This document shows positions 1 through 64,000 of a stretch of 64,000 bases of DNA, one piece after another (position 1 is the first letter of the stretch; each line of letters begins with the position of its first letter). Origin of the DNA: Thermoproteota archaeon (GTDB lineage Archaea > Korarchaeota > Korarchaeia > Korarchaeales > Korarchaeaceae); contig JALSOH010000006.1 in NCBI GenBank assembly GCA_026986575.1, positions 310,001 to 374,000 of the forward strand, in the 5' to 3' direction. The position numbers were made by a program, and so were the translations under genes. Under the pieces are notes generated by a model that saw only the letters and a list, made by a program, of their open reading frames with translations, had not been told where the DNA came from and ran no database searches.

Positions 1-1605
1 GAACTTCTCGACGGACCCGTGGCCATTCTAGGAGATCGGATCCTCTGCGTCGGGGAGAGGATCGAGGCCAAAAAGGTGGAGAGAGTAGATGGGATAATCA
101 TTCCTGGATTTAAAGACGGCCATATCCACATAGAGAGCAGCAAACTCCCTCCCGGGGAGTTCGCTCGGCTGGTAGTACCTAGGGGCACCACCTCGGTCTT
201 CGCGGATCCCCATGAGATAGTGAATGTCGCCGGAAAGGCTGGCTTCAAGTTCATGCTCGAGGAATCTAGCAAGACCCCACTAAGGGTCCACCTGATGGTT
301 CCCTCATGCGTTCCTGCCTCCCCTCTCGAGGAATCTCCCTTCCAGCTCGACGCTACTGCTGTCGCGGAACTCTTGGACGAGGGAGCCGGGTTAGGGGAAG
401 TGATGAACTTCCCCGGAGTGATCTCTGGTGAGGAGGATCTTCTCCGTAAGTTGGAAGAGGCGAGGAGGAGGCGGATGCCGATCGACGGGCATGCGCCCCT
501 CCTCATGGGTGAGGAACTCTGTCTCTACCTCTTCAGGGGCATAGAGTCCGATCACGAGTCTACTACCGAGGAGGAGGTCTTGGATAAGGCCAGAAAGGGC
601 ATGTATGTAATGGTGAGGGAGGGAACCGCATCCAAGGACATGAGAATAATTAAGGGGCTCCTCAGAGTCCATAAGAGGAGGATCCTACTAGTATCAGATG
701 ACAGGAGTGCGTCTGACCTTATGAGGGAGGGACATGTGGATCATCTCCTCAGGAGGGCCGTTGAGGAGGGCCTCGACCCCGTCGAAGCGGTTCAGGCTGT
801 GACGATAAATGTGGCTGAGAGGTTCGGCATAAGAGAGCTGGACGGCATCGCTCCTGGCAGGCTCGCTGACCTGGTAGTGGTGAGAGATCTCAAGAGGTTC
901 GAGGCCCTCAGGGTCTACATAGGGGGCAAGCTCGTGGCCTCCAACGGTGAACCTCTATTCAGCGCGGTGAGGGTCAGGAGGATAGGTACGATGAAGCTCC
1001 CTCCCCTCTCACCTAGGGACCTCGCCCTGAAGGTCCAGGGAAGGAGGGCTAGGGTTAGGATCATAGAGCTTACGGGCTCTCTCCTCACCGAGGAGGGCGA
1101 GGAGTGGCTCCCCATCGAGGAAGGTATGGTCAGGGCATGTGGAGAGGTCCAGCATTTGGCGGTAGTGGAGAGGCATGGGAAGACGGGGCACATCGGGAGG
1201 GGATTCGTGAGGGGCTTCGGAATGAGTGGAGCGATAGCCTCCACGATCGCACACGATAGCCACAACCTGATAATGGCTGGCAGCGACCTGAAGGACATGG
1301 TCGTGGCGGCCCGCGAGCTGGAGCGTGTCGGGGGCGGTCAGGTGGTTGTCTCGAACGGCAAATCGATCTCCATCCTTCCACTTCCCGTGGGAGGCCTCAT
1401 GTCTGACAGGCCAGCAGAGGAGGTGGCTTCGCTGGAGGAGGAGCTGAATAGGGCATACAGGTCCCTCGGAGGTACTAGGGAGGATCCTTTCATGGAACTC
1501 TCCTTCTTGGCTCTCTCGGTGATCCCAAAGCTAAAGCTGACCCCAAAGGGACTGGTCGATGTAAACAGGCAGGAGATAGTTTCCCCTCTCTTGGAGGTGA
1601 TTTGA
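1..1605 (+). CDS. ade: adenine deaminase, 5' end cut by window edge
   Basis: Amidohydrolase-superfamily adenine deaminase, which converts adenine to hypoxanthine and ammonia in purine salvage. The frame is open to base 1, and the family normally has some 40-50 more residues before this point, so the start lies outside the window; the GTG at 19 is internal. Visible are the metal-binding HxH in GHIHIES (bases about 121-135), DGHAP and SDHES with further histidine ligands, the paired aspartates of VSDD near base 700, the IAPGRLADLVV strand that closes the barrel domain, and the C-terminal ade domain with GFGMSGAIASTIAHDSHN. It ends TGA directly before the TTG start of the next gene, so the three genes to 3189 look like one transcript. 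Confident on family; substrate is by family. Confidence 0.9.
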   Translation, partial: ELLDGPVAILGDRILCVGERIEAKKVERVDGIIIPGFKDGHIHIESSKLPPGEFARLVVPRGTTSVFADPHEIVNVAGKAGFKFMLEESSKTPLRVHLMVPSCVPASPLEESPFQLDATAVAELLDEGAGLGEVMNFPGVISGEEDLLRKLEEARRRRMPIDGHAPLLMGEELCLYLFRGIESDHESTTEEEVLDKARKGMYVMVREGTASKDMRIIKGLLRVHKRRILLVSDDRSASDLMREGHVDHLLRRAVEEGLDPVEAVQAVTINVAERFGIRELDGIAPGRLADLVVVRDLKRFEALRVYIGGKLVASNGEPLFSAVRVRRIGTMKLPPLSPRDLALKVQGRRARVRIIELTGSLLTEEGEEWLPIEEGMVRACGEVQHLAVVERHGKTGHIGRGFVRGFGMSGAIASTIAHDSHNLIMAGSDLKDMVVAARELERVGGGQVVVSNGKSISILPLPVGGLMSDRPAEEVASLEEELNRAYRSLGGTREDPFMELSFLALSVIPKLKLTPKGLVDVNRQEIVSPLLEVI

Positions 1606-2292
1606 TTGGAGATAGGAGTGGAGGTTCCCCCTTCCTCGAAACCGAGGTTTCTCAGGAGAGTTTCCTCCCTTATAGGGAAGGCGGATTTCATTTCCATACC
1701 TGATTCTCCCTTCGGAAAGCCAGCACCCTCCTCCTTGGCCTTGGCAGTCCTGCTCAGGGGTATAGGGGTGGATGCGGTCCCCAACTACAGGCTGATGGAC
1801 AGGAACGAGCTTGCCCTGCTCTCAGAGATGATGGGTCTAGCTGAGCTGGGTATTGAGAGGGTCCTTTTGGTGGGAGGAGACCCCCCCAGCATAGGCAGGC
1901 CCACGGGCCTCGACGCCGTGAGGGCGATAACCCTCGTTAGGGAGTGGGGGGTGAGGGTGAAGCTGGGTGTGGCCACCTCCCTCAAGCCAAGGGAGAGGCT
2001 CAGAGCTAAGCTGGAAGCAGGGGCAGATTTCGTTGTCACACAGCCAATACAGAGGGTGGAGGACCTCTATCCCATAGCAGACTTCATCGGGGACACGCCT
2101 CTCTACACCATGCTGATGCTCACCTTGGCGGAGATGGAGGAGTCCGTGCTCAGGGCCATGGACATAGAAGAGGTGCTGGATGTGGACTATAAGGTACTCA
2201 TGGACAGGTTGGAGGAATCAGGACTGGTCAAGGGAGTTATAATCAGCTCACCAAGGAACCACTCGAGAATCTTGGAGGTCTTGGGAGGTTAG
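1606..2292 (+). CDS. methylenetetrahydrofolate reductase-like protein (MetF family, short)
   Basis: TIM-barrel protein of the MetF/MTHFR superfamily, expected to interconvert methylene- and methyl-tetrahydropterin. Family signs are NYRLMDRNE, the strand-loop LLVGGDPPS (compare the usual LxLTGDPP), GVATSLKP, and GADFVVTQPIQ. At 228 residues it is shorter than bacterial MetF (about 290) and resembles the compact archaeal forms. TTG is chosen as start because GGAGGTGAT at 1593-1601 is well placed and the previous gene stops at 1605. It lies between adenine deaminase and an MtrH-like methyltransferase (gap 3 bases), which suggests joint work on a methyl-pterin. Which pterin and which electron donor are used cannot be read from the sequence. 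Confidence 0.75.
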   Translation: MEIGVEVPPSSKPRFLRRVSSLIGKADFISIPDSPFGKPAPSSLALAVLLRGIGVDAVPNYRLMDRNELALLSEMMGLAELGIERVLLVGGDPPSIGRPTGLDAVRAITLVREWGVRVKLGVATSLKPRERLRAKLEAGADFVVTQPIQRVEDLYPIADFIGDTPLYTMLMLTLAEMEESVLRAMDIEEVLDVDYKVLMDRLEESGLVKGVIISSPRNHSRILEVLGG

Positions 2293-2295
2293 CGC

Positions 2296-3189
2296 ATGCA
2301 TCTGGGAGGCAAGCTGGGGGAGAACCCTCCCCTGATGATAGGATCTGTCTTCTACAGGGGGGACAGAAGGGTTAAAGATCACGAGAGAGGAGTATTCGAC
2401 GAGGAGGCTGAGGAGAGGCTCATAGAATCTGATTTGAGGACGGCACGCCAGCTGAACTTTCCATACGCCTTGGATGTCATTATAACTAGTAAAGGTGCTG
2501 CGGAACCCTACCTTAAGTTCGTCTCACGATTTAATGTACCCATCCTCGTCGACGGGATAGATCCAGAGGTTAGGGCACACGCCTATAGGATTGCAGGCGA
2601 GTTGGGCCTGTCGGATATAGCGATAGCAAATGCCATATACCCGGACAGCACTGAGGAGGAGTTGAACGCCATAAAGACCTCTGGTATCAAGAAGGCTGTT
2701 CTGGTGGCCTTTGATCCGAAAAACGCACTGGAAAGCCTCAAACCCGAGGTGAAGCTATCAATCCTAGAGGAGAAACTCGTACCTAAGGCCGAGGAGGCGG
2801 GAGTAGTGGAGTTCCTAGTGGATGTGGTCGTGCTGGATCCCGCCTCACTGGCCTCTGTGGCCGAGTCCATGAGCTTCCTTAGATCCAAGGGGTACGTGGT
2901 AGGTTGTGCTCCAGCCAACGCTTTAGCCTTCCTAAGCAAGAGGAGATATGGGGATGAGGCCTATACCATGCTGACGGCTGCCCTCTCATACCTTAGGATG
3001 AGAGGCGCCGACTTCATGATCTTCGGACCGGCTGGCAGGTTCAGGGGTGTTGCGAGAGGGCTCGCATTTCTCGAGTCCATGCTGGCCATGGAAGCCCAAG
3101 TGCCGAGGAGTAAACTGAGGGAGCACCCCTTCTCCGTGCTCAGGGAGCTGCAGAGGGTGTTTCAAGAGACATCCAAGGGGGAGGTATGA
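2296..3189 (+). CDS. MtrH-like tetrahydropterin:corrinoid methyltransferase
   Basis: Homologue of MtrH, the subunit of tetrahydromethanopterin S-methyltransferase that moves the methyl group between the pterin and a corrinoid. The N-terminus (GGKLGENPPLMIGSVFYRG, then VKDHERGVFD) matches the MtrH signature, followed by the TIM-barrel pattern with DVIITS, ILVDGIDPEVR and GCAPANAL. Length (297 residues) fits the family. No other mtr gene (mtrA-G) and no corrinoid protein is nearby, so this is a stand-alone MtrH as found with methylamine- or betaine-type methyl transfer systems. It follows the MetF-like gene by 3 bases. The partner corrinoid protein must be encoded elsewhere or be absent. Physiological direction is inference. 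Confidence 0.85.
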   Translation: MHLGGKLGENPPLMIGSVFYRGDRRVKDHERGVFDEEAEERLIESDLRTARQLNFPYALDVIITSKGAAEPYLKFVSRFNVPILVDGIDPEVRAHAYRIAGELGLSDIAIANAIYPDSTEEELNAIKTSGIKKAVLVAFDPKNALESLKPEVKLSILEEKLVPKAEEAGVVEFLVDVVVLDPASLASVAESMSFLRSKGYVVGCAPANALAFLSKRRYGDEAYTMLTAALSYLRMRGADFMIFGPAGRFRGVARGLAFLESMLAMEAQVPRSKLREHPFSVLRELQRVFQETSKGEV

Positions 3190-3195
3190 CACGCG

Positions 3196-3226
3196 TAAAA
3201 GTTAAATTAGTCTAACATTATTAGAC
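3196..3226 (+). promoter_or_regulatory. TATA box with adjoining palindromic operator candidate
   Basis: An AT-rich box, AAAAGTTAAATTA (about 3197-3209), is followed by the perfect inverted repeat GTCTAA-CATTA-TTAGAC at 3210-3226. The palindrome covers the expected transcription start, about 25 bases after the TATA centre, as expected for a repressor site. GGTGAT at 3229-3234 would serve as ribosome site for the ATG at 3240. Confidence 0.55.
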
Positions 3227-3239
3227 ACGGTGATCATGC

Positions 3240-3845
3240 ATGCCCTTGACCACATTTGAAGAGGAGATATACCTGCGCGCCCTCACCGGTAGGTTGGTCG
3301 GGAAGGCTCTATCCGACCTAGGACTCAACAAGGTCGCCGTAGTGGCCTCCAAGAATATCATATGCTCCAGCATAGCGGCAGCCACCGAAGCCACCTTCCT
3401 GACCCTGAGCGGGGGCGTTACCTATCACTTTATGGTGGAACAAGGGAAGGAGAGGGAGCTAGCCAAGAGGCTGAAGGAGTTTGCCGCCCAGGCAGTACTG
3501 CTCCAGTTCGGAGGAGAGACCCCGTTCGATGAAACGAAGAAGAGTTTCGTCGATCTCCTAAAGGCCATGGCCGAGGAGGATGTGCCCGGTAGCTTGGTCG
3601 TCCATGTGAGGATATTCGCTGCTGGCGGCCTGAAGGAGGCCTTGGAGCACGAGGAAGTGAAGAAGTACCTAGAAACTAAAGAGGTCTTCGTCTACACGGT
3701 TGGATTCGACGAGGGCAAGGTCTACGTGAACAAAGTGACTATTCCTTCCCTCGAGCTGACGAGACTGGCAGAGTATCAGGTGACCCTCGAGCATGCCGAT
3801 CTACTGAACAGGAGCCTCAAAGACAGAAAGGTGACCTTCTCCTGA
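3240..3845 (+). CDS. conserved-looking protein of unknown function
   Basis: I do not recognise this 201-residue protein. It has no signal peptide or membrane span. The sequence alternates strands and helices: an N-terminal helix, a strand KVAVVAS, a small-residue segment CSSIAAATEATF, an amphipathic helix rich in E/K/R, a strand SLVVHVRIFAAGG and a C-terminal strand-rich part (VFVYTVGF, KVYVNKVTI). Normal acidic/basic balance and codon use argue that it is a real gene. It stands alone, with its own promoter and a 17-base palindrome over the start point, so it is likely regulated by a dimeric repressor. A T-tract follows the stop. ATG at 3240 is preferred over the out-of-frame ATG at 3236. Confidence 0.75.
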   Translation: MPLTTFEEEIYLRALTGRLVGKALSDLGLNKVAVVASKNIICSSIAAATEATFLTLSGGVTYHFMVEQGKERELAKRLKEFAAQAVLLQFGGETPFDETKKSFVDLLKAMAEEDVPGSLVVHVRIFAAGGLKEALEHEEVKKYLETKEVFVYTVGFDEGKVYVNKVTIPSLELTRLAEYQVTLEHADLLNRSLKDRKVTFS

Positions 3846-3870
3846 TAGTTCTGTTCCCTTCATCCCCTTA

Positions 3871-3881
3871 ATCTTTTTTTG
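3871..3881 (+). terminator. T-tract terminator
   Basis: A run of seven T (3874-3880) lies 30 bases after the stop of the orphan gene and before the convergent gene ending at 3910. This is the usual archaeal intrinsic terminator form. Confidence 0.5.
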
Positions 3882-3909
3882 ATGAGTCAGCGTTAAATTC
3901 AATCCACTT

Positions 3910-4914
3910 CTAGGGCTTCACTATGTAGACGACTAGAAAGAGGCTTCCCGAGAGGAAGTACAGGGCTACATCCCTGTTGAACGGCCAAGAGAGGGTAGCC
4001 AGTAACAGTAAAATTAGGGCCGAGTAGTTGAACCTCTTCGCGTTCCTAATCCCAAGGAGAACGGGGACCATCATTGGGGCATGCGCATATATGTGGAGAC
4101 CTACAAAACCCAATAGGAGGATGTGCAGTAGACCCAACGTGTTCACGGGCATGAACCACGACAAGATCAGCAGGGGAATGAGGAGGAGGTAGCCAGAGAT
4201 GAGGTAGCGGTGAGCCGGCAGGGCCTCCCTCACCCTGACGGACCTCAACCCGCGAAGCGCCAAATCCAGCCTAGCTGCCCCTAAGTAGGAGAGCATGCTC
4301 GTCCACATCAGGTGCCTGCTTGGATCAAATCCACAGAGCACGAGTGCGTGAAGTGCGATCATCGGGATGGCGAGGGGTAAGCTGGCCCGGTATCTGTAGG
4401 TCTTAGGGAGAGCGTGAAGGGTTACCGCGTATATGAGGGGCACCGGGTAAGCCCACTCCACAGCTGTGATCCAAGCTTCCATTCCTTGGTGGCTACTTAG
4501 TACCGTGGAGAGGAGGGAGAGGAAAGAATACAGTTCCAGCAGATAGACCAGGGACTTTTTCCTCGATGGGATGAGGAAGAAGAGACCAGTGAGGGAGACG
4601 AAGGCAATCAGAGCGGTTCCCCATCCCAGCAGCGAGCCGAGCGGAAGGAGAAGCAGCGAGAGGGAGTGAAGAAGGGCTGCTAGAACCGAACCTCGCTTCC
4701 TCGTCACCGAGGTCCAGAACGAGATGTTGACGCCGGCGGCGAACGAGATTACGCCCATCCCCATGAAGTGCATATGGACTTGGTACCACCTCAGCGGGAG
4801 GGAGAGCAACCCTATGCCGATGTAGGTGAAACTACCTACCACGGCTAGGGCGCTCAGCTTCCTCGCCAGCTTGAGGTAGGATAGGGCGTCTAGGTCACCA
4901 GCTATTTGGATCAC
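3910..4914 (-). CDS. polytopic membrane protein with NnrS / haem-copper-like histidine pattern
   Basis: 334 residues with about ten hydrophobic spans. Histidines sit in positions typical of haem- or copper-binding membrane helices: H47 and H49 (QVHMHFMGMG), H167 (TLHALPKTY), H264 (LLHILLLGF) and H274, H278 (GLHIYAHAPMMVP). The H-x-H then L-L-G-F-V-G-x-x-x-x-x-H arrangement resembles NnrS-type and cytochrome-oxidase-subunit-I-like proteins, though it is shorter than classic NnrS (about 400). It starts with GTG 9 bases after the flavodiiron gene, so the two are probably co-transcribed. NnrS proteins are linked to nitric oxide stress and flavodiiron proteins reduce NO or O2, so a common detoxification role is a reasonable inference. 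Assignment is by pattern only. Confidence 0.5.
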   Translation of the reverse strand: MIQIAGDLDALSYLKLARKLSALAVVGSFTYIGIGLLSLPLRWYQVHMHFMGMGVISFAAGVNISFWTSVTRKRGSVLAALLHSLSLLLLPLGSLLGWGTALIAFVSLTGLFFLIPSRKKSLVYLLELYSFLSLLSTVLSSHQGMEAWITAVEWAYPVPLIYAVTLHALPKTYRYRASLPLAIPMIALHALVLCGFDPSRHLMWTSMLSYLGAARLDLALRGLRSVRVREALPAHRYLISGYLLLIPLLILSWFMPVNTLGLLHILLLGFVGLHIYAHAPMMVPVLLGIRNAKRFNYSALILLLLATLSWPFNRDVALYFLSGSLFLVVYIVKP

Positions 4915-4923
4915 CTATAGCGC

Positions 4924-6117
4924 TCACAGGAGCTTCAAAGCCTCCTCTCCAAGCCTCCTACCCAGCTCCCTGGCCCTGTTTAGATCGCTCTCCTTGGGTT
5001 TACCCTTGAACGCCAGCTCATCCACCACGGGTATGCTTAGAGCCTCTAGTTCCTTCTTGACGGCCCTAGTACCGCCTCCTCCCCACCCGAAGGACCCGAG
5101 CACCGCCGCCACTTTGTTCTTGGGCCTGTACTCCCTGAGGAGGTCCAAGTAAAAGGTGATGCCTGGGAAGGGATGGCCGTTGTGCGTAGAGGTAGCCACG
5201 AGTATCGCGGCAGCCTCTAGGGTGTGGGCGAGCAGGTCGTCTGGATCGGTCTCCGCGCTGTCCACCAAAGCTACCTCGAGGCCGGTATCCCTCAATCCCT
5301 CAGCTGCCGCCTCGGCCGCCCTTGCTGTATTCTCGTACTGGCTTCCCACCACTACCAGAGCCCTCTTGAGCGGCTTCCAGGAGGTCCACCTCTCGTATAT
5401 GCTCAGCAGCTCCTTAATTTCCCTGTGGAGAGCCCCGTGGGATGGGGCTATTATCTTAGGATTCAGCTCTCTAACCTTAGCAACAGCCTTCGCTGCCATG
5501 GCGTGGTAGGGCATAAGTATGGAGGCATAGTAATCCAGTAACTCGAAGGAGTCGGGCGCTTCATCGTAGAAGACCTTATCGCTAGCACCGTGAGAACCGA
5601 ACAGGTCGCATGTGAACAGGATGGAGTCCTCCACTAGGTAGGTGAGCATTGTATCGGGCCAGTGGACCATGGGAGACAGGACGAAGCGCAGGGTCTTGTT
5701 CCCCAAGCTAATCTCATCCCCATCCCTCACCTCCCTTGCCCTGTCCATGGGGAAGTCGGCGAGCGCCTCACCTATGCTGAGGGCCTGCTTAGTTCCTAGG
5801 AGAACCGCCTCCTTCGCTCTCCTCATGACCTCTGCTAGAGTACCGGAGTGGTCCGGCTCTGTGTGCTGAGTGATCACATACCTTAGATCCTCGACCCTGA
5901 CCACGCTCTCAAGGGCCTCGAAAAACTCCTTAGAGAACCTGAAGTCGGCTCCGTCTATGAGGGCAGTCCCCTCACTCCCCTCCACCACATAGAAATTGTA
6001 TGATGTTCCGTTGGGGATGGGCCAGAAGTTCTCGAACCTTGGAAGTTTCGTGTTCAGGATCCTGACGAGGGTAACCCCCTCCGCTATCTCCTTCTTGAAC
6101 CAGCTCATGGGACTCAC
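4924..6117 (-). CDS. fprA: flavodiiron protein (A-type flavoprotein, O2/NO reductase)
   Basis: Cytoplasmic flavodiiron protein reducing O2 to water or NO to N2O. The N-terminal metallo-beta-lactamase-like domain (residues about 1-250) carries the diiron ligands in HTEPDH (H85, E87, D89, H90), then HWPDTM, FTCDLFGSHG and APSHGALHRE. The C-terminal flavodoxin domain (about 252-397) has the FMN loop around VGSQYENTA and FGWGGGGTRAV. No rubredoxin or reductase domain is fused. ATG at 6108 is an alternative start. GTG at 6117 is kept because it lies 26 bases from a TATA-like element shared with the divergent sfsA gene. Followed by the NnrS-like gene. Confidence 0.92.
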   Translation of the reverse strand: MSPMSWFKKEIAEGVTLVRILNTKLPRFENFWPIPNGTSYNFYVVEGSEGTALIDGADFRFSKEFFEALESVVRVEDLRYVITQHTEPDHSGTLAEVMRRAKEAVLLGTKQALSIGEALADFPMDRAREVRDGDEISLGNKTLRFVLSPMVHWPDTMLTYLVEDSILFTCDLFGSHGASDKVFYDEAPDSFELLDYYASILMPYHAMAAKAVAKVRELNPKIIAPSHGALHREIKELLSIYERWTSWKPLKRALVVVGSQYENTARAAEAAAEGLRDTGLEVALVDSAETDPDDLLAHTLEAAAILVATSTHNGHPFPGITFYLDLLREYRPKNKVAAVLGSFGWGGGGTRAVKKELEALSIPVVDELAFKGKPKESDLNRARELGRRLGEEALKLL

Positions 6118-6138
6118 GCGCCTTGAGGCGGAGAATTC

Positions 6139-6147
6139 ATAAAAATG
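6139..6147. promoter_or_regulatory. bidirectional TATA element between fprA and sfsA
   Basis: CATAAAAAT centred at about 6143 lies 25 bases before the sfsA ATG (6168) and 26 bases before the fprA GTG (6117) on the other strand, so one AT-rich element may drive two leaderless transcripts. Confidence 0.45.
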
Positions 6148-6167
6148 TTGGTCGCATAAGGGCCAGT

Positions 6168-6866
6168 ATGTTCATAAAAGACAAGCTTGGCTCAGGTAGG
6201 TTCCTCGAGAGGCCCAATCGTTTCTTAGCAGTCTTAGACACGCTAGAGGGGAGGAGAAGATGCCATGTAAGGGATCCAGGAAGACTCACCGAATTGTTCG
6301 TGTGGGGTGCTCCGGTCGTCTTCCTAGAGAGATCTAATCCGGGGAGAAAAACCGATTGCGAGGTCCTCCTAGTGTGGGACGGCAGGGTGTGGACAGTCGT
6401 CAATTCCGGCCTTCATTCGGAGCTAGCTACCGAACTGCTAGCTTCGGGATTTCTACCGGAGCTCCAAGGCTTCGCCTCTGTGAGGAGGGAAGTGAATTAC
6501 GGGGATAGCAGGGTGGATTTCATGCTGGAATATCCGGGGAGGGTCCTCTATCTCGAGGTGAAGGGGTGCACGCTAGTCAGGGACGGCATGGCCCTGTTCC
6601 CGGATGCCCCCACCGAGAGAGGGAGGAGGCACGTGCTGAACCTGATCCGAGCTGTCGATGAGGGACATAGCGCGGCCGTTCTCTTCCTCGTGATGCGGCC
6701 GGACGCTGAATTTCTCATCCCAAACGCTAGGACCGATCCCAAGTTCGCTGAAGCCCTCAGAGAGGCCGAAAATAGGGGAGTGAGGATGCTCGCCGTCACC
6801 TTCCGTTACTTCGCTAGGAGAATCGAGCCCCTCGCCCGTATACCCGTGATTACCTCTCCTCAGTAA
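6168..6866 (+). CDS. sfsA: SfsA family protein (sugar fermentation stimulation homologue)
   Basis: SfsA-family protein with an N-terminal OB-like DNA-binding part and a nuclease-like fold. Recognised by GRFLERPNRFLAVLD, the HVRDPGRLTEL segment, KTDCEVLLVWDG, and the PD-(D/E)xK-like core with DSRVDFML then YLEVKGCTLV and FPDAPTERGRRH. These hold the acidic and lysine residues of a nuclease site (D, E-V-K). The start at ATG 6168 is chosen over in-frame codons back to 6123 because a TATA element lies 25 bases upstream and because homologues begin just before the RFL segment. The 3' end overlaps the open frame of the convergent glycosyltransferase. Biological role is poorly known even in bacteria. 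Confidence 0.85.
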   Translation: MFIKDKLGSGRFLERPNRFLAVLDTLEGRRRCHVRDPGRLTELFVWGAPVVFLERSNPGRKTDCEVLLVWDGRVWTVVNSGLHSELATELLASGFLPELQGFASVRREVNYGDSRVDFMLEYPGRVLYLEVKGCTLVRDGMALFPDAPTERGRRHVLNLIRAVDEGHSAAVLFLVMRPDAEFLIPNARTDPKFAEALREAENRGVRMLAVTFRYFARRIEPLARIPVITSPQ

Positions 6867-9203
6867 GATCCTCCTAACGCCCCAGTAGACGAGGGCGAGG
6901 GAGAGAAGAGTCAGCGCGATGAAGGGATCAGAGCAGGGGTCCGCCGGTCCCATCGGATCGCACTTGAAAAGGGGCCCACTTATCAGCTTGGGAGTGACCC
7001 AAGACAGAACCGGGATGGAGGCAGCCAGCTCCATCAGGGCCAGGCCGGGCCCCCCGCCCATCATCGACACCATAAAGAGGGGTATTAGGGACCAATAGGG
7101 CCTTCCACCGGCAATTAAAAGGAAGACCCCGGCGGAAATGACCGAAACCTCTCTCTCGTTTCTCCAGATGAAGATGGGTATAAAGGCAGCAATGAGGCCT
7201 GCTAAAAGGGAGTATTCACCGAGTATGGGTCTCAACAACCCTCCAGTCACGTCAGAGGGCCAGTGGATCGATCCCGGGATGAGCATGGGCGGGATCAGTC
7301 CAGCTAGTACCCCTAGCGAGTAGATACGACCGTTCATCGAGATGACCAACGGGGCCGCGGTCAGGGTAAGCGGATTCACGGCACCCGAGATCCCTAACAG
7401 GACCGACGAGGGCAAGCGTCTTCCTCTTCTGGCCAGCATCATCGAATCCATAGCAAGAGCTACTGCCAGAATCGTCCAGTCGGATGAGGAGAGGAGCAGC
7501 ACGGCTAGGAGAGGTGCGTAAGTGAGGCCTCCACTCCCCTCGTAGAGGTCTAGGAGGATTATCAGGGAGGAGAGCATGACGATCATCCCGTAGGCCGCTC
7601 CCCTGATCCAGAGCTCGGATGAAGACTCGGTGAGGAAATGAGTGAGCACGTTAGAGAGGCCGATATCGTCCAGTCCGAGGAGCGCAGCTGGGCTGGTGGG
7701 CATGAAGGCCATGTAGTAGAGGACGAGGGAGGAGAACGCTGCCGTGAGGATTCCAAGGGAGAGGGAGAGACTCCTCGTATCCATGGCTAGGAGCGGTCTT
7801 AGGAAGGACAGTTCCTCAGGTAACTTCAGTCCTTCACCGAGCAGCGCTCTCGAGATATTCCTCCATTCCTCGCTGAGGTATCTGTTAACCTCACCTTCCC
7901 AGAGGGACAGGTAGGCCATGACCACTGAGAACGAGACAGCTACGGTTGAGGACAGCTGTACCGCGTAGAAGCTGTAGAGGGTCCTGTTTCCTTTCAAGAA
8001 GATGGCAGTATACCCCATTACGATGGAGCCGACGAACAGGATGGGTATATACTCCCTCCTCCTCTCTAGGAGGGCCGGAAGCAGGATGAAGGAGAACGCG
8101 AACACGAACGCGTAGGACACTAGGTTCACTCTGGCTATGAGATCGGGATTGTAATGAAGGGCCATCGGCGCTAGGTTGAAGAACCACGCCCATGGGGGGG
8201 AAGGGGTTGGGCCGCTTCCCCTGCTCGTTGTGTGCCATGCCACGGCGTTCAGGTTTTCAGTGATCCACCTCTCCACCCCTAGGTAGGAGATTACTGGGAG
8301 GGAAATTAGGATGTACGTTAAGGCGGGCGCTAGAACCTTAACTGAGGAAGGAAGGACCCTCTCCCTCCTGTATATCCTGAGATAGAGGTAGACGGCTAAT
8401 ACTACGAACAGTCCGCTGAATTTTACGGAGAACGCGAGCCAGCCAGCGATGGAGGCCGCCAGCGGCCTATCGTACACCACGAACAGGAGGGCTAGGGTTG
8501 TGAAGAAGGCTAGGTGTATGTCGAGCATGGCCACCATGCTCATGGAGACGAACATGGGATCGAGCACCAGGGAGAGGGATGCCACGACCCCCCACAGGGG
8601 ATTGAGTAACCTGCTTCCTATCAAGTAAACTAGGATAACCATGATGAAGCCTTCAATTAAACCTGGTAGCCTCCAACTCATCGGCTCATCGCCGAACAGG
8701 ATCATCGAGGCCATTATCAGGTACTTTCCCAATGGGGGATGCTCTAAGTTCAGGTAGTCATAGATGCCCTTCTTCGAAGGATACTCGAAGCCCGGTCTCA
8801 CCTTTATGGCTCCCCCACATCCCTCAAGCTTTGATAGGTTGGATTCTGGCACTCTCACCCAGAGAAGAGGTACTTTGTCCCCCGTCTCCGTGTAGTTGGC
8901 CCTCACCACACTCCCGTCCAGCTCGGAGAGGCACCTCTCCACATCGCTCATATGCTCCTCCAAGAACTCGCTGGATGTGAAGACGAGGGTCGCGTAAGCG
9001 TAACCCTCCCTCACGTACTTTGCGTTAACGCCGAATACCTCTTTAAGTAGGTTTCTTGCCGAGGTGGCGTACCACACCTCATCGCTTACGTAGTAATCAT
9101 CTCCCCTGTACTTACCTGACGATATCTCCCAGTAAGCGTAGCTTACGTAGGCCGTAGCCATGAGGAGGGTCAGCAGCAGACCTATCAGGAATGATCTCCT
9201 CAT
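6573..9203 (-). CDS. PMT-type dolichyl-phosphate-mannose protein mannosyltransferase (GT39-like)
   Basis: Large polytopic membrane glycosyltransferase of the PMT/GT-C fold, expected to move mannose from dolichyl-phosphate-mannose to surface proteins on the outer face. The first loop after TM1 carries the acidic DE motif (YYVSDEVWYATSARNLL), and EHPPLGKYLI is the PMT signature. Many hydrophobic spans follow, ending with FIALTLLSLALVYWGV. ATG at 9203 follows the previous gene's TGA by one base with GGTGGTGAG before it. The frame runs on through 97 codons antisense to sfsA (6573-6866); this hydrophilic tail is unlike the rest. The functional protein may end near 6867, where TAA occurs in the neighbouring frame. 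Operon partner of the Dpm1-like gene that would make its donor. Confidence 0.8.
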   Translation of the reverse strand: MRRSFLIGLLLTLLMATAYVSYAYWEISSGKYRGDDYYVSDEVWYATSARNLLKEVFGVNAKYVREGYAYATLVFTSSEFLEEHMSDVERCLSELDGSVVRANYTETGDKVPLLWVRVPESNLSKLEGCGGAIKVRPGFEYPSKKGIYDYLNLEHPPLGKYLIMASMILFGDEPMSWRLPGLIEGFIMVILVYLIGSRLLNPLWGVVASLSLVLDPMFVSMSMVAMLDIHLAFFTTLALLFVVYDRPLAASIAGWLAFSVKFSGLFVVLAVYLYLRIYRRERVLPSSVKVLAPALTYILISLPVISYLGVERWITENLNAVAWHTTSRGSGPTPSPPWAWFFNLAPMALHYNPDLIARVNLVSYAFVFAFSFILLPALLERRREYIPILFVGSIVMGYTAIFLKGNRTLYSFYAVQLSSTVAVSFSVVMAYLSLWEGEVNRYLSEEWRNISRALLGEGLKLPEELSFLRPLLAMDTRSLSLSLGILTAAFSSLVLYYMAFMPTSPAALLGLDDIGLSNVLTHFLTESSSELWIRGAAYGMIVMLSSLIILLDLYEGSGGLTYAPLLAVLLLSSSDWTILAVALAMDSMMLARRGRRLPSSVLLGISGAVNPLTLTAAPLVISMNGRIYSLGVLAGLIPPMLIPGSIHWPSDVTGGLLRPILGEYSLLAGLIAAFIPIFIWRNEREVSVISAGVFLLIAGGRPYWSLIPLFMVSMMGGGPGLALMELAASIPVLSWVTPKLISGPLFKCDPMGPADPCSDPFIALTLLSLALVYWGVRRILLRRGNHGYTGEGLDSPSEVTEGDGEHPHSPIFGLSEGFSELGIGPSVWDEKFSVRPHHEEENGRAMSLIDSSDQVQHVPPPSLGGGIREQGHAVPD

Positions 9204-9204
9204 C

Positions 9205-10251
9205 TCACCACCACACCATGCTCTTGCTGAGGACATAGTTCACGAGGAACCCGACCAAGATGCCCACGAACTGGGAAGCCAAGGACTCTATCCCAAGGAA
9301 CCTGTGGAGGGATACCGAGACGCCGTACTGGGTGAATATGCCGGCCAGGTTGGCGGCATGATACCTCAGAACGCTCTGAATTAACCCGCTCCTTCTCCTC
9401 CTCCTAAATGTCCAGACATCGTTGAGCAGGAAGTTGCTCAGAAGAGATACCTCTATGGCGACGGCAGATGCGACCTCGTGTATCAGCCTGAGACCGTACC
9501 TCAGGATCCAGAGGACCGTCAAGTTTACTACCGTGCCAACGGCCCCCACTATTGCGAATCTGACTATGGGGGGGCTGAGCTCCATTACGTGCAACAAGTA
9601 GCTCAGTATTACGCCGCCTCCCAGCTTCGAAGAACCCCTCCCCCTCAAGCCAAAGGTATAGGGGACTTCACACACCTTGGAGTAGTTTCCCTTCACCAGC
9701 ACCTCTAGGAGGATCTTGAAGCCCTTAGGGTCCAGCTCCCCAAAGATCTCCTCTACAACAGATCTCCTGAACATGAAGTAACCGGAAGAAGGATCTCTTA
9801 TACCTCTGACCTTGGGAAGGAAGATCCAGGCGAGCAGTATTGATCCCTTAGAGATCATCCTCCTTATCAGCCCCCACCCAGTCACGGACCCTCCTTCCAC
9901 GTACCTAGAGGCTATTACTATGTCACAACCCTCCATCACCTTCCTGTACAGTTCGGGAAGCAGTTCAGGCGGGTGTTGGAGATCGGCATCCATCACCGCC
10001 ACTACCTCCCCCTCGGCCAGCTCCAGTCCCTCGACCACGGCCGAGGAGAGCCCCATCTTCCCAGGCCTCACCTTGACCTTGATGGGATACTTGGAGGAGA
10101 GCTCTCTTGCTAGGTCGGCCGTCCCGTCTGGGGAGTTATCGTCAACTATCACTATCTCATAATCCACACCGGCCAGTGCCCCATCTATTCGACTCACCAG
10201 CTCCTCTAAGTTATCCCTCTCATTGTAGGTGGGGATGATTATGCTGATCAA
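9205..10251 (-). CDS. dolichyl-phosphate mannose synthase-like GT2 fused to GtrA domain
   Basis: N-terminal GT-A glycosyltransferase family 2 domain (residues 1 to about 225) with IIPTYNERDNL, VDDNSPDGTA, the DxD metal site in VMDADLQHPPEL, and SRYVEGGS: the Dpm1 pattern for making polyprenyl-phosphate mannose from GDP-mannose. Residues about 232-348 form a four-span GtrA-like membrane domain (VRFAIVGAVGTVVNLTV, LLSNFLLNDVWTF). This fusion is common in archaea. ATG at 10251 has AAAGGAGG upstream. It precedes the PMT gene directly and fits with the ManC gene at 32330 that would supply GDP-mannose. Sugar specificity is inferred from family. Confidence 0.88.
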   Translation of the reverse strand: MISIIIPTYNERDNLEELVSRIDGALAGVDYEIVIVDDNSPDGTADLARELSSKYPIKVKVRPGKMGLSSAVVEGLELAEGEVVAVMDADLQHPPELLPELYRKVMEGCDIVIASRYVEGGSVTGWGLIRRMISKGSILLAWIFLPKVRGIRDPSSGYFMFRRSVVEEIFGELDPKGFKILLEVLVKGNYSKVCEVPYTFGLRGRGSSKLGGGVILSYLLHVMELSPPIVRFAIVGAVGTVVNLTVLWILRYGLRLIHEVASAVAIEVSLLSNFLLNDVWTFRRRRRSGLIQSVLRYHAANLAGIFTQYGVSVSLHRFLGIESLASQFVGILVGFLVNYVLSKSMVWW

Positions 10252-10301
10252 GGCTGGTGCCTCCTTTGGGGTCAGGAAGGCCTGCGTAAAAAATTTCCTC
10301 G

Positions 10302-11339
10302 TCAGAGAAGGTTCCAGTACTTGGATAATACGCTCTTAGCATCGTCTACGGCCAGTCTGGCTCTTCGAATAATGTAGTCGTCCTCATTCGGAGCCCTGCC
10401 TTCGATCTCCTCTGGGTCGAAGTCTATATCTAGGGATGCAAATCCTCTAACTATAGCCAGCCACCCCCAGTTCCTCACATCCTCGTTGTAACCGCTTATG
10501 AGAAGTTCCACCCTGTGATCAGCCGGAAGTGAGGACGCCCACCTCCCCAACCTCCAGAGCCCCCTCAAATCCAGTCCCAACTGTGTGAGGGGGTCCAGAA
10601 AGTGTGGATCGCTTCCCCCATGGGCTATGAGTAGCTTGGGCGCGAAAGACTCAACGATGGGCTTCACCAGCTCCTCGAAAGCCATCTCATAGGAGGAGGG
10701 TCCCGCCCCAGGAGGTAGGGGGATGTTGACCGTATATCCCTCTCCCCTTCCCCTCCCCACCTGTCTCGCGAACCCCACGCCCGGATATATTGTGGTCGGG
10801 TCTTGGTGAATGCTCACGTAAAGGACCGTGTCGTCCTCGTAGAATATGTCCATGGTGCCGTTCCCGTGATGGGCATCGTGGTCGAATATCGCCACGGACT
10901 CAACACCGTTCCTCCGGGCCCATTTGGCCGCAATAGCGATGTCATTCAGCAAGCAGAAGCCCCCACCATATCTGGCGCTGGCATGATGGGCACCGCCGAA
11001 TCCCGCAGCTCTTCTCTCCCTCAAAGCTAGCCTGACAGTGGACATGGAGGAGTGGACCATGCTGAGCGCAGCCTCCCACATCCCCTTGAATGCTGGCGTA
11101 TCTAGGGAGACCATACCATGCCCGGTCTGACTCCTGACCCTGAGGAAGTTCAGGTACTCGTCGTCGTGAACTGCCCTCAGGTCCTCGATGGTCGGTGGTT
11201 CGCCGATGTACCCCACCAGCTCGAAGGGCTCTCCTCTCTCTTGGAGGAACCTGATGAAGATGGGGAACCTGTCTCCTCTGAATGGATGACCCGGACCGAA
11301 GTCGTATGAGGATATGGAATCGTCGTAGACGAACTTCAT
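10302..11339 (-). CDS. histone deacetylase family (AcuC-like) deacylase
   Basis: Zn-dependent arginase/deacetylase-fold hydrolase of 345 residues, removing acyl groups from lysines, polyamines or small molecules. Seen are the active-site pair H118-H119 (GGAHHAS), the zinc and charge-relay region FDHDAHHGNGT (D153, D155, H157, H158), SIHQDP, and the second metal loop HGGSDPHFLDPL. SGYNED near the C-terminus may hold the catalytic tyrosine. The site looks complete. It stands alone on its strand between the GT2 gene and the divergent GTPase. Target (Alba-type chromatin protein, acetyl-CoA synthetase or other) cannot be told from sequence. Confidence 0.88.
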   Translation of the reverse strand: MKFVYDDSISSYDFGPGHPFRGDRFPIFIRFLQERGEPFELVGYIGEPPTIEDLRAVHDDEYLNFLRVRSQTGHGMVSLDTPAFKGMWEAALSMVHSSMSTVRLALRERRAAGFGGAHHASARYGGGFCLLNDIAIAAKWARRNGVESVAIFDHDAHHGNGTMDIFYEDDTVLYVSIHQDPTTIYPGVGFARQVGRGRGEGYTVNIPLPPGAGPSSYEMAFEELVKPIVESFAPKLLIAHGGSDPHFLDPLTQLGLDLRGLWRLGRWASSLPADHRVELLISGYNEDVRNWGWLAIVRGFASLDIDFDPEEIEGRAPNEDDYIIRRARLAVDDAKSVLSKYWNLL

Positions 11340-11413
11340 CTGGGAATGGACTTGGGTGAATCCCTTAACCTTAACTTACCTACCTATACTCCCTGTCCCA
11401 GTGCGGCGCGGAA

Positions 11414-11422
11414 GATATAAAG
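11414..11422 (+). promoter_or_regulatory. TATA box for leaderless GTPase mRNA
   Basis: GATATAAAG is centred 25 bases before the ATG at 11443. This spacing supports a leaderless start there rather than at upstream in-frame codons. Confidence 0.6.
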
Positions 11423-11442
11423 CGTCGCTACACTTACTCTGG

Positions 11443-12234
11443 ATGAAGGTAGCCAGCTGGAGGGAAATAGCTAAAGCGATGGACAGGGTAAATGTGGTGC
11501 TGGAGGTCGTCGACTCTAGGGATCCTTGGACGACCAGAAGCCGGAAACTCGAGGAGATGGCTAAGAAAAGGGGAAAGAATATCATCGTAGCGATAAACAA
11601 GTCAGACTTGGTTCCTAGGGAGATACTAGAACAGTGGGTGAGGATATTCGATGAGGAGGACTTGAAAGCAGCCTATGTTAGCGCGAGAGAGAGACTGGGC
11701 ACCATGAGGTTGAGGAGGTTCATCAAGAGGGAAGCCCCCGAGCTGCCAGCAAAGGTGCTCATAGCAGGCTTCCCGAAGGTGGGAAAGAGCTCAATAATAA
11801 ATGTCCTTAAGGGGAGGAGCTCCGCCTCAACCAGTCCTGTGCCTGGCAATCCCGGGTACACGCGCCACTTTCAGCTCTACAGGATAGACAGGAACCTGTA
11901 TATACTGGACTCCCCAGGTATCCTCCCAGTGGAGGGCGGTCCGCTTGAAATGGCCATAAGGGGGTATCCTCCCGAGGAACTGAAGAATCCCGTGGAAGTC
12001 GCCGTGTCCCTCTTGGAGAGAGCCCTCAGATCTAATCCCGGGATTGTGAAGAGGACCTATGGTATCGAGGAGACGGATCCCATCGAGATACTGGAGCAGT
12101 TAGCAGAGAAGAGAGGCTGGAGGTTCAAAGATGGGGAACCAAACGTGGAGGAGGCAGCTAGGCAAGTGATCAGGGATTATCATAGGTATAAGCTCATCTT
12201 CTACGTCACTCCCAAGGATCTAGGGCTCATCTAA
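11443..12234 (+). CDS. circularly permuted GTPase (YlqF/RbgA/NOG family)
   Basis: Cytoplasmic GTPase with the G motifs in permuted order: NKSD (G4) near residue 55, then the P-loop GFPKVGKSS (G1), a TSPVPGNPGYTR segment (G2), and DSPG (G3). This order defines the YlqF/RbgA/NOG/MTG1 family of ribosome assembly factors, mostly acting on the large subunit. The start at 11443 is set by the TATA box; the frame is open 29 codons further up, but that part reads like untranslated leader. The C-terminal helical region after residue 190 is typical. The last 8 bases overlap the convergent GIY-YIG-like gene. Exact ribosomal role is inference. Confidence 0.88.
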   Translation: MKVASWREIAKAMDRVNVVLEVVDSRDPWTTRSRKLEEMAKKRGKNIIVAINKSDLVPREILEQWVRIFDEEDLKAAYVSARERLGTMRLRRFIKREAPELPAKVLIAGFPKVGKSSIINVLKGRSSASTSPVPGNPGYTRHFQLYRIDRNLYILDSPGILPVEGGPLEMAIRGYPPEELKNPVEVAVSLLERALRSNPGIVKRTYGIEETDPIEILEQLAEKRGWRFKDGEPNVEEAARQVIRDYHRYKLIFYVTPKDLGLI

Positions 12235-12661
12235 GCCTGTAAAGGGGGTTCCATATCAGGTAGACCCTCCCCCATTCGATCTTTCCCAAGATCTCTAGAG
12301 CCTCTTTGAGGTCCTCACCTAGCAGGTAGAGGTGGGTCTCATCAGCCTTCCTGTCCGAGCAGCCGAATCCCCTAACGACTGGGACACCCACCTCCCCGAG
12401 GATTCTAGATAAGGACCCTTCCTTAGCGTCGGGCAATGCCAAGGCGCATGGAACGTCCATGACCTCTGTCAAGTAGTCCACATGCCACTTAAGGATCTTC
12501 CCTTTCCTGAAGTGCCTCCCTATCCTAGCTCCTAGGCCACCAGGTCCCGCTGCTGAGCCGACGTACGCGAGAACGCCAGCTGGAAACTCGAAGGCCCCCA
12601 ACCTTCCCACTTCAAGGATGGCGCCGGGAGAGATTATCAGGAGGATGTAAGCTCCCTTAAC
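12227..12661 (-). CDS. DUF123 / GIY-YIG-like protein, start codon unclear
   Basis: Small archaeal protein of the DUF123 group, related to GIY-YIG nucleases. Motifs are AYVGSAAGPGGLGAR, HFRKGKILKWHVDYL, and VRGFGCSDRKADETHLYLL. The first usual start codon in frame is GTG at 12610, but the family's first strand pair (GAYILLIISPGAILEVGRLG) is encoded just upstream in the same frame back to about 12661, with no ATG, GTG or TTG there (GTT at 12661-12659). Either an unusual start codon is used, the protein starts late, or a small indel lies at the junction with the upstream phosphatase gene, which stops at 12667. The coordinates here include the conserved upstream part. Nuclease activity is unproven for the family. 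Confidence 0.7.
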   Translation of the reverse strand, partial: VKGAYILLIISPGAILEVGRLGAFEFPAGVLAYVGSAAGPGGLGARIGRHFRKGKILKWHVDYLTEVMDVPCALALPDAKEGSLSRILGEVGVPVVRGFGCSDRKADETHLYLLGEDLKEALEILGKIEWGRVYLIWNPLYRLR

Positions 12662-12666
12662 TCCCC

Positions 12667-13434
12667 TTAGCGGATCAGGTCCATCAAGCTCCTCAAAACG
12701 TACTTGGGTCGAGGTACCACCCCCTCGTACTCCTTCACCACCCCGGTGAGGACCAAAGCTGAATCCATTCCCGCCCTCAAGGCCCCTAGAATGTCTGTCT
12801 CCGGTCTGTCTCCGATCACTAGGGGATGGGACGCCCCTACGCTTCGGGAGGCGAGGAGGAACATGAGGGGATTCGGTTTACCCACTACAACATCCGGTTT
12901 CCTGCCACAAGCCCCGGAGATTGCTGAAACCATGGAGCCAGCTCCAGGAATCGGTCCATCTGATGTGGGAAGGGTGCGATCGTCGTTAGTAGCTAGGAAG
13001 AGCCTCCCTCTCAATATGTTCCTCAAGGCCCTCGTTAGCTTCTGGTAATTGAAGGACCTGTCCATTCCCACGCACACGTCACCATCATCCGAGATGTCCA
13101 CGCCCCTCTCCCTTAACTCCCCCTTTAAGCCCTCCTCCCCGACCACGTAACACCTCCCCACCCCTATCGAGGGGATTATGTCGGCAAGCGTGCTAGCGCT
13201 AGTTACCACGTGCCCTTCTCCAACCCATCCTAAGCCTGCATCCCTCAGAAGGGAGGCTATCACGCGTCTGTGACGGGTGGAGTTGTTGGTTACGAACCTG
13301 ATTTCAATCGTAGAGGAGAGCTCGTTGAGGGCCTCCACGGCGCCTCTTATTGGCTTTCCATCAAGCCAGACGACGCCGTCTATATCCACGAGCAGCAGAT
13401 CATATCTACCAACGTCCGGTCTTTGTCCTGACAT
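12667..13434 (-). CDS. HAD phosphatase, NagD/p-nitrophenylphosphatase-like (type IIA)
   Basis: HAD-superfamily hydrolase with a C2A cap. Motif I is LLVDIDGVVW (nucleophile and acid aspartates), motif II FVTNNST, and motif III/IV appear as GKPNPLMF (lysine) and VIGDRPETDILGALRAG (acidic pair). Cap segment lies between residues about 80 and 180. Substrate is probably a small phosphate ester such as 2-phosphoglycolate or a sugar phosphate; NagD-like enzymes are promiscuous. ATG at 13434 is preferred to GTG at 13443. It overlaps the 3' end of the archaemetzincin gene by 29 bases, so the two are probably co-transcribed. Confidence 0.88.
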   Translation of the reverse strand: MSGQRPDVGRYDLLLVDIDGVVWLDGKPIRGAVEALNELSSTIEIRFVTNNSTRHRRVIASLLRDAGLGWVGEGHVVTSASTLADIIPSIGVGRCYVVGEEGLKGELRERGVDISDDGDVCVGMDRSFNYQKLTRALRNILRGRLFLATNDDRTLPTSDGPIPGAGSMVSAISGACGRKPDVVVGKPNPLMFLLASRSVGASHPLVIGDRPETDILGALRAGMDSALVLTGVVKEYEGVVPRPKYVLRSLMDLIR

Positions 13435-13972
13435 CGAGAACACCCAGCTTCTCTAGGCACTTGTCACAGGGTCTCCAGTCCTTTCTGTCAACGTCCCATA
13501 CAGAGAGGCTGAAGTTCATGACGCAGCCCGGAGTGGGACAGTGGTCCAAGCCTAGGAGATGACCTAGCTCATGGGAGGCCTCCTTAAGAGTTCTCAGGAG
13601 GAAAAGGGCCCTGTTCTCCCTCTCACCGTAAAACTCCGGCTTGAGTCTGGGGAGGTAGATGGACCCGAACCTTCCCCCAAGCTCAGCCTGACCAAAGATG
13701 AAGTTGGTCCCTTTGGCGTACGCATCTTCATCCACTACAGCAAGTACTTTCTCATCCGATGCCCATCTGTCTATCTGCCACAGGTACTCTAGGAACTTCT
13801 CGCTCCTCAGCTGCTGGGTGTTGTGGTCGTACAACGTCGGGGGAATTTTAATCTCGGTGTAATCGATTTCCACATCAATTGGATAGGCCTGAGGCAGCTT
13901 CTCGGCGAGGAATTCCAGTATCCAATGGTATATGAAGCCAGCTGGAACAACCACGAGCTTCCCTAGCAGCAT
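13406..13972 (-). CDS. amzA: archaemetzincin zinc metalloprotease
   Basis: Archaemetzincin of 188 residues. The extended zinc motif is present as H134-E135-x-x-H138-x-x-G-x-x-H144, followed by C145, C150 and C169/C172 (CDKC), the four cysteines that bind a second, structural zinc in this family. VMNFS after C150 is the Met-turn region. ATG at 13972 has GGAGGTAAAG just upstream, and a TATA box (TTATATAGT, about 14000) precedes it. No signal peptide, so it acts in the cytoplasm. Substrate unknown. Likely first gene of a transcript continuing into the HAD phosphatase and perhaps the GIY-YIG-like gene. Confidence 0.93.
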   Translation of the reverse strand: MLLGKLVVVPAGFIYHWILEFLAEKLPQAYPIDVEIDYTEIKIPPTLYDHNTQQLRSEKFLEYLWQIDRWASDEKVLAVVDEDAYAKGTNFIFGQAELGGRFGSIYLPRLKPEFYGERENRALFLLRTLKEASHELGHLLGLDHCPTPGCVMNFSLSVWDVDRKDWRPCDKCLEKLGVLDVRTKTGRW

Positions 13973-14008
13973 GCTTTACCTCCGCTACAGTGCCGCCAGA
14001 CTATATAA

Positions 14009-14302
14009 CTAGAGCATCTCCTGAACCACCTTCAGGAAGTAAGGATCGCTCTCGTGAACGACCCTCCTAACCTTTATCCTCCTCCCCTTCAAGGTTACCT
14101 CGTAATCGACCATGGCGTAAATTCCCCGAGGTGTGATCCAGCTTCCCTTGTGATACGACATGGGGGCCTTGATCTCCACGTGGTAGCCCTCCTCTGAATA
14201 GAACTGCTCTGGCCACCTCTGCTCGTCCCTTAGATGAACCAGTCTCAACCCGGGTTCCCACCTAACGTCGTTAACTCTTTTTACCTCTCTGACCTTGAAC
14301 AT
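14009..14302 (-). CDS. small protein of unknown function
   Basis: 97 residues, not recognised. Strand-rich and basic, with aromatic residues in RWPEQFYSEEGYHVEIK and a WITPRGIYAMVDYEV segment that suggests a small beta-barrel or beta-sandwich. No cysteines, no membrane span. Its own promoter-like ATTTTAAGAG lies about 35 bases upstream on the minus strand. Stop at 14009 is just before the archaemetzincin promoter. Confidence 0.65.
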   Translation of the reverse strand: MFKVREVKRVNDVRWEPGLRLVHLRDEQRWPEQFYSEEGYHVEIKAPMSYHKGSWITPRGIYAMVDYEVTLKGRRIKVRRVVHESDPYFLKVVQEML

Positions 14303-14376
14303 CCACCCGACCCGGGTGGTCGTTCACCTAAACTCTTAAAATGGGGTGCTGATGCCTGTTATTTCTCCTTATTACC

Positions 14377-15033
14377 TCAGTAATAGAGGTCATAGCTGAT
14401 GGTGTAGGCGGGCCTGAACCTCCTGCCCAGACCCCATATCAATCCCACGACGAAGCCGCCAGCATGGGCCAGCACATCCACATTGGCTGAGAAACCACCG
14501 AAGATCACGAAGAGCGCTATGAATATGGTGGAGGAACTAAGCTTCCCAGTCACCCTATATTCCATGGCCACCATGTATCCTAAGAGGCCCATTATAGCTC
14601 CCGAGGCTCCCACTCCCACCGTGCGGGGATCGAGGAAGGCTGATAGGAGGTTCCCAACCACGCCCGAGATGAAGTACATGAGGAGGTACTTGACCTTACC
14701 TAAGGATAGCTCAACCACTTTACCTAGTATGTAAAGGGCGTACATGTTCAGCCCTAGATGGAGGATGTTGGCGTGGAGGAACATCGACGTGATGAGTGTG
14801 TAGTACCTACCGTGCATCAAGTAGAGGCCCGAACTGCCGAAGTAGAGGAGCACATATCTGTTCGCCTCGAGGAGTTCGGGAGATGTCATGGCGTAGAGCC
14901 CGAGATTGATCGAGATCAGGGCCGAGGTCACCTCAGGAATGCTGGAATACATTTTAAAGAGGATGAACGAGAAGAGGGTGACGCCAATGCCCAGAAGGAT
15001 CTCAGTCAGGAGTTCCATCATCTTTTCGATCAC
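14377..15033 (-). CDS. rhomboid family intramembrane serine protease
   Basis: 218 residues with six to seven membrane spans. The serine is S144 in GVGASGAIMGL and the histidine is H190 in LAHAGGFVVGL, the catalytic dyad of rhomboids. LHANILHLGLNMYAL gives the conserved N96 and preceding histidines of the oxyanion site. It overlaps the reductase gene by 4 bases (ATGA), so it is translationally coupled to it. Substrate unknown. The cluster with a lipid reductase and a thioredoxin-like protein suggests a membrane-related function, which is inference. Confidence 0.92.
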   Translation of the reverse strand: MIEKMMELLTEILLGIGVTLFSFILFKMYSSIPEVTSALISINLGLYAMTSPELLEANRYVLLYFGSSGLYLMHGRYYTLITSMFLHANILHLGLNMYALYILGKVVELSLGKVKYLLMYFISGVVGNLLSAFLDPRTVGVGASGAIMGLLGYMVAMEYRVTGKLSSSTIFIALFVIFGGFSANVDVLAHAGGFVVGLIWGLGRRFRPAYTISYDLYY

Positions 15034-16148
15034 CGTAGCATGTACTTCAGTGCCTCGGCGAGGGCCGACGCAGCTGATCCTATATTCAGGGAAGCTAATT
15101 TAAGAATTTTAGGTAAACGACTGATTTTGAGTGGTGCTGACTGCCTGTCCACGTGAAAGTCCTTTTCCACGAGGCCCTCCTCACGAACTAGGGTGAAGAG
15201 CGTGTCAATCTGTCGGTCATTCAGGTATTCCAGATACTTCCTCACGGCCCATCCCAAGGAGATCTCACGCCTATTGTGCTCCCACCACCTCGACTCGTAG
15301 CACCTCAGTGCCCTCTTCAAGTCGTCCAAGTCCTCGAGACAGCTGGCCAGATTCTTGGCTCCCCTAACAGCTAAGAGGACTCCCCCCCTACTAACAGGCT
15401 TTATTTGGCCGGCTGCATCTCCCACCAGCGCCACATTATCTACCCAGAATCTCTTTCTCGGACCTACCGGGATCACCCCTCCCTCGTACCCGATCGCCGG
15501 ATCTCCCGAAGTCTCTTGGATCCATGTGAGCAGAGGGTCCTCGACCCTTCCCAGTGCCCCCACTTTCCTCCCTCCCTTCCAAGGCTGGATCCAGCTGAAT
15601 CTGCTACCCTTCCTCACTTTCACATGGTAACCATCCATCTCCCCACCCTCCACTATCTTGTGAACCCCTACCTCAAACCCCATGGGTGGAAAGCCGAGCT
15701 CATCGGCAACAGAGGAGAGGGCCCCATCCGCCCCCACCAGCAGGTTGTACTCGATGACCATATCGCCTACAAGAGCCTCGTTCCTCGATCTTAGTCCCTT
15801 GAATCCTGCCGAGAGGAAACCCCTAGCTCCCTCTGAGAGCGCCGCCTCCCAAGTCTCCCTGTCCATCCGGGCTCTGTCGACGACCGTGGCTAGGTGCCTC
15901 CGCACCTCTATTTCATTACCTCCGGGGGATACGAAGGTCGCCCAGTTTACTTCCCCGATGACCCATTCCTCGGAGAATAGTATGAGCTCGCTTACGGCGT
16001 CTGGACCCAGTATACCTGAGCAGTGGTGCGGATGCCCTATAACTCTTCTTCTCTCAACCACGACAACGGAGAAGCCCTTTTTCGACAGTAGATATGCGAG
16101 TGTAGAGCCAGAGATGCCTCCTCCAACTATGAGCACCTCGGTACGCAT
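15030..16148 (-). CDS. geranylgeranyl reductase family FAD protein (archaeal lipid saturation)
   Basis: FAD-dependent oxidoreductase of the GGR family, which hydrogenates double bonds of isoprenoid chains in archaeal lipids or quinones. The N-terminal Rossmann motif is VLIVGGGISGSTLAYLL with VVVVERR. HPHHCSGIL matches the family's cysteine motif (PxxCxG), and the second FAD segment is VALVGDAAGQIKPVSRGGV. Length 372 is typical. It starts at 16148, where the thioredoxin-like gene ends, and overlaps rhomboid by 4 bases. Genomes often have several paralogues, so specificity for digeranylgeranylglycerol lipids is likely but not certain. Confidence 0.85.
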   Translation of the reverse strand: MRTEVLIVGGGISGSTLAYLLSKKGFSVVVVERRRVIGHPHHCSGILGPDAVSELILFSEEWVIGEVNWATFVSPGGNEIEVRRHLATVVDRARMDRETWEAALSEGARGFLSAGFKGLRSRNEALVGDMVIEYNLLVGADGALSSVADELGFPPMGFEVGVHKIVEGGEMDGYHVKVRKGSRFSWIQPWKGGRKVGALGRVEDPLLTWIQETSGDPAIGYEGGVIPVGPRKRFWVDNVALVGDAAGQIKPVSRGGVLLAVRGAKNLASCLEDLDDLKRALRCYESRWWEHNRREISLGWAVRKYLEYLNDRQIDTLFTLVREEGLVEKDFHVDRQSAPLKISRLPKILKLASLNIGSAASALAEALKYMLR

Positions 16149-16408
16149 CAGGAGACCTCTGGAAGCTCTATCCTCCCCTCAGAGATCAGTTTTCCCTCGA
16201 CTATGACGGCCGGGACCTTTCTTATACCTAGTTCCAGTATGTAACTCTGCCCCTCCGGCTCCAAGGCAGAGACCTCTCTGATCTTCAGGCCCCTGCGACG
16301 GGCCCACTCCTTCAGTTGGCGGGCAGCATCCAAGGAGGATTCACATATAGGTGACACCAGAACAATTATTTCCCTTTCTTCCTTTGCTCTATCAACTTCT
16401 TCCTCCAA
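16148..16408 (-). CDS. thioredoxin/glutaredoxin-fold small protein (CxxS site)
   Basis: 86 residues with a thioredoxin-like pattern: strand IIVLVSP, then C-E-S-S at the active-site position (a monothiol CxxS rather than CxxC), a helix, a strand LKIREVSAL, and the cis-proline segment RKVPAVIVEGKLI. It overlaps the upstream regulator gene by 43 bases in another frame, so the start could be internal and the true protein slightly shorter. Ends at the reductase start, so the two are coupled. May be a disulfide or thiol carrier; function is inference. Confidence 0.7.
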   Translation of the reverse strand: MEEEVDRAKEEREIIVLVSPICESSLDAARQLKEWARRRGLKIREVSALEPEGQSYILELGIRKVPAVIVEGKLISEGRIELPEVS

Positions 16409-17160
16409 TTCCTATCCCTCAGGACGTACTTGTATGGCTTCCCGTTGCCTACCCTCTCCACAAGCTCCTCCTTTTCCAAGTCCTTTATGTACCTCCTCAC
16501 GGTCACTTCGGCCAGCCCGAGCTCCGAAGCTATGGCTATGGTCCTCATGGGTTTGGCTGCCTTCTCGAGGACCTCGAGCACCCTATATCTCCCCGTAGCT
16601 CTAGGCATCATCACATTCTTGAGCGATTCGACCTCCTCCCTGCAGAGATCCTTCTCCGCCTTAGCCAGCGCAAGCTGGTACATGAGGGTAGCGAACAGGC
16701 CCAATGTTCTCTCGGCAACACCGTTACCGGCGGAGGGACCCAGCGCCTTGGGGGCCCACTTGAGATAATCGTTCAGCACCTTACTCATCGCATCTATCAG
16801 TGAGGAGAACATGGCCTCCATGGAGTCCCTGGCGGCCTGTGTGAGCAACCTCACCTCAGCTTCGTCCAACTCCCTAATATCCCCAGCCTTTATGAGAAAT
16901 TCGACGTCCTGCTGGAACTGATTGGCGAATCTATCCCTATTCATCCTGAAATGATCGGTCAATTTGTCGGTAAGGAGGCTGGGAATGTGATTCACCGCCT
17001 CCAAGCTCTTCTTAAAGGATGAGATGAGTTCGTAGAGGGGGCCCTCGTTTAGGGGGAACGTTTTGTTTAGTCGGTCCAAGTGATTGATGACTCTGGTCCT
17101 CATTTCCGGCGAGAGACTGTTTAAAAGATCCTTGAAGTCGTCTCGTAAATTCCCGGCCAA
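16366..17160 (-). CDS. winged-helix regulator with a long helical N-terminal region
   Basis: 264 residues. Residues about 1-185 are predicted helical with no known domain. Residues about 190-250 form a winged helix: a first helix YRVLEVLEKA, then MRTIAIASELGLAEVTVRRYIKDLEKEELVERVG with helix-turn-helix and wing. A basic tail follows (RKKLIEQRKKGK). Likely a DNA-binding transcription factor. It heads the cluster thioredoxin-like, GGR, rhomboid and may regulate it. A TTTTTAG-like box lies about 35 bases upstream. The N-terminal part may sense or dimerise; no ligand motif was seen. Confidence 0.7.
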   Translation of the reverse strand: MAGNLRDDFKDLLNSLSPEMRTRVINHLDRLNKTFPLNEGPLYELISSFKKSLEAVNHIPSLLTDKLTDHFRMNRDRFANQFQQDVEFLIKAGDIRELDEAEVRLLTQAARDSMEAMFSSLIDAMSKVLNDYLKWAPKALGPSAGNGVAERTLGLFATLMYQLALAKAEKDLCREEVESLKNVMMPRATGRYRVLEVLEKAAKPMRTIAIASELGLAEVTVRRYIKDLEKEELVERVGNGKPYKYVLRDRNWRKKLIEQRKKGK

Positions 17161-17215
17161 TTTGGAATCCCCTCTATCGATGCTGGGGTTGAACTAAAAA
17201 CCTAATTTTCATACT

Positions 17216-18028
17216 TCACTCTACATTTAAAGGTCTCACTAAAAAATCCACACGTATTTTGTACACTCTAGGAGCATAGCTGGAGACAATGCGGTGACCT
17301 ACGGAGGTGGCCTCTAAACCTAGGGAAGTAGCCTCCTTCCTGAACATCTCTTCGGCCTCCGAGAGGGCCTCATCTCCCCCCCAGTAGTAAAAGTGAACGA
17401 CACCTCTCCCTCCCCTGAGCGCCCGGAGGGCGTGACCGATGAAGGCGTAAGCTCCCTTAGGCAGGGGCATGACCACCCTGTTGAATTTGCCGTACATGGC
17501 GGGCGTGACGTAAGCCACATCCCCCTCAACGGGGAAGACGAGGTGCCCTACCCTGTTGAGGATAACATTCTCTTGGAAGTACTTGACAGCTGTCGGGTTC
17601 AACTCGATCCCGACCACTTGGGCCCTCCTGCGCTTGGCGATGGCGATCGCGTAGGGGCCGGCTCCCGCAAACATCACCAGCACCAGCTCCCCATCCCTCA
17701 CGCTTTCCGCCACCAGCTGCCTCTCGGTCGATTCCCTGGGGGAGAAGTACACCCTACGGGGATCAAGCTTTATCCTGTATCCGTGTTCCTTGTGGATGAC
17801 CTCAGTCTCCTCGCTGCCGGCCAAGAGCTTCAGGGGCCTCACCCTGAACTCACCCTCTCTAGCCCCCGCTTTCAACAAAACGGACTTGACGTGGGGATGG
17901 CGACTCATCACCTCCTTAGCTGCCTCCTTCGGGTCCATGTCGTCGGGTACTTCTACGATGGCCACGGCTCCCGTTTCCCTAGAGCCTATGAGATCGTAAG
18001 GTATCCTAAGTCCCTTTTTCTTATCCAA
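17216..18028 (-). CDS. trm5: Trm5-like tRNA (guanine37-N1)-methyltransferase
   Basis: Class I SAM methyltransferase of the Trm5/TYW2 group. The N-terminal part (residues 1 to about 95) is the small D2-like domain; RVYFSPRESTERQ leads into the SAM fold with LVMFAGAGPYAIAIA (motif I), VVGIELNPTAVKYF (motif II), and VMPLPKGAYAFI in the place of the N/D-x-P-x catalytic motif. YAPRVYKIRVDF is the usual C-terminal signature. m1G37 prevents frameshifting and is the first step to wyosine. It overlaps TatD by 8 bases in a set of RNA/DNA enzymes. TYW2 is the main alternative; the MPLPKG site favours Trm5. Confidence 0.8.
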   Translation of the reverse strand: MDKKKGLRIPYDLIGSRETGAVAIVEVPDDMDPKEAAKEVMSRHPHVKSVLLKAGAREGEFRVRPLKLLAGSEETEVIHKEHGYRIKLDPRRVYFSPRESTERQLVAESVRDGELVLVMFAGAGPYAIAIAKRRRAQVVGIELNPTAVKYFQENVILNRVGHLVFPVEGDVAYVTPAMYGKFNRVVMPLPKGAYAFIGHALRALRGGRGVVHFYYWGGDEALSEAEEMFRKEATSLGLEATSVGHRIVSSYAPRVYKIRVDFLVRPLNVE

Positions 18029-18782
18029 GACCGTACACCTTCATGGCGTTTCCGGTTGTTATCTCTGCCAAATCCTCTACATCAACCCCCTTCATTTCGG
18101 CCACGAACTTTGCTGAGATCCTGATGTTCGCAGGTTCGTTCCTCTCCTTGGGGTTGGGAGCGAGCACAGGTGAGTCGGACTCCAGCACCATGTGATCCAC
18201 TGGAGTGGCCCTAGCCACCTTCTGAACGTTGTTGGATCTTACCACGTTGGTGGGGACACTGATAATCCATCCCCTCTCCACCGCAAACCTGACATCCTCC
18301 GGGGTCCCTCCAAACGCATGTAGGATGATCCTCTCAGCCCCTTCCTCATCTAACACTCTTAGAACGGGTCTTTGGGCCCACAGGCTGTGAATTACCAATG
18401 GTTTGTCCAGTTCTTTGGCGAGCCTTATGAAGAGCCTAAACACCTCCTTCTGCTTCTCTTTCGGGGGACCACCGGACCTTAGAATTCTGTAATCCAGTCC
18501 CACCTCTCCTACCGCAACTATCTCATTGGCGTGGGCCCTTATCAGGTCCATGGTAATCTCCACCTCCTCCTCGTCCCCGTACTCAGCGACATCTAATCCA
18601 ATAGACACCTTCACCAGCTGATGTCCCCTGAACAATCTTAGAGCCTTCTCCGCATCTTCTGGGTAAATGGGAGAGGTCACTATGCCCACTAGTCCAGCTT
18701 CTCTCGCCCTCTCAATCACTTCATCTCTATCCCCGTCGAAGGCCTCCTCCTCGAGGTGACAGTGGGCGTCAAATAACCTCAT
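18021..18782 (-). CDS. TatD family metal-dependent hydrolase / nuclease
   Basis: TIM-barrel hydrolase with FDAHCHLE (HxH metal site), VAVGEVGLDYR (Glu ligand), PLVIHSLWA, LHAFGGTPED and LESDSPVLAPNP (Asp ligand), the ordered TatD motifs. TatD proteins are 3' to 5' DNases/RNases or related hydrolases. ATG at 18782 is chosen because it overlaps the TGA of the upstream ncsA gene by one base and begins right before the first metal motif; the frame is open 28 codons further up inside ncsA. Length then is about 253 residues, normal for the family. Confidence 0.88.
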   Translation of the reverse strand: MRLFDAHCHLEEEAFDGDRDEVIERAREAGLVGIVTSPIYPEDAEKALRLFRGHQLVKVSIGLDVAEYGDEEEVEITMDLIRAHANEIVAVGEVGLDYRILRSGGPPKEKQKEVFRLFIRLAKELDKPLVIHSLWAQRPVLRVLDEEGAERIILHAFGGTPEDVRFAVERGWIISVPTNVVRSNNVQKVARATPVDHMVLESDSPVLAPNPKERNEPANIRISAKFVAEMKGVDVEDLAEITTGNAMKVYGLG

Positions 18783-19666
18783 CACACTACCTCCCTCTCG
18801 AGCCTCTCCTTCAGCCTGCAGAAGGCGCAAACCCTGCCCGATGTCGGGTAACCGCACTTCTCGCACAAATTAATCTTGCGTGGTGGGGGTTCAGCCATCT
18901 TCGCAAGCTCCCTCAAACTGCTCACGAAATTGACTAGGGATGAGGGCCACTTCTTCCTGACCTGATTAAGTAGGGGTTTGATTTCGGCCTGCTTATCCCT
19001 TCCCTCGTAAGGACACTTGGTGACGCAGGTTGGAAGACCCTTCATCTTCACGTAGTTCAAGGCGTCGGAATCACTGACCCAGAAGAGGGGCTTTACCTTT
19101 CCAGCCATCTTGTACTCAGGCATAGGCTTGGTGACGGAATCGTACTGGTAGAAGAGGTAATCTAGGGAATGAGTGATGAGGTTGTTGAACCCGAAGTAGG
19201 CCATGTCATCCAAGTTATGGCCTGTAGCGACGTAATCGTACCCCCTCTCCACAGCGTACCTATTCAACAGGTACCTGTTGACCACCCCGCAGACGAAACA
19301 GGCGGCCCTAGGATCAGGAGGGACCTTTATCCCCCATTCTCTCAAATCTATGACAACCCCTTCCATCCTCAGCTCCTCGGTTAGAGATTTGAAGACCTCG
19401 AGGCAATCGGGGGCCAAGCCAGTGTACACTATCGCAGCCCCCAGCTTGAGCCGGTACTTGGGTGCGACTAGGCTGGATGCATGCAGGGCTGCCACGGAAT
19501 CCTTTCCGCCTGACACCCCGAACAGGAGGGAACTACCTTTCCCGACCCTCCTCAACACGCGGTCAACTCTTTTCAGGAAATACCTTTCGAAGTGCTCCTC
19601 GCAAACCCAATCACCTAAATTCTCCACGAATATGGTACCTTCACGCTGGCAGTAGTGGCATTTCAT
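18782..19666 (-). CDS. ncsA: tRNA 2-thiolation enzyme, NcsA/CTU1/TtuA family
   Basis: Adenylating tRNA thiolase. The PP-loop is FGVSGGKDSVAAL, which binds ATP. A zinc finger lies at each end (CHYCQ... CEEHF and CEKCGYPTSGRVCAFC). Internal cysteines in FVCGVVNRY and TKCPYEGR match those that hold a 4Fe-4S cluster or persulfide, and TGHNLDDMAYF is the family's second ATP motif. It would make 2-thiouridine at U34 or s2T54 using a ubiquitin-like sulfur carrier. ATG at 19666 is 24 bases from the shared TATA box at 19686-19695, so it is probably leaderless; GTG at 19675 is the alternative. Confidence 0.9.
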   Translation of the reverse strand: MKCHYCQREGTIFVENLGDWVCEEHFERYFLKRVDRVLRRVGKGSSLLFGVSGGKDSVAALHASSLVAPKYRLKLGAAIVYTGLAPDCLEVFKSLTEELRMEGVVIDLREWGIKVPPDPRAACFVCGVVNRYLLNRYAVERGYDYVATGHNLDDMAYFGFNNLITHSLDYLFYQYDSVTKPMPEYKMAGKVKPLFWVSDSDALNYVKMKGLPTCVTKCPYEGRDKQAEIKPLLNQVRKKWPSSLVNFVSSLRELAKMAEPPPRKINLCEKCGYPTSGRVCAFCRLKERLEREVV

Positions 19667-19685
19667 CGCTAACACCGGACAAACT

Positions 19686-19695
19686 ATTTATATAA
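19686..19695. promoter_or_regulatory. bidirectional TATA box between ncsA and tRNA-Trp
   Basis: ATTTATATAA, nearly self-complementary, is centred 24 bases before the ncsA ATG on the minus strand and about 36 bases before tRNA-Trp on the plus strand, giving the tRNA a leader of roughly 10 bases. Confidence 0.6.
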
Positions 19696-19725
19696 CTTCC
19701 TCGATTTAAAGGGAGGAGGATCTGG

Positions 19726-19860
19726 GGGGCCGTGGCCCAGCCTGGCTCTCCCCCCATGATTGGGGGAACGCCCTGGAAAGGTAGGGCGGCGGGCTCCAGT
19801 CATTGGAGCACTGAGGGGGAGACCCGTAGGACGTGGGTTCAAGTCCCACCGGCCCCACCA
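19726..19860 (+). tRNA. trnW: tRNA-Trp(CCA) with an anticodon-loop intron and a D-loop insertion
   Basis: Acceptor stem GGGGCCG (19726-19732) pairs with CGGCCCC (19850-19856), then A73 and encoded CCA. T-arm is GTGGG-TTCAAGT-CCCAC. Anticodon stem GCGGG (19789-19793) pairs with CCCGT (19823-19827). The loop reads C-T-CCA-G, then a 22-base intron (19800-19821), then A, which puts it at the canonical 37/38 site; the flanks can form a bulge-helix-bulge (CTCC with GGGG; bulges AGT and AGA). The D-stem GCCC/GGGC (19735-19738, 19784-19787) encloses 36 bases too many, including a CCCCC-ATGATT-GGGGG hairpin (19751-19766), best read as a second intron of about 36 bases near 19746-19781. The exact ends of that insertion are not certain. 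CCA anticodon and A73 fit tryptophan. Confidence 0.85.
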
Positions 19861-19879
19861 CCTCCGTTCTACAGGGGGC

Positions 19880-21331
19880 GTGGTCCCGACGAACATTGCG
19901 GCTGTTAGATCCTTGGACAGGGATGTGAGGGATGCGGTCAAACACACCTTGAACTCACTGGGCCTATTCTGGGAGGAGGTGGATGAACCAGATCCCCTGA
20001 AGCACTCCGTGGCCATATTCCCCGAGGCCACCGAATTCGTCCCCGTAACTATCCCCTCGATATTCGTGGGCGAGACGGCTCTCTCCTACTACGGGGGAGA
20101 TAAGACGGAAGTGAAGAAATCCCCACCTGAGCCTGCAGGCTTCATGGTAGTGGACAGGATAAAGATACCCTACTTCGGAGCCAAGTATGATCTAGAAGGC
20201 GAGAGATTGCTCAGACAGGCCCCTCTCTACTCCAAGGATTCGCACCTCCTCTTGGGATACGACCTCTTCAGGAATGTGAGCTACTTCCTAAAGGGGGCCG
20301 AGTCCTCCTTGGGCATGAAGAGGATAAGGACCAGCGACAGGCGCTTCAACCCCAAGGTCCTGGAGGACCTTAGAGGGGTCCCCGTATCCACCCCTATAGT
20401 TGATATGCATGCTAAGTTCCTCCTCTTCTCCATCCTCCTCCTCCACAAAAGGGAGAGACTCCCTCTCATAATGAAACAAATCCCCCCTTCTGGCTATAAG
20501 GGGGGAATGTCCGTCTCCATTCCCATATACAGGACGGGGCGTTCCGGCCTGAAGTTCGACCTGAGAAGGGTGCTTCGAAGAACGGAATCTTGGATAGAGA
20601 GGTTGATTAAGGGAACCGAGGACCTCACGTTCTTCGTGGGAAGGGGAGAGGACTACACTCCGACTAAGATCAGGGACCTGCTCGTATCGATGGAGGAGAG
20701 CGGTCATGAGGTGGGCCTCTTGGCCTCAGTCAGGGCCTCCATAGATCACATGTCGATGGCCGAGGAGTACGAGGAGGTGGCCACCCTCATAAAGAGGGGG
20801 GGCATAGGGATCAGGTTCAAGGGTATAGCCTCTACTCTAATGGACGCTTGGAAGTCGGCGGTGTACGTCGAGGCGGGATACGTACTTGCAGGCGAGATCG
20901 CTGGGGTATTCGGGTTCCCAATAGGCATCGGATGCCCATTCAAGCCTAACGGCCTTGTCTGGAACATCCCACTCGTGGGGAGGGTCTCTGATAGAGGGTC
21001 AGCTTCGAGAGCAGCGGAGTTTGTGGCCAATTGGGGATGTATGGTGGCAGTCGATGCTATTGACGAGTTATCCATCCTCTCTCTCCTCAGAAACGCTCGC
21101 GAGAGAGGAATATGGGTCGCCCCGCCCAGCACCCTAGTTGAGAGGTTCAGGGCGGTGAGCGACGTGAAGGGGACCTTCAGGTACGATAGGAAGTACTTGG
21201 AGGGTAAGATAGTGCCCTATGGTAATGTGAAAGACCTTCAACTCAGGGTGATAAATCCCGAGGGCAAGGACTCCGTCATGAGGATTGATCTGGAGGCTGG
21301 GAAATCGCACGAGATCAGAATCCCCGTATAG
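19880..21331 (+). CDS. divergent polysaccharide-deacetylase-like protein
   Basis: About 483 residues. The N-terminal half is unrecognised (a segment with YGGDKTEVKK and FRNVSYFLKG resembles the partner domain of archaeal two-domain deacetylase-like proteins). The C-terminal half reads like a NodB/CE4 fold: MSVSIPIYRTG, a strand DLTFFVGRGEDYT, a helix, then SGHEVGLLAS where true deacetylases have GHEIGLHS. The catalytic and metal-binding histidines therefore seem partly lost, so activity is doubtful. Start GTG at 19880 follows the tRNA; the frame is open upstream but overlaps the tRNA. The last 17 bases overlap the convergent endonuclease V gene. No signal peptide is seen. Confidence 0.6.
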   Translation: MVPTNIAAVRSLDRDVRDAVKHTLNSLGLFWEEVDEPDPLKHSVAIFPEATEFVPVTIPSIFVGETALSYYGGDKTEVKKSPPEPAGFMVVDRIKIPYFGAKYDLEGERLLRQAPLYSKDSHLLLGYDLFRNVSYFLKGAESSLGMKRIRTSDRRFNPKVLEDLRGVPVSTPIVDMHAKFLLFSILLLHKRERLPLIMKQIPPSGYKGGMSVSIPIYRTGRSGLKFDLRRVLRRTESWIERLIKGTEDLTFFVGRGEDYTPTKIRDLLVSMEESGHEVGLLASVRASIDHMSMAEEYEEVATLIKRGGIGIRFKGIASTLMDAWKSAVYVEAGYVLAGEIAGVFGFPIGIGCPFKPNGLVWNIPLVGRVSDRGSASRAAEFVANWGCMVAVDAIDELSILSLLRNARERGIWVAPPSTLVERFRAVSDVKGTFRYDRKYLEGKIVPYGNVKDLQLRVINPEGKDSVMRIDLEAGKSHEIRIPV

Positions 21332-22181
21332 CCTCTTTAGAAAGCCTGTGGGCTAGTATGAGGGGTAGGGGCTGCTTTCCTTCCCTCCAGAACTTCTTGG
21401 ATATTTCTATACTGCTCTCCAAGTCTATTAGGTGACCCGGGGAGACGAATGCTCTCCCCACAACGGCACCGACCACCCTGCCTTGGAGGAGGACGCGGTC
21501 CCCCTCCAATCTCCCCACCAGCTTAGACTTCGCAACTCCGATGGAGGACTTTCCCAGAAGCAACCCTAGATGTGAAGCCTCCCCTAGCATCCTCGGATGG
21601 GAAAGACCGTGTCCATCCACAAATATCACATCAAAATCACATTTGAGGGCGGAGGGGAGCATACCCCTCAACTCCCTGAAGGCTAGGTAGGTTGGCACAT
21701 AAGGTATTTGGGGTATGAATCTCTCGTAAGCCACCCCGACGATCTCCAATTTGGAATCAACCGAGACACAGGTTGCGACAGCCTCCTCGCTCCCATAACT
21801 GACATCGACACCGGCAGCCACTTCCACTTCTTTCAGGGATCTTAGATCCAGCCTCGAGGAGAGCATTAGCTGAGCCTCCGCCATCAGCCGGAAGACGGGC
21901 CAGGCCCTAATATCGTGGAAGAACTTCCTCTCCCTGAGACGTTCGAGTCCTCCCTCCTCCCTGATTCTCTTCAAGGCTCCTGGAAGTGGTTTACCGTCTG
22001 AGGACACAGCCCTCCACCAGGGAACATGAGGTGCGAGGTTAGACAACCTCAGGCACTCATTTCTCACAGCGAGAGCGGCCCTGACATCCCCAAGGGCTGA
22101 GGCTATGTCACCGAATGAAGATACCCTACCCGGGGGGATGCTCTGCAAGGCCTCAGCAAGTATCTCTTGGAAGCGCGTCAG
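21315..22181 (-). CDS. nfi: alkyltransferase-like domain fused to endonuclease V
   Basis: Two DNA-repair domains in one chain. Residues 1 to about 85 match the DNA-binding domain of O6-alkylguanine-DNA alkyltransferase (FQEILAEALQSIPPGRVSSFGDIA), but the PCHR active-site cysteine is replaced (VPWWRAVSSDG), so it is an alkyltransferase-like, non-methyl-accepting domain. The rest is endonuclease V, cutting near deoxyinosine: DVSYGSE (first Asp), YVPTYLAFRE (Glu), FVDGHGLSHPR and GVAKSKLVG. The first usual start codon (TTG 22148) would cut the conserved FQEIL helix; the frame extends to CTG at 22181, exactly 24 bases from the TATA box shared with argS, so a CTG start is proposed. An active alkyltransferase-EndoV fusion is known from Ferroplasma. 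Confidence 0.8.
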   Translation of the reverse strand: MTRFQEILAEALQSIPPGRVSSFGDIASALGDVRAALAVRNECLRLSNLAPHVPWWRAVSSDGKPLPGALKRIREEGGLERLRERKFFHDIRAWPVFRLMAEAQLMLSSRLDLRSLKEVEVAAGVDVSYGSEEAVATCVSVDSKLEIVGVAYERFIPQIPYVPTYLAFRELRGMLPSALKCDFDVIFVDGHGLSHPRMLGEASHLGLLLGKSSIGVAKSKLVGRLEGDRVLLQGRVVGAVVGRAFVSPGHLIDLESSIEISKKFWREGKQPLPLILAHRLSKEAIRGF

Positions 22182-22199
22182 CCTGATCCCTCACCACCG

Positions 22200-22209
22200 T
22201 TTTAAATAA
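22200..22209. promoter_or_regulatory. bidirectional TATA box between nfi fusion and argS
   Basis: TTTTAAATAA centred at about 22205 lies 24 bases from the argS ATG (22229) and 24 bases from CTG 22181 of the opposing gene, giving mirror-image leaderless starts. Confidence 0.6.
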
Positions 22210-22228
22210 CGAACCCAAAGTTAAAGGG

Positions 22229-24139
22229 ATGATCACAGACCCACTCGGCTCCATGAAATCAGCTCTAGCTGGTGAAGTGAATAAAGCCCTCTCAGAGATG
22301 GAGGTGGAGGAGTCCTTCTCCTCCCTCCAAGTGGCTCGATCCCCTAAGGATACCGATGTCTATGGACTACCGGTCGGATTTAAAATAGCTAGATACTTGA
22401 AGAGGAAGCCGGAGGAAGCGGCGCTTTTAGTGGCTGAGAGGATAGATGCCTCCAGCATACCGTATACTGAGGAAGTGAGGGTTGAAAATGGATACCTTAA
22501 CGTGAGGATTTCTCGTGAGGTCCTCTTCAAGGATGTCCTCTACCTGGCGTCTAGGGAGGAGCTGGGCAGGGGGGAGAGGAAGGGAGAGAGGCTCATGGTG
22601 GAGCACACCAGCGTAAACCCAGTGCATCCCCTACACGTAGGCAGCGGGAGGAACGCTATAATAGGCGACTCCTTCGCCCGAATATTGGACTTCCTAGGCT
22701 GGGATGTTAGGAGGCACTATCTAGTGAACGATTGTAACCTGCAAGTCGCGATACTAGCAGCTGGCAGGTCCAAGATGAGGCATCTCAAACCGAAGGGGAA
22801 GCTGGATCACTGGTTCGGTCTAATATACGCCATGGCTAATGCGGTACTGGAGATAAACAGGATCAAGAGAGGTGAATCCGAGGAGGGGAATCTGAAGGAG
22901 TGGGAGGAGACCATAGAAAGGGTTAGAGCCCAAGATCCTGAGATAGCCGGGGGACTAGCCGAGCTTGACGACCGCTACGTCATGGATCTCCTGAAGAGGT
23001 ATCAGTCCGGGGACCCCGATGCGAGGGAGGTCTTCAGGGAAGTTGCGGAGTCGGTCCTTAGAGGTTTTCTCCAGACCTTGGGCAGGATGGGCATAGCCTA
23101 CGATCAGTTCGACTGGGAGAGCGAGCTCATATGGAAGAGTTGGGTGAGGAAATCCCTAGAGAAGCTAGAATCCTCCGGTTATCTGGGTAGGGACGGTGAA
23201 GCGATATACGTTGATCTCGGGAGGGCGATCAGGGAGAGAGAGGATGTCAGGAGGATATTCGGGCTGACGGAAGACGAGATAAGGAAATTAGAGGAGGAAG
23301 GCAGGCTGGAGGAGGTGGTTCCTGTGAGGTTCTACCTCACCAGATCGGACGGTACGTGGCTGTATACGGGAACGGATGTAGCTTACTCTCTCTTTAAGGT
23401 GGAGGCTACCGATGTCAGGAGGTGCTATAACGTGATCGCCACTGAGCAGACCTTAGAGCAGAAGGAGGTGAGGGCGAGCCTCGCCCTGATGGGCTACGAT
23501 CCGGACTTCCTTGTACACTTCGCTTACGAGATGGTCAACTTGGTCGGGGTGAGGATGTCTGGAAGGAAGGCCCTCTATATAACGTTAGACGATCTCTTGA
23601 ACGAGGCGAAGGCCAAGGTGATGAAGATACTTGAGGAGAGGGGGATGAGCAGGGATCCGGAGATAGAGGAGATAGCAGAGAGAGTAGCTGTAGGCGCCCT
23701 GAAGTATGCCTTGATCAATGTCTCCCCGACCAAGGTGGTCCAGTTTAGATGGGAGAGGGTCCTAGACTTCGAGACGAACAGTGGGCCCTTCGTCCAGTAC
23801 TCCTACACTAGGGCCCATAACATCCTGAAAAAGGCAGGAGAGATCCCTGAATCCTTCGATCCGTCCGAATTATCGTCCGATCTGGAGGTATCCCTAGTTT
23901 ACATGCTGGCAGAGTTCCCGGAGAAGGTGAGGAGTGCTTACCAGCTTCTAAGACCGGATCTGATCTCCCAATACGCTAATGAGCTGGCCTCGAACTTCAA
24001 TAAGTTCTACGAGACCCATCCGGTTATCAACGCTCCTAAGGGAACGAGGGAAGCTAGGATGTGGCTCGTCATGGGAGTGAGAGGTGTCCTAGGGAAGGCG
24101 CTAGACCTCATTGGCGTGCCAAGGCTGGAGAGGATGTAA
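22229..24139 (+). CDS. argS: arginyl-tRNA synthetase
   Basis: Class I aminoacyl-tRNA synthetase of 636 residues. The HIGH motif is HPLHVGSGR within NPVHPLHVGSGRNAIIGD; the KMSK-like loop is GVRMSGRKALYI. N-terminal additive domain (residues 1 to about 110) recognises the tRNA D-loop, and the C-terminal DALR helical bundle has YSYTRAHNILKKA and ends with the usual KALDLIGV segment. Typical archaeal length. The transcript is probably leaderless, with a TATA box 24 bases upstream. Ends 7 bases before the convergent nth gene. Confidence 0.96.
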   Translation: MITDPLGSMKSALAGEVNKALSEMEVEESFSSLQVARSPKDTDVYGLPVGFKIARYLKRKPEEAALLVAERIDASSIPYTEEVRVENGYLNVRISREVLFKDVLYLASREELGRGERKGERLMVEHTSVNPVHPLHVGSGRNAIIGDSFARILDFLGWDVRRHYLVNDCNLQVAILAAGRSKMRHLKPKGKLDHWFGLIYAMANAVLEINRIKRGESEEGNLKEWEETIERVRAQDPEIAGGLAELDDRYVMDLLKRYQSGDPDAREVFREVAESVLRGFLQTLGRMGIAYDQFDWESELIWKSWVRKSLEKLESSGYLGRDGEAIYVDLGRAIREREDVRRIFGLTEDEIRKLEEEGRLEEVVPVRFYLTRSDGTWLYTGTDVAYSLFKVEATDVRRCYNVIATEQTLEQKEVRASLALMGYDPDFLVHFAYEMVNLVGVRMSGRKALYITLDDLLNEAKAKVMKILEERGMSRDPEIEEIAERVAVGALKYALINVSPTKVVQFRWERVLDFETNSGPFVQYSYTRAHNILKKAGEIPESFDPSELSSDLEVSLVYMLAEFPEKVRSAYQLLRPDLISQYANELASNFNKFYETHPVINAPKGTREARMWLVMGVRGVLGKALDLIGVPRLERM

Positions 24140-24146
24140 AACACCC

Positions 24147-24839
24147 TCATCCCCTAGTTCTCTTCATCTCATTGGTCTTGGCGTACTCGCACACGTCCCT
24201 GAGGGGGCACTCCTCGCACTTAGGGTTCTTCGGACGGCAGTACACCCTTCCCAACTTTATCAGGAGGAGATGCGCCCTCAAGTAATCTTCTGGATCGAAC
24301 AACCTCATCAGCGACCCTCTTATCTCCTCGTAATCGTCACTATTTGCTAGACCCAGTCTGACTGCCACCCTAGTGATGTGTCTGTCCACCGCCATGGTGG
24401 GTTTCCTCCCAGTTACGCTGAGTAACACATCAGCGGTCTTGGGTCCGACACCAGGAAGGCTGATCAGCTCCCTCCTAGCCTCCTCAAGATCCTTCTCCAG
24501 TATTCTCTCTAGTCTGCCACCGCTTAGGAGGGAGGCAACCCTTTTGATGACCCTCGCTTTCTGTCTATAAAGGCCCGCTGGTCTCAGGGCATCCTCCAGC
24601 TCCCTCAAGCTGAGTTTCTCTATCCTCTCAGGATCTATCCTACCAAGAATCTCCTTCAATCTCTTCATGGCCTTCGCAGTGTTCTTATCGTTGGTGTTCT
24701 GGGAGACTATGGTCGTTACCAGCACCTCAAATGGGTTTCTGGACTTGCTGGCCATAAGGGAGACGAACTCCTCCTCTCTGAAGTCTAAAGCTTCCTCCAG
24801 CCTTCTCAGGATCGCCTTCCCATCCACACGCTCGATCAA
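24147..24839 (-). CDS. nth: endonuclease III, DNA glycosylase/AP lyase
   Basis: HhH-GPD glycosylase that removes oxidised pyrimidines. The hairpin LISLPGVGPKTADVLL includes the catalytic lysine (GPKTA), and AVDRHITRV carries the catalytic aspartate. The 4Fe-4S cluster cysteines are in order near the C-terminus (C-x6-C-x2-C-x5-C around YCRPKNPKCEECPLRDVC). 230 residues, usual size. It overlaps the preceding thioesterase gene by 4 bases, so the two are coupled. Confidence 0.95.
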   Translation of the reverse strand: MIERVDGKAILRRLEEALDFREEEFVSLMASKSRNPFEVLVTTIVSQNTNDKNTAKAMKRLKEILGRIDPERIEKLSLRELEDALRPAGLYRQKARVIKRVASLLSGGRLERILEKDLEEARRELISLPGVGPKTADVLLSVTGRKPTMAVDRHITRVAVRLGLANSDDYEEIRGSLMRLFDPEDYLRAHLLLIKLGRVYCRPKNPKCEECPLRDVCEYAKTNEMKRTRG

Positions 24840-25219
24840 CTCAACTCCTCCTTCAGCTTGGAAGCGAACCTCTTCTCATTAACTATGAAGCGGTGATGCT
24901 CTCCCTCACCTATGAGCTTCCCCTTCCAGTAGACTTCGACCCTGAAGACCAGCTTCCTCTCATCTACGTCAACGAGGATCGCCTTCACCTTGACCTCACC
25001 ACCGACTGGAGCAGGAGCCCTGTGGAACACGCACACGTACGTGCCCACGGTGGTGTAACCTTTCTCCAAGTAAGGCTCCACGGTTCTGTGGCACGAGATC
25101 TCCATAAGAGCTATCATGCTGGGGGTGGAGAGGACCCCGATCCCTAAATGGCCCGCGGCCATGTTCTCCTCAACTAGGTAAGTGAACTCGCCAGTAAGGC
25201 CGGGCCTCACACCTGACAT
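24836..25219 (-). CDS. hotdog-fold acyl-CoA thioesterase (FlK-like)
   Basis: 127-residue hotdog-fold protein resembling the fluoroacetyl-CoA thioesterase FlK group: VLSTPSMIALMEISCHRTV, TTVGTYVCVFHRAP and GEGEHHRFIV match the conserved active-site helix and strands (E in LMEIS, T in TVGT, H in VFHRA). Expected to hydrolyse short acyl-CoAs or act as a housekeeping thioesterase. Lies between a solute symporter and nth with gaps of only a few bases. Natural substrate unknown. Confidence 0.8.
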   Translation of the reverse strand: MSGVRPGLTGEFTYLVEENMAAGHLGIGVLSTPSMIALMEISCHRTVEPYLEKGYTTVGTYVCVFHRAPAPVGGEVKVKAILVDVDERKLVFRVEVYWKGKLIGEGEHHRFIVNEKRFASKLKEELS

Positions 25220-25223
25220 CGCT

Positions 25224-26648
25224 TCACCTCCTCAGGAGCGGAATCATCATTATGAGGGTGGACACCAAGAGGATGAACAGGGTAGGCGGGAGCCCGAATA
25301 TAGGTGTAATCAAAGACTTCCTCGCACCGTGCAGCAGGGCCCAGTACAGACCTATCAGGAATCCGGAGGCGAGAGATGCTGCCGCGGCGTAGCCCATTAC
25401 CCTGCTCCTCCTACCGTAGAACCATCCGATCAGGGTGACTGGGGCTAGAGGAAGTAGCAGCGCCGATGCAAGCACGGATAGATCTACTATGAAGCCTATC
25501 TTCAGGTAGGCCACGTAGCTCAGGACGAGCAGCAGGGCGAGGATGGAGATCCTACCTAAATTTACCGCTGTCCTGTCCTCTCCTCCTAGGTAATGCTGGT
25601 ATACGTCCCTTGAGGCGGTGGAGGAGAGGGCTAGGACTATCGCATCCATGGTGGTTATCGCGGCGGCCACGATGGAGGTGAAGACGAAGACGGCAAGGGG
25701 GAGGGGGGCGTAGCCGAGAAGCGAGGGAGTGACCTGATCGCCCACCTTGATGACGGGGAGGCGCCCGACTTCGGTCAGGGCTCTGCTTGCGATCCCAATT
25801 ACCGTTACTATGACCGTGTATGAGAGGCCGAATAGGGTGAAAAGGGTGATGAGTCTCCTCAGGGCCCTCTCGTCCTTGGGTGTGTACAGCTTCTGGACCA
25901 CTTGGGGGTTGGTCACTGCAAAGAAAGCCCAAGGAATAGAGTAGGACACGAAGACTAGGGGAGACCATTTCATACCTAGGAGACCCTTCTCAGCCATTCT
26001 GGCTGTGCCGCTCGCTATGTCCGATCCACCCCACAGGAAGAGCCATACCACGAATCCGATGGCGGCAAGTATCATCCACAGGCCTTGGTACAGGTCGGTA
26101 GAAGCAAGGCTCCACATCCCAGACAGCCCCGTCCATATCAGAGCTGCAACCACTCCCAACAGGATACCGAGCCAGTAGAGACCGGGGGCCATTCCCTCAA
26201 CCATTCTGCCGACGGCTATGAGCTGGGCCGAGGCGTAGGGTATTAGGGCTAGGAGGTACATGGCTGCCACGATGAGAGAGAGTGGCTTCAGGCCGTACAG
26301 GTCTGAGATCATCTCAGCTGGGCTCACCCAGTTCCTTTCCTTGGCTAACTTCCAGACCTTGGGTGCGACGTAGCTTAGGAGGAACATGGTGGATAGGAGG
26401 TAGGTTATCTCGAACCCGAAAGCTCCCACTCCTGTCGCGTATGTGAGCCCGACCAGTCCCACCATCATGAAAGCTGAGTAGGTGGTCGCTGCGTAGGATA
26501 TAGCAGCTAGTATGCCGCCCAGCCTATGGCCCGCCACGTAGTAATCGCTCGTGGTCTTTATTCCCACCCTCCTAGATAGGAGGGCTATAATCGTCCCCAC
26601 CAGCAGGTAGAGGGTCAGGGTGATCACCGCTGCGGCCAGCTCCTCCAT
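25224..26648 (-). CDS. sodium:solute symporter (SSS family)
   Basis: 474 residues with about 13 membrane spans. Sodium/solute symporter features are DYYVAGHRLGG at the first loop, AATTYSAFMMVGLVG (the unwound TM1), WVSPAEMISDLYG, and the SSS signature region around IAAVVAA/TTMDAIVLALSS with STASRDVYQHYLGG. Substrate could be a carboxylate, amino acid or pantothenate; no residue decides it. The 25-base overlap with an upstream two-span protein is the usual arrangement for this family. Confidence 0.88.
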   Translation of the reverse strand: MEELAAAVITLTLYLLVGTIIALLSRRVGIKTTSDYYVAGHRLGGILAAISYAATTYSAFMMVGLVGLTYATGVGAFGFEITYLLSTMFLLSYVAPKVWKLAKERNWVSPAEMISDLYGLKPLSLIVAAMYLLALIPYASAQLIAVGRMVEGMAPGLYWLGILLGVVAALIWTGLSGMWSLASTDLYQGLWMILAAIGFVVWLFLWGGSDIASGTARMAEKGLLGMKWSPLVFVSYSIPWAFFAVTNPQVVQKLYTPKDERALRRLITLFTLFGLSYTVIVTVIGIASRALTEVGRLPVIKVGDQVTPSLLGYAPLPLAVFVFTSIVAAAITTMDAIVLALSSTASRDVYQHYLGGEDRTAVNLGRISILALLLVLSYVAYLKIGFIVDLSVLASALLLPLAPVTLIGWFYGRRSRVMGYAAAASLASGFLIGLYWALLHGARKSLITPIFGLPPTLFILLVSTLIMMIPLLRR

Positions 26649-26818
26649 GAGACATCCCCCCTAAGGTAGATCAAGGTGACTGCGAAGTGAACCAGCGTGA
26701 GAGCCAGCCAGAACGCGTACAGCGAGAGATCCCTGCATTCCCTGAGTACGAGGTAAGGCACCATGTAGGATAAGGTTAAGACAAGCAAGCTCCACGCCAG
26801 ATAGGCCTTGTCCCTCAT
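26624..26818 (-). CDS. small two-span membrane protein, symporter partner
   Basis: 64 residues with two hydrophobic spans (YLAWSLLVLTLSYMVPYLVL and LYAFWLALTLVHFAVTLIYL). Short proteins of the DUF485/DUF3311 kind commonly sit directly before SSS transporters, overlap them, and are thought to be accessory subunits. The start ATG overlaps the stop of the upstream broken gene (ATGA). Family assignment is by size, topology and position. Confidence 0.65.
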   Translation of the reverse strand: MRDKAYLAWSLLVLTLSYMVPYLVLRECRDLSLYAFWLALTLVHFAVTLIYLRGDVSWRSWPQR

Positions 26819-27038
26819 ACCAACTCCCTCAGGTACTCATAAAACCTAAGCAAACCCTCCCTACCCACCGGTTCGTAGTCGACGTTCTCTATCACCCTTA
26901 CATGGTTGATACATGGTTGAAGGATACCTTAAACTCTTCCAGCACCCTCGCATGGATCTCGGCCATCCTGTTCAATTCATCGCATCCACAGCTCCTGAGT
27001 AGCCTGTTCACGATCAGAGCCCTGACCTTTATGCCCAT
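26815..27038 (-). pseudogene. small gene broken by an 11-bp tandem duplication
   Basis: From ATG 27038 the frame reads 46 codons (MGIKVRALIVNRLLRSCG... EEFKVSFNHV) to a TAA at about 26898. A second frame continues with VIENVDYEPVGREG... FYEYLRELV and stops at 26815, overlapping the next gene's ATG. At the junction TACATGGTTGA occurs twice in tandem (26899-26909, 26910-26920). Removing one copy joins the two frames into one protein of about 70 residues (...SFNHVRVIENVDYEP...). The intact protein is not recognised; it is basic-acidic and helical. GTG at 27044 is an alternative start. It could also be a sequencing or assembly slip. Confidence 0.7.
26899..26920. repeat. 11-bp perfect tandem duplication
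   Basis: TACATGGTTGA twice in direct tandem. As 11 is not a multiple of 3, it shifts the frame of the small gene that contains it. Confidence 0.95.
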
Positions 27039-27124
27039 CCCCACCCTTTCCCCAGAAGCTGACGAGCCTCATCTGGAATGAGGGTGCCTTACAAGATTTA
27101 ACAGATAATAATAAAAATTAGGAT

Positions 27125-27838
27125 TTAGAGACCCAGATAGGCCTTCTTTATCCTCTCACTACCCTCCAACTCTTCCTTAGGACCCGACAGGACTATTCTC
27201 CCCTGCTCTATCACGTAGCCATAGTCCGCTATCTCTAGGGACATGTGCACATTCTGCTCAACTAGAAAGACGGTGAGCTTCTCGTCGTCCCTTAGCTTCC
27301 TGACCACATTCATTATCTCGCCAACCAGCTTGGGTGCTAGCCCTAAGGAGGGCTCGTCCATGAGCAGAATCTTCGGATCCGCCATGAGGGCCCTCCCGAT
27401 GGCGAGCATCTGCTGCTCTCCGCCACTCAGAGTACCGGCCAGCTGGTCTCTCCTCTCCCTCAACCTCGGAAACAGGCTGTACACCAAATCCAAGCTACTG
27501 TTGAACTTATCCCTCGCTCTCTTGGTGTAAGCGCCCAGCTCAAGGTTCTCGAAGACCGTGAGCTCGGGCCAGAGCCTCCTGCCCTCAGGAACCATCACTA
27601 TCCCCAACTCGACCCTCTTGTGTGCCGGGAGCTTGGTCACATCCTCGCCCCCCAGCAGGATCTGGCCCTTCCAGGGCGGAAGAATGCCACTGGTGACCCT
27701 GAGCGTGGTGGTTTTCCCTGCACCGTTGCTCCCTAGCATGACTGTTATGATACCCTCGTCGGCCTGCAGGTTTATGTCCCAGAGGACTTGAGTCTCACCA
27801 TATCCAGCATCTATGTCCTTTAACTCAAGAAGAGCCAT
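27125..27838 (-). CDS. livF: branched-chain amino-acid ABC transporter ATPase LivF
   Basis: ABC ATPase of the LivF type. Walker A is GSNGAGKTTTL, Q-loop near MVPEGRRLWPELTV (the PEGR motif is characteristic of LivF), signature LSGGEQQML, Walker B ILLMDEPSLGLAP, and switch His in VFLVEQNVHMSL. ATG at 27838 is chosen since the protein then begins MALLELKDIDAGYG; it overlaps livG by 14 bases. Last gene of the livKHMGF operon. Acts on the inner membrane face to power import of Leu/Ile/Val or related substrates. Confidence 0.93.
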   Translation of the reverse strand: MALLELKDIDAGYGETQVLWDINLQADEGIITVMLGSNGAGKTTTLRVTSGILPPWKGQILLGGEDVTKLPAHKRVELGIVMVPEGRRLWPELTVFENLELGAYTKRARDKFNSSLDLVYSLFPRLRERRDQLAGTLSGGEQQMLAIGRALMADPKILLMDEPSLGLAPKLVGEIMNVVRKLRDDEKLTVFLVEQNVHMSLEIADYGYVIEQGRIVLSGPKEELEGSERIKKAYLGL

Positions 27839-28610
27839 CTCCCTCGCCCCCTTTCCTCCTAACAAACCTCAACGCGTATCTAGGATCCCCTAGGTAGGCG
27901 GTTATCACCTCCGGGTTGTTGGCAACCTCCTCAGGGGTACCTTCGGCAATCTTCCAGCCGAAATGCAGTACCACTATCCTATCTGCGATGTTCATCACTG
28001 CATGCATCACATGCTCTATCATTATGATGCTCAGGTCCCTCTCCTCCTTTACCTTCTTTATGATCTCAAGGGCCTCCTCTACCTCCTTAGGGTTCAGACC
28101 AGCCAGCACCTCGTCGAGCAGAAGCAGCTCCGGTTCAGCGGAGAGGGCCCTAGCCAGCTCCAGCATCTTCTTCTGCCTGAGCGTCAGCTTCACGGCGAAC
28201 TCCTCGGCCTTCTCTGCTAAACCTACCAGCTCCAAGGACTGATAAGCGATTTCCTTAGCCTCTCCTATGGTTATCTGGTGGGCTCTCTTCCCGAAGAGCG
28301 CCCCTACCATGGCGTTTTCCAGTACTGTCATGTCATTGAACGGCTTCACTATCTGGTGGGTCTTAGCTATCCCCTTCCTGGTGATGACGTGGGGTGGCTT
28401 GCCCGTTATGTCCTCCCCCTTGAATATGACTCTACCCTCGTCTGGCTTGTAGACACCGGTTATGACGTTGAAGAGCGTGGTCTTCCCGGCTCCGTTAGGA
28501 CCTATGAGTCCTAAGATCTCCCCCCTCTTCATAGAGAAGGTGACCTTGCTGTTGGCGACTAATCCACCGAACCTCTTCGTGACATTCTCAACAACCAAAA
28601 TATCCTCCAT
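27825..28610 (-). CDS. livG: branched-chain amino-acid ABC transporter ATPase LivG
   Basis: ABC ATPase of the LivG type, 261 residues: Walker A GPNGAGKTTLF, the IARTHQ-like segment GIAKTHQIVKPFNDMTVLEN, a Q-K-K-M-L signature (LTLRQKKMLELARAL) in place of LSGGQ, Walker B LLLDEVLAGLNP, and IEHVMHAVMNIAD. The LSGGQ motif is degenerate (TLRQKK), with LivF carrying a full LSGGE, so the two nucleotide sites may be unequal. ATG at 28610 follows livM by 14 bases. Confidence 0.9.
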   Translation of the reverse strand: MEDILVVENVTKRFGGLVANSKVTFSMKRGEILGLIGPNGAGKTTLFNVITGVYKPDEGRVIFKGEDITGKPPHVITRKGIAKTHQIVKPFNDMTVLENAMVGALFGKRAHQITIGEAKEIAYQSLELVGLAEKAEEFAVKLTLRQKKMLELARALSAEPELLLLDEVLAGLNPKEVEEALEIIKKVKEERDLSIIMIEHVMHAVMNIADRIVVLHFGWKIAEGTPEEVANNPEVITAYLGDPRYALRFVRRKGGEGDGSS

Positions 28611-28624
28611 TCCATCCCCTCCTC

Positions 28625-29638
28625 CTACTCCAGAAGGTCTCTCAACCTCACTCCCTTCACTTTATACTTCCTAAGGAGCCCTATGAGTCCCTCAGGGAAG
28701 AATAGGACCACTATAGCCACTATGATTCCCAAGATGATCAGGTTCACGCCCGGGTAGTGCACTAATAGGAGGTCGTAGAGCTCGAAGTATATCAATGAAC
28801 CCACAACGGGTCCCAATACAGTTCCCAGCCCCCCTATAACTATCATGACTATCATGTCTATGCTGTGTCCCAAGTTGAAAAGGGTCTCGTCCACGCCTCC
28901 ACCATTGAGCGAGAATAGAGCACCCACCATTCCCGCGAAGAACCCAGCTAGGGTGAAGGCTATTATCTTGAACATAGTGGTGGGAACTCCCAATACCTCG
29001 GCAGCATCTTCATCCTCCTTTATAGCCGTCAGTCCCACGCCGAAAGGCGACTTCCTGATGTAGTAGTTCACGGCCAGCAGGATGATCAGGGTCAGGAACA
29101 TGGCGTTGAACACCACATCCTTCTCCACTATCTTGTCAGCTGGCAGGATTATCTGGGCTCCGAAGAACTGCTCCGGATTAAGCTCAGGCACTATGGCCTT
29201 CATCAGATAGAGGGCTGTGAAGTCCAATCCTATGGTAGCGATGGCGAAGAAGGCGCCTCTGAGCCTTAGCACCGCAGCTCCAACACTGGCAGCTATGACA
29301 GCTGCGAAGAGGCCAGCGAGCACGGCGACCAAGAATGCTCCGAGACCGAAGCCCATATTCTGGAGTTGGGCTAAGGGTTTGACGAAGTACACTAAGAGCA
29401 CGTAGGCGTAGCCTCCCAGTCCCAAGAACACAGCATGTCCGAAGCTCACGTAGCCAGCGAATCCCATGATTATGTTTAGCGAAAGAGCGATACCCATGAA
29501 GTACATGATGGTCATCAACGTGTCTAGGGTACTCATTCCCAGTATCCTTGCGATGAGTATCCCGAGCACCACGAACACGATCACTATGAGTGTGGGGCTC
29601 TTGAGGTAGTGGGATAGAGTGCTCTCCTTACCGGTCAT
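28625..29638 (-). CDS. livM: branched-chain amino-acid ABC transporter permease LivM
   Basis: 337-residue permease with about eight to nine spans. LivM features: FAGYVSFGHAVFLGLGGYAY, RLRGAFFAIATIGL, and the cytoplasmic EAA-like loop with AIKEDEDAAEVLGVPT that contacts the ATPase, then GMVGALFSLNGG and VIGGLGTVLGPVVGS. The gap to livH is one base. Confidence 0.93.
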   Translation of the reverse strand: MTGKESTLSHYLKSPTLIVIVFVVLGILIARILGMSTLDTLMTIMYFMGIALSLNIIMGFAGYVSFGHAVFLGLGGYAYVLLVYFVKPLAQLQNMGFGLGAFLVAVLAGLFAAVIAASVGAAVLRLRGAFFAIATIGLDFTALYLMKAIVPELNPEQFFGAQIILPADKIVEKDVVFNAMFLTLIILLAVNYYIRKSPFGVGLTAIKEDEDAAEVLGVPTTMFKIIAFTLAGFFAGMVGALFSLNGGGVDETLFNLGHSIDMIVMIVIGGLGTVLGPVVGSLIYFELYDLLLVHYPGVNLIILGIIVAIVVLFFPEGLIGLLRKYKVKGVRLRDLLE

Positions 29639-29639
29639 C

Positions 29640-30557
29640 TCACCTCTTCCTCCCGAATATTCCCTCGGGCTTGAACAGCAGGATCAGTATGAGGACTATG
29701 AAAGCTGTGGACAGGGCTACCGGGTCACTGATCCTCGGATTGAATATGGATACCACGACTTTAGACAGGCCATAAATTATTCCTATTATGATGCCGGCGA
29801 CCAAAGATCCAACCACGCTACCGAGTCCTCCGAGTACCACGACTACGAAGCCGAGAGGAGCGTATTTGTACGCTATCTCCGGGGTCACTGATGCCTCGAA
29901 TAGGAGGACCATGAACCCTGAGAAGACAGTTAAACCTATCCCCAAGACTGTGGTAAGCAGCTTTATCTTCACGGGATTGATCCCGACTAGAGAGGCTGCT
30001 TGAGCGTCCTGCATGACCGCCCTTATGGACTTGCCAAGTATTGTCCTGTCTAAAAAGAGGTAGACGATTGTAACGCTTATCAGAGCGAGAGCATCTGCAA
30101 GCAGGATGTTTGTTCTGATAGTCGTTCCCAGAACCCTTATGAAGGGAAGGCCTATGCTCCAGAGACCGAAACCCCTAGGTTCGCTCCCGAAGATGTAATA
30201 ATAGAAATTGAGTAAGGCTATGCTCAACGCGAACATGGCCAGCAGGGTAGACATCTCTATCTTCAGCGTTATCTTCTCTACCTTGCCCACCAGCTTGTGG
30301 AGAAGCGCCCAATAAATCAGGAATCCGGCGGCTAGTCCCACTAGTAAGGCCACTAAACCGCCTATCAAGGGGCTTATGCCGTATTGCGAGAACAGGACTA
30401 TCGCCACATAAGATCCCATCAGTATTGCCTCTCCCTGAGCCAAGTTCACTACTTTCATGACCCCCCACAGTAGGGTGAGTCCCACGGCAGCGAATCCTAG
30501 GATTATGCCCCACAGGAAACCGTTAACCAGGTTAATCGCAAGGATCGACACATCCAT
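29640..30557 (-). CDS. livH: branched-chain amino-acid ABC transporter permease LivH
   Basis: About 305 residues, eight spans. LivH features: LLWGVMKVVNLAQGEAILMGSY, the coupling loop AVMQDAQAASLVGINPVKIK, and VVVLGGLGSVVGSLVAGIIIG. ATG at 30557 is preferred to GTG at 30566 because the first codons before it are non-conserved. Follows livK by about 40 bases. Confidence 0.93.
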   Translation of the reverse strand: MDVSILAINLVNGFLWGIILGFAAVGLTLLWGVMKVVNLAQGEAILMGSYVAIVLFSQYGISPLIGGLVALLVGLAAGFLIYWALLHKLVGKVEKITLKIEMSTLLAMFALSIALLNFYYYIFGSEPRGFGLWSIGLPFIRVLGTTIRTNILLADALALISVTIVYLFLDRTILGKSIRAVMQDAQAASLVGINPVKIKLLTTVLGIGLTVFSGFMVLLFEASVTPEIAYKYAPLGFVVVVLGGLGSVVGSLVAGIIIGIIYGLSKVVVSIFNPRISDPVALSTAFIVLILILLFKPEGIFGRKR

Positions 30558-30597
30558 AACGACCACCCAAAAATAAGGGGGAAGAGGGGAAGAAGAC

Positions 30598-31974
30598 TTA
30601 CCTCTTGTACCAGTTCTCGGCTGGGTATATTGGGCTAGCCTGAGCCGCCTCCGGCGGATAAACTATCTTCTTCTCACCGGCCTGCCACTGCACGACCACC
30701 ATCTGGTGGCCCACCTGCAGTCCGGTGGCTGGATCTATCTTGAGCCTTCCGAAGAAGGTCATCATGTCCACTTTGTTGAAGGCCGCCCTGACGGCGTCAG
30801 AGTCTAGGCTCCCAGCGACTTCTATCGCCCTAGCTAGGTGCAGTATGGCGGCAGTAGCCTCAGCAGCATGGTAGTCCGGCATGCCTCCTCCAGAGATCTC
30901 CTTGTACATCTGTATGTACTCCTCATTGGTGGGCCCGAACCACTCTATTCCGAGCTTCTTGGCAGCCTCAGGACTGTACTTGACTCCTATCTCCCACTGG
31001 GCAGGATACATCACGCCATTGGCTGCTTCTTTCAACTGTTCCTTGAATTGAGCTAACGCGGGTGCTACTATGATGCCTATACCCTTCAGCTTCCATCCGA
31101 GCTGCCAGGCCTGCTGCACTAGCGCAGTTCCATCGGCGAAGTGACCACCGCCGAGGAGTACATCAGCGCCAGCGGCCATGGCTTCGTTTATTATGGATCC
31201 GAACTCGGTGGCTCCCTTCTCATAGGGCTTCTCGTAGACTAACTTGAGGCCTTTCTTTTGAATTTCATCCTTAGCTCCCTTGGCTACGGTTGCGGCAAAT
31301 GCAGCATTCTCATATATTAGAGCTATCTTGGCATTCGGATCCTTCTCGGCTATGAGATCGACCACGCTCCTCAGGTAGGTGGTAGCGGGACTCAAGGTCT
31401 GTACCACGTACTTGTAACCCTGTTGGAAGATGGAGTCGCTCGCACCTCCGTGGCTTACCATGACTATCTTGTTCTGCTCTGCAACTGGAGCGGCAGCCTT
31501 AGTCAGACCGGATGAGTACGGGGCTAGCAGGAAGTTCACCTTATCCTCAGTTATCAGCTTACTGTAGAGCTCCGGTACTCTCTGGCTGCTGCTTTCGTCG
31601 TCATAGTACTTCAGTTCAACCTTGTAAACCTTGTCTCCAACCTTTATTCCTCCATGCACCTCGTTCAGCCACTTTATAGCGACCTTAAATCCGTTCAGAG
31701 CGTACTCTCCCTCATGGGCGAATTTGCCCTTCAGGGAGATCGTGGTACCTATGTAGATAGTGCCAGCGAATCCCATTGGTTTCTGAGTGGTGGTTGGGGT
31801 GGTGGCCTGGGCTGCAGGGGTAATTGTCTTGGTGACCGTGACAACCTTGCTTTTGGTGACAGTAGTTGTGACCACCTGTCCGGGTGAAGACATCGCGATT
31901 GCGGCGCCCACGATAAGGCCTATTACTAAGAACGCTATCGCGGTCACATACTTGGAAACTCCATACCTCTTCAT
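30598..31974 (-). CDS. livK: LivK-like periplasmic (pseudoperiplasmic) substrate-binding protein
   Basis: Type I periplasmic-binding-fold protein of about 458 residues, anchored by an N-terminal hydrophobic span (VTAIAFLVIGLIVGAAIAM) and a Thr-rich linker (ATTPTTTQKP), the usual archaeal surface tether. Mature part begins IYIGTTISLKGKFAHEGEYALNGFKVAIKWLNE, then DDESSSQRVPELYSKLI and AALIYEN-like strands, typical of LivJ/LivK. ATG at 31974 with GGGAGGTACTT upstream is chosen over GTG 31995. TATA at 32041-32050 on the minus strand. Ligand may be a branched-chain amino acid, amide or urea; not decidable by eye. Confidence 0.9.
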   Translation of the reverse strand: MKRYGVSKYVTAIAFLVIGLIVGAAIAMSSPGQVVTTTVTKSKVVTVTKTITPAAQATTPTTTQKPMGFAGTIYIGTTISLKGKFAHEGEYALNGFKVAIKWLNEVHGGIKVGDKVYKVELKYYDDESSSQRVPELYSKLITEDKVNFLLAPYSSGLTKAAAPVAEQNKIVMVSHGGASDSIFQQGYKYVVQTLSPATTYLRSVVDLIAEKDPNAKIALIYENAAFAATVAKGAKDEIQKKGLKLVYEKPYEKGATEFGSIINEAMAAGADVLLGGGHFADGTALVQQAWQLGWKLKGIGIIVAPALAQFKEQLKEAANGVMYPAQWEIGVKYSPEAAKKLGIEWFGPTNEEYIQMYKEISGGGMPDYHAAEATAAILHLARAIEVAGSLDSDAVRAAFNKVDMMTFFGRLKIDPATGLQVGHQMVVVQWQAGEKKIVYPPEAAQASPIYPAENWYKR

Positions 31975-31995
31975 GGGAAGTACCTCCCTTTTCAC

Positions 31996-32329
31996 ACAAG
32001 ACGTGCGGGAAGGGTGCTATTACGTGCTCTGGAACGCTTACTTATAAATACTGCCTTATCGTGAACATTAATTAAGATGATTAACTCGTTCTTTTGTAAG
32101 AAAAAATAACATTTCTACTCATTCAATTAAAAACTCTTAATTTCCCAGTTGCACAATACCGGTTGTCAAGCCTCACTAAACCTGCCGTCAACCGGCTTAT
32201 TTCCTAGGAGCGAGATGAAGTATTTTACCTCATTGAGACCAGTATAATAGAACACTTTAAAGAATGATCATACGTGATCCCCACCAACGCTTAATAGAAT
32301 CTATACGCATCACGGGCTGGTAGGCTGCC
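31996..32329. promoter_or_regulatory. divergent regulatory region livK / manC
   Basis: About 330 bases without a gene. TATTTATAAG (minus strand, 32041-32050) is the likely livK TATA box, and CTTAATAG (32288-32296) the likely manC box. An inverted repeat CCGGTTG / CAACCGG (32159-32165, 32189-32195, 23 bases apart) and the AT-rich stretch 32090-32150 could bind regulators. No convincing small ORF or RNA gene was found in it. Confidence 0.5.
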
Positions 32330-33697
32330 ATGAAGATAGCTATGATCTTGGCTGGTGGTTTCGGAACTAGACTCTGGCCGCTCAGCCGGAAAGAATATCC
32401 AAAACAGTTTGCTAAGGTTCTAGGTGATCTTTCCACCTATCAGCAGGCCCTCAAACGGGCCACCATCGTGGCCGATGATGTAATGATAGTCACGTCTGAG
32501 ATGTACAAGTATCAAGTGATAGGTCAGGCTAGGGAGATGGACATAGATCTGGACGAGGAGAAGGTCATTTTAGAGCCTGATAGGAAGGATACGGCGCCCG
32601 CTATCTACTACGGACTCATGAGAGCTATGGACCTGTTCGGCTCCTCCATCGATGTGACGGTCTTCCCGTCAGATCACATGATCCTGAATGAGTCGGAGTT
32701 GTTTAGAGCACTCTCTTCGTCCCTCAAGTCCGCGGAGCATGGAAGGATATCCCTCATCTCCGTTCCTCCATCGAAGCCCGAACCCGGGTTCGGTTACATA
32801 AAAGCTGGGAGGGAACTCGATGAGGGAGTTTACGAGGTAGAGAAGTTCGTCGAGAAGCCAGGGGTTGAGCGAGCGAAGGAGATGTTGAAGGAGGGGAACT
32901 GGTTCTGGAGCACCATGATCATGTCTTTCAAAGCCCATATCATGGTGAAGGTCATTGAAGAGAATCTACCTGGGGTTTCGGAGCCCTTCAAAAGATTTGA
33001 TGATCCAAAGGAAGCATACAGGAACGTTCAGAAGGTAGATGTTAGCTCGGGCGCGCTGGCCAAGGTGCCGCACCTGCTATCCATCGTTCCCACTAAGAAT
33101 TTAGGATGGAGCGACCTAGGAAGCTTTGAGTCGATATACGAACTTCTTGATAAGGATGACAAGGGAAACGCCATAAACGGACGTGTGAAGCATGCTAGAT
33201 CTGATGGAAATCTGGTACTGTCGAAGAGATTGGTTGCCTTGGTCGGAGTCCGGGACATGATTGTGGTGGACGACGAGGACGCCATTCTCGTAATGCCCAA
33301 GGGAAGAGGCCAAGAGCTCAGGGAACTCGTCGAAGCCATGCTCAAGGAGAATGTGCCTGAGGTGCTGAGACACAGAGTGACCTACGAGCCATGGGGAACT
33401 AAGACGACTCTCCTCAGGGGGGAGGGTTATGAGGTGAGCAGGCTGAGGATTTATCCGGGGAAGGGGTTCGGACCTAGAAAGCACTATCACAGGAGCATCT
33501 ACTGGCAGGTGCTCACCGGAACTGCCAGAGTCATGGTCAACGGGGAGAAGAGGATAATAACAAGGGGAAAGGGAGCAGAGGTACCTGTGGGGTACTCGTA
33601 CACGCTGGAGAATCCTGGGAAGATCCCCTTAGACATAATAGAGATTGCCACAGGAGAGTACTTGGGGAGCGACGACGTGGACGAATCAGGTTTTTAA
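32330..33697 (+). CDS. manC: mannose-1-phosphate guanylyltransferase / mannose-6-phosphate isomerase
   Basis: Bifunctional-type enzyme of 455 residues that makes GDP-mannose and may isomerise fructose-6-phosphate. The nucleotidyltransferase domain (1 to about 285) begins MILAGGFGTRLWPLSRKEYPKQF with the GGxGxRLWPxSR loop; PSDHMI, EPGFGYIK and EKFVEKP follow. The C-terminal cupin domain (about 340-455) has KGFGPRKHYHRSIYWQVLTGTARV with metal-binding histidines. GDP-mannose would feed the Dpm1-like and PMT genes at 6.5-10.3 kb. Own promoter. Confidence 0.93.
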   Translation: MKIAMILAGGFGTRLWPLSRKEYPKQFAKVLGDLSTYQQALKRATIVADDVMIVTSEMYKYQVIGQAREMDIDLDEEKVILEPDRKDTAPAIYYGLMRAMDLFGSSIDVTVFPSDHMILNESELFRALSSSLKSAEHGRISLISVPPSKPEPGFGYIKAGRELDEGVYEVEKFVEKPGVERAKEMLKEGNWFWSTMIMSFKAHIMVKVIEENLPGVSEPFKRFDDPKEAYRNVQKVDVSSGALAKVPHLLSIVPTKNLGWSDLGSFESIYELLDKDDKGNAINGRVKHARSDGNLVLSKRLVALVGVRDMIVVDDEDAILVMPKGRGQELRELVEAMLKENVPEVLRHRVTYEPWGTKTTLLRGEGYEVSRLRIYPGKGFGPRKHYHRSIYWQVLTGTARVMVNGEKRIITRGKGAEVPVGYSYTLENPGKIPLDIIEIATGEYLGSDDVDESGF

Positions 33698-33721
33698 CCT
33701 TGACTTTGGGGAAGAGGAGGA

Positions 33722-34924
33722 ATGGCCTCAGAGGATGAGCCAAGGAACGTAAGGGATATCTTGGTAGAGATGAAGGATGCATCTGAGTTCGCCTTGAGCC
33801 TCGCATACGCCTCTCTAATGTACCAAGACAGGGAGTTGGCTGAGGAGGTCTTGGGTCTGGAATCTGAGCTCGATGAACTGAGATATAACCTCTTCAAGAC
33901 GACGATCGTCGCCGGCAGATCTCCTAAGGAGGCTGAGGAGCTCGCTGCCCTGTTGGATATAGGCATAGCTGTGGACGAGATATCGGATGCAATGGCTGAC
34001 CTTGTGAGACTGGTCCTCAAAGGATATCCCGTCCATCCCGCCTTAAGCTGGATGCTCTACACCGCAGAGGAGATCATAGGACTCGTGAGGATCGAGGAAG
34101 CGTCTCCTTTAATATCCATGAGGGGAGAGGACCTGTACGATCCCGCGAACATGGCCGGCTGCGAGGTACTCGCTGTCAAGAAGAAGGGAAGATGGATATT
34201 TGATGTTCCTCCCGACTTGGAGCTTGAAGTAGGGGACCTACTTCTGCTGGAAGGCACAAAGGACAGCATAGAGACGGCTAGGGCTTTGGCTCGGGGAGAG
34301 AACTCCAAGCCTGTGGTACCAGAGAAACCATTGGAGAAGGTCGATGAGGCCTCTAAAGAGATAGCTGAGAGGCTGAACAGTATGAAAAGCCTATCGGAAC
34401 TCGCAATATATCTCGCCTATGCCTCCATCCTCTATAACAATCCGGCTATGGCTTCTGAAGTATCTAGGCTGGAAGACGAGCTCGATGAACTGGAAGACGA
34501 GCTCTTCGCTAAGGTGATCACGGACCTCCTCCCTAGCTCGCGGCCCGAGGAAGTTATACCACTGATAAGGGCAGCATCAGCATCTGAAAGGTTGGGAGAT
34601 GCGGCCTCTAGGATGGCCCTAATAGTGGAGAGAGGAGTTCCAGCTCATCCGGTCTTGGAGATCGTAGTGGAGGAAAGCGAGGATACTGTGGTGAGGGTAG
34701 CACTGAGGGAGGACAGCGAGGCCGTGGGATGGAAGATAGGGGATCTAGACCTAGAGGAGAAGACAGGCATGTGGATACTTGCGATAAAGAGGGGAGTTAG
34801 GTGGATATACGCACCTAAGGACGAGGAGATCCTAAGAGAGGGCGATATCCTAATCCTGACCGGCCCGAAAGAGGGTGTGGAGGACGCAATAAAAGTGTTA
34901 GGAGGGGAACTGCTGGAGGATTGA
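33722..34924 (+). CDS. tandem PhoU-TrkA_C domain protein
   Basis: 400 residues made of two similar halves (about 1-195 and 205-400). Each half has a PhoU-like helical part (SEFALSLAYASLMYQDRELAEEV and SELAIYLAYASILYNNPAMASEV align) followed by a TrkA_C/RCK_C ligand-binding domain (CEVLAVKKKGRWIFDVPPDLELEVGDLLLLEG and TGMWILAIKRGVRWIYAPKDEEILREGDILILTG). Such proteins are cytoplasmic regulators of K+ or other ion transport, TrkA_C often binding c-di-AMP or nucleotides. The internal duplication would make a pseudo-dimer. No channel gene is adjacent. GGGGAAGAGGAGG precedes the ATG. Confidence 0.85.
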   Translation: MASEDEPRNVRDILVEMKDASEFALSLAYASLMYQDRELAEEVLGLESELDELRYNLFKTTIVAGRSPKEAEELAALLDIGIAVDEISDAMADLVRLVLKGYPVHPALSWMLYTAEEIIGLVRIEEASPLISMRGEDLYDPANMAGCEVLAVKKKGRWIFDVPPDLELEVGDLLLLEGTKDSIETARALARGENSKPVVPEKPLEKVDEASKEIAERLNSMKSLSELAIYLAYASILYNNPAMASEVSRLEDELDELEDELFAKVITDLLPSSRPEEVIPLIRAASASERLGDAASRMALIVERGVPAHPVLEIVVEESEDTVVRVALREDSEAVGWKIGDLDLEEKTGMWILAIKRGVRWIYAPKDEEILREGDILILTGPKEGVEDAIKVLGGELLED

Positions 34925-34936
34925 AGATCAGATTCC

Positions 34937-35818
34937 CTAGGAGCCCTTTTTCTTTCTTATCTCCTCTATCAGCCTAGGGACCACCTCATAAAGATCCGCC
35001 ACAACAAAGTAGTCGCTCACCTCTGATATGGGAGCATCAGGATCTGTATTTACCGATATGACCGTTTCTGCGTCTCTGAAACCGACCACATGCTGTATCT
35101 GGCCAGAGATACCCAAAGCTAGGTAGATCCTCGGCTTCACTCTCACACCGGTCATTCCAACGTGCCTCTCCTCCGGCAGCCACTTAAAGTCCGCAGAGAT
35201 GGGCCTGGTGCACGCGATCTCCGCGCCTAGAAGGGATGCTAACTCCCTTATCATCTCTAGATCTTCCTTCTTCTTGAGGCCCCTGCCAACGGACACGATT
35301 ATCTCAGCCTTTGAGAGGTCGACCTCCGCCTCCCTCTCCCTCCTCTCGAGTAAATTGATCCTCGGGGAACAATCTACCTTCAGCTCCTCTACTGCCAAGG
35401 GGTCTCCACCCTCGGAAATAGGCTCAAATGCATCTAGGTCCACAGTGATGACGGCAGGGAGAGGAACCTTCAGCTTCTCAATGCCTCTCCCGCTGAACAC
35501 CATCCTCGATATTACCAACTGACCACTTAGCTCGAGCTCTTGGGCATCTGAAAGGTAAGAAATCCTTTTGCGAGCTGCTACCCTAGCTCCTATCTCCTTG
35601 AAGTCCCTCGTTGAGGGAAGAAGCATCAGGTCGAATTCCCTTTCACTCAAGGCGCTGGTCCAGCAGTCGTTAAGAGTCAGATCAGCAACTACAAGCTTGT
35701 CAACTGGTACAGAGACCCTGTCAGTACTTACAGCCTCAATGACCTCGGGGGACAGGGACTTAGCGGCACTAACCAGCTTGGGCAAATTGGACGGGTCGGA
35801 GGCCACAATTACCTTCAT
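34937..35818 (-). CDS. etfA: electron transfer flavoprotein alpha subunit
   Basis: EtfA/FixB of 293 residues. The C-terminal FAD-binding domain shows SVGRGLKKKEDLEMI, ACTRPISADFKWLPEERHVGMTG, IYLALGISGQIQHVVGFRDAETVISVNTDPDAPI, the hallmark FAD signature. It starts at the stop of etfB (1-base overlap). No ETF-quinone oxidoreductase or acyl-CoA dehydrogenase is next to it. Could serve acyl-CoA oxidation or electron bifurcation; the bifurcating type cannot be decided by eye. Confidence 0.95.
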   Translation of the reverse strand: MKVIVASDPSNLPKLVSAAKSLSPEVIEAVSTDRVSVPVDKLVVADLTLNDCWTSALSEREFDLMLLPSTRDFKEIGARVAARKRISYLSDAQELELSGQLVISRMVFSGRGIEKLKVPLPAVITVDLDAFEPISEGGDPLAVEELKVDCSPRINLLERREREAEVDLSKAEIIVSVGRGLKKKEDLEMIRELASLLGAEIACTRPISADFKWLPEERHVGMTGVRVKPRIYLALGISGQIQHVVGFRDAETVISVNTDPDAPISEVSDYFVVADLYEVVPRLIEEIRKKKGS

Positions 35819-36585
35819 CAGATCACCCCCTTCTCCTCTAGGACTTTCACTATTCTATCTACCACCTCGTCCACGCTTCCCTCGATCTTCTCCTTCTTCC
35901 TCTCCCTCACGTAAGCCTTAATCTCTACCAGCTCGATGGGTGGAAACTTTAGATCAAGTTCGGAGGCATCTACCGAGCTCCTCTCCTTCTTGCTGGCCTT
36001 CATTATCTGGAGGACCGTCGGGATCCTAGGCTCGTTGATCTCCGAAGTTACTGAGATGACCGCAGGGAGCGGAACTTCCGCGACCTCGAAGCCCCCTTCC
36101 AAGTATCTCTCAACAACTAACTTGTTCTCCTTCACCTCTAGCCTCCCCACGAATGTCGCCACCGGAAGGGATAGCATCTCGGCGATCATCGCTGGCAGGG
36201 CACAGCTGTACTGATCGGAGGAGCCTTCCCCGCACACCACGAGGTCGGGTTTGATCCCATCCACCTCCAGAGCTTTTACTATGGCTTGAGCTGTCCTGTA
36301 GGGGTTATGTCCTTTAACGGCATCTCCCTCCACGAGTAGAGCTCTATCTGCCCCCATAGCGAGGGCCTCCTTCAAGATAGCCTCATCGAAGGGCCCTGTA
36401 ACAACAACAGCCAGTGTAACTCTTCCACCAAGCTCCTCCTTTATCTTGACGGCCTCTTCGATCGCGTTCCTGTCTATATCACTTATCTTCACGGGGGCCT
36501 GATCCACTAGGAGGCGATCTCCCTCCGCAGGCATCTGGGTCTCATCGTAAACCAACTTGACGCATGCCACGACCTCCAAGGGCAT
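35818..36585 (-). CDS. etfB: electron transfer flavoprotein beta subunit
   Basis: EtfB/FixA of 255 residues: VACVKLVYDE at the N-terminus, ISDIDRNAIEEAVKIKEELGG, the AMGADRALLVEGD loop, VVCGEGSSDQYSCALPAMIAEML and LPAVISVTSEINEPRIPTVLQIMKA, all family features. ATG at 36585 lies 25 bases from the nearer of two tandem TATA boxes, so one transcript is leaderless and the other has a leader of about 24 bases. Forms a heterodimer with EtfA. Confidence 0.95.
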   Translation of the reverse strand: MPLEVVACVKLVYDETQMPAEGDRLLVDQAPVKISDIDRNAIEEAVKIKEELGGRVTLAVVVTGPFDEAILKEALAMGADRALLVEGDAVKGHNPYRTAQAIVKALEVDGIKPDLVVCGEGSSDQYSCALPAMIAEMLSLPVATFVGRLEVKENKLVVERYLEGGFEVAEVPLPAVISVTSEINEPRIPTVLQIMKASKKERSSVDASELDLKFPPIELVEIKAYVRERKKEKIEGSVDEVVDRIVKVLEEKGVI

Positions 36586-36603
36586 CCCCGAACTCCAGCT
36601 GGG

Positions 36604-36650
36604 TTTATTTTTTAAACATAAGATAGTTTATTTTTTTAAACATAAGATAG
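36604..36650 (-). promoter_or_regulatory. tandemly duplicated TATA promoter of etfBA
   Basis: Two direct copies, 36604-36626 and 36627-36650, each containing (minus strand) CTATCTTATG then TTTAAAAAATAAA, differing by one A. The nearer box centre is 25 bases from the etfB ATG; the farther would start transcription about 24 bases upstream. Confidence 0.75.
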
Positions 36651-36673
36651 GGTGAGATCTTTAATCGAATGGT

Positions 36674-37675
36674 TCAGGAGGGAAGGACCCTCCACAACTC
36701 ATCCATCACCGGCTCACTGACATCCTCCACCATACCGTTGGTTCTAACGAGCCTCATCCCTTCCTCTCTCTCCGTTAACCTGCCTATTATGGAGGCCTCT
36801 ACTCCTCCCCTCCTGAGCTCACTGACCAGCTTGTCTGCCTTCTCTTCGCTCACGGATATGAGGAGGCTCCCAGAGCTTATCAACCTCAAAGGATCTACCT
36901 CCAGCGCTTCGCACACAGCGAGCGTTTCTTCCCTCAGGGGTATGCTCTCCTCATATATTACGAACCCGTTTCCTGAGGCCAGAGCCATCTCTTGGACTCC
37001 CCCGATCAGTCCACCCTCTGTAGGATCGTGCATCGCCCTAGCAAAGTTGGCAGCTAACATGGCATCCCTCACAACGCTTATCTCCCTTATGAACCGAGAT
37101 GCTCTGTCTAGAATATGGGAATCCACGCCCTTCTCCTCTAGGAGATCTCTCAGCTCGGTAGCTAGGATGGCGGTCCCTTCCAATGCAGCGGCTTTGGTCA
37201 GGACGAGGGAGTCGCCCTCCTTGGCATCCCTTGTGTTGAGAACAATCCCGCCGGTTCCCATGGCCGTAGTCACCACTATGTTAAATGGAAGCCCGGGGGT
37301 GATTTCTGTATGGCCTCCGATCACCACGGCACCTATCTCCCTAGCCGCTTCCCCTACCTGATCTACTAGCTCAGAGATCTCGCTATCATTCACGCCATCC
37401 CTGAAGAGCAGAACTATGAGCAGCCACTTAGGCCTCAGACCTCTCGTCGCTATGTCGTTGGATGCCACATACACAGAGAGCCAGCCAGCTAGCTTACCGC
37501 CTCCTGTCACAGGATCTGAGTGTACAGCCAGCAGAGGTTCTTTCACCTCAAGTATAGCAGCATCTTCTCCCAAGGAAGGGCCTAGCAGGACCCCGTCACC
37601 TTCGATCGGTAGTTTCCCTACGATGCTTCTGAAAAGGAAGTCTGGGGGGAGTTTTCCCCTATGTTTCACAACCAT
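36674..37675 (-). CDS. AIR synthase-related ATP-binding protein (HypE/ThiL-like)
   Basis: 333 residues of the PurM superfamily, like HypE and ThiL. N-terminal ATP-binding part has GPSLGEDAAILEV and SVYVASNDIATRGLRPKWLL, then VVIGGHTEITPG; the C-terminal half has MHDPTEGGLIGGVQEMA and LISSGSLLISV. It lacks the C-terminal cysteine tail that HypE uses to make cyanide, so it is not a classical HypE. Together with the overlapping ECF S-component gene it could serve a vitamin or cofactor phosphate step; this is inference. GTG/ATG start region overlaps the upstream gene by 10 bases. Confidence 0.8.
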   Translation of the reverse strand: MVVKHRGKLPPDFLFRSIVGKLPIEGDGVLLGPSLGEDAAILEVKEPLLAVHSDPVTGGGKLAGWLSVYVASNDIATRGLRPKWLLIVLLFRDGVNDSEISELVDQVGEAAREIGAVVIGGHTEITPGLPFNIVVTTAMGTGGIVLNTRDAKEGDSLVLTKAAALEGTAILATELRDLLEEKGVDSHILDRASRFIREISVVRDAMLAANFARAMHDPTEGGLIGGVQEMALASGNGFVIYEESIPLREETLAVCEALEVDPLRLISSGSLLISVSEEKADKLVSELRRGGVEASIIGRLTEREEGMRLVRTNGMVEDVSEPVMDELWRVLPS

Positions 37676-38205
37676 TCCCCTAACGCCCTCCTGATGACGG
37701 GGGCGAGCAGGTAGGAGAAAACTATTCCCGATACTGCTTGGAATGTGTTACCTGGCACCTCCTGAAGGGCTCCTCCCAAGCCGTAGAGGTACCATTCCAC
37801 TACAAAGTAACCAGCTACCATCTCAGCGCCAGCAACTGCTAAGATGAGCAACGAAGTCACCTTGCCCTTCCCCTTGGCAATGCCCGCTAGGAATCCCTCT
37901 ACACCCTTTATCACCAAAGTAAACGGTGCCCAGTGACCGTATCCACTCAACAGGTCCGCTAAGGCCGAGCCTATTCCGCCCGAGAGGGATCCCACCACGG
38001 GTCCGAAAAGGATCCCCGAGAGCATTACGATGGTATCTCCTAGGTTAATGTAACCTTGAGTCGCTGGTGTGGGGACTTGGATCACCATCGTGGCTACTGC
38101 CGCCAGAGCAGCCATGACACCAACGATTGCAACGCCCCTAGATGAAGCGATGCTCGGAGAGACCCTAGCACCGACCTCTTCCCCCATGGTCAAGTTCTCA
38201 CCCAA
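37666..38205 (-). CDS. ECF transporter S component (vitamin-type substrate binding)
   Basis: 179 residues with about six spans; GYINLGDTIVMLSGILFGPVVGSLSGGIGSALADLLSGYGHWAPFT is the typical ECF S-component pattern (ThiW/HmpT-like). The early AALAAVATMV helix matches the motif that contacts the T component. No energising EcfA/EcfT genes are adjacent, so a shared module must be elsewhere. ATG at 38205 is 24 bases from a GGTTTAACT box (38225-38233), thus probably leaderless. No riboswitch-like structure was seen in the short leader. Confidence 0.8.
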   Translation of the reverse strand: MGENLTMGEEVGARVSPSIASSRGVAIVGVMAALAAVATMVIQVPTPATQGYINLGDTIVMLSGILFGPVVGSLSGGIGSALADLLSGYGHWAPFTLVIKGVEGFLAGIAKGKGKVTSLLILAVAGAEMVAGYFVVEWYLYGLGGALQEVPGNTFQAVSGIVFSYLLAPVIRRALGEWL

Positions 38206-38224
38206 AGGGCCCGTTTCATGTTTC

Positions 38225-38296
38225 AGTTAAACCGGTTATTGAACGTTGTAGTTCTTCGGCACATCCAAATAAATGCTTAAATAATTCCTTATATAC
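38225..38296. promoter_or_regulatory. divergent promoters, ECF S component and ArsR-like regulator
   Basis: Minus-strand box GGTTTAACT (38225-38233) lies 24 bases before the S-component ATG. Plus-strand box CTTATATAC (38288-38296) lies 23 bases before the regulator ATG at 38315. Both transcripts should be leaderless. Confidence 0.6.
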
Positions 38297-38314
38297 TGAT
38301 TTACCGGATGGGAA

Positions 38315-38830
38315 ATGAGAGCCGAAGACATAATCGAGGCCCTATCAGGTGAGACTAGGAGGAGAATAGTGTCTATGCTAACAAGGAAACCTCTAACCCT
38401 TAAGGAGATAGCTGATATGCTAGGTATAACCCCACCTGCTGCCTTAAAACACATGAGAGAACTTGAATCCTTGGGTATAGTTGAATCTTACTCGGTCAAC
38501 ATGGGGCCTGGGAGGCCTAGGAAGTACTACAAGATATCACGTTCAATACGCCTAGTCGTGACTTTGACGGAAGACTCCCTCCAGATCAGGGCACTGGAGA
38601 TAGAGCCTACTTCAACCTCTCCATCTAAGGACATAAGGGAGAGATTCGACGAAATCAGATCAAGGCTGGAGAGTTTAGGCAACCTCAACTCCTTTAGCGA
38701 GACGGTGACGAGGACATCTAACTTGATACAAGATATAGATACCCTATTGCTGGAACTTGAGTCTGTAGAGTCTCATCTTCTCTGGATGAGGGAGGAGATC
38801 CTCCGGAATCTGAAGAGATTTTCACGCTGA
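38315..38830 (+). CDS. ArsR-type winged-helix transcriptional regulator
   Basis: 171 residues. The N-terminal ArsR/HTH_20 domain reads IIEALSGETRRRIVSMLTRKPLTLKEIADMLGITPPAALKHMRELESLGIVE with recognition helix and a wing containing GPGRPRKYYKIS. The C-terminal part is helical and acidic, probably for dimerisation. No metal-binding cysteines. Divergent from the ECF S component and upstream of hsp20, so either could be its target. Leaderless start by TATA spacing. Confidence 0.85.
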   Translation: MRAEDIIEALSGETRRRIVSMLTRKPLTLKEIADMLGITPPAALKHMRELESLGIVESYSVNMGPGRPRKYYKISRSIRLVVTLTEDSLQIRALEIEPTSTSPSKDIRERFDEIRSRLESLGNLNSFSETVTRTSNLIQDIDTLLLELESVESHLLWMREEILRNLKRFSR

Positions 38831-38841
38831 GTTTGGAAAAG

Positions 38842-38852
38842 TTTTTATATTA
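38842..38852 (+). promoter_or_regulatory. TATA box of hsp20
   Basis: TTTTTATATTA lies 34-44 bases before the ATG; transcription would begin near 38872 with a short leader holding AGGAGGT. Confidence 0.6.
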
Positions 38853-38885
38853 TTTTAACTCACTGGATAATAGGAGGTCGAGAGT

Positions 38886-41634
<2,749 letters not shown>

Positions 41635-41640
41635 CCACTC

Positions 41641-41646
41641 TTTTTT
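41641..41646 (+). terminator. T-tract terminator after cdc48
   Basis: Six T directly after the cdc48 stop, before the gap promoter. Confidence 0.4.
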
Positions 41647-41652
41647 AGGAAA

Positions 41653-41660
41653 CCTTTTTA
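41653..41660 (+). promoter_or_regulatory. TATA-like box of gap
   Basis: CCTTTTTA centred 25 bases before the gap ATG at 41682, compatible with a leaderless mRNA; weak consensus. Confidence 0.4.
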
Positions 41661-41681
41661 CTTTCCCCTTCAGGAAGCCTT

Positions 41682-42692
41682 ATGCCGATCAGGATCGGGA
41701 TTAATGGATTCGGGAGGATAGGGAGGCAGGTATTCAAGATAGGACAGAGGAACCCGAACTTGGAATTCGTGGCGGTGAACGACATAGCTGATCCCAAGAC
41801 GTTAGCCCACCTGTTAAAGTACGACTCCGTCTTCGGCAGGTATCCCGGGACCGTCGTGGCTGAGGGATCCAGTATACTCGTAAATAGCAAGGAGATCAAG
41901 GTGTTCAGCGTCAGGGACCCGGCGAAGATCCCTTGGGAAGAACTGGGCGTTGATGTGGTGGTAGAGGCCACAGGACTCTTCAGGTCTAGAAGCGATGCAG
42001 CAAAGCATCTTAGGGGCAGCGTCAAGAAGGTGGTGATTACAGCGCCAGCCAAGGGCGAACCTGCAGACTATACAGTTGTTATGGGCGTCAACGAGGACGG
42101 TCTGGATCTGGACAAGCACCATGTGATAAGCAACGCCTCCTGCACTACCAACGCCTTCGCTATGCTGGTCAAAGTGCTGTACGAGAGCTTCGGAATAAGG
42201 AGGGGGTTGATGACCACGGTTCACGCCTACACCAACGATCAGAGGATACTGGACGCGCCCCACAGGGACCTTAGGAGGGCTAGGGCTGCTGCCATGTCCA
42301 TAATACCCACATCCACTGGCGCGGCGAAGGCCATAGAGCTGATATTCCCTGAGCTGAGGGGGAGGCTGGCCGCGATAGCCCTGAGGGTACCCACTCCGGA
42401 TGTGTCCATAGTCGATTTCTCCGCAGAGGTCGAAAGGGAGACCAACATCCATGAGATAAACAGGGCCTTTGAGGAGGCCGCCAGCGGTCCCCTGTCAAGG
42501 TACATAGGAATAGCCCACGATCCCGTAGTATCGGTCGACTTGGTGGGAGATGAGCACAGCGTCATCTTCGATCCCGAGCTTACCCAAGTTGTGGATGGCA
42601 ACTTCGTCAAGGTGTTCGGATGGTACGACAATGAGTGGGGCTATTCGGCTAGAGTGGTCGACCTCCTCGAATATATAGCGAATAAAATGTGA
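41682..42692 (+). CDS. gap: class I (bacterial GapA-type) glyceraldehyde-3-phosphate dehydrogenase
   Basis: Phosphorylating GAPDH of 336 residues. It is of the bacterial/eukaryotic class I type: IGINGFGRIGR, D34 (AVNDIAD, favours NAD), ISNASCTTN with catalytic C154, MTTVHAYTNDQ with H181, AAAMSIIPTSTGAAKA, and WYDNEWGYS. Typical archaeal class II enzymes instead begin with a VNGYGTIGK motif, so this gene was probably gained from bacteria or is an old class I lineage. It would run glycolysis/gluconeogenesis between glyceraldehyde-3-phosphate and 1,3-bisphosphoglycerate. Base composition is like its neighbours. Ends 15 bases before the convergent leuS. Confidence 0.95.
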   Translation: MPIRIGINGFGRIGRQVFKIGQRNPNLEFVAVNDIADPKTLAHLLKYDSVFGRYPGTVVAEGSSILVNSKEIKVFSVRDPAKIPWEELGVDVVVEATGLFRSRSDAAKHLRGSVKKVVITAPAKGEPADYTVVMGVNEDGLDLDKHHVISNASCTTNAFAMLVKVLYESFGIRRGLMTTVHAYTNDQRILDAPHRDLRRARAAAMSIIPTSTGAAKAIELIFPELRGRLAAIALRVPTPDVSIVDFSAEVERETNIHEINRAFEEAASGPLSRYIGIAHDPVVSVDLVGDEHSVIFDPELTQVVDGNFVKVFGWYDNEWGYSARVVDLLEYIANKM

Positions 42693-42707
42693 GATGGGAG
42701 GATCCCC

Positions 42708-45578
42708 TCACTCTATGTAGATGGCTGGTTTCCCGGGTGCGGCCCTCCCGGCCCTCTTTTTAGGATCGTAGGACGGTGAATCCTCGTCCTCGAACACTAT
42801 CTCCAAGCCCAGCTTCTTCTCCAAGAAGGACTTAGCGTCCTTGAGGGCTCCGAGCTCAGCTTCCTTGCTGGGCAGCCACGGCCATCCGCCCGTGGTGAAC
42901 TGTCTGATCAGGTCAACCGCTTGCTTGCTCTTGACCTTGAACCTCTCCTCCTTCATCACCTCAGGTATTATCCTGCGCGGATTGAGTTCATGAACTCTCT
43001 TCAGCTCATCGATCCTCCTAAATAGATCGTACTTCCAGTCTGACGCTAAGTAGAGGTAAAGCCTGCTTCCCTTCACCCCTGAAGAGAGGACGCTCCTCAC
43101 ATCCTCGAGGACATTGGACACGACCTCGTATGAGAGTTCCGCTTCTGGGTATTGGGGCATCTCCTCAGGATCGGGCCACCTAGCGAGGGACACGAAACCC
43201 TCTCCGCCGATTATCTCCCAGATCTCCTCGGCCATGTGGGGCGCGAAGGGGGCGAGTAGTCTGGCCCATATCTTGAGAATAGCCTTGATGATCCCCTCAT
43301 TAGGTCTTTCCTTAGCCTCCAAGTACTCCTCCATCTCGTTGAGGAGCAAGTAGAGTGAGTGCTGTATCGCTTCTCTGCTCCTGCACTCCTCCATGGCCTC
43401 AGTCGTAGCTATTATATGGGTCCTCGTCCTGCTAAGTATCCACTTGTCCCAGAAGTCCTCCGGTTCCTTTCTCTCCTCCGCTCCCGAGAACTGCGTGGCT
43501 ATCTCGTGTATCCTGAACAACCTCTTAAGGGTACTAGCTGCTACCTGAGGAGAGAAGTCAGCATCGGAGAGGAGCTCGGCAGAACCGAGAACGGACAGCC
43601 TGATGGGGTCAGCACCGAACATCTCCACGGCCTCCCTTATCGGTATTATGTTGCCCAATGATTTGGACATCTTCTTTCCTTCCATGGTGACCGAGCCGTT
43701 CACGACTATCTGCCTGGGCCAGAGCTCTTTGGGGAATATGGCTACATGATTGAAGATGAAGAATGTGAGGTGATTCCATATGAGGTCCCTGCCGCTGTGC
43801 CTGGAGTCGAGCGGATACCAGTAGGCGAACTCCTCCTTGAGTCTCTTAAGGACCTCTACATCGATTCCCTTCCTCCTAGCGATGACCTCCGGATCTCCCT
43901 TTCCGAGGAATATGTAGTCGAAGGTCTCGTCGTCCAAGTGGTCAGCGGTAACCAGACCCTCGTTTATGAACTTACTTATCGTGTAGTAGGCCATATAGAT
44001 TGTGGAATCGCTGAGACTCTCTATTATCCAATCGGGATCGAACGGAAGCTTGGTTCCGAGACCGCTCTTTCTAGCACAGGCCTTCTCTCTCATCCAATCT
44101 ATTGCCTCCTCGAACTCCCTCCTGACCTCCTTCGGAACTATCCTCATGTTGTTTAGGGCCTCGTGGGCCAACCTTTTCCATTCAGGTTTAGAGTAGTCGA
44201 TGAACCACTGGTCCTCCACTATGTTCACGACTATCTTAGCTCCGCATCTGCAGTACACGGGAGCATTGGCTATCTCGTAGAACACATAAGCCTTCCCCGC
44301 GGCTATCAGATCTTCCTTAACCCTCTCCTTGGCTTCGCTGACTGGTAAGCCCGCATACTTCCCGGTATTAGATTTCATCCTGCCGGAGTGATATTCCTTA
44401 GAGTAGACGAGCTCGGTGGCCTCCTCAGCCTTCTCGTCCCTTTGGTCTCTGACCCCAAGGGATTCCACGGCGTCCTTGGCCGGGAACTCGCCGAACCCCT
44501 CCACCTCGATTATCGATATCGGCTTAAGGCCATTGAGTACCTCCGAAGGGAGACCGTACCTTTTGAGAGCATCCGGCTTCCTCTTGAGATCCAAGAGAGC
44601 GAGATAATCGTAAGGAGCGTGCCCGGGGACGGACATCACTATGCCAGTCCCGTAATCCGGATCAACGAACTCAGCTGGGAGTATCACGACCTCTTCCCCA
44701 GTCATGGGATTTCTCACTTTCTTCCCCAGCAGATCTCTGCCCCAGATCTCACCGATCTCCCCCTTCACGGGGAACTTCTGGAACTTGAGCTTTATCAGGG
44801 CCTCTTCAGAGACCACCCACTTCTCCCCGTCCACCTCGATGATCTTGTACTTCACCTCCGGATTTATCCAAATATTGGTGACGCCGAGAATGGTCTCAGG
44901 TCTGAAGGTAACGACCGGGATGATAAATTCGTTCTCGAACTTTATCAGAGTGGTCTCAGCGATCTCCGGTTCCACATCACCTATTGTGTCATGCTGACCT
45001 ACCGCATTATTGCACCTCGGGCACCAACCGACAGGATGTCTACCCTTGGTGAGGAGACCTTTCTCGTGGAGCTTGTGGAACTGCCATGTTATGAAGTTAT
45101 TGTAGGGCGGGTCTATGGTAGTGAACTCCCTCCTCCAGTCTATGGAGTACCCCATGAGCTTCATCCCCGACTTGATCTCCTCGTGGAAGTAGCGAGCCAT
45201 CTTGAGCGGGTCCTCCAGCTCCTTTAGCTTCTCCTTGGGTATGTGGAATATCTTTGTGAATATGCGTATGAGTTCCTTGTCACCCTCCCTGAGCCTCTTT
45301 GCCATAGCGAGGATCGGAGTTCCGGTGTAGTGAAAGGCCATGGGGAAGAGCACATTGTAACCCTGCATCCTCTTGAAACGGGCATATGCATCTGTGAGTC
45401 CGTAGGTCCTCCCGTGACCCACGTGTTGCGGGCTGTTGGGATAGGGATAGGCCACGGTAAGGTAAAATTTCTCTCTGCCGTCTGGATCTGCTTCGAATAT
45501 TTTAGCTTCCTCCCACTTGGCCTGCCATTTCCTCTCTATCCGCCTGAGCTTACTGACGAGGTTGGCCTCCGCCTCCAA
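42708..45578 (-). CDS. leuS: leucyl-tRNA synthetase (archaeal type)
   Basis: Class I synthetase of 956 residues. HIGH motif is PYPNSPQHVGHGRT, KMSKS is GKKMSKSLGN, and the CP1 editing domain lies between (FRPETILGVTNIWINP, threonine-rich region and DPDYGTGIVMSVPGHAPYDY with the editing aspartate). Zinc-ribbon cysteines occur as WCPRCNN. The C-terminal anticodon-binding and extra archaeal domain follow. TTG at 45578 is the start, preceded by GGAGAAGGTGGTGAT. Confidence 0.97.
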   Translation of the reverse strand: MEAEANLVSKLRRIERKWQAKWEEAKIFEADPDGREKFYLTVAYPYPNSPQHVGHGRTYGLTDAYARFKRMQGYNVLFPMAFHYTGTPILAMAKRLREGDKELIRIFTKIFHIPKEKLKELEDPLKMARYFHEEIKSGMKLMGYSIDWRREFTTIDPPYNNFITWQFHKLHEKGLLTKGRHPVGWCPRCNNAVGQHDTIGDVEPEIAETTLIKFENEFIIPVVTFRPETILGVTNIWINPEVKYKIIEVDGEKWVVSEEALIKLKFQKFPVKGEIGEIWGRDLLGKKVRNPMTGEEVVILPAEFVDPDYGTGIVMSVPGHAPYDYLALLDLKRKPDALKRYGLPSEVLNGLKPISIIEVEGFGEFPAKDAVESLGVRDQRDEKAEEATELVYSKEYHSGRMKSNTGKYAGLPVSEAKERVKEDLIAAGKAYVFYEIANAPVYCRCGAKIVVNIVEDQWFIDYSKPEWKRLAHEALNNMRIVPKEVRREFEEAIDWMREKACARKSGLGTKLPFDPDWIIESLSDSTIYMAYYTISKFINEGLVTADHLDDETFDYIFLGKGDPEVIARRKGIDVEVLKRLKEEFAYWYPLDSRHSGRDLIWNHLTFFIFNHVAIFPKELWPRQIVVNGSVTMEGKKMSKSLGNIIPIREAVEMFGADPIRLSVLGSAELLSDADFSPQVAASTLKRLFRIHEIATQFSGAEERKEPEDFWDKWILSRTRTHIIATTEAMEECRSREAIQHSLYLLLNEMEEYLEAKERPNEGIIKAILKIWARLLAPFAPHMAEEIWEIIGGEGFVSLARWPDPEEMPQYPEAELSYEVVSNVLEDVRSVLSSGVKGSRLYLYLASDWKYDLFRRIDELKRVHELNPRRIIPEVMKEERFKVKSKQAVDLIRQFTTGGWPWLPSKEAELGALKDAKSFLEKKLGLEIVFEDEDSPSYDPKKRAGRAAPGKPAIYIE

Positions 45579-45675
45579 ATATCACCACCTTCTCCACCGG
45601 AATCGCTCAAATGGGACAGTGCCAATGAAAAAGTTACCCTCAGCCTAGTATATGAATGAAAGAAAGAGGGTTCGG

Positions 45676-45909
45676 TCAGTCGTTCTGTCCGCCGCTCCCA
45701 CCATTATCGAGACTGAACACATTGCTTATGAGACCGTCCACCCACTCGACAAAGCTGTTCCAGTTTTCCCAAGCGTTCTGAGGCATTTCCCAGACGAACT
45801 TGGCTGCATTCGCCATGGGAGTGACAACTATCCCCAAGAAGAATGCTAGGGTCACGGCTATGAGGAGAGCCTGCTCCAGCGTGCCGGTAACTCCCTTCCT
45901 CCTCCGCAT
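45676..45909 (-). CDS. small pilin-like membrane peptide (class III signal-like)
   Basis: 77 residues. N-terminus MRRRKGVTGTLEQALLIAV: basic residues, K-G, then VTGTLE and a 20-residue hydrophobic helix, close to the class III signal of archaeal pilins/archaellins (K/R-G cleaved by prepilin peptidase, Glu near +5; here at +6). The rest (WEMPQNAWENWNSFVEWVDG) is Trp-rich and short with a Gly-Ser tail. Probably a small pilin-like or single-span surface peptide; no pilus machinery is nearby. Stand-alone, divergent from the zinc-ribbon gene. Confidence 0.55.
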   Translation of the reverse strand: MRRRKGVTGTLEQALLIAVTLAFFLGIVVTPMANAAKFVWEMPQNAWENWNSFVEWVDGLISNVFSLDNGGSGGQND

Positions 45910-45920
45910 GACGTCACCAA

Positions 45921-45930
45921 TTTTTAATTA
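45921..45930. promoter_or_regulatory. AT-rich promoter element between divergent small genes
   Basis: TTTTTAATTA is centred about 21 bases before ATG 45946 (plus) and 16 bases before ATG 45909 (minus). It fits the plus-strand gene best. Confidence 0.35.
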
Positions 45931-45945
45931 GGGAGCACGGCATAT

Positions 45946-46197
45946 ATGGAACCGACATTACGAGTGAAATGGGAAAGTGTGATGGAAGTGGGCAGGTCAA
46001 AGAAGACGATCAAGATAACTGTGTGTCCCGTTTGTGGGAGCACTAATATAAGGAAGGTCTCCCCCTTCTCTGGCTGGCTACTGCCAGAGGAATATGTCTG
46101 TCTGGACTGTGGTTATAGAGGCCCCATCGTGGCCGAGATAGAGGTGGATGAGGATGAGGCTAAGGGGGATAGAGGATCCAGCGGAAACCATATCTAG
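45946..46197 (+). CDS. zinc-ribbon protein
   Basis: 83 residues with a C4 zinc ribbon: TVCPVCGSTNIRKVSPFSGWLLPEEYVCLDCGYRGPIVAEIE (CPxCG and CLDCG pairs). Small ribbon proteins with this VSPFSGWLLPEEYVC core are widespread in archaea and unassigned. Acidic tail. ATG at 45946 fits the TATA spacing; ATG at 45982 is an alternative. Overlaps the next gene by 50 bases in another frame. Confidence 0.8.
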   Translation: MEPTLRVKWESVMEVGRSKKTIKITVCPVCGSTNIRKVSPFSGWLLPEEYVCLDCGYRGPIVAEIEVDEDEAKGDRGSSGNHI

Positions 46198-46594
46198 GGT
46201 GATCAGTGACTTGGGACTTGAGGAGTTCACCCGAGTCTCCAGAATGGGAAGGATGATAAGGATCGAGATAATTTACGATCCTCTGGGTCAGGAAAGGCAG
46301 AATTTGATCTCGTTCAAGCACAGGCTGAAGAGACTGGGAGACTCCAGCGATTCAGTCGGTAAACACTTGGTTCAGCAGATAGAATACTTCTTAGAGAGGC
46401 TGGACCGCATAACTCTGGAGAGGGTTCTGGTTGCCGTGTCTTCGTCAGATGGCATACAAAAGTTAGAGAAACAACTAGCCTCCCTCCAGAGAGAAATGGA
46501 AGAGAGGCGAAAAAAGGCGAGGGAAATGAAGAGACTGGTAAGATCCCTGTCATCCTACATAAGAGAATACTTGAGGAATGTGGAAGGAGCCTAA
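46148..46594 (+). CDS. coiled-coil protein of unknown function
   Basis: 148 residues, not recognised. Residues about 1-60 look globular (RVISDLGLEEFTRVSRMGRMIRIEIIYDPLGQE); residues about 95-140 form a strongly charged coiled coil (KLEKQLASLQREMEERRKKAREMKRLV). Co-transcribed with, and overlapping, the zinc-ribbon gene. ATG at 46154 is an equal alternative start. Confidence 0.65.
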   Translation: MRMRLRGIEDPAETISRVISDLGLEEFTRVSRMGRMIRIEIIYDPLGQERQNLISFKHRLKRLGDSSDSVGKHLVQQIEYFLERLDRITLERVLVAVSSSDGIQKLEKQLASLQREMEERRKKAREMKRLVRSLSSYIREYLRNVEGA

Positions 46595-46811
46595 TTTTCA
46601 TCCCCTCGATAAGATTACTTAATGATCACATTATGTTCAAATAAGTCGTTCATCGAAGTAGTAAGGATCCCTAATTATCCTCTCCAGAGAACGTTGGTAA
46701 AATTTGTGGCTTTACTATTGTTATTACATCCTTATACAGCATGAATTTAGCCTAGAGTCGGTAAACATTTATTAAGAATACCGGTGCTAGAGTGAATGAG
46801 GAGGTGGTCAA

Positions 46812-47060
46812 GTGGTATTACTGAAGTCCCATATTCGGATCCTAAAGGAGCTGGTAAAACGCGGCGACAAGGGCATGACTGCCAGTAAGTTAATTGCCAA
46901 GAGGGAGTACCGAGTTAAGGTCATCAAGTACTTGGAGAGTGAGGGCCTGGTGAGGGTCACTTACAGCGGCGGCGGAATGAGAGTCTACGCCACTGAAAGG
47001 GCAAAGAAACTCCTTGAAAGGCTGGAAAAGGAGAAACCCGAGCTCTTGGTCAATACTTGA
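46812..47060 (+). CDS. small winged-helix DNA-binding protein
   Basis: 82 residues that are almost all winged helix: SHIRILKELVKRGDKGMTASKLIAKREYRVKVIKYLESEGLVRVTYSGGGMRVYATERAKKLL, with recognition helix REYRVKVIKYLES and a Gly-rich wing. Start GTG at 46812 with GAGGAGGTGGTC before it; a TTTATTAAG box (about 46767) precedes that. The 217-base stretch upstream (46595-46811) has no gene that I can see. Convergent 11-base overlap with the HAD gene. Regulator of unknown target. Confidence 0.75.
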   Translation: MVLLKSHIRILKELVKRGDKGMTASKLIAKREYRVKVIKYLESEGLVRVTYSGGGMRVYATERAKKLLERLEKEKPELLVNT

Positions 47061-47643
47061 ATATTTCCCTGAGGTCTCGCACATAGAGACCCGCACCTTC
47101 TATCTTCCCTCCAACGCATATGGTGAGGCACCCTATCTCCTTCCCGGACCTTACATCCCATTCCATGTCCCCTAGAAATACGCAATCTCCTCCTTTAACA
47201 CCCAATTTTTTCAGGGCATAAACTAACTGTTCTCTCCTGTCCAGAGAGTACTCTCTAGTGACGATCACGTCGAACAGATCGGCTAGATTCATATTCCTCA
47301 GGACTAAAACGGCCGACCTGCTAGCTTGCATTGTTACAAGTCCTATTTGGAGGCCTTCTTTCCTTAAGGAAACGAGGAATTTTCTCAGTTCTTCGTCCTG
47401 TCGGGCCCTCGATGCTGCTTTCAATTCCTCCTCCTCTACTATCTCAAATGCCCGTTTAACCTCATCCTCGTTCCTAGCAGCTATAGGTATGCTCCTCCCC
47501 AAGGGTCTCAGGGGATGATCCCATCCCATCGCCCGCCTAACCCTCTCCCTGAGGGAATCCCAATCTATGCGGAGATCGACTAGGGTTCCATCCAGATCGG
47601 TTATCAGTGCTTTCTTACTCTGAAGAAGTTCACGGATCCGCAC
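47050..47643 (-). CDS. HAD-superfamily phosphatase (phosphoglycolate phosphatase-like)
   Basis: About 198 residues. Motif I is LITDLDGTLVDL, motif II IGLVTMQAS, then KKLGVK (lysine) and VFLGDMEWDVRSGKEIG (motif IV acidic pair). Small alpha-helical cap between motifs I and II. Start GTG at 47643 lies inside the end of topA (40-base overlap), right before the conserved core; earlier in-frame codons only mirror topA. Substrate unknown. Confidence 0.8.
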   Translation of the reverse strand: MRIRELLQSKKALITDLDGTLVDLRIDWDSLRERVRRAMGWDHPLRPLGRSIPIAARNEDEVKRAFEIVEEEELKAASRARQDEELRKFLVSLRKEGLQIGLVTMQASRSAVLVLRNMNLADLFDVIVTREYSLDRREQLVYALKKLGVKGGDCVFLGDMEWDVRSGKEIGCLTICVGGKIEGAGLYVRDLREIFKY

Positions 47644-49763
47644 TCCCTGCACTGGAGGTATACTCCATATTTCCCCTTCTTCGGGACCATCACCCCGCCG
47701 CATTTGGCGCACCTCACCGGGCTCTCCTCACAATTACCCAAGCACCTGATGTACTTGAGGGTCTTCTTACTCTTAGTTCTGATCCTTCCCTCCACCAGTG
47801 GGAGACCACACTTGCACTCCTCCCTCAGTATGCGCTCCCCCGGCAGGAGGTTGAACTTTACATCGCAGTCGTCAGGATAGCCAGAGCATATGACGAAGTA
47901 TCCGTACTTGCTCTTCTTGAGGAGGAGATCTCTCCCGCACTTCGGGCATTTCCCTATGATGTTCTGGGATAACCTGTATTCCTGAACAGCCTTGGCCAGC
48001 TTCTCCGAGATTAGCCCTTCCTTACTCTTGAAGTCCCTCATTATCTGCTCCAGTTTCAGTAACGCATCGCTGAGGAAGGAGCTGTGGTCTAACTCCCCTC
48101 TTTCAATCTTTGTCATGGCTTCTTCAAGCTTAGCCGTGAGCTCCGGGCTTGTAAGGTCTGGAACGTACTCCTCAAGCACCTCCGCGACCGCCTCTCCCAG
48201 TGGAGTAGGCTTGAAACTCTTACCTTCTATGTACCCCCTTTCCTTGAGTATGTCCAGTATCTGGACCCTAGTGTTCTTTGTTCCCAGACCCAACCTCTCC
48301 ATCTCCTTGATTATGGAGACCGGGGTGTACCTCTTTGGTGGCTGGGTCTCCTTCTCCTCTATCTTTACGTCGATGCACTTGACTTCCTCTCCATTGTCGA
48401 CCGGAGGCATCGAGTAATCTTTTTTGGCGTATGGATAGACCCTGAGCCATCCCTTCTCTAGCAGAGCGGCGCCGCTAGCCTTAAACCTGTACCCCTCCAC
48501 CACGATCTCCACATTCACCCTCTTGATGAGGGCGTCCGGTGCTAGGGTGGCCAGATTCCTCCTGGCTATTATCTCGTAGACTCTCCTGTGATTTCTACTC
48601 TGGAATTCTTCCTCAGGAGAACCGACTACATGGATGGTCGGGTGGGCTGGATCGTCCTTCTTCCCCTCCACGGGCCTGTCCCTCATGTTCTCTAACACGT
48701 AGGAAGCGTCCTCCTTGAGAGGGGAATAACTTCCTATGAGCTCGACCATCCCGACGAAGTCCTCCTTAGTCCAGTTTTTCGGGTACTTCTGGCTTTCCGT
48801 TCCGATGTAGCTGATGAGACCCGCTTCGTACAATTGCTGGGCGATTCCGGTCGATCGGTCTGCTATTTGCTTCGGGGTCAGCCCCGTTATCCTGCTCACC
48901 TCTATTTGCATGGAGGTACCATCAAAGGGAGGAGGAGGAGCGAGCGAGACCTTCTTAGACCTGACCTTGGCCTTGACCATCCTTCCCCTAATGGCCTCAG
49001 CCGCTCTCTCCGCATACTCCCTACTCCATACCTTCTCCTCACCCTTGGGAGGCGCCAGCTTGACCTCGAATGTCCCCTCTCCACTCTCCATCAGTGCTGT
49101 CACGACGTAATACTTCTTGGGAACGAAGTTCCTGATCTCCCGCTCCCTCTTCACTATGAGGGAGAGGGTAGGTCCTTGAACCCTGCCTGAACTGAGCACC
49201 CTCACCCAGCTCCTCTTCCTTGTGCTCAGGGTGAGCCCCCTCGAGACGTTGGCGCCCCACTGCAGGTCCAACACCCTCCTAGCGAATCCTGCATTAGCTC
49301 TGGGATAGTCAAAGGATTTGAGATTGTGGAAAGCTTCCTTTATCTCCTGAGCGTTCAGGGACGAGAACTCCATCCTGTAGATCTCCTTATTTTCCTCCCA
49401 TCCCAAGGCTCTCATTATCTCGAGGGCTATGGAACTCCCCTCGGCGTCCAAGTCCGTGGCAATGATTATCCTATCAGCCTTCCTCCCCAGCCTCTCTATC
49501 ACCCTTAGAAACTGGCTCTTCCCATCTATCTCCCTTAAGACAAGCTCCTCTGGGGGCAGGATTATCGGATAGACCCACTTACCCTCGGGATAGTCTAGCT
49601 CCAGCAGGTGTCCAGCTGCTGGCACTACCACGTACTCCTCACCACCGAGATCGAAAGTGTAGTAGGTTAATCTGCCGATCTTCTTCTGCTGAGGTTTCTT
49701 CGAGAGGATAGAAGCTATCCTCTTGGCGACCCTTGGCTTCTCTGTGAGTATTAGGGTGGTCAT
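47604..49763 (-). CDS. topA: DNA topoisomerase IA with altered active-site motif
   Basis: 719-residue type IA topoisomerase that relaxes negative supercoils. Toprim domain has LILTEKPRVAKRIA and ATDLDAEG (D104, D106). The catalytic tyrosine is Y319 in LYEAGLISYIGTESQKYP; nearly all relatives have Y-P/I-R-T there, but the arginine is glycine here (GGA codon, one base from AGA or CGA). C-terminal zinc ribbons: CPKCGRDLLLKKSKYGYFVICSGYPDDC and CAKCGGVMVPKKGKYGVYLQC. Otherwise complete. Whether the G is real needs read support. Start ATG at 49763. Confidence 0.9.
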   Translation of the reverse strand: MTTLILTEKPRVAKRIASILSKKPQQKKIGRLTYYTFDLGGEEYVVVPAAGHLLELDYPEGKWVYPIILPPEELVLREIDGKSQFLRVIERLGRKADRIIIATDLDAEGSSIALEIMRALGWEENKEIYRMEFSSLNAQEIKEAFHNLKSFDYPRANAGFARRVLDLQWGANVSRGLTLSTRKRSWVRVLSSGRVQGPTLSLIVKREREIRNFVPKKYYVVTALMESGEGTFEVKLAPPKGEEKVWSREYAERAAEAIRGRMVKAKVRSKKVSLAPPPPFDGTSMQIEVSRITGLTPKQIADRSTGIAQQLYEAGLISYIGTESQKYPKNWTKEDFVGMVELIGSYSPLKEDASYVLENMRDRPVEGKKDDPAHPTIHVVGSPEEEFQSRNHRRVYEIIARRNLATLAPDALIKRVNVEIVVEGYRFKASGAALLEKGWLRVYPYAKKDYSMPPVDNGEEVKCIDVKIEEKETQPPKRYTPVSIIKEMERLGLGTKNTRVQILDILKERGYIEGKSFKPTPLGEAVAEVLEEYVPDLTSPELTAKLEEAMTKIERGELDHSSFLSDALLKLEQIMRDFKSKEGLISEKLAKAVQEYRLSQNIIGKCPKCGRDLLLKKSKYGYFVICSGYPDDCDVKFNLLPGERILREECKCGLPLVEGRIRTKSKKTLKYIRCLGNCEESPVRCAKCGGVMVPKKGKYGVYLQCRECGSVNFFRVRKH

Positions 49764-49823
49764 ATTCGGGCACCTAGTTCCTCATAGCCGGAGATTAACG
49801 ACGCATTACATGCGCCCTCTCCC

Positions 49824-49833
49824 CAATATATGG
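49824..49833 (+). promoter_or_regulatory. TATA box of the large surface protein
   Basis: CAATATATGG centred about 22 bases before ATG 49850, supporting a leaderless start. Confidence 0.5.
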
Positions 49834-49849
49834 CTGTTTCGGTACCTCC

Positions 49850-52800
49850 ATGCGAGGCCTCATGAAGGTAAAATTCGGGCTGCTGTTGATACTTCTACTC
49901 CTCCTACCAGCTTACGGCGTGAAGGCGACCACTCCGAGAACCCTAGTGGTCCATACTGGGACGGCTTGTATCTCCGGCGACCTGTACTTCGATCTACCTA
50001 GCGAAGCCCTGTCTTCAGCCTCCCCTAGTGATACGATACTCGTGTGTCCCGGAACCTATAGGGATAATGTGAAGATTGTAGTGAGCGATATCTCGTTCAG
50101 AGGTGTGGGTGACCCATCACAGGTCAGGATAGAGGCCCTAAATACCACCCAGAATGTCATAGAGCTGTGGAACGTGAGGAATGTGACGGTGGAGAATTTC
50201 ACCGTGGTAGGTGCTATCGGCTCCCAGATGGCGGGAATACACGTCCAGCTCTCTAGTGAGAGTCTCATCAGGAACATCGTCGCCACGGGTAATTACTTCG
50301 GGATCAACGTAGTATCGAGCTCAAACATCACTCTCAGCGGGATCGACGCGAGCAATAACACTAACGTGGGGATCAACGTGAAGGGGACAGTGATATCAGC
50401 GATCCGCGAATCCTCGGCCGAGGGGAACAGGGTAGGCCTGCTCCTCCTGTTCACATCCGATACCCTAGTAGAAAAGGTGAACACCACCGGAAACTCAGAA
50501 GGAGGGGTGCTGCTGGAGTACTCGGCCAACAACACATTCTCAAACCTGTTCTCCGGTAGGAACGGATGGTACGGGATCTACTTGGAAGATTCTGACGATA
50601 ATTCATTCTCTGATATCGTGACGGTGAACAACACGGCTTCTGGAAGCGACGGTTACGGTATCTACATCTACTTGAGGTCCGAGGACAACGAGTTCACCAA
50701 GATGAGTACTGAGGGAAACATCTACGGGGTTGCCGTGGTGTCACAATCCAACAGGAATTCCCTGACGAATTCCACGATGGAGAACAACACGATAGCTGGA
50801 GTTTACGTGGAGGCGAGCGAGGGTAACGAGATAGATGCGGAGATCTCGGGTAGCATGTACGGAGTGTGGATCCAAGACGGAAACGGTAACGAGATCAGAG
50901 GGGAGATAAGTGAATGCAGGTGGGGTGTGCTACTCTCCGGCCTCTCCGGATCGTCGGGCAATGTGATCAACGGCACATCTATACACGACAATTCGTATAC
51001 GGGCGTAATAGTGGAAGGTAACTCATCCCGAGGTAACGTAATTACTAGGATCTCTTCCTACAACAACACTCTATTGGGCATAGACTTGGGTGGAGACTTC
51101 GTGACGCTCAACGACGGTTCGCTGTCCACGGGTCCCAACGACCTAGTGGATTATCCCGTCTTCTCTTGGGCCGCTGTCTACGGGAGCAGGCTCATAGTGA
51201 GGGGTTACATAAATGTAGAGGGATCGAACAGCGCCAATTCCAATTTCGATAATGCAACCGTGGAGATCTACCAGTCTGACGGGGATCCCAGCGGATACGG
51301 TGAGGGTCTGAGGTACTTGGGCACTCTGATGGCGGAAAATGGTGAATTCATGGGATGGATAGATCTACCTCCCGAGCTGACCTCCAAGCCCATAAATCTG
51401 ACCGCTCTGACTACACTGCTCCCACACGGGACTTCCGAGTTCGGTCCGGTATACGAGGCGCCCGCTGTGGCGACGAACCTGACCATCTCCAAGTCCATCA
51501 ACCCTTCCACGGTGACGCCCAATTCCACAGCAGAAGTTTTACTCCTGATCAGGAATTACGGCAACGGAACCGCGTACAACGTCACGGTAACTGATGTACT
51601 CCCGGAGGGCATGGAATACATTAACGGAACCGCGAGGGTCGATGGAGACATTGTGGAGCCGGAAATCGAGGGCAGGAATCTGAGCTGGTTGCTGGATGTG
51701 CCAGCCTACTCCGAGGTCGTCATAAGGTTCAACGTCTCGATCAACGCACCAGCCGGCACGACCTTGGAGAACTTGGTGGTCTTCGATGGAGATTACGGGG
51801 ATGGGAACGACACCGATGAGGTCGATGTGATAAACCCGGCCATATTAGAGGTCACCAAGGAGGCCCAGCCCGACCTAGTGGATGTGAATGAGACAGTCAA
51901 CTACACGGTGATCCTCGCCAACTCTGGCGGAATGTCCGCCCTCCTGATGGTGGAGGACCTACTTCCATCTGGGATGAATTACGTGAATGGATCCTTCTCA
52001 TCCAACCAGACCGTGGACGGTCCGGTGATTGAGGGCGGACATATGAGGTACAACATCACCTTGAATCCAGGCCAAGCAGCTAGGGTGACGTATTCCCTCA
52101 TGGCAACAACATACGGCACTAAGGAGAACAAAGTATATGTCAACAACTCCTTCATGGCATCTGCCTCCGTGCTCGTGAGAGACCCGCCGCCTCCACCGCC
52201 TCCCGACAGTGGTGGTAACACCGGAGGGTCTAACCGCAGGAGAACCCCACCACCGTGCGGTTGGATACCCCCGAACAATGACATAGAGGATCAAGCCCCC
52301 CAGAATAATGGGGAAGAAACTCATAACTACAGGCTGACCAGTCCCCCGATAGTCTTGGTGTCATTGGGATCCCAAGGAATCTTCTCCTCTCATGGAGGGC
52401 AGGGTAGCTCCGGAACGGGATCAGGATCCAGCGGGAGCATCTCCACTTCGCAGAACGGGAGCGAAAACGGCATATCTGGAGTGGCTGGAGTAACCAGTCC
52501 TCCCTTGGTGGTGGTCGAGCTGATGGCCACACCGACTTCAGCTGAGACCGGGACGCCCATCACGTTCGTGGTCAGGGTGAGCAACATAGGGGATGGTCCA
52601 TCCAAGGATCTCTCCCTCACGGTGGACCTCACAAGCGGCTTGGACTATGTGAAAGGCACCTCCATGGTCGGAGGTCTCCGAAGGGAGCCAGATAACGAGA
52701 ATAACAGGCTAGAGTGGGAGATTGGGGACTTGGACCCAGGTAAAGCCGTCGAGGTCAGCTTCAGGGCTGAATTGCTGGCCACATCCGGCAGCTTCAACGT

Positions 52801-53743
52801 GGTAGCCAAGGCCGACTCCTCATCTGATAGCGTACTGATATCGGTTAAGCCCAAGTCCAAACCCGCCCCACCGAAACCGCCGGCCCCGCCACCCGAGGTG
52901 GTCGACCTCAGGGCATCTGCTAGCAACTCTGGAGGTAACAGCCGCATAAGGGTGACTATATCAAGCCCGACCGGGGCGAGATCCGTCAAGATACTGGTGA
53001 ACTTGGACCCGTCGCTCAGATACGTTCAGGGAAGCTCTAGAATAGGGGGAATAGCCTCACCCCCCAAGGTGAGCGGGAACGTGCTGGAATGGCATGTCTC
53101 TATTTCAAAGGGAGGCACGGCCACCATAACGTTCGAAGTAGCGCCAGCTGATGAGGAGTCTACTGGTGGTAGCGTGCTGGTCTCCCTGCCCAAGTACGGG
53201 AAGAGCGTCAAGGTGGAGGTGGAGTTCAGTCCCGCCCAGAGAGGGGTTGCTCCACCACCAACCTTCAGCATAGAACTGCCGTCCCTTCCGTCAATCCCGT
53301 GGTGGGTGATACTAATTCCCTTGGCACTGATCCCCTTCCTGCTGGCGGTGAGAAGGAGGGAAAGGGTCAAGAGGATAGTGATGGATTACGAGGCGCTGAA
53401 GTGGGCGGTGAGGAGAGGGGTCCTAGAGGACCTAGTCCAAGACCACGAGATACTGATACCCATGGAGACCTTCAACAAGCTGAGCAGGGACCGGGCTCTC
53501 ATGTCCTCCATAGAGAAGCTCATAGTTGACAGGGCTATAAAGGTCGAGAAAGCCCCGAAGAGGAAGATCGTCGTGAAGGGGGCTGACGAGGAGCTTTCAG
53601 CCGCTCTGGGTCTGGCGGACAGGGAGGGCATACCGATATACACCGGCAGGGAGGAACTGCTCAAGGAGCTCAAAAGGAGGGGCTTCGATGCGAGGTTGAT
53701 AAGGGAGGCCCCCCCGCCGGTGCTGAAGAGGGAGCTCCCCTAA
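49850..53743 (+). CDS. surface beta-helix/DUF11 protein with a cytoplasmic PIN-like domain
   Basis: 1297 residues. Signal peptide (GLLLILLLLLPAYGVKA), then a right-handed parallel beta-helix (about 45-440; NosD/PbH1-like repeats such as NTTGNSEGGVLLEYSANNTF and NDNSYTG-type turns). DUF11-like beta domains follow at about 540-660 and 664-770, a Pro-rich hinge (777-790), a Gly/Ser-rich segment, and two more DUF11-like domains at about 884-990 and 1015-1120. Many N-x-S/T sequons. One span (about 1149-1168, IPWWVILIPLALIPFLLAV) is followed by a basic stretch and a roughly 125-residue cytoplasmic domain that reads like a PIN fold: IVMDYEAL (D1179), ILIPMETFNKL, ADEELSAALGLADREGIPIYTG (D1246, D1257). 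The last usual PIN aspartate (TxD) is absent. Stand-alone gene. Confidence 0.8.
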   Translation: MRGLMKVKFGLLLILLLLLPAYGVKATTPRTLVVHTGTACISGDLYFDLPSEALSSASPSDTILVCPGTYRDNVKIVVSDISFRGVGDPSQVRIEALNTTQNVIELWNVRNVTVENFTVVGAIGSQMAGIHVQLSSESLIRNIVATGNYFGINVVSSSNITLSGIDASNNTNVGINVKGTVISAIRESSAEGNRVGLLLLFTSDTLVEKVNTTGNSEGGVLLEYSANNTFSNLFSGRNGWYGIYLEDSDDNSFSDIVTVNNTASGSDGYGIYIYLRSEDNEFTKMSTEGNIYGVAVVSQSNRNSLTNSTMENNTIAGVYVEASEGNEIDAEISGSMYGVWIQDGNGNEIRGEISECRWGVLLSGLSGSSGNVINGTSIHDNSYTGVIVEGNSSRGNVITRISSYNNTLLGIDLGGDFVTLNDGSLSTGPNDLVDYPVFSWAAVYGSRLIVRGYINVEGSNSANSNFDNATVEIYQSDGDPSGYGEGLRYLGTLMAENGEFMGWIDLPPELTSKPINLTALTTLLPHGTSEFGPVYEAPAVATNLTISKSINPSTVTPNSTAEVLLLIRNYGNGTAYNVTVTDVLPEGMEYINGTARVDGDIVEPEIEGRNLSWLLDVPAYSEVVIRFNVSINAPAGTTLENLVVFDGDYGDGNDTDEVDVINPAILEVTKEAQPDLVDVNETVNYTVILANSGGMSALLMVEDLLPSGMNYVNGSFSSNQTVDGPVIEGGHMRYNITLNPGQAARVTYSLMATTYGTKENKVYVNNSFMASASVLVRDPPPPPPPDSGGNTGGSNRRRTPPPCGWIPPNNDIEDQAPQNNGEETHNYRLTSPPIVLVSLGSQGIFSSHGGQGSSGTGSGSSGSISTSQNGSENGISGVAGVTSPPLVVVELMATPTSAETGTPITFVVRVSNIGDGPSKDLSLTVDLTSGLDYVKGTSMVGGLRREPDNENNRLEWEIGDLDPGKAVEVSFRAELLATSGSFNVVAKADSSSDSVLISVKPKSKPAPPKPPAPPPEVVDLRASASNSGGNSRIRVTISSPTGARSVKILVNLDPSLRYVQGSSRIGGIASPPKVSGNVLEWHVSISKGGTATITFEVAPADEESTGGSVLVSLPKYGKSVKVEVEFSPAQRGVAPPPTFSIELPSLPSIPWWVILIPLALIPFLLAVRRRERVKRIVMDYEALKWAVRRGVLEDLVQDHEILIPMETFNKLSRDRALMSSIEKLIVDRAIKVEKAPKRKIVVKGADEELSAALGLADREGIPIYTGREELLKELKRRGFDARLIREAPPPVLKRELP

Positions 53744-53753
53744 CCTTATCCAC

Positions 53754-55388
53754 TCATCCCCTCTTTATTTCGTCTTTCAGCCCCATCTTACCCTCCCTGA
53801 ATATCCTCGGATCCATCTCTCTGAGATCGTCTGCTATTACCGGCTTGAACTCCATCTTGGATAGCAAATCCCTATCTAGGTCAACGCCCGGCGCTATCTC
53901 CTCGAGCACCAGCCCTCCATCGGTCAGCCTGAACACCGCTCTCTCCGTTATGTAGAGCACCTCCTTACCCTCCTCCAGAGCGACCTTCCCGTTGAAGACT
54001 ATCTTGTAAACGTTCTTGACGAATTTGATCACATTCCCGTCCATCTCTATGCGAAGCTTTCCATCTCCAACCTTCAGCTTCTTCTTACCGGCCGTGAATC
54101 CTCCACCGAAGAAAACCCTCGGGGATCCGGCGGCTATAACCGGAAAACCACCCGGACCAGGCATCCTGTTTGGGAGCATGGACGGGTTGACGTTTCCCTC
54201 CTTGTCTATCTGCATGAATCCCAGAGAGGCAGCATCTATTATCCCGCCCTCGTAGTTGGTGAACATGTCAGGCATCGGTATAATGGCGAAGGGACCTATG
54301 GATACGCCGAAGTCCTCCCCCATCAGGGCCAGCCCGCCCCACGGTCCGGACTCTATGGTAGTCACGATGTAATCTGAGATCCCCTCCTCGGCAGCGACGT
54401 TGGTGACCATGGCCGGGATTCCTATACCTAGGTTCACGAGGATCGGGCCACCCTTCTTGTTCACGAGCTTCACCATCTCCAAGGCTATCCTCCTCGCGAC
54501 GACCTTCCTCTCGTTCAGCTCCATCTTTGGAAGCAGATTGGGAGTTATCGGTGGAATGATAGTACCGCTTATTCGGGGGTCGTACATGATGGTCCCGCTC
54601 TGCCAGTGGTACTGGGGAGGAGCCACGACCAAGAAGTCCACCAAGGGCCCGGGCACGTGAACATCCTTCGGGTTCAGGGAGCCAAATCTCGCCTCCCTCT
54701 CCACCTGAGCGATCACTATCCCTGGGTTCGGCTGGGCCTTCGCAGCTTGAGCGATGGCCAGCACGGTCCCAAATATGCCCTCCTTCTCCATGGTTATGTT
54801 TCCCATCTCATCAGCAGTGGTTCCCCTGATCATGGAAACGTTAGGCTTTGGAGCTTCGTAGAACAGGTACTCCTCACCATCTATCTCTATGAGGGAAACC
54901 CGGCAGGTCCTTCTCTCCCGAGCCAGATCGTTCATCGCACCACCATCCTGCCTGGGGTCGAGGAAGGTCCCCCTGCCTATGGATGTCAAGAGGCCCGGTC
55001 TCCCCGAGGCCACCTCCCTGAACCAGTAGGCAGCCATCCCTATGGACCAAGAATAGAGCTCTATCCTGTTCTCCATGGCCAATTTCTGAACGTACGGTGC
55101 CCATCCGGTGAACGGTAGGAGCATCCCCCTGATGAACTCCTGGCCCTCCTCCTCGTACACCCTCCTGGCCACGAAGTCGAGGGCCCTGTTGGGGGTAGCC
55201 GGGAGCGTGTCCGATATTATGAAGAGATCCTTGGGATGGCCCGTGTCCCTATATCTCTCCCACAGCTTCATTATCAGGTATTCCGGAGTTGTGGCCATGT
55301 TGAAACCGGATATGGCCACCACTGATCCATCCGGGACATGGGAGAGGGCCTCCTCAACGCTGACGAACTTGTTATAGGGTAGCGACAT
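53754..55388 (-). CDS. acetate/propionate-type CoA transferase (YdiF-like)
   Basis: Family I CoA transferase of 544 residues with alpha and beta halves fused, moving CoA between acyl-CoA and a carboxylate. Seen: VAISGFNMATTPEYL near the start, IRGTTADEMGNITME (alpha half), VNLGIGIPAMVTN and the catalytic glutamate E346 in TTIESGPWGG, GGIIDAASLGFMQIDKEGNVN and GGFTAG near the end. Fits amino-acid fermentation to organic acids. Monocistronic, promoter region 55389-55483 shared with the divergent gene. Confidence 0.9.
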   Translation of the reverse strand: MSLPYNKFVSVEEALSHVPDGSVVAISGFNMATTPEYLIMKLWERYRDTGHPKDLFIISDTLPATPNRALDFVARRVYEEEGQEFIRGMLLPFTGWAPYVQKLAMENRIELYSWSIGMAAYWFREVASGRPGLLTSIGRGTFLDPRQDGGAMNDLARERRTCRVSLIEIDGEEYLFYEAPKPNVSMIRGTTADEMGNITMEKEGIFGTVLAIAQAAKAQPNPGIVIAQVEREARFGSLNPKDVHVPGPLVDFLVVAPPQYHWQSGTIMYDPRISGTIIPPITPNLLPKMELNERKVVARRIALEMVKLVNKKGGPILVNLGIGIPAMVTNVAAEEGISDYIVTTIESGPWGGLALMGEDFGVSIGPFAIIPMPDMFTNYEGGIIDAASLGFMQIDKEGNVNPSMLPNRMPGPGGFPVIAAGSPRVFFGGGFTAGKKKLKVGDGKLRIEMDGNVIKFVKNVYKIVFNGKVALEEGKEVLYITERAVFRLTDGGLVLEEIAPGVDLDRDLLSKMEFKPVIADDLREMDPRIFREGKMGLKDEIKRG

Positions 55389-55483
55389 CTAAACACCATT
55401 GTAATATTGTATGTTCAAAGATTAAATTGCTACCGGAAGGGGAACTGGGATAAGTGAGACGACCTTAAAATCAGGGGTCTTCC

Positions 55484-56449
55484 ATGCTCCTCCTGCGACC
55501 TAGCGATGTGAGGGAAGCTATAGAGAGCGATATCAGGGGTTTTCTGGATGCTCTCAAGAGTGCTCTAATCGAGAAATCCTCGGGCAAGGGATGGTATCCC
55601 TCTAGGCCGTCCACCAATCTTCCTAGGGGATGGATAGGCTTCATGCCAGCGTACTCTGAGGAGCTGGGTGCGGTGGCGGTGAAGATAGTCGGCGTCTTCC
55701 CCGAGAATCCGAGCAAGGGGTTACCCACAGTGCCAGCCTCCGTTCTGCTGATGGATGCGGAGACGGGAATCCCCCTCTCCCTTATGGATGGAACAGTGAT
55801 CACGGAGTACAGGACCGGAGGTGCCAGCGCCCTCTCCGCCGAGGTAATGGCGAGGGTGGATTCAGAGTCGCTCCTGATCATCGGAGCTGGGACGCAGGGC
55901 AGGTCCCACTCACGCCTCATACCGGAGGTGAGGCCTATCAAAAGGGTGTTCGTGAGGGATATCGACAGGGCGAGAGCCGAGTCCCTCGCAAACTGGTTGA
56001 GAAAGAGAGGGCTCGACGCGGAGGTTGTCACCGAGAATAGAAATGCGGATATAATAGTGACGGTTACCACATCGAAGAAACCGGTATTGTTCGGTAGGGA
56101 CTTGGCTAGGGGCACCCATGTATGCGCAGTCGGTGCGTACACGTCTGACGCTAGGGAGCTTGACGATACGGCGATAACTTCCTTCGATAGGATCGTCGTC
56201 GATACGGCTGACGCACTCCAGGCCGGCGACCTCAAGATCCCCTTGGAAGAGGGGCTTATCTCGAGGGACAGGGTGGTCGGAGAACTAGGTGAGGTGCTGG
56301 CCGGCTTGAAGATCGGGAGGATCTCACTCGAGGAGATAACCCTGTACAAATCTGTTGGGACCTCGGCACTGGATGTAGCGGCCGCGTTCTTCGTGTACAA
56401 GAGGGCTGAGGAGTTGGGGCTGGGCAGGGAAGTGGACCTCTCCCCTTAA
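55484..56449 (+). CDS. ornithine cyclodeaminase / mu-crystallin family enzyme
   Basis: NAD(P)-binding protein of 321 residues. Substrate-binding part: GWYPSRPSTNLPRGWIGFMPAYS with the lysine/arginine positions, KIVGVFPENPSKGLPTVPASVLLMDAETG, ALMDGTVITEYRTGGASALSAE (R in YRTG). Rossmann motif IIGAGTQGRSH. Family members are ornithine cyclodeaminase, alanine dehydrogenase (archaeal), or ketimine reductases, so the reaction is uncertain. ATG at 55484, though an AT-rich box TTAAAATC lies shortly before. Confidence 0.88.
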   Translation: MLLLRPSDVREAIESDIRGFLDALKSALIEKSSGKGWYPSRPSTNLPRGWIGFMPAYSEELGAVAVKIVGVFPENPSKGLPTVPASVLLMDAETGIPLSLMDGTVITEYRTGGASALSAEVMARVDSESLLIIGAGTQGRSHSRLIPEVRPIKRVFVRDIDRARAESLANWLRKRGLDAEVVTENRNADIIVTVTTSKKPVLFGRDLARGTHVCAVGAYTSDARELDDTAITSFDRIVVDTADALQAGDLKIPLEEGLISRDRVVGELGEVLAGLKIGRISLEEITLYKSVGTSALDVAAAFFVYKRAEELGLGREVDLSP

Positions 56450-56482
56450 CCATTTATTAGCATCAAACCCCTAATAAGATGG

Positions 56483-57283
56483 GTGGCCAGACTGAGCTGG
56501 GTACAGAGGGTCTTCGTGGAGAGAGCTGATCTCTACATCGAGGTTATGAATGGGACTTGGTCTGAAGGAGAGCAGATAGCTAAGTCTATAGTTAGGATCC
56601 TCAGGGGGAACGGTCTGGACTCCGGAAAGGTCTTGGACGCTTTCTGCGGTAACGGAAGGGTGGCCATCCCCCTAGCCATGGAGGGATACGAGGTCGTAGG
56701 AGTTGATATCTCCCTTCCCTTCATAGAGGACGCTAAGCAGAAGGCGGAGAAATACAGGGTCTCCGAGAGGACTAGGTTCGTCGTTTCCGATGCTAGAATG
56801 ATCGATGAGGTGCTGAAGGGCGAGGAGTTCGATGCCGTCATAATAGTTTCCACTTCGCTGGGCTACTATGATGGCACCACCGACGAGGAGATACTGAGGA
56901 AGCTCCGATCTCTGGCGAAGGATGGAGCCGTCCTGATAATAGCGAACACCCTTCACAGGGAGACCCCTGATTGGAGGTACTGTAACAGGACGTTCCAGAG
57001 GTATGGATCCCTCGTCCTCATGGAGGAGAGGAAGTTCGACCCACTGTGGTCGAGATTGACATCCAAGTGGATAATCCTGAGGGACGACGGGGAGGGCAAC
57101 CTGAACAAGGAGCTAGAAGTGAATACGGAGATGAGGGTCTACACACCCACGGAGCTGGCTGAGATACTTAAGAGGGCTGGTTGGGGAGTCGACTCGATAT
57201 ACGGGGATATAAGGAGGATGGAGAAGTTCATTCCCCCATGTACTCACCTAAGCCTGGTCGCTAAGGCCATTCAGACAGGTTAG
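56483..57283 (+). CDS. SAM-dependent methyltransferase (class I)
   Basis: 266 residues, Rossmann-type methyltransferase: motif I VLDAFCGNGRVAIPLA, motif II EVVGVDISLPFIEDA, post-motif RFVVSDARMIDEV, and DAVIIVSTSLGYYDGTTDEEI as motif IV. Substrate is not indicated. GTG at 56483 lies 27 bases after a TTTATTA box (56453-56459), so probably leaderless. Its 3' end overlaps the convergent tmcA by 36 bases. Confidence 0.82.
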   Translation: MARLSWVQRVFVERADLYIEVMNGTWSEGEQIAKSIVRILRGNGLDSGKVLDAFCGNGRVAIPLAMEGYEVVGVDISLPFIEDAKQKAEKYRVSERTRFVVSDARMIDEVLKGEEFDAVIIVSTSLGYYDGTTDEEILRKLRSLAKDGAVLIIANTLHRETPDWRYCNRTFQRYGSLVLMEERKFDPLWSRLTSKWIILRDDGEGNLNKELEVNTEMRVYTPTELAEILKRAGWGVDSIYGDIRRMEKFIPPCTHLSLVAKAIQTG

Positions 57284-59446
57284 AAGGTTCCTAATCAGCT
57301 CCCTGAACAGCTCGTAGGGATCCACCTTCAAGCCGAACCTCGATTTGACCATCTCCCATCCTTTCCCCTGAAGTACCTTGGCGATGAGTACTGAATCCTC
57401 CAACGGGGTCAGGCATTCTTTTCCGAGCCAGAAGTAGTATTTTGCCACCTCGTATACTGCATCAGACGCCAACTCGTAGATGTAAGTCCCCTTCACGAAG
57501 CCTATAAGCCTGCTCCTCTGGGACTGGCTGAGCTTCAACTTCCCGGATCTTATGGGGGTTTTGAGGAGGTGCCTCGCGACTAGCGGATTGAGGGGGAAGT
57601 AAACATCATGGAGGCTGTTGAGCAGGCGCCTCTTAAACTCCTTAACCACCTCTCCAAGCAAGTTCTTCGCCTTCCCGCTCAGGGGCTTCACCACCAGTAC
57701 GCTGTACTCCCCTGTGACTGGGTTCCTTCTCGGGCTTATGTGGACGGGCATGTATCCGTTCCTCACCCAGAACCTCAGCAGATCATTAGTAGCTCCGAAG
57801 CCAGCCCCCACCCAGTCAATTCCTTTGACTTCGGCCTCAGATTCCACTTCCTCTAAGGCCCGGGTCCCGAATCCCATCCCTTGGAGGTCCGGATGGGTGG
57901 CTATCCTGACGATCCTCCAGCCCCTCAACTTGCCGAAGGACTTGAAGTCGTAGTGAAGCACCACCCTAGATGGGATCATGTGGCCCGGTATGTCCCTCTG
58001 ACCCCTCATCATCTCCTCCAAGACGCTATTGGGCAGACCACCCTCCTCCGCTATGTGCAAGCTGACGACGGGTTCCCCTTCAAGCTTGAGGACCCGGGCG
58101 AAGTGATGAGGAGCGTCCAAGAGTGTCGCGAGATCGTTGGGCCTGTTCCTGTAGTGGGCCAACACGTAGATCCCGTAGAACTTCCGGAGGAAATCCTCTT
58201 TCACCTTAGACAGGTCCAATCCCTCGTAAATGGCGTTCTCAGGGGAACCACTCGGAGGGTCGCCCGGCTCAGCGTTAAGGAGGAGGAAGTCATACAGCCA
58301 CGTTTCGACCGGATCGCCAGGTGGGTACCTTATGGGCTCCTCCATCCTCTCCTCCATGTACGGCAGATTAGAGCCTCTCACCCTCTTAAGGAACCTCAGG
58401 GTAAAGCCCCTCCCTGCCCCCTCGTAACCATGCACCGTGCTCGAGAAGATTGCGAACCTGCTGGTGTGGAGGATCCTGAAGAGGGTGGAGATAGGAATGG
58501 CAGCGGCCTCGTCCACCACCTTCAGTTTGACCGAGACCTCAGCAGCGCTGTCAGGGGTTAGGAAGAAGACGTTCCGTCCCCTGAACTTTACATCTATGAT
58601 ATGCCCGTTCCTGATCAAGGGCTCGTACTTGACCCCCAAGCTGTCCAAACCCCTCATTAAGAACTCGAAGAGCGTCTGAATTCCCTCTAGATTCGGGGAA
58701 GTCACCACCGCCCTCTTGACTTTCGTTTTAGTGAGTATGTGAGCAAGAGCGAGCCCTATAACTGCGGACTTACCTCTCCCCCTGTTGGCTGTCAGTATAA
58801 ACGCCCTCTTCTTCTCATTAACGGCCTGTATCAAGGTAGAAAGGACTCTCTGCTGGTCTAGGGTAGCACAAAGATCCATTATGGGGTCGCCCGTCTTCTC
58901 CGGAGGTTTCCTGTCCCGAGAGACCTTGCCGACGAGCTGCCCCCGCACCTCCTCACCTAACAGGAAGGTACCAGGTCTTCCCAGAAAGGAGAGGAACCTC
59001 GCCTTGAAGAACTGCCTCACACCTCTCTCCTCGAAAGGAGGAACTATGAACCTCTTCTGGAACTCCGTTAGAGTGGAGAGCCATTCCTCAGCCGAAGGGA
59101 TGGAGAACAGCACGAGCCCTCCTCCCCTGACAACCTCCACCAGTCTTCCCAAGTCGTTGGCCCGAAACTGCTTGGAGAAATCGGCTATCAGAACATCCCA
59201 AGTCCCTCCCAAGATGTCGCCCGTCTGATCGAAATCTATGGAGGTGAGGCTCCCCTCATCCAGATCAACCCTCTCGGTACCGATGCCTCTGTGGGTGGCC
59301 AGGAGGACCCTCCCCCCACCATGCTTGGAGAGCCACTCTTTAGCTATCTCTGAGGCCCTCTCCAAGGAATCCTCCCCAGAGATCGTTATCAGTCTCCTCT
59401 CACTACTAGTGATTGCTTCCTCAACTATACTCGCGGGATCGATCAC
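57248..59446 (-). CDS. tmcA: tRNA(Met) cytidine acetyltransferase TmcA (NAT10/Kre33 family)
   Basis: 732 residues: an N-terminal DUF1726-type domain, a RecD-like helicase domain with Walker A LTANRGRGKSAVIGLALA, VTSPNLEG and KVVDEAAAIPISTLF (Walker B), then a GNAT acetyltransferase (about 440-590; VRIATHPDLQGMGFGTRALEEVE is the acetyl-CoA loop) and a C-terminal tRNA-binding part. Makes N4-acetylcytidine in tRNA or rRNA, abundant in thermophiles. Last gene of the smc operon, 4 bases after the UPF0282 gene. Confidence 0.93.
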   Translation of the reverse strand: MIDPASIVEEAITSSERRLITISGEDSLERASEIAKEWLSKHGGGRVLLATHRGIGTERVDLDEGSLTSIDFDQTGDILGGTWDVLIADFSKQFRANDLGRLVEVVRGGGLVLFSIPSAEEWLSTLTEFQKRFIVPPFEERGVRQFFKARFLSFLGRPGTFLLGEEVRGQLVGKVSRDRKPPEKTGDPIMDLCATLDQQRVLSTLIQAVNEKKRAFILTANRGRGKSAVIGLALAHILTKTKVKRAVVTSPNLEGIQTLFEFLMRGLDSLGVKYEPLIRNGHIIDVKFRGRNVFFLTPDSAAEVSVKLKVVDEAAAIPISTLFRILHTSRFAIFSSTVHGYEGAGRGFTLRFLKRVRGSNLPYMEERMEEPIRYPPGDPVETWLYDFLLLNAEPGDPPSGSPENAIYEGLDLSKVKEDFLRKFYGIYVLAHYRNRPNDLATLLDAPHHFARVLKLEGEPVVSLHIAEEGGLPNSVLEEMMRGQRDIPGHMIPSRVVLHYDFKSFGKLRGWRIVRIATHPDLQGMGFGTRALEEVESEAEVKGIDWVGAGFGATNDLLRFWVRNGYMPVHISPRRNPVTGEYSVLVVKPLSGKAKNLLGEVVKEFKRRLLNSLHDVYFPLNPLVARHLLKTPIRSGKLKLSQSQRSRLIGFVKGTYIYELASDAVYEVAKYYFWLGKECLTPLEDSVLIAKVLQGKGWEMVKSRFGLKVDPYELFRELIRNLLTCLNGLSDQA

Positions 59447-59450
59447 ATGC

Positions 59451-60302
59451 CTACCTCCCGTACAGCTCCCTTCTCATAGCCTCCAGCAATTCGTTCCTCC
59501 TGCCCGAGGCCTCCGCTGCCGTCTTAAACATGTTGGATATCGACGGCACTCTTTCCCTGAACCCAAGTTCCCTGCAGAAGTGGTGATCGAGCACCAGTAG
59601 CTCCAAGGAAGGGAGGTCTAGTATCCTCCTCAAGTTCTCCTCCGAAGCTCTGAGGCTCTCCTTAGAGTATCTGAAACCGAGCATGTAGGTCATCGGCCCA
59701 TCGATCACGGCGACATGGGGATCTACCTCCTCTATGAACCTCACCTGCTCATCCAAGGAGGGGCCCTCCACATCTGAGGAGAAGAGGAACCTCTCACCCT
59801 CGCTCTCCACTAGGACCTCTATAACGTATCCCAACTTGGTGTTAGTCCCGTGGGGAACCGCCTCGGAGAACCGTACGGATGTGGATCCGAACCTGAACTT
59901 CCTCCCGTCAGCGAACTCTATCTTTTTGGGGAGCCCCTCTATGCTCTTGAGGAAGAGGGGAGCTCTCTCCACCCGCTGGCTCCTGTTGATGTTTTCTCTG
60001 GGATGTTTGATCAGCACAACCTTCCCCTCATACACCTTCAGGGAAACCTTGCGACCCAGATCGAAGTGGTCGTAGTGGTAGTGAGTAATGATGATGACAT
60101 CAGAATCCAGCGCCTCTTCCTCGATGACCTTAGCTAACTCATACATCCTTTCCACTTCCTTGTCGTGAGGAGGTAGGCCGAACCTCCTAGGGGCGAGGGC
60201 CACGCTGGGGTCTACGAAGATCTTCACATCCTTGGTATCCACGACCGTGGCCATGCTCCTGACTCCCATACTGTCGAATGCAATCAATCTGAAGCTCAGC
60301 AA
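59451..60302 (-). CDS. UPF0282 metallo-beta-lactamase-fold hydrolase
   Basis: 283 residues with the metallo-beta-lactamase motif THYHYDHFD, a C-terminal FSSDVEGPS and LVLDHHFCRE that supply further metal ligands; the beginning LIAFDSMGVRSMATVVDT and VFVDPSVALAPRRFGLPPH is the UPF0282 signature. Archaeal family of unknown substrate. Overlaps pyrD by 7 bases. Confidence 0.88.
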   Translation of the reverse strand: MLSFRLIAFDSMGVRSMATVVDTKDVKIFVDPSVALAPRRFGLPPHDKEVERMYELAKVIEEEALDSDVIIITHYHYDHFDLGRKVSLKVYEGKVVLIKHPRENINRSQRVERAPLFLKSIEGLPKKIEFADGRKFRFGSTSVRFSEAVPHGTNTKLGYVIEVLVESEGERFLFSSDVEGPSLDEQVRFIEEVDPHVAVIDGPMTYMLGFRYSKESLRASEENLRRILDLPSLELLVLDHHFCRELGFRERVPSISNMFKTAAEASGRRNELLEAMRRELYGR

Positions 60303-61210
60303 TCGCGTCCCCTCCCAATGAGCTCCCTGACTGTCATCCCCTTCCTGCTGAGGTATGACAAAAGGCCCTCACTTATCTCACTGAAGACCTCCAGCCCTTT
60401 AGTCATCACGGCGGTACCCACTCCCACGGCCTTCGCACCCGCCAGCAACATTTCGGCAGCATCCCTCCAGGTTTCAACCCCTCCAGTACCTATCACATCT
60501 CCTAAATGAGATATCTCGTACACGGCTCGGACCGCGATGGGCCTTATCGCTGGCCCGCTCAGGCCTCCCACCCTGTTGGAGAGCACCGGAGACATGGCCT
60601 CCACATCTATGTACATGGCCCTCACGGTATTGATGGCTGTGAGCCCATCGGCCCCGGCATCGATGGCCGCCTTAGCGAGGGAAGCTATGTCCGGAACCAT
60701 GGGGGTGAGCTTCACTAGAAGGGGAATCTTCACACTCCTCCTGACTTCCCTCACTAGCTCTTCAATGAGCTCTGGAGAGGAACCAATTTCCAATCCATGC
60801 TCTCTAACGTGAGGGCAAGAGGCGTTTATCTCTATCGCATCAGCCCCGGCATCTTGGAGCCTCCCAGCGACGTGAGCTACCTCCTCGGGACTCCCTCCGC
60901 CAGCGCTCGCGATGACGGGAATGGTCATGTGGGACTTGGCCTCCCTCAGCTCTCTCTCGAACTCGTCGACTCCAGGATTTGGAAGTCCCATCGCGTTAAT
61001 CAACCCGAAAGGGAGCTCGACGACCACAGGATTATTGTAACCCTTCGTAGGCTCTGGCAGGATGGTCTTGGTCGTCACGGCACCAGCACCTGCCTCTTCT
61101 GCCCTCCTGAGCAGCGAAGCTGCATTTCCCAACACGCCAGATGCGAGGACTAGAGGATTCCTCAGCTTGAGGCCGACCACCTCAGTCTCCAGCAGCCCGC
61201 TTACCTCCAC
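60296..61210 (-). CDS. pyrD: dihydroorotate dehydrogenase catalytic subunit (class 1B-like)
   Basis: FMN TIM-barrel enzyme of 304 residues for pyrimidine synthesis. LRNPLVLASGVLG, TKTILPEPTKGYNNPVV, GLINAMGLPNPG, INASCPHVREHG with active-site cysteine, LLVKLTPMVPDI, NTVRAMYID and GTGGVETWRDA match class 1. The electron-transfer subunit PyrK is not adjacent here. Overlaps scpB by 29 bases. It sits between chromosome-segregation and RNA-modification genes, an arrangement with no obvious logic. Confidence 0.93.
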   Translation of the reverse strand: MEVSGLLETEVVGLKLRNPLVLASGVLGNAASLLRRAEEAGAGAVTTKTILPEPTKGYNNPVVVELPFGLINAMGLPNPGVDEFERELREAKSHMTIPVIASAGGGSPEEVAHVAGRLQDAGADAIEINASCPHVREHGLEIGSSPELIEELVREVRRSVKIPLLVKLTPMVPDIASLAKAAIDAGADGLTAINTVRAMYIDVEAMSPVLSNRVGGLSGPAIRPIAVRAVYEISHLGDVIGTGGVETWRDAAEMLLAGAKAVGVGTAVMTKGLEVFSEISEGLLSYLSRKGMTVRELIGRGRDC

Positions 61211-61685
61211 CTTTATCCGACCTCTCCAGCCTGAAGAGGAGGGAGAACTTTTTAGTAGTGCGGTAAGTCCTCTTTCTGCCTTCCTTGATTTCTCTTATTA
61301 GGCCCAGCTGGATGAGCCTTCTCAAGTGGTCCCTGGCATTTCTCCCCCTGACGCGCACCACCTCGCTCAGGCTCACCGGTTCGTTGGCAGCTATCAGTGC
61401 CAGAGTCCTCATTTCAGATTTGGAGAGCAGTTTCTGTGGGAAGAGATGAGCCACGTGCTCCTCGTATTCCCTCTTGAGGACCATGATCCAACCCCCCTCG
61501 ACCCTCTCCACCCAGAACGGGTGATCCTTCAGTTCCTCGTTGATCTCCGCGATAGCCTTCTCCACGGCCGGTCCGGATAGGCCTGTCAGCCTCTTTATCT
61601 CGCCCTCCGTCATCACGTCCCCTGACGCGAAGAGAGCCGCCTCCAGTAACCTCTTCGCCCTCTCCCACGATTCAGGCCCTTTCAT
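61182..61685 (-). CDS. scpB: segregation and condensation protein ScpB
   Basis: 167 residues with two winged-helix domains: RAKRLLEAALFASGDVMTEGEIKRLTG at the start, WIMVLKREYEEHVAHLFPQKLLSKSEMRTLALIAANEPVSLSEVVRVRGRNARDHLRRLIQLGLIRE as the conserved core. Lies between ScpA (14-base overlap) and PyrD. Acts as dimer on the kleisin of the SMC complex. Confidence 0.88.
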   Translation of the reverse strand: MKGPESWERAKRLLEAALFASGDVMTEGEIKRLTGLSGPAVEKAIAEINEELKDHPFWVERVEGGWIMVLKREYEEHVAHLFPQKLLSKSEMRTLALIAANEPVSLSEVVRVRGRNARDHLRRLIQLGLIREIKEGRKRTYRTTKKFSLLFRLERSDKGGGKRAAGD

Positions 61686-62196
61686 TTGACAGCACCACGT
61701 AGATCTCGTCGAAGGGCCTCTCCTGAACGAGCTCCACTTCCCCGTCCTTCTCCATGAAGAGCAACGATATGAGTGTCGGAACCAGCTCCTCTGAGGAGTT
61801 AACGAGCTCCCTTAGGGGGACCATCCTCTTACCCCTTCTCCTCAGGGAGATTATCTTCTCCTTCAACTTTTTGATTTCGCTAACCAAATCCCACTTCGTG
61901 ATCAGGGAGAGGCTAAGGGAACTGGCCATGCTTCTGATCTTTCTCTCGACCCACCTGAAGGCATCGAGTATTTCTCCCTTGATGGGATACCTCTTGGGAG
62001 TCCTCCAAGTCCTCGGCACGATCACCCCTCTCTCCAACCTTCTCGACCTGTAAATCCTCGCGGCGCTTTCCTCTGGTGGCCTGAGGTAATTCATCACATC
62101 TTCTCTGAGCTCTCTAGCAAGACGGAAGATCCTCCTGCCCGCTCTAGCTATGTCCCTTGTCTCTAGAAACTCCTTCCAGACTTCTTCTGGCCTCAT
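61672..62196 (-). CDS. scpA: ScpA-type kleisin (short archaeal form)
   Basis: 174 residues, shorter than bacterial ScpA (about 250). N-terminal helices would bind the SMC neck; the C-terminal winged helix includes ELVPTLISLLFMEKDGEVELVQERPFDEIYV, the typical ScpA end. Position between smc (4-base ATGA overlap) and scpB supports the call. The N-terminal region is divergent from bacteria. Confidence 0.85.
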   Translation of the reverse strand: MRPEEVWKEFLETRDIARAGRRIFRLARELREDVMNYLRPPEESAARIYRSRRLERGVIVPRTWRTPKRYPIKGEILDAFRWVERKIRSMASSLSLSLITKWDLVSEIKKLKEKIISLRRRGKRMVPLRELVNSSEELVPTLISLLFMEKDGEVELVQERPFDEIYVVLSNERA

Positions 62197-64000
62197 GAAG
62201 CAGCCTCCTTCGATACAGCCACGATCTTCGACTCACCGTTCCTCATGGTCACCCCTATCAGGTGATCGGCCTCCTCCAGCGTCTCCTTCTTCAGGGAGAT
62301 TGCTATGACTTGGGCCCTTTTCGATAGGTCCTTGAGGGCCCTAGCGTACCTCTTACAGTTCACACCGTCCAGCATGGCGTCAGCCTCATCGAACACGTAG
62401 AGGGAGGAAGGTCTGAGCTTTTGAGCCGCGAGAATGAATGCCAAGGCACTGAGAGATTTCTCTCCACCGGAAAGGGAATCTATGGTGACCGGCTTCTTGT
62501 TGGGAAGACTTACCCTCATCTCAAGTCCCTTCTCTGTGAGCTTGAGCTCCCCCCCACCTCCCTCAAAGAGCAGCTTTATCTGCTCATCGAACGCCACCGA
62601 CAGCCTCCGAAGCGTCTCTTCTATGATCCCTTCTCTTTCCCTGTCAAGTCTCTCTATGAGCTCCTCTATTTCTCTCTTCCTCTCGGCGAACTCTTGATAC
62701 TTCCCCCTGATTTCATTGAAGGCCTTCTTTCGAATCTCGTATTCCTCTTGAGCCTTGGGATTCACTGGTCCCATGAGCCTCAGCCTAGTTTGTATGGAAG
62801 CCACTTCGGAGAACGGGTCAGGGACGGAGAGCGGTTCAACCTGCGCTAACTTCATCAACTCGGATTCAAGTACCTTCATCTTCTCCTTGAGCCTCCCCTT
62901 CTCCTCGCTTATCTCCTCCAGCTTGGAGAGGTACATCTGTCTCCTGTTGAGAGCTTCTTGGTAGGCCCTCCTGAGTGTTGACACCTCCCTCCTGAGAGCC
63001 TCTAGGGCCTCCAGATTAGGATCCTCCTTAGGCAGACCCCCCAGCTCCTCCTTCTTATTAGCAGCATACTTTTTGAGGCTCTTCAACTCCTCTTCGATCT
63101 TCTTCACCTCCTCTCTCAGTTTGTTGACCCTCTCGATGTCCCTCTCCGGCTTCCCAGCTAGGAGGCTTCCCTCCCTCTCCACGATCTCCCCCTTCAGCGT
63201 CACGAATTTCGCCCTGCCAATGAGATCTCTAGTGATGGCGTCCAAGTCGTCCACGAGGATCGCGTTGAAGACCAATTTAGCGATGACCTCGAACTCCTCA
63301 TCGTATCGGAGGAAGCGGTAAAGGGGGCCCAAGGTGCCCTCTACCTCAGGTAGGTCCCTTACCCTGATGACATCCAAGGGGATTATCCTGAAACGGCCCT
63401 TGACGTTCCTCAATGCCTTAGCTATCCTCTTAGCCCCCTCCAAGTCTTTGACGACGATGTCGCCCAACCTGCCTCCCCCAACAGCCAGATAGGGGATTTC
63501 ATAGCCTTCCATGGGAGTTACCAGCTGAGACACAACGCCGAGAAAGGAGGGGTCGCTTCTGACGACCTCCGGTACATCTCTCACCCTAGCTAGAGCGTTT
63601 AAGGCGTCTCTCTGGGCCTCTAAAGCCCTCTCCAGGGTCTCTATTTGGTGAGACAGGGCCCTCAATTCCGCCTCTATCTGCTTCCTTCTCCTGACCGGGG
63701 AGTCCTTCACTAGACCTTCGATCCGCCTAAGTTCCTTCTCCCTCTCCTCGAGTTGAGTCCTCAAGGAATCTATGTCTGAGAAATCCTCCTCCATGTATGC
63801 CTTATCTAGAGATTCCAGTTTCTCTTTGACCTCTTCGAGTTGAACCATCAGCAGGTACTTCTTTACCCTTCTTAGCCTCTCCTCCAACTCGTTTCTCTCC
63901 TGAAGGGCCTTTACCTCCTTCTCGGCTCTCCTCAACTCCTTTTCCCTCTCCTTCATCAGCACCTCCATCTCTCTCAGGGACTGGTCGACCTCTCTCAGCT
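62193..64000 (-). CDS. smc: SMC chromosome segregation ATPase, C-terminal part, cut by window edge
   Basis: The frame is open to base 64000, so the N-terminal ATPase lobe and most of the first coiled coil lie outside. Visible: end of the first coil, the SMC hinge (VVSQLVTPMEGYEIPYLAVGGGRLGDIVV with the glycine cluster), second long coiled coil, and the C-lobe with signature LSGGEKSLSALAFILAAQ and Walker B LYVFDEADAMLD. The hinge and its glycine motif mark it as SMC, not Rad50. First gene of the operon with scpA and scpB. Confidence 0.95.
   Translation of the reverse strand, partial: LREVDQSLREMEVLMKEREKELRRAEKEVKALQERNELEERLRRVKKYLLMVQLEEVKEKLESLDKAYMEEDFSDIDSLRTQLEEREKELRRIEGLVKDSPVRRRKQIEAELRALSHQIETLERALEAQRDALNALARVRDVPEVVRSDPSFLGVVSQLVTPMEGYEIPYLAVGGGRLGDIVVKDLEGAKRIAKALRNVKGRFRIIPLDVIRVRDLPEVEGTLGPLYRFLRYDEEFEVIAKLVFNAILVDDLDAITRDLIGRAKFVTLKGEIVEREGSLLAGKPERDIERVNKLREEVKKIEEELKSLKKYAANKKEELGGLPKEDPNLEALEALRREVSTLRRAYQEALNRRQMYLSKLEEISEEKGRLKEKMKVLESELMKLAQVEPLSVPDPFSEVASIQTRLRLMGPVNPKAQEEYEIRKKAFNEIRGKYQEFAERKREIEELIERLDREREGIIEETLRRLSVAFDEQIKLLFEGGGGELKLTEKGLEMRVSLPNKKPVTIDSLSGGEKSLSALAFILAAQKLRPSSLYVFDEADAMLDGVNCKRYARALKDLSKRAQVIAISLKKETLEEADHLIGVTMRNGESKIVAVSKEAAS

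Follow-up and report, generated by a model that had tools for sequence, protein, structure and literature searches.

A probable ATC start codon of an archaeal alkyltransferase-like/endonuclease V fusion gene and candidate AUH and CUG starts across its genus

The gene for a fusion of an alkyltransferase-like (ATL) and an endonuclease V (EndoV) domain probably starts at an ATC codon. It lies in the window, i.e., the whole stretch of 64,000 nucleotides analyzed here (contig C6, positions 310001-374000, within a genome of 1.91 Mb). Judged from sequence comparison, the gene would be one of a set in the genus with AUH (ATA, ATC or ATT) or CUG starts. The usual initiator tRNA would insert methionine at the ATC with the aid of the upstream element GGTGGTGA. 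The host is, as we assume, a hot-vent archaeon of the class Korarchaeia. The coordinates of all features are listed in Table 1.

The encoded protein matched the Pfam profiles PF01035 (45.9 bits) and, downstream of it, PF04493 (133.7 bits), each above the cut-off. Thus, the DNA-binding domain of an alkyltransferase is followed by an endonuclease V domain. The active-site motif is of the PCHR type without the cysteine: it reads PWWR in all 13 aligned sequences of the genus and PWHR in loci L016 and L019 of the orthologue alignment. The tryptophan at this motif is presumably the mark of ATLs. Both profiles and the PWWR motif bear out the ATL-EndoV fusion that had been named in the original prediction. 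The named relatives of the protein belong to MAGs labelled Thermoproteota or Crenarchaeota and to Candidatus Methanodesulfokora. Archaeal fusions of this kind are known: the available text of a review (PMC10779285) describes AGTendoV of Ferroplasma acidarmanus, in which the same two functions are fused, and also mentions archaeal ATL-EndoV fusions. Unlike the F. acidarmanus protein, the protein in the window is of the ATL type, as indicated by PWWR, and its gene appears to use an unusual start codon.

Table 1. Coordinates of the features discussed. Plain numbers are positions in the window; genes elsewhere in the genome are given as genome:contig:positions.
Feature	Position	Strand	Basis and remarks
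Alkyltransferase-like (PWWR)/endonuclease V fusion gene	21315..22187	-	PF01035, PF04493, orthologue alignment; ATC start assumed, stop codon counted in
argS, divergent gene	22229..24139	+	ORF; name taken from the original prediction
TTG, first canonical start codon, rejected	22146..22148	-	Conserved LTRFQEIL upstream, silent changes
CTG, start proposed in the original prediction	22179..22181	-	TTA in L006, CGA in L007, CAA in L008
ATC, favoured start codon	22185..22187	-	5/5 species; 16 codons ahead of IPxG like sisters' TTG/ATG
In-frame TGA limiting the start choice	22191..22193	-	Read from the sequence
GGTGGTGA, Shine-Dalgarno-like element	22191..22198	-	Invariant in 8/8 species; 16S tail; spacing statistics
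TATA box, assigned to argS	22200..22209	.	Distance to argS constant in 8 species, distance to fusion-gene start varies
CTTTAAC, speculative candidate for a fusion-gene promoter element	22217..22223	-	CTTT kept in 8/8 species
radA	G000:C4:352437-353468	-	L222-L238
Polyprenyl synthetase gene	G000:C4:295707-296534	-	L329-L343
porG	G000:C4:340085-340681	-	L266-L279
cutA	G000:C4:335300-335611	-	L252-L264
pyrF	G000:C6:233002-233679	-	L146-L159
RNase P subunit p29 gene	G000:C4:383507-383794	-	No NTG ahead of the conserved N-terminus in G000 and G009

The minus-strand frame of the fusion gene opens with the codons TGA, GGG, ATC, AGG, CTG, ACG, CGC, TTC, CAA, GAG, ATA, CTT, GCT, GAG, GCC and TTG. As originally predicted, neither ATG nor GTG nor a further TTG lies between the TGA and this TTG, which is the first canonical start codon. 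Initiation at the TTG, giving a protein that lacks the first helix, is nevertheless very improbable. The residues LTRFQEIL encoded upstream of it are identical in L002-L006 and L013, and all nucleotide changes in this stretch are silent. Their identity in five species despite silent changes indicates that the helix is translated and that the TTG is not the start. The TTG codon itself is replaced by CTC in L006 and by CTG in L013. Furthermore, the PF01035 match begins at residue 4, counted from the CTG, and at position 2 of the profile, so that a start at the TTG would cut into the domain. The original prediction had dismissed the TTG for the same helix, and none of the orthologues read must start at this position, with L009 left unplaced. 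A sequencing error as the cause of the missing NTG codon was rejected as well, because the genomes of four other species (L003-L006) likewise lack one; no indel restoring an ATG was found in these four closest species.

The 5' end of the fusion gene was readable in 13 of the 16 genomes of the genus; L014 was cut off, and two genomes had no match. The gene opens with GGG/GAT-ATC-AGG/CGG/CGA-CTG/TTA-ACG in five closely related species (L002-L006), the third codon being CGG or CGA in L003-L006. The ATC is kept in all five, and no ATG, GTG or TTG precedes the helix. The first NTG in L002-L006 occurs only 3 or 2 codons ahead of the IPxG motif, i.e., these genes lack AUG, GUG and UUG both at the conserved N-terminus and ahead of it. 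Sixteen codons ahead of IPxG, the clade of the window has ATC, L007, L008 and L013 have TTG, and L011 (counted by hand) and L012 have ATG. The ATG codons of L010 and L015 are located 20 and 15 codons ahead of the motif, respectively. All four variable sites within ATC-AGG-CTG are silent, a result with a probability of ~0.007 if a crude model of neutral change is assumed. A wider search covered 66 ORF rows, with some loci represented twice and at least two rows that are no fusions; its pattern did not catch L011 and L020. In this set, only L002-L006 and L009 had no NTG at least 11 codons ahead of the motif. An AUH codon is thus kept where relatives carry NTG starts, and the alignment makes ATC the likely start of the fusion gene, as known from just these five closely related species.

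A CTG start had been proposed originally, on a leaderless or near-leaderless mRNA transcribed from a TATA box shared with the divergent argS. We consider this unlikely. The need for an unusual start codon was recognized correctly, and CTG was a sensible choice in view of porG and cutA, whose CTG starts in the host genome look real (see below). Moreover, the CTG is kept in four of the five close species and also in L013. However, the CTG, 14 codons ahead of IPxG, is replaced in three loci (Table 1), and the TTG or ATG starts of the sister species lie two codons upstream of it. Since the exchange for TTA in L006 is silent, the CTG behaves as an inner leucine codon, and the arginine codon ahead of it also varies silently only. 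In addition, archaeal leaderless mRNAs begin with AUG, GUG or UUG according to the accessible part of a review (PMC7531240).

The position of the TATA box (TTTTAAATAA) was given correctly, and so was its near-symmetry: the box centre is 24.5 nt away from the ATG of argS and 23.5 nt from the CTG. The distance from the argS start (CAT) to the end of GGTGGTGA was 41 nt in all eight species examined, with TTATTTAAAA and GGTGGTGA invariant and at fixed positions, indicating that the box is more than a chance match. On the fusion-gene side, the distance was not kept. The CTG column is 2 nt closer to the box in L013, and the TTG of L007 and L008 follows the box by just 10 nt, which is too near for a transcript initiated from that box. 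As only the argS side has a constant distance, we assign the box to argS and not to a shared promoter. If an mRNA of the fusion gene began at the usual distance from this box, it would hold neither GGTGGTGA nor the ATC. The upstream CTTTAAC is a speculative promoter element of the fusion gene and could equally be an element of argS.

The conserved GGTGGTGA is located between the TATA box and the ATC and resembles a Shine-Dalgarno sequence; the 16S rRNA tail reads GGATCACCTCC. Among 235 orthologous start pairs, a spacing of 4-6 nt to the start codon was found for 74 of the 102 cases with GGTGA and for 29 of the 49 with GGTGG. Read as GGTGG, the element in front of the fusion gene has a spacing of 6 nt to the ATC, 4 nt to the TTG of the sister species and 12 nt to the CTG. 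Read as GGTGA, the corresponding values are 3, 1 and 9 nt, and a 3-nt spacing of GGTGA was found in 2 of the 102 starts. By this comparison, the GGTGG reading favours the ATC, and the GGTGA reading favours neither codon. Scans with shorter Shine-Dalgarno motifs (5 and 6 nt) were swamped by chance matches inside genes.

Other explanations for the missing NTG are initiation at another near-cognate codon (ACG at 22178-22176, or AGG), readthrough of the stop codon, or removal of a small intron from the 5' end of the mRNA; taken together, we regard them as improbable. The ACG is, like the ATC, kept in all five close species, and L009 has an ACG at the position of the ATG of L010. However, the ACG of the window is displaced from the start position of the sister species, the AGG is not kept, and the stop codons ahead of the frame differ (TGA, TAA or TAG) among species and genes. 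L009 has no NTG at its 5' end, with the first one at -7, and no AUH codon nearby; thus, a missing NTG alone does not imply an AUH start. In L016, from another genus of the same family, a perfect GAGGTGATCC is placed 2 nt before an in-frame ACG, and an in-frame GTG lies inside GAGGTGATCC. An ACG start is possible for the fusion gene of L016.

Further genes that resemble the fusion gene with its putative ATC start were sought in a comparison between 864 kb of the host genome and 1.2 Mb of a sister genome, from which 409 gene pairs were kept. Genes with a conserved N-terminus ahead of the first NTG were inspected, and five of them were traced across the genus. Many of the ORFs flagged in this way turned out to be antisense frames or to overlap the upstream gene, and these were dropped by eye; rpp29 and argG were flagged and left out of the genus-wide comparison. 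As the candidates were selected by inspection, their number is not an estimate for the genome.

The pattern in radA is, at the sequence level, stronger than that at the fusion gene. An isoleucine codon precedes the motif P[KR][KR]K in each of the 17 copies, which come from 16 genomes; it is ATC in eight, ATA in seven and ATT in two, and ATG does not occur. This codon follows GGTGA by 5-6 nt in most copies; L229 has GTGA, and L233 has GGTGG at 4 nt. A stop codon immediately precedes the ATT in L228 and L229. Outside the genus, three of 30 radA loci kept the motif (L301, L303 and L306), and all three have ATG there. The third base of the radA codon is A, C or T and never G, which suggests selection against AUG. 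Short inverted repeats (e.g., CCCCC..GGGGG, CCC..GGG or CTTCC..GGAAG) that end in the Shine-Dalgarno region were seen by eye upstream of radA in several species (L222-L235).

In the polyprenyl synthetase gene, GGTGA-N6-ATA was found in 11 of 15 loci; an ATG is close by in L339, L340 and L343, and L342 could not be assigned. The start position of porG is occupied by CTG in 11 and by TTG in three of the 14 copies in the genus, and the residue encoded there corresponds in an alignment to position 1 in the POR gamma chain of a solved structure (9bt4_E). At the same position, the 16 loci of porG paralogues, where TTG or other start candidates occur further upstream, showed CTG (5), CTC (4), CTT (2), GTG (2), GTC (2) and GTT (1). 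These mixed codons indicate that the NTG-only pattern of porG does not reflect a general habit of leucine codons. For cutA, 13 loci were searched, three of which were missed by the pattern. Five of the ten loci read have CTG; an ATG occupies the same codon in L257 and the preceding codon in L260 and L262. The spacing of GGTGA or GGTGG supports, by comparison, the starts of radA, porG, the polyprenyl synthetase gene and cutA, and fits well in radA and the polyprenyl synthetase gene. Several genes of the genus seem to start with AUH or CUG codons.

Two further genes are less clear. No NTG was found near the conserved N-terminus of pyrF in any of the 14 copies for which the frame was read, and AGG and ATA are both invariant, so that the start may be either of them (14/14 each). 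A TATA motif starts 24-29 nt ahead of the AGG, and a stop codon immediately precedes the AGG in L154-L156. Outside the genus, three of ten genomes matched pyrF, and no start could be placed there with confidence. The RNase P subunit p29 gene has an ATA common to G000 and G009; the upstream conservation stems partly from the overlapping preceding gene.

In the mechanism that we envisage, the initiator Met-tRNA would read AUC with a mismatch at the third position, and the Shine-Dalgarno-like GGTGGTGA would position initiation at the ATC. The set with AUH or CUG starts would comprise the fusion gene, radA, the polyprenyl synthetase gene, porG, cutA and probably pyrF, and we infer that such starts are decoded as methionine. 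One CAU tRNA is present among the tRNAs listed for 864 kb. A weak start codon would presumably hold the output low, and radA would avoid ATG for that purpose. It is conceivable, at somewhat less than even chances, that the genus retains AUH and CUG starts in radA, the EndoV fusion, the polyprenyl synthetase gene, porG, pyrF and cutA, with ATG disfavoured at radA, and that the stringency of start selection, perhaps through aIF1, throttles recombination, repair and metabolism. According to the available text of a review (PMC8211752), aIF1 contributes to the discrimination against non-canonical start codons. The factor (SUI1) was found in 15 of the 16 genomes of the genus, and both of the copies that were read carry an ATG in frame close to the N-terminus. 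On this basis, lax start selection through a loss of aIF1 was rejected. A throttle by aIF1 on weak starts, akin to that by IF3 on the GTC start of sigR, is our proposal by analogy.

Bacterial infC starts with AUU. The GTC start of sigR in Streptomyces is repressed by IF3, according to the accessible part of the report (PMC5472188). The starts proposed here resemble those of sigR and infC in being conserved and non-canonical, a feature that is regulatory in the bacterial cases; those systems are, however, bacterial and IF3-based, and a corresponding archaeal regulator would be an extension by analogy. Archaeal start codons are given as AUG, GUG and UUG in the available text of the review cited above (PMC7531240). 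There is one earlier case of an inferred archaeal ATC start, namely that of ribosomal protein L12ae in Staphylothermus marinus (PMC2678158, as far as its text was available). As in our case, an archaeal gene lacked a valid start, and ATC was deduced from an orthologue alignment. In contrast to that single gene in one genome, several genes are concerned here throughout a genus, and radA retains AUH and lacks ATG at this position. We found no earlier account of genus-wide archaeal AUH starts in the literature searched, in which subscription journals were thinly covered. Thus, the new aspect is the genus-wide pattern over several genes, including a recombinase, and not the ATL-EndoV fusion itself.

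For these genomes, gene finders would predict essential proteins such as RadA in truncated form or with a wrong start. The pattern also raises the question of whether archaeal aIF1 controls such starts in the way that IF3 does in bacteria. If the AUH and CUG starts are true, the usual archaeal rule of AUG, GUG and UUG has to admit an exception, one that is shared throughout a genus and, by virtue of this conservation, probably selected.

Follow-up and report, generated by a model that had tools for sequence, protein, structure and literature searches.

Most of what is known of PIN domains concerns soluble RNases. A PIN domain can also be attached to a membrane part, as in the bacterial YacL-type PIN-TRAM proteins, which have several N-terminal spans, a TRAM domain, and no known large ectodomain. 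PIN_9 proteins of the Fcf1(Utp24)-like type (PF18477; PDB 1o4w, AF0591) are small and soluble, and their acidic sites are intact (D, E, D, and D in the members from the phylum studied here). Other described relatives are the VapC-type PIN toxins (PF01850) and Nob1 (PF17146). Some PIN domains are pseudo-PINs, and Nmd4 is one of them. Another is SMG5, whose PIN fold has a degenerate, inactive site and acts through a partner, completing the active site of SMG6 in trans (PMC12923823). Pseudo-PINs of the SMG5 type are soluble eukaryotic mRNA-decay factors and have no membrane or surface part. Among archaeal surface proteins, MTCT_1020 of Methanothermobacter CaT2 is membrane-bound with DUF11 repeats outside the cell, and the available part of that report mentions no PIN-derived tail (PMC6759345).

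Here we describe a gene in a 64,000-nucleotide stretch of DNA (the window) from the 1.91 Mb, 11-contig genome of a heat-loving Thermoproteota archaeon. Like MTCT_1020, its product is membrane-bound and carries DUF11 domains outside; like the YacL-type proteins it attaches a PIN-derived domain to a membrane part, and like SMG5 that domain is degenerate at its active site. Unlike PIN_9 proteins, it is a surface protein with Lys at the second catalytic site, and unlike VapC and Nob1 its tail is tethered to the membrane, has no antitoxin neighbor, and lacks an intact active site. No surface protein with a PIN-like tail was described in the literature searched, which included few subscription-journal papers. 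The components are individually known, and the combination appears to be new.

Domain organization of the surface protein

A check of open reading frames returned the same 1297-residue frame as the preliminary description, and the membrane-tethered architecture proposed there was also recovered, with a signal peptide, an ectodomain, one further span, and a basic stretch (Table 1). The Pfam Beta_helix and NosD matches together span residues 26-440. Four DUF11-like domains had been proposed; three were found by Pfam, while the candidate fourth (about residues 1006-1128) had no Pfam match. Apart from the signal peptide, hydropathy gave a single C-terminal span (windows starting at 1143-1151), and RRRERVKR comes right after it. 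The related tails described below likewise have a basic stretch after the span. By the positive-inside rule, this motif predicts that the last ~130 residues are cytoplasmic. There are 30 N-glycosylation sequons in the ectodomain and none in the tail. The tail had been described as basic-to-acidic, but K/R outnumber D/E in both halves (15 versus 11 in the first, 15 versus 12 in the second), and thus both are mildly basic.

Table 1. Features of the surface protein gene, in window coordinates
Feature	Position	Strand	Evidence
Whole gene, single-pass surface protein, 1297 aa	49850..53743	+	ORF; orthologues and synteny in 13 same-genus genomes
Signal peptide, about residues 1-26	49850..49927	+	Kyte-Doolittle windows 1-11 up to 2.06; putative cleavage site
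Right-handed beta-helix, secreted, NosD-like repeats, about residues 27-440	49928..51169	+	Pfam Beta_helix 7.8e-26, NosD 6.7e-21
Two DUF11 domains, about residues 541-785	51470..52204	+	Pfam DUF11 2e-10, 7.9e-9
Pro/Gly/Ser-rich linker	52190..52489	+	Among the least conserved parts: 28-84% identity, highest dN
Third DUF11, then DUF11-like segment below Pfam threshold	52487..53233	+	Pfam DUF11 1.3e-10; last segment without match
Transmembrane helix, about residues 1145-1166, then RRRERVKR	53282..53347	+	Kyte-Doolittle maximum 2.38
Cytoplasmic (predicted) PIN-derived tail, residues 1167-1297	53348..53740	+	hhalign Prob 89-93% to PIN families; residues at PIN sites; AF2/Foldseek

Orthologues and selection on the tail

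We compared the locus among 29 genomes of the phylum. Full-length orthologues were present in 13 genomes of the same genus, the window's own included, and a contig scan with the full-length protein as query found close relatives only. The orthologue is a stand-alone, syntenic gene. Where the locus includes both flanks, it nearly always lies between a topoisomerase-like and a CoA-transferase-like gene (named by their sequences), both on the opposite strand; the G018 locus keeps synteny on the topoisomerase side only. As judged from these sequences, the gene is old and has been inherited vertically. One assembly (G017) contains two copies, on contigs C62 and C34 (loci L037 and L039), with the same downstream neighbor; the bin probably mixes two strains.

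Across the genus, the orthologue tails are 37-97% identical to that of the window protein, in most cases about as conserved as the ectodomain. Relative to the beta-helix, the tail is better conserved in G016 and less so in G009, G013, and G018, which are more distant. Four relatives had usable dS and gave tail dN/dS values of 0.04-0.14 (dS was saturated against G020); a very close pair with few substitutions (G021 versus G017b) gave 0.33. The conservation and the dN/dS values indicate that the tail is a selected domain and not a random extension.

Relationship of the tail to PIN nucleases

The tail alone had no credible match in Pfam or NCBIfam, phmmer against the PDB gave chance matches only, and none of ten orthologue tails had a PIN match in Pfam. 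Since single-sequence searches gave only chance matches, profiles were needed. We built one from the ten distinct orthologue tails (A2) and a combined one from 15 tails of this family and the second family described below (A4). The best match of A2 was to PIN_9, over 112 columns with the first Asp kept (hhalign Prob 88.9, score 39.4, against 30 PIN_9 sequences of the same phylum). The controls scored at most 17.2 for 40 column shuffles, 11.6 for the reversed profile, and at most 22.7 for unrelated proteins of the window. A4 matched VapC-type PIN domains over 120 columns (Prob 93, score 44.2; shuffled controls at most 14.3), and four divergent tails of the second family did so by themselves over 123 columns (Prob 89.8).

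When the 29 genomes were searched with A4, 31 tail copies ranked first (E<1e-12; 20 of 29 genomes), and most of what came next were PIN proteins encoded by the same genomes. Among the 16 best matches other than tails, at least 11 were PIN-family loci, here meaning loci listed for PF01850, PF18477, or PF11848. The best PDB sequence match of A4 was 2lcq (E=0.003), deposited as VapC6 and, we take it, Nob1 of Pyrococcus horikoshii. A Nob1-specific origin, which this match brought up, was not borne out, as hhalign against four Nob1 sequences of the phylum was weak (Prob 2.8).

AF2 models from six sequences were modest (pLDDT 64.9 and 70.2, pTM 0.50 and 0.60), and their order of elements fits PIN. 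Foldseek searches with these models returned mostly PIN structures with probabilities up to 0.99 and TM-scores of only about 0.3-0.48. The matches included 1o4w near the top, Utp24, SMG6, SSO1118, the archaeal helicase 5f4h, which presumably contains a PIN domain, and 3ix7, which we take to be the PIN domain of a YacL-type protein; one list was headed by methylglyoxal synthase. The PIN-like assignment made in the preliminary description thus agrees with hhalign, the genome-wide search, the PDB profile match, and Foldseek. The sequence profiles carry the case, and the models are consistent with it. On profile homology, the tail is a descendant of a PIN nuclease of the Fcf1/VapC type.

The genome of the window is rich in VapC, with 54 PIN (PF01850) matches versus 4-6 in the same-genus G009, G013, and G022. 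With the Pfam model and the four-member phylum profile, Nob1 (PF17146) was not convincingly detected in any of the 24 genomes of the same family, while it was found in G001, G002, G003, and G005. To our knowledge, Nob1 is near-universal in archaea.

Residues at the PIN catalytic sites

Catalytic sites were mapped through the hhalign alignments. In the window protein, site 1 is D1179, site 2 is K1210, site 3 lies near S1250, and site 4 is R1267; the positions of sites 3 and 4 are alignment-dependent, with a leeway of a few residues. Site 1, the first Asp of strand 1, is D in all 15 aligned tails. Site 2, Glu in active PINs, is Lys in all ten distinct orthologues, and Glu was found only in the giant tail of G002, a member of the second family. 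Orthologues have S, A, T, or P at site 3, never an acidic residue, and R, E, N, or D at site 4, with Asp in three of ten (G010, G013, and G018). The acidic residues proposed earlier (D1179, D1246, and D1257) are all at the positions given for them and D1179 is site 1, but the other two are not equivalents of catalytic sites: D1246, which is D or E in orthologues, precedes site 3 by about one helical turn, and D1257 is variable. The conserved acid besides D1179 is D1214, which had not been named. All 15 aligned tails, from both families, share D1179, Y1180, T1207, and D1214; two G006 tails outside this alignment keep the Asp and not the Tyr. Many tails of the giant family are more degenerate, and some have no C-terminal strand and helix.

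By this mapping, three of the four canonical acidic sites are lost in the window tail. It is very unlikely that the tail has a canonical PIN active site, and it is probably non-catalytic, as in the inactive-scaffold alternative of the preliminary description. A shifted constellation of D1179, D1214, and D1246 could in principle bind metal.

A second family of tail-bearing surface proteins

It had been suggested that the same span and tail be sought on other archaeal surface proteins, and the search revealed a second family. Seventeen tails from 16 genomes are on surface proteins that reach about 3,300 residues if the contig is long enough. These genomes include the window's own (G000:C9, a 3264-residue frame) and G002, from another class of the phylum. 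The giants examined carry DUF11 or beta-helix parts, and share with the window protein the span, the basic stretch, and a tail with the pattern DY...T...D. The tails of L107 (G027) and L117 (G006) run past the usual end; by eye, the extension resembles the C-terminal part of DUF3368-type PIN proteins, with Pfam not confirming this for G027.

The gene directly downstream of the giant usually encodes a two-span protein with a C-terminal winged helix. A profile of these partners matches Lrp/AsnC-type regulators (best PDB match 7.6e-8), and Pfam HTH_24 was found in five of nine members. All 15 full-length partner copies in the 29 genomes adjoin a giant, and a start codon is at most 7 bases from the stop of the giant in 13 of 14 measured loci. 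The protein that follows the giant of G027 has two spans, with no winged helix detected, and no two-span winged-helix partner was seen for the second G006 giant. This linkage suggests that the giant tail and the winged-helix protein work together.

In the window's own genome, an operon-like cluster (L085, G000:C9:81000-100500, about 5505-18654) comprises frames of 726 and 254 residues, the 3264-residue giant with its PIN-like tail, and the two-span winged-helix partner. The two shorter frames have a C-terminal hydrophobic stretch and no Pfam match. In L050 (G008), L051 (G026), and L102 (G006), a further membrane protein of the winged-helix-regulator kind comes after the partner gene, and two winged-helix domains were confirmed in that of G026 (HTH_24 6.5e-19).

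We also considered whether the window protein depends on the same partner. The winged-helix gene is absent beside the window gene, and in G012, G014, G020, and G021 the window orthologue is present with no full-length partner detected (all are drafts, and G014 is 78% complete). These four genomes weaken the idea, and the window protein probably does not need the partner. The search for an antitoxin-like partner suggested earlier found none beside the window gene or its orthologues, where VapBC organization would place one; a conserved partner gene was found for the sister family.

Possible functions of the tail

We consider it most likely (probability roughly 0.6) that the window protein is a vertically inherited surface protein whose PIN-derived tail has lost its canonical site and serves as a docking or relay module for a cytoplasmic partner. 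With its beta-helix head, DUF11 stalk, and membrane anchor, the protein would act in adhesion or as a receptor through its ectodomain, and its pseudo-PIN tail would bind a protein or RNA in the cytoplasm. In the giant family, the membrane-bound winged-helix protein is the probable partner of the tail. The tail may signal to it, and the state of the surface protein would thereby affect transcription. We put forward more tentatively, as possible, that these proteins form a hitherto undescribed transmembrane relay system of the phylum, in which the surface receptors have pseudo-PIN tails and the window protein is a stand-alone branch. In the giant family the tail would then control the co-encoded membrane winged-helix regulator, and contact at the surface or the state of the envelope would change transcription.

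Two other readings concern the nature of the tail itself. If it were some other alpha/beta domain or an extension under rapid drift, the missing Pfam match, the modest models, the low TM-scores, and the methylglyoxal synthase atop one Foldseek list would be explained, but we find this scarcely credible with profile scores far above the shuffled, reversed, and unrelated controls, near full-length alignments, PIN proteins retrieved next after the tails, and the tail identity kept across the genus. The preliminary description had offered a link from surface contact to RNA cleavage, in which the tail would be an active or conditionally active nuclease, perhaps sharing a composite site with another PIN protein in trans. 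The PIN homology, the invariant D1179 and D1214, the Asp at site 4 in three orthologues, the many PIN proteins encoded in the genome, and the precedent of SMG5 and SMG6 would suit this proposal. It is nevertheless improbable, given the invariant Lys at site 2, the non-acidic site 3, and the variable site 4. In addition, the orthologues showed no linked gene for a PIN protein or an antitoxin, their neighbors being the topoisomerase-like and CoA-transferase-like genes, and many tails of the giant family have lost still more.

A plain structural role deserves more weight than either, and we still think it unlikely. The ectodomain would be an adhesin or a component of the cell-surface layer, and the pseudo-PIN tail would just hold the protein in position or tether it to an abundant cytoplasmic complex, without signaling. 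The stand-alone syntenic gene and the DUF11 and beta-helix make-up outside the cell fit such an anchor. So does a DUF11-containing membrane protein of Methanothermobacter CaT2 that is required for aggregation, with the DUF11 region judged not to be the aggregating part (PMC6759345). An anchor, however, needs no 120-residue domain under purifying selection with residues common to two paralogous families, and the close linkage of the giant family to a putative regulator also argues against this reading.

Surface proteins found across a lineage with an apparently non-catalytic, PIN-derived tail would give the PIN fold a new role. One branch of these proteins is closely paired with a membrane-bound winged-helix protein, and the system is a testable candidate for surface sensing in a little-studied archaeal lineage. 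The DY...T...D motif after the span makes the tail searchable in other archaea.
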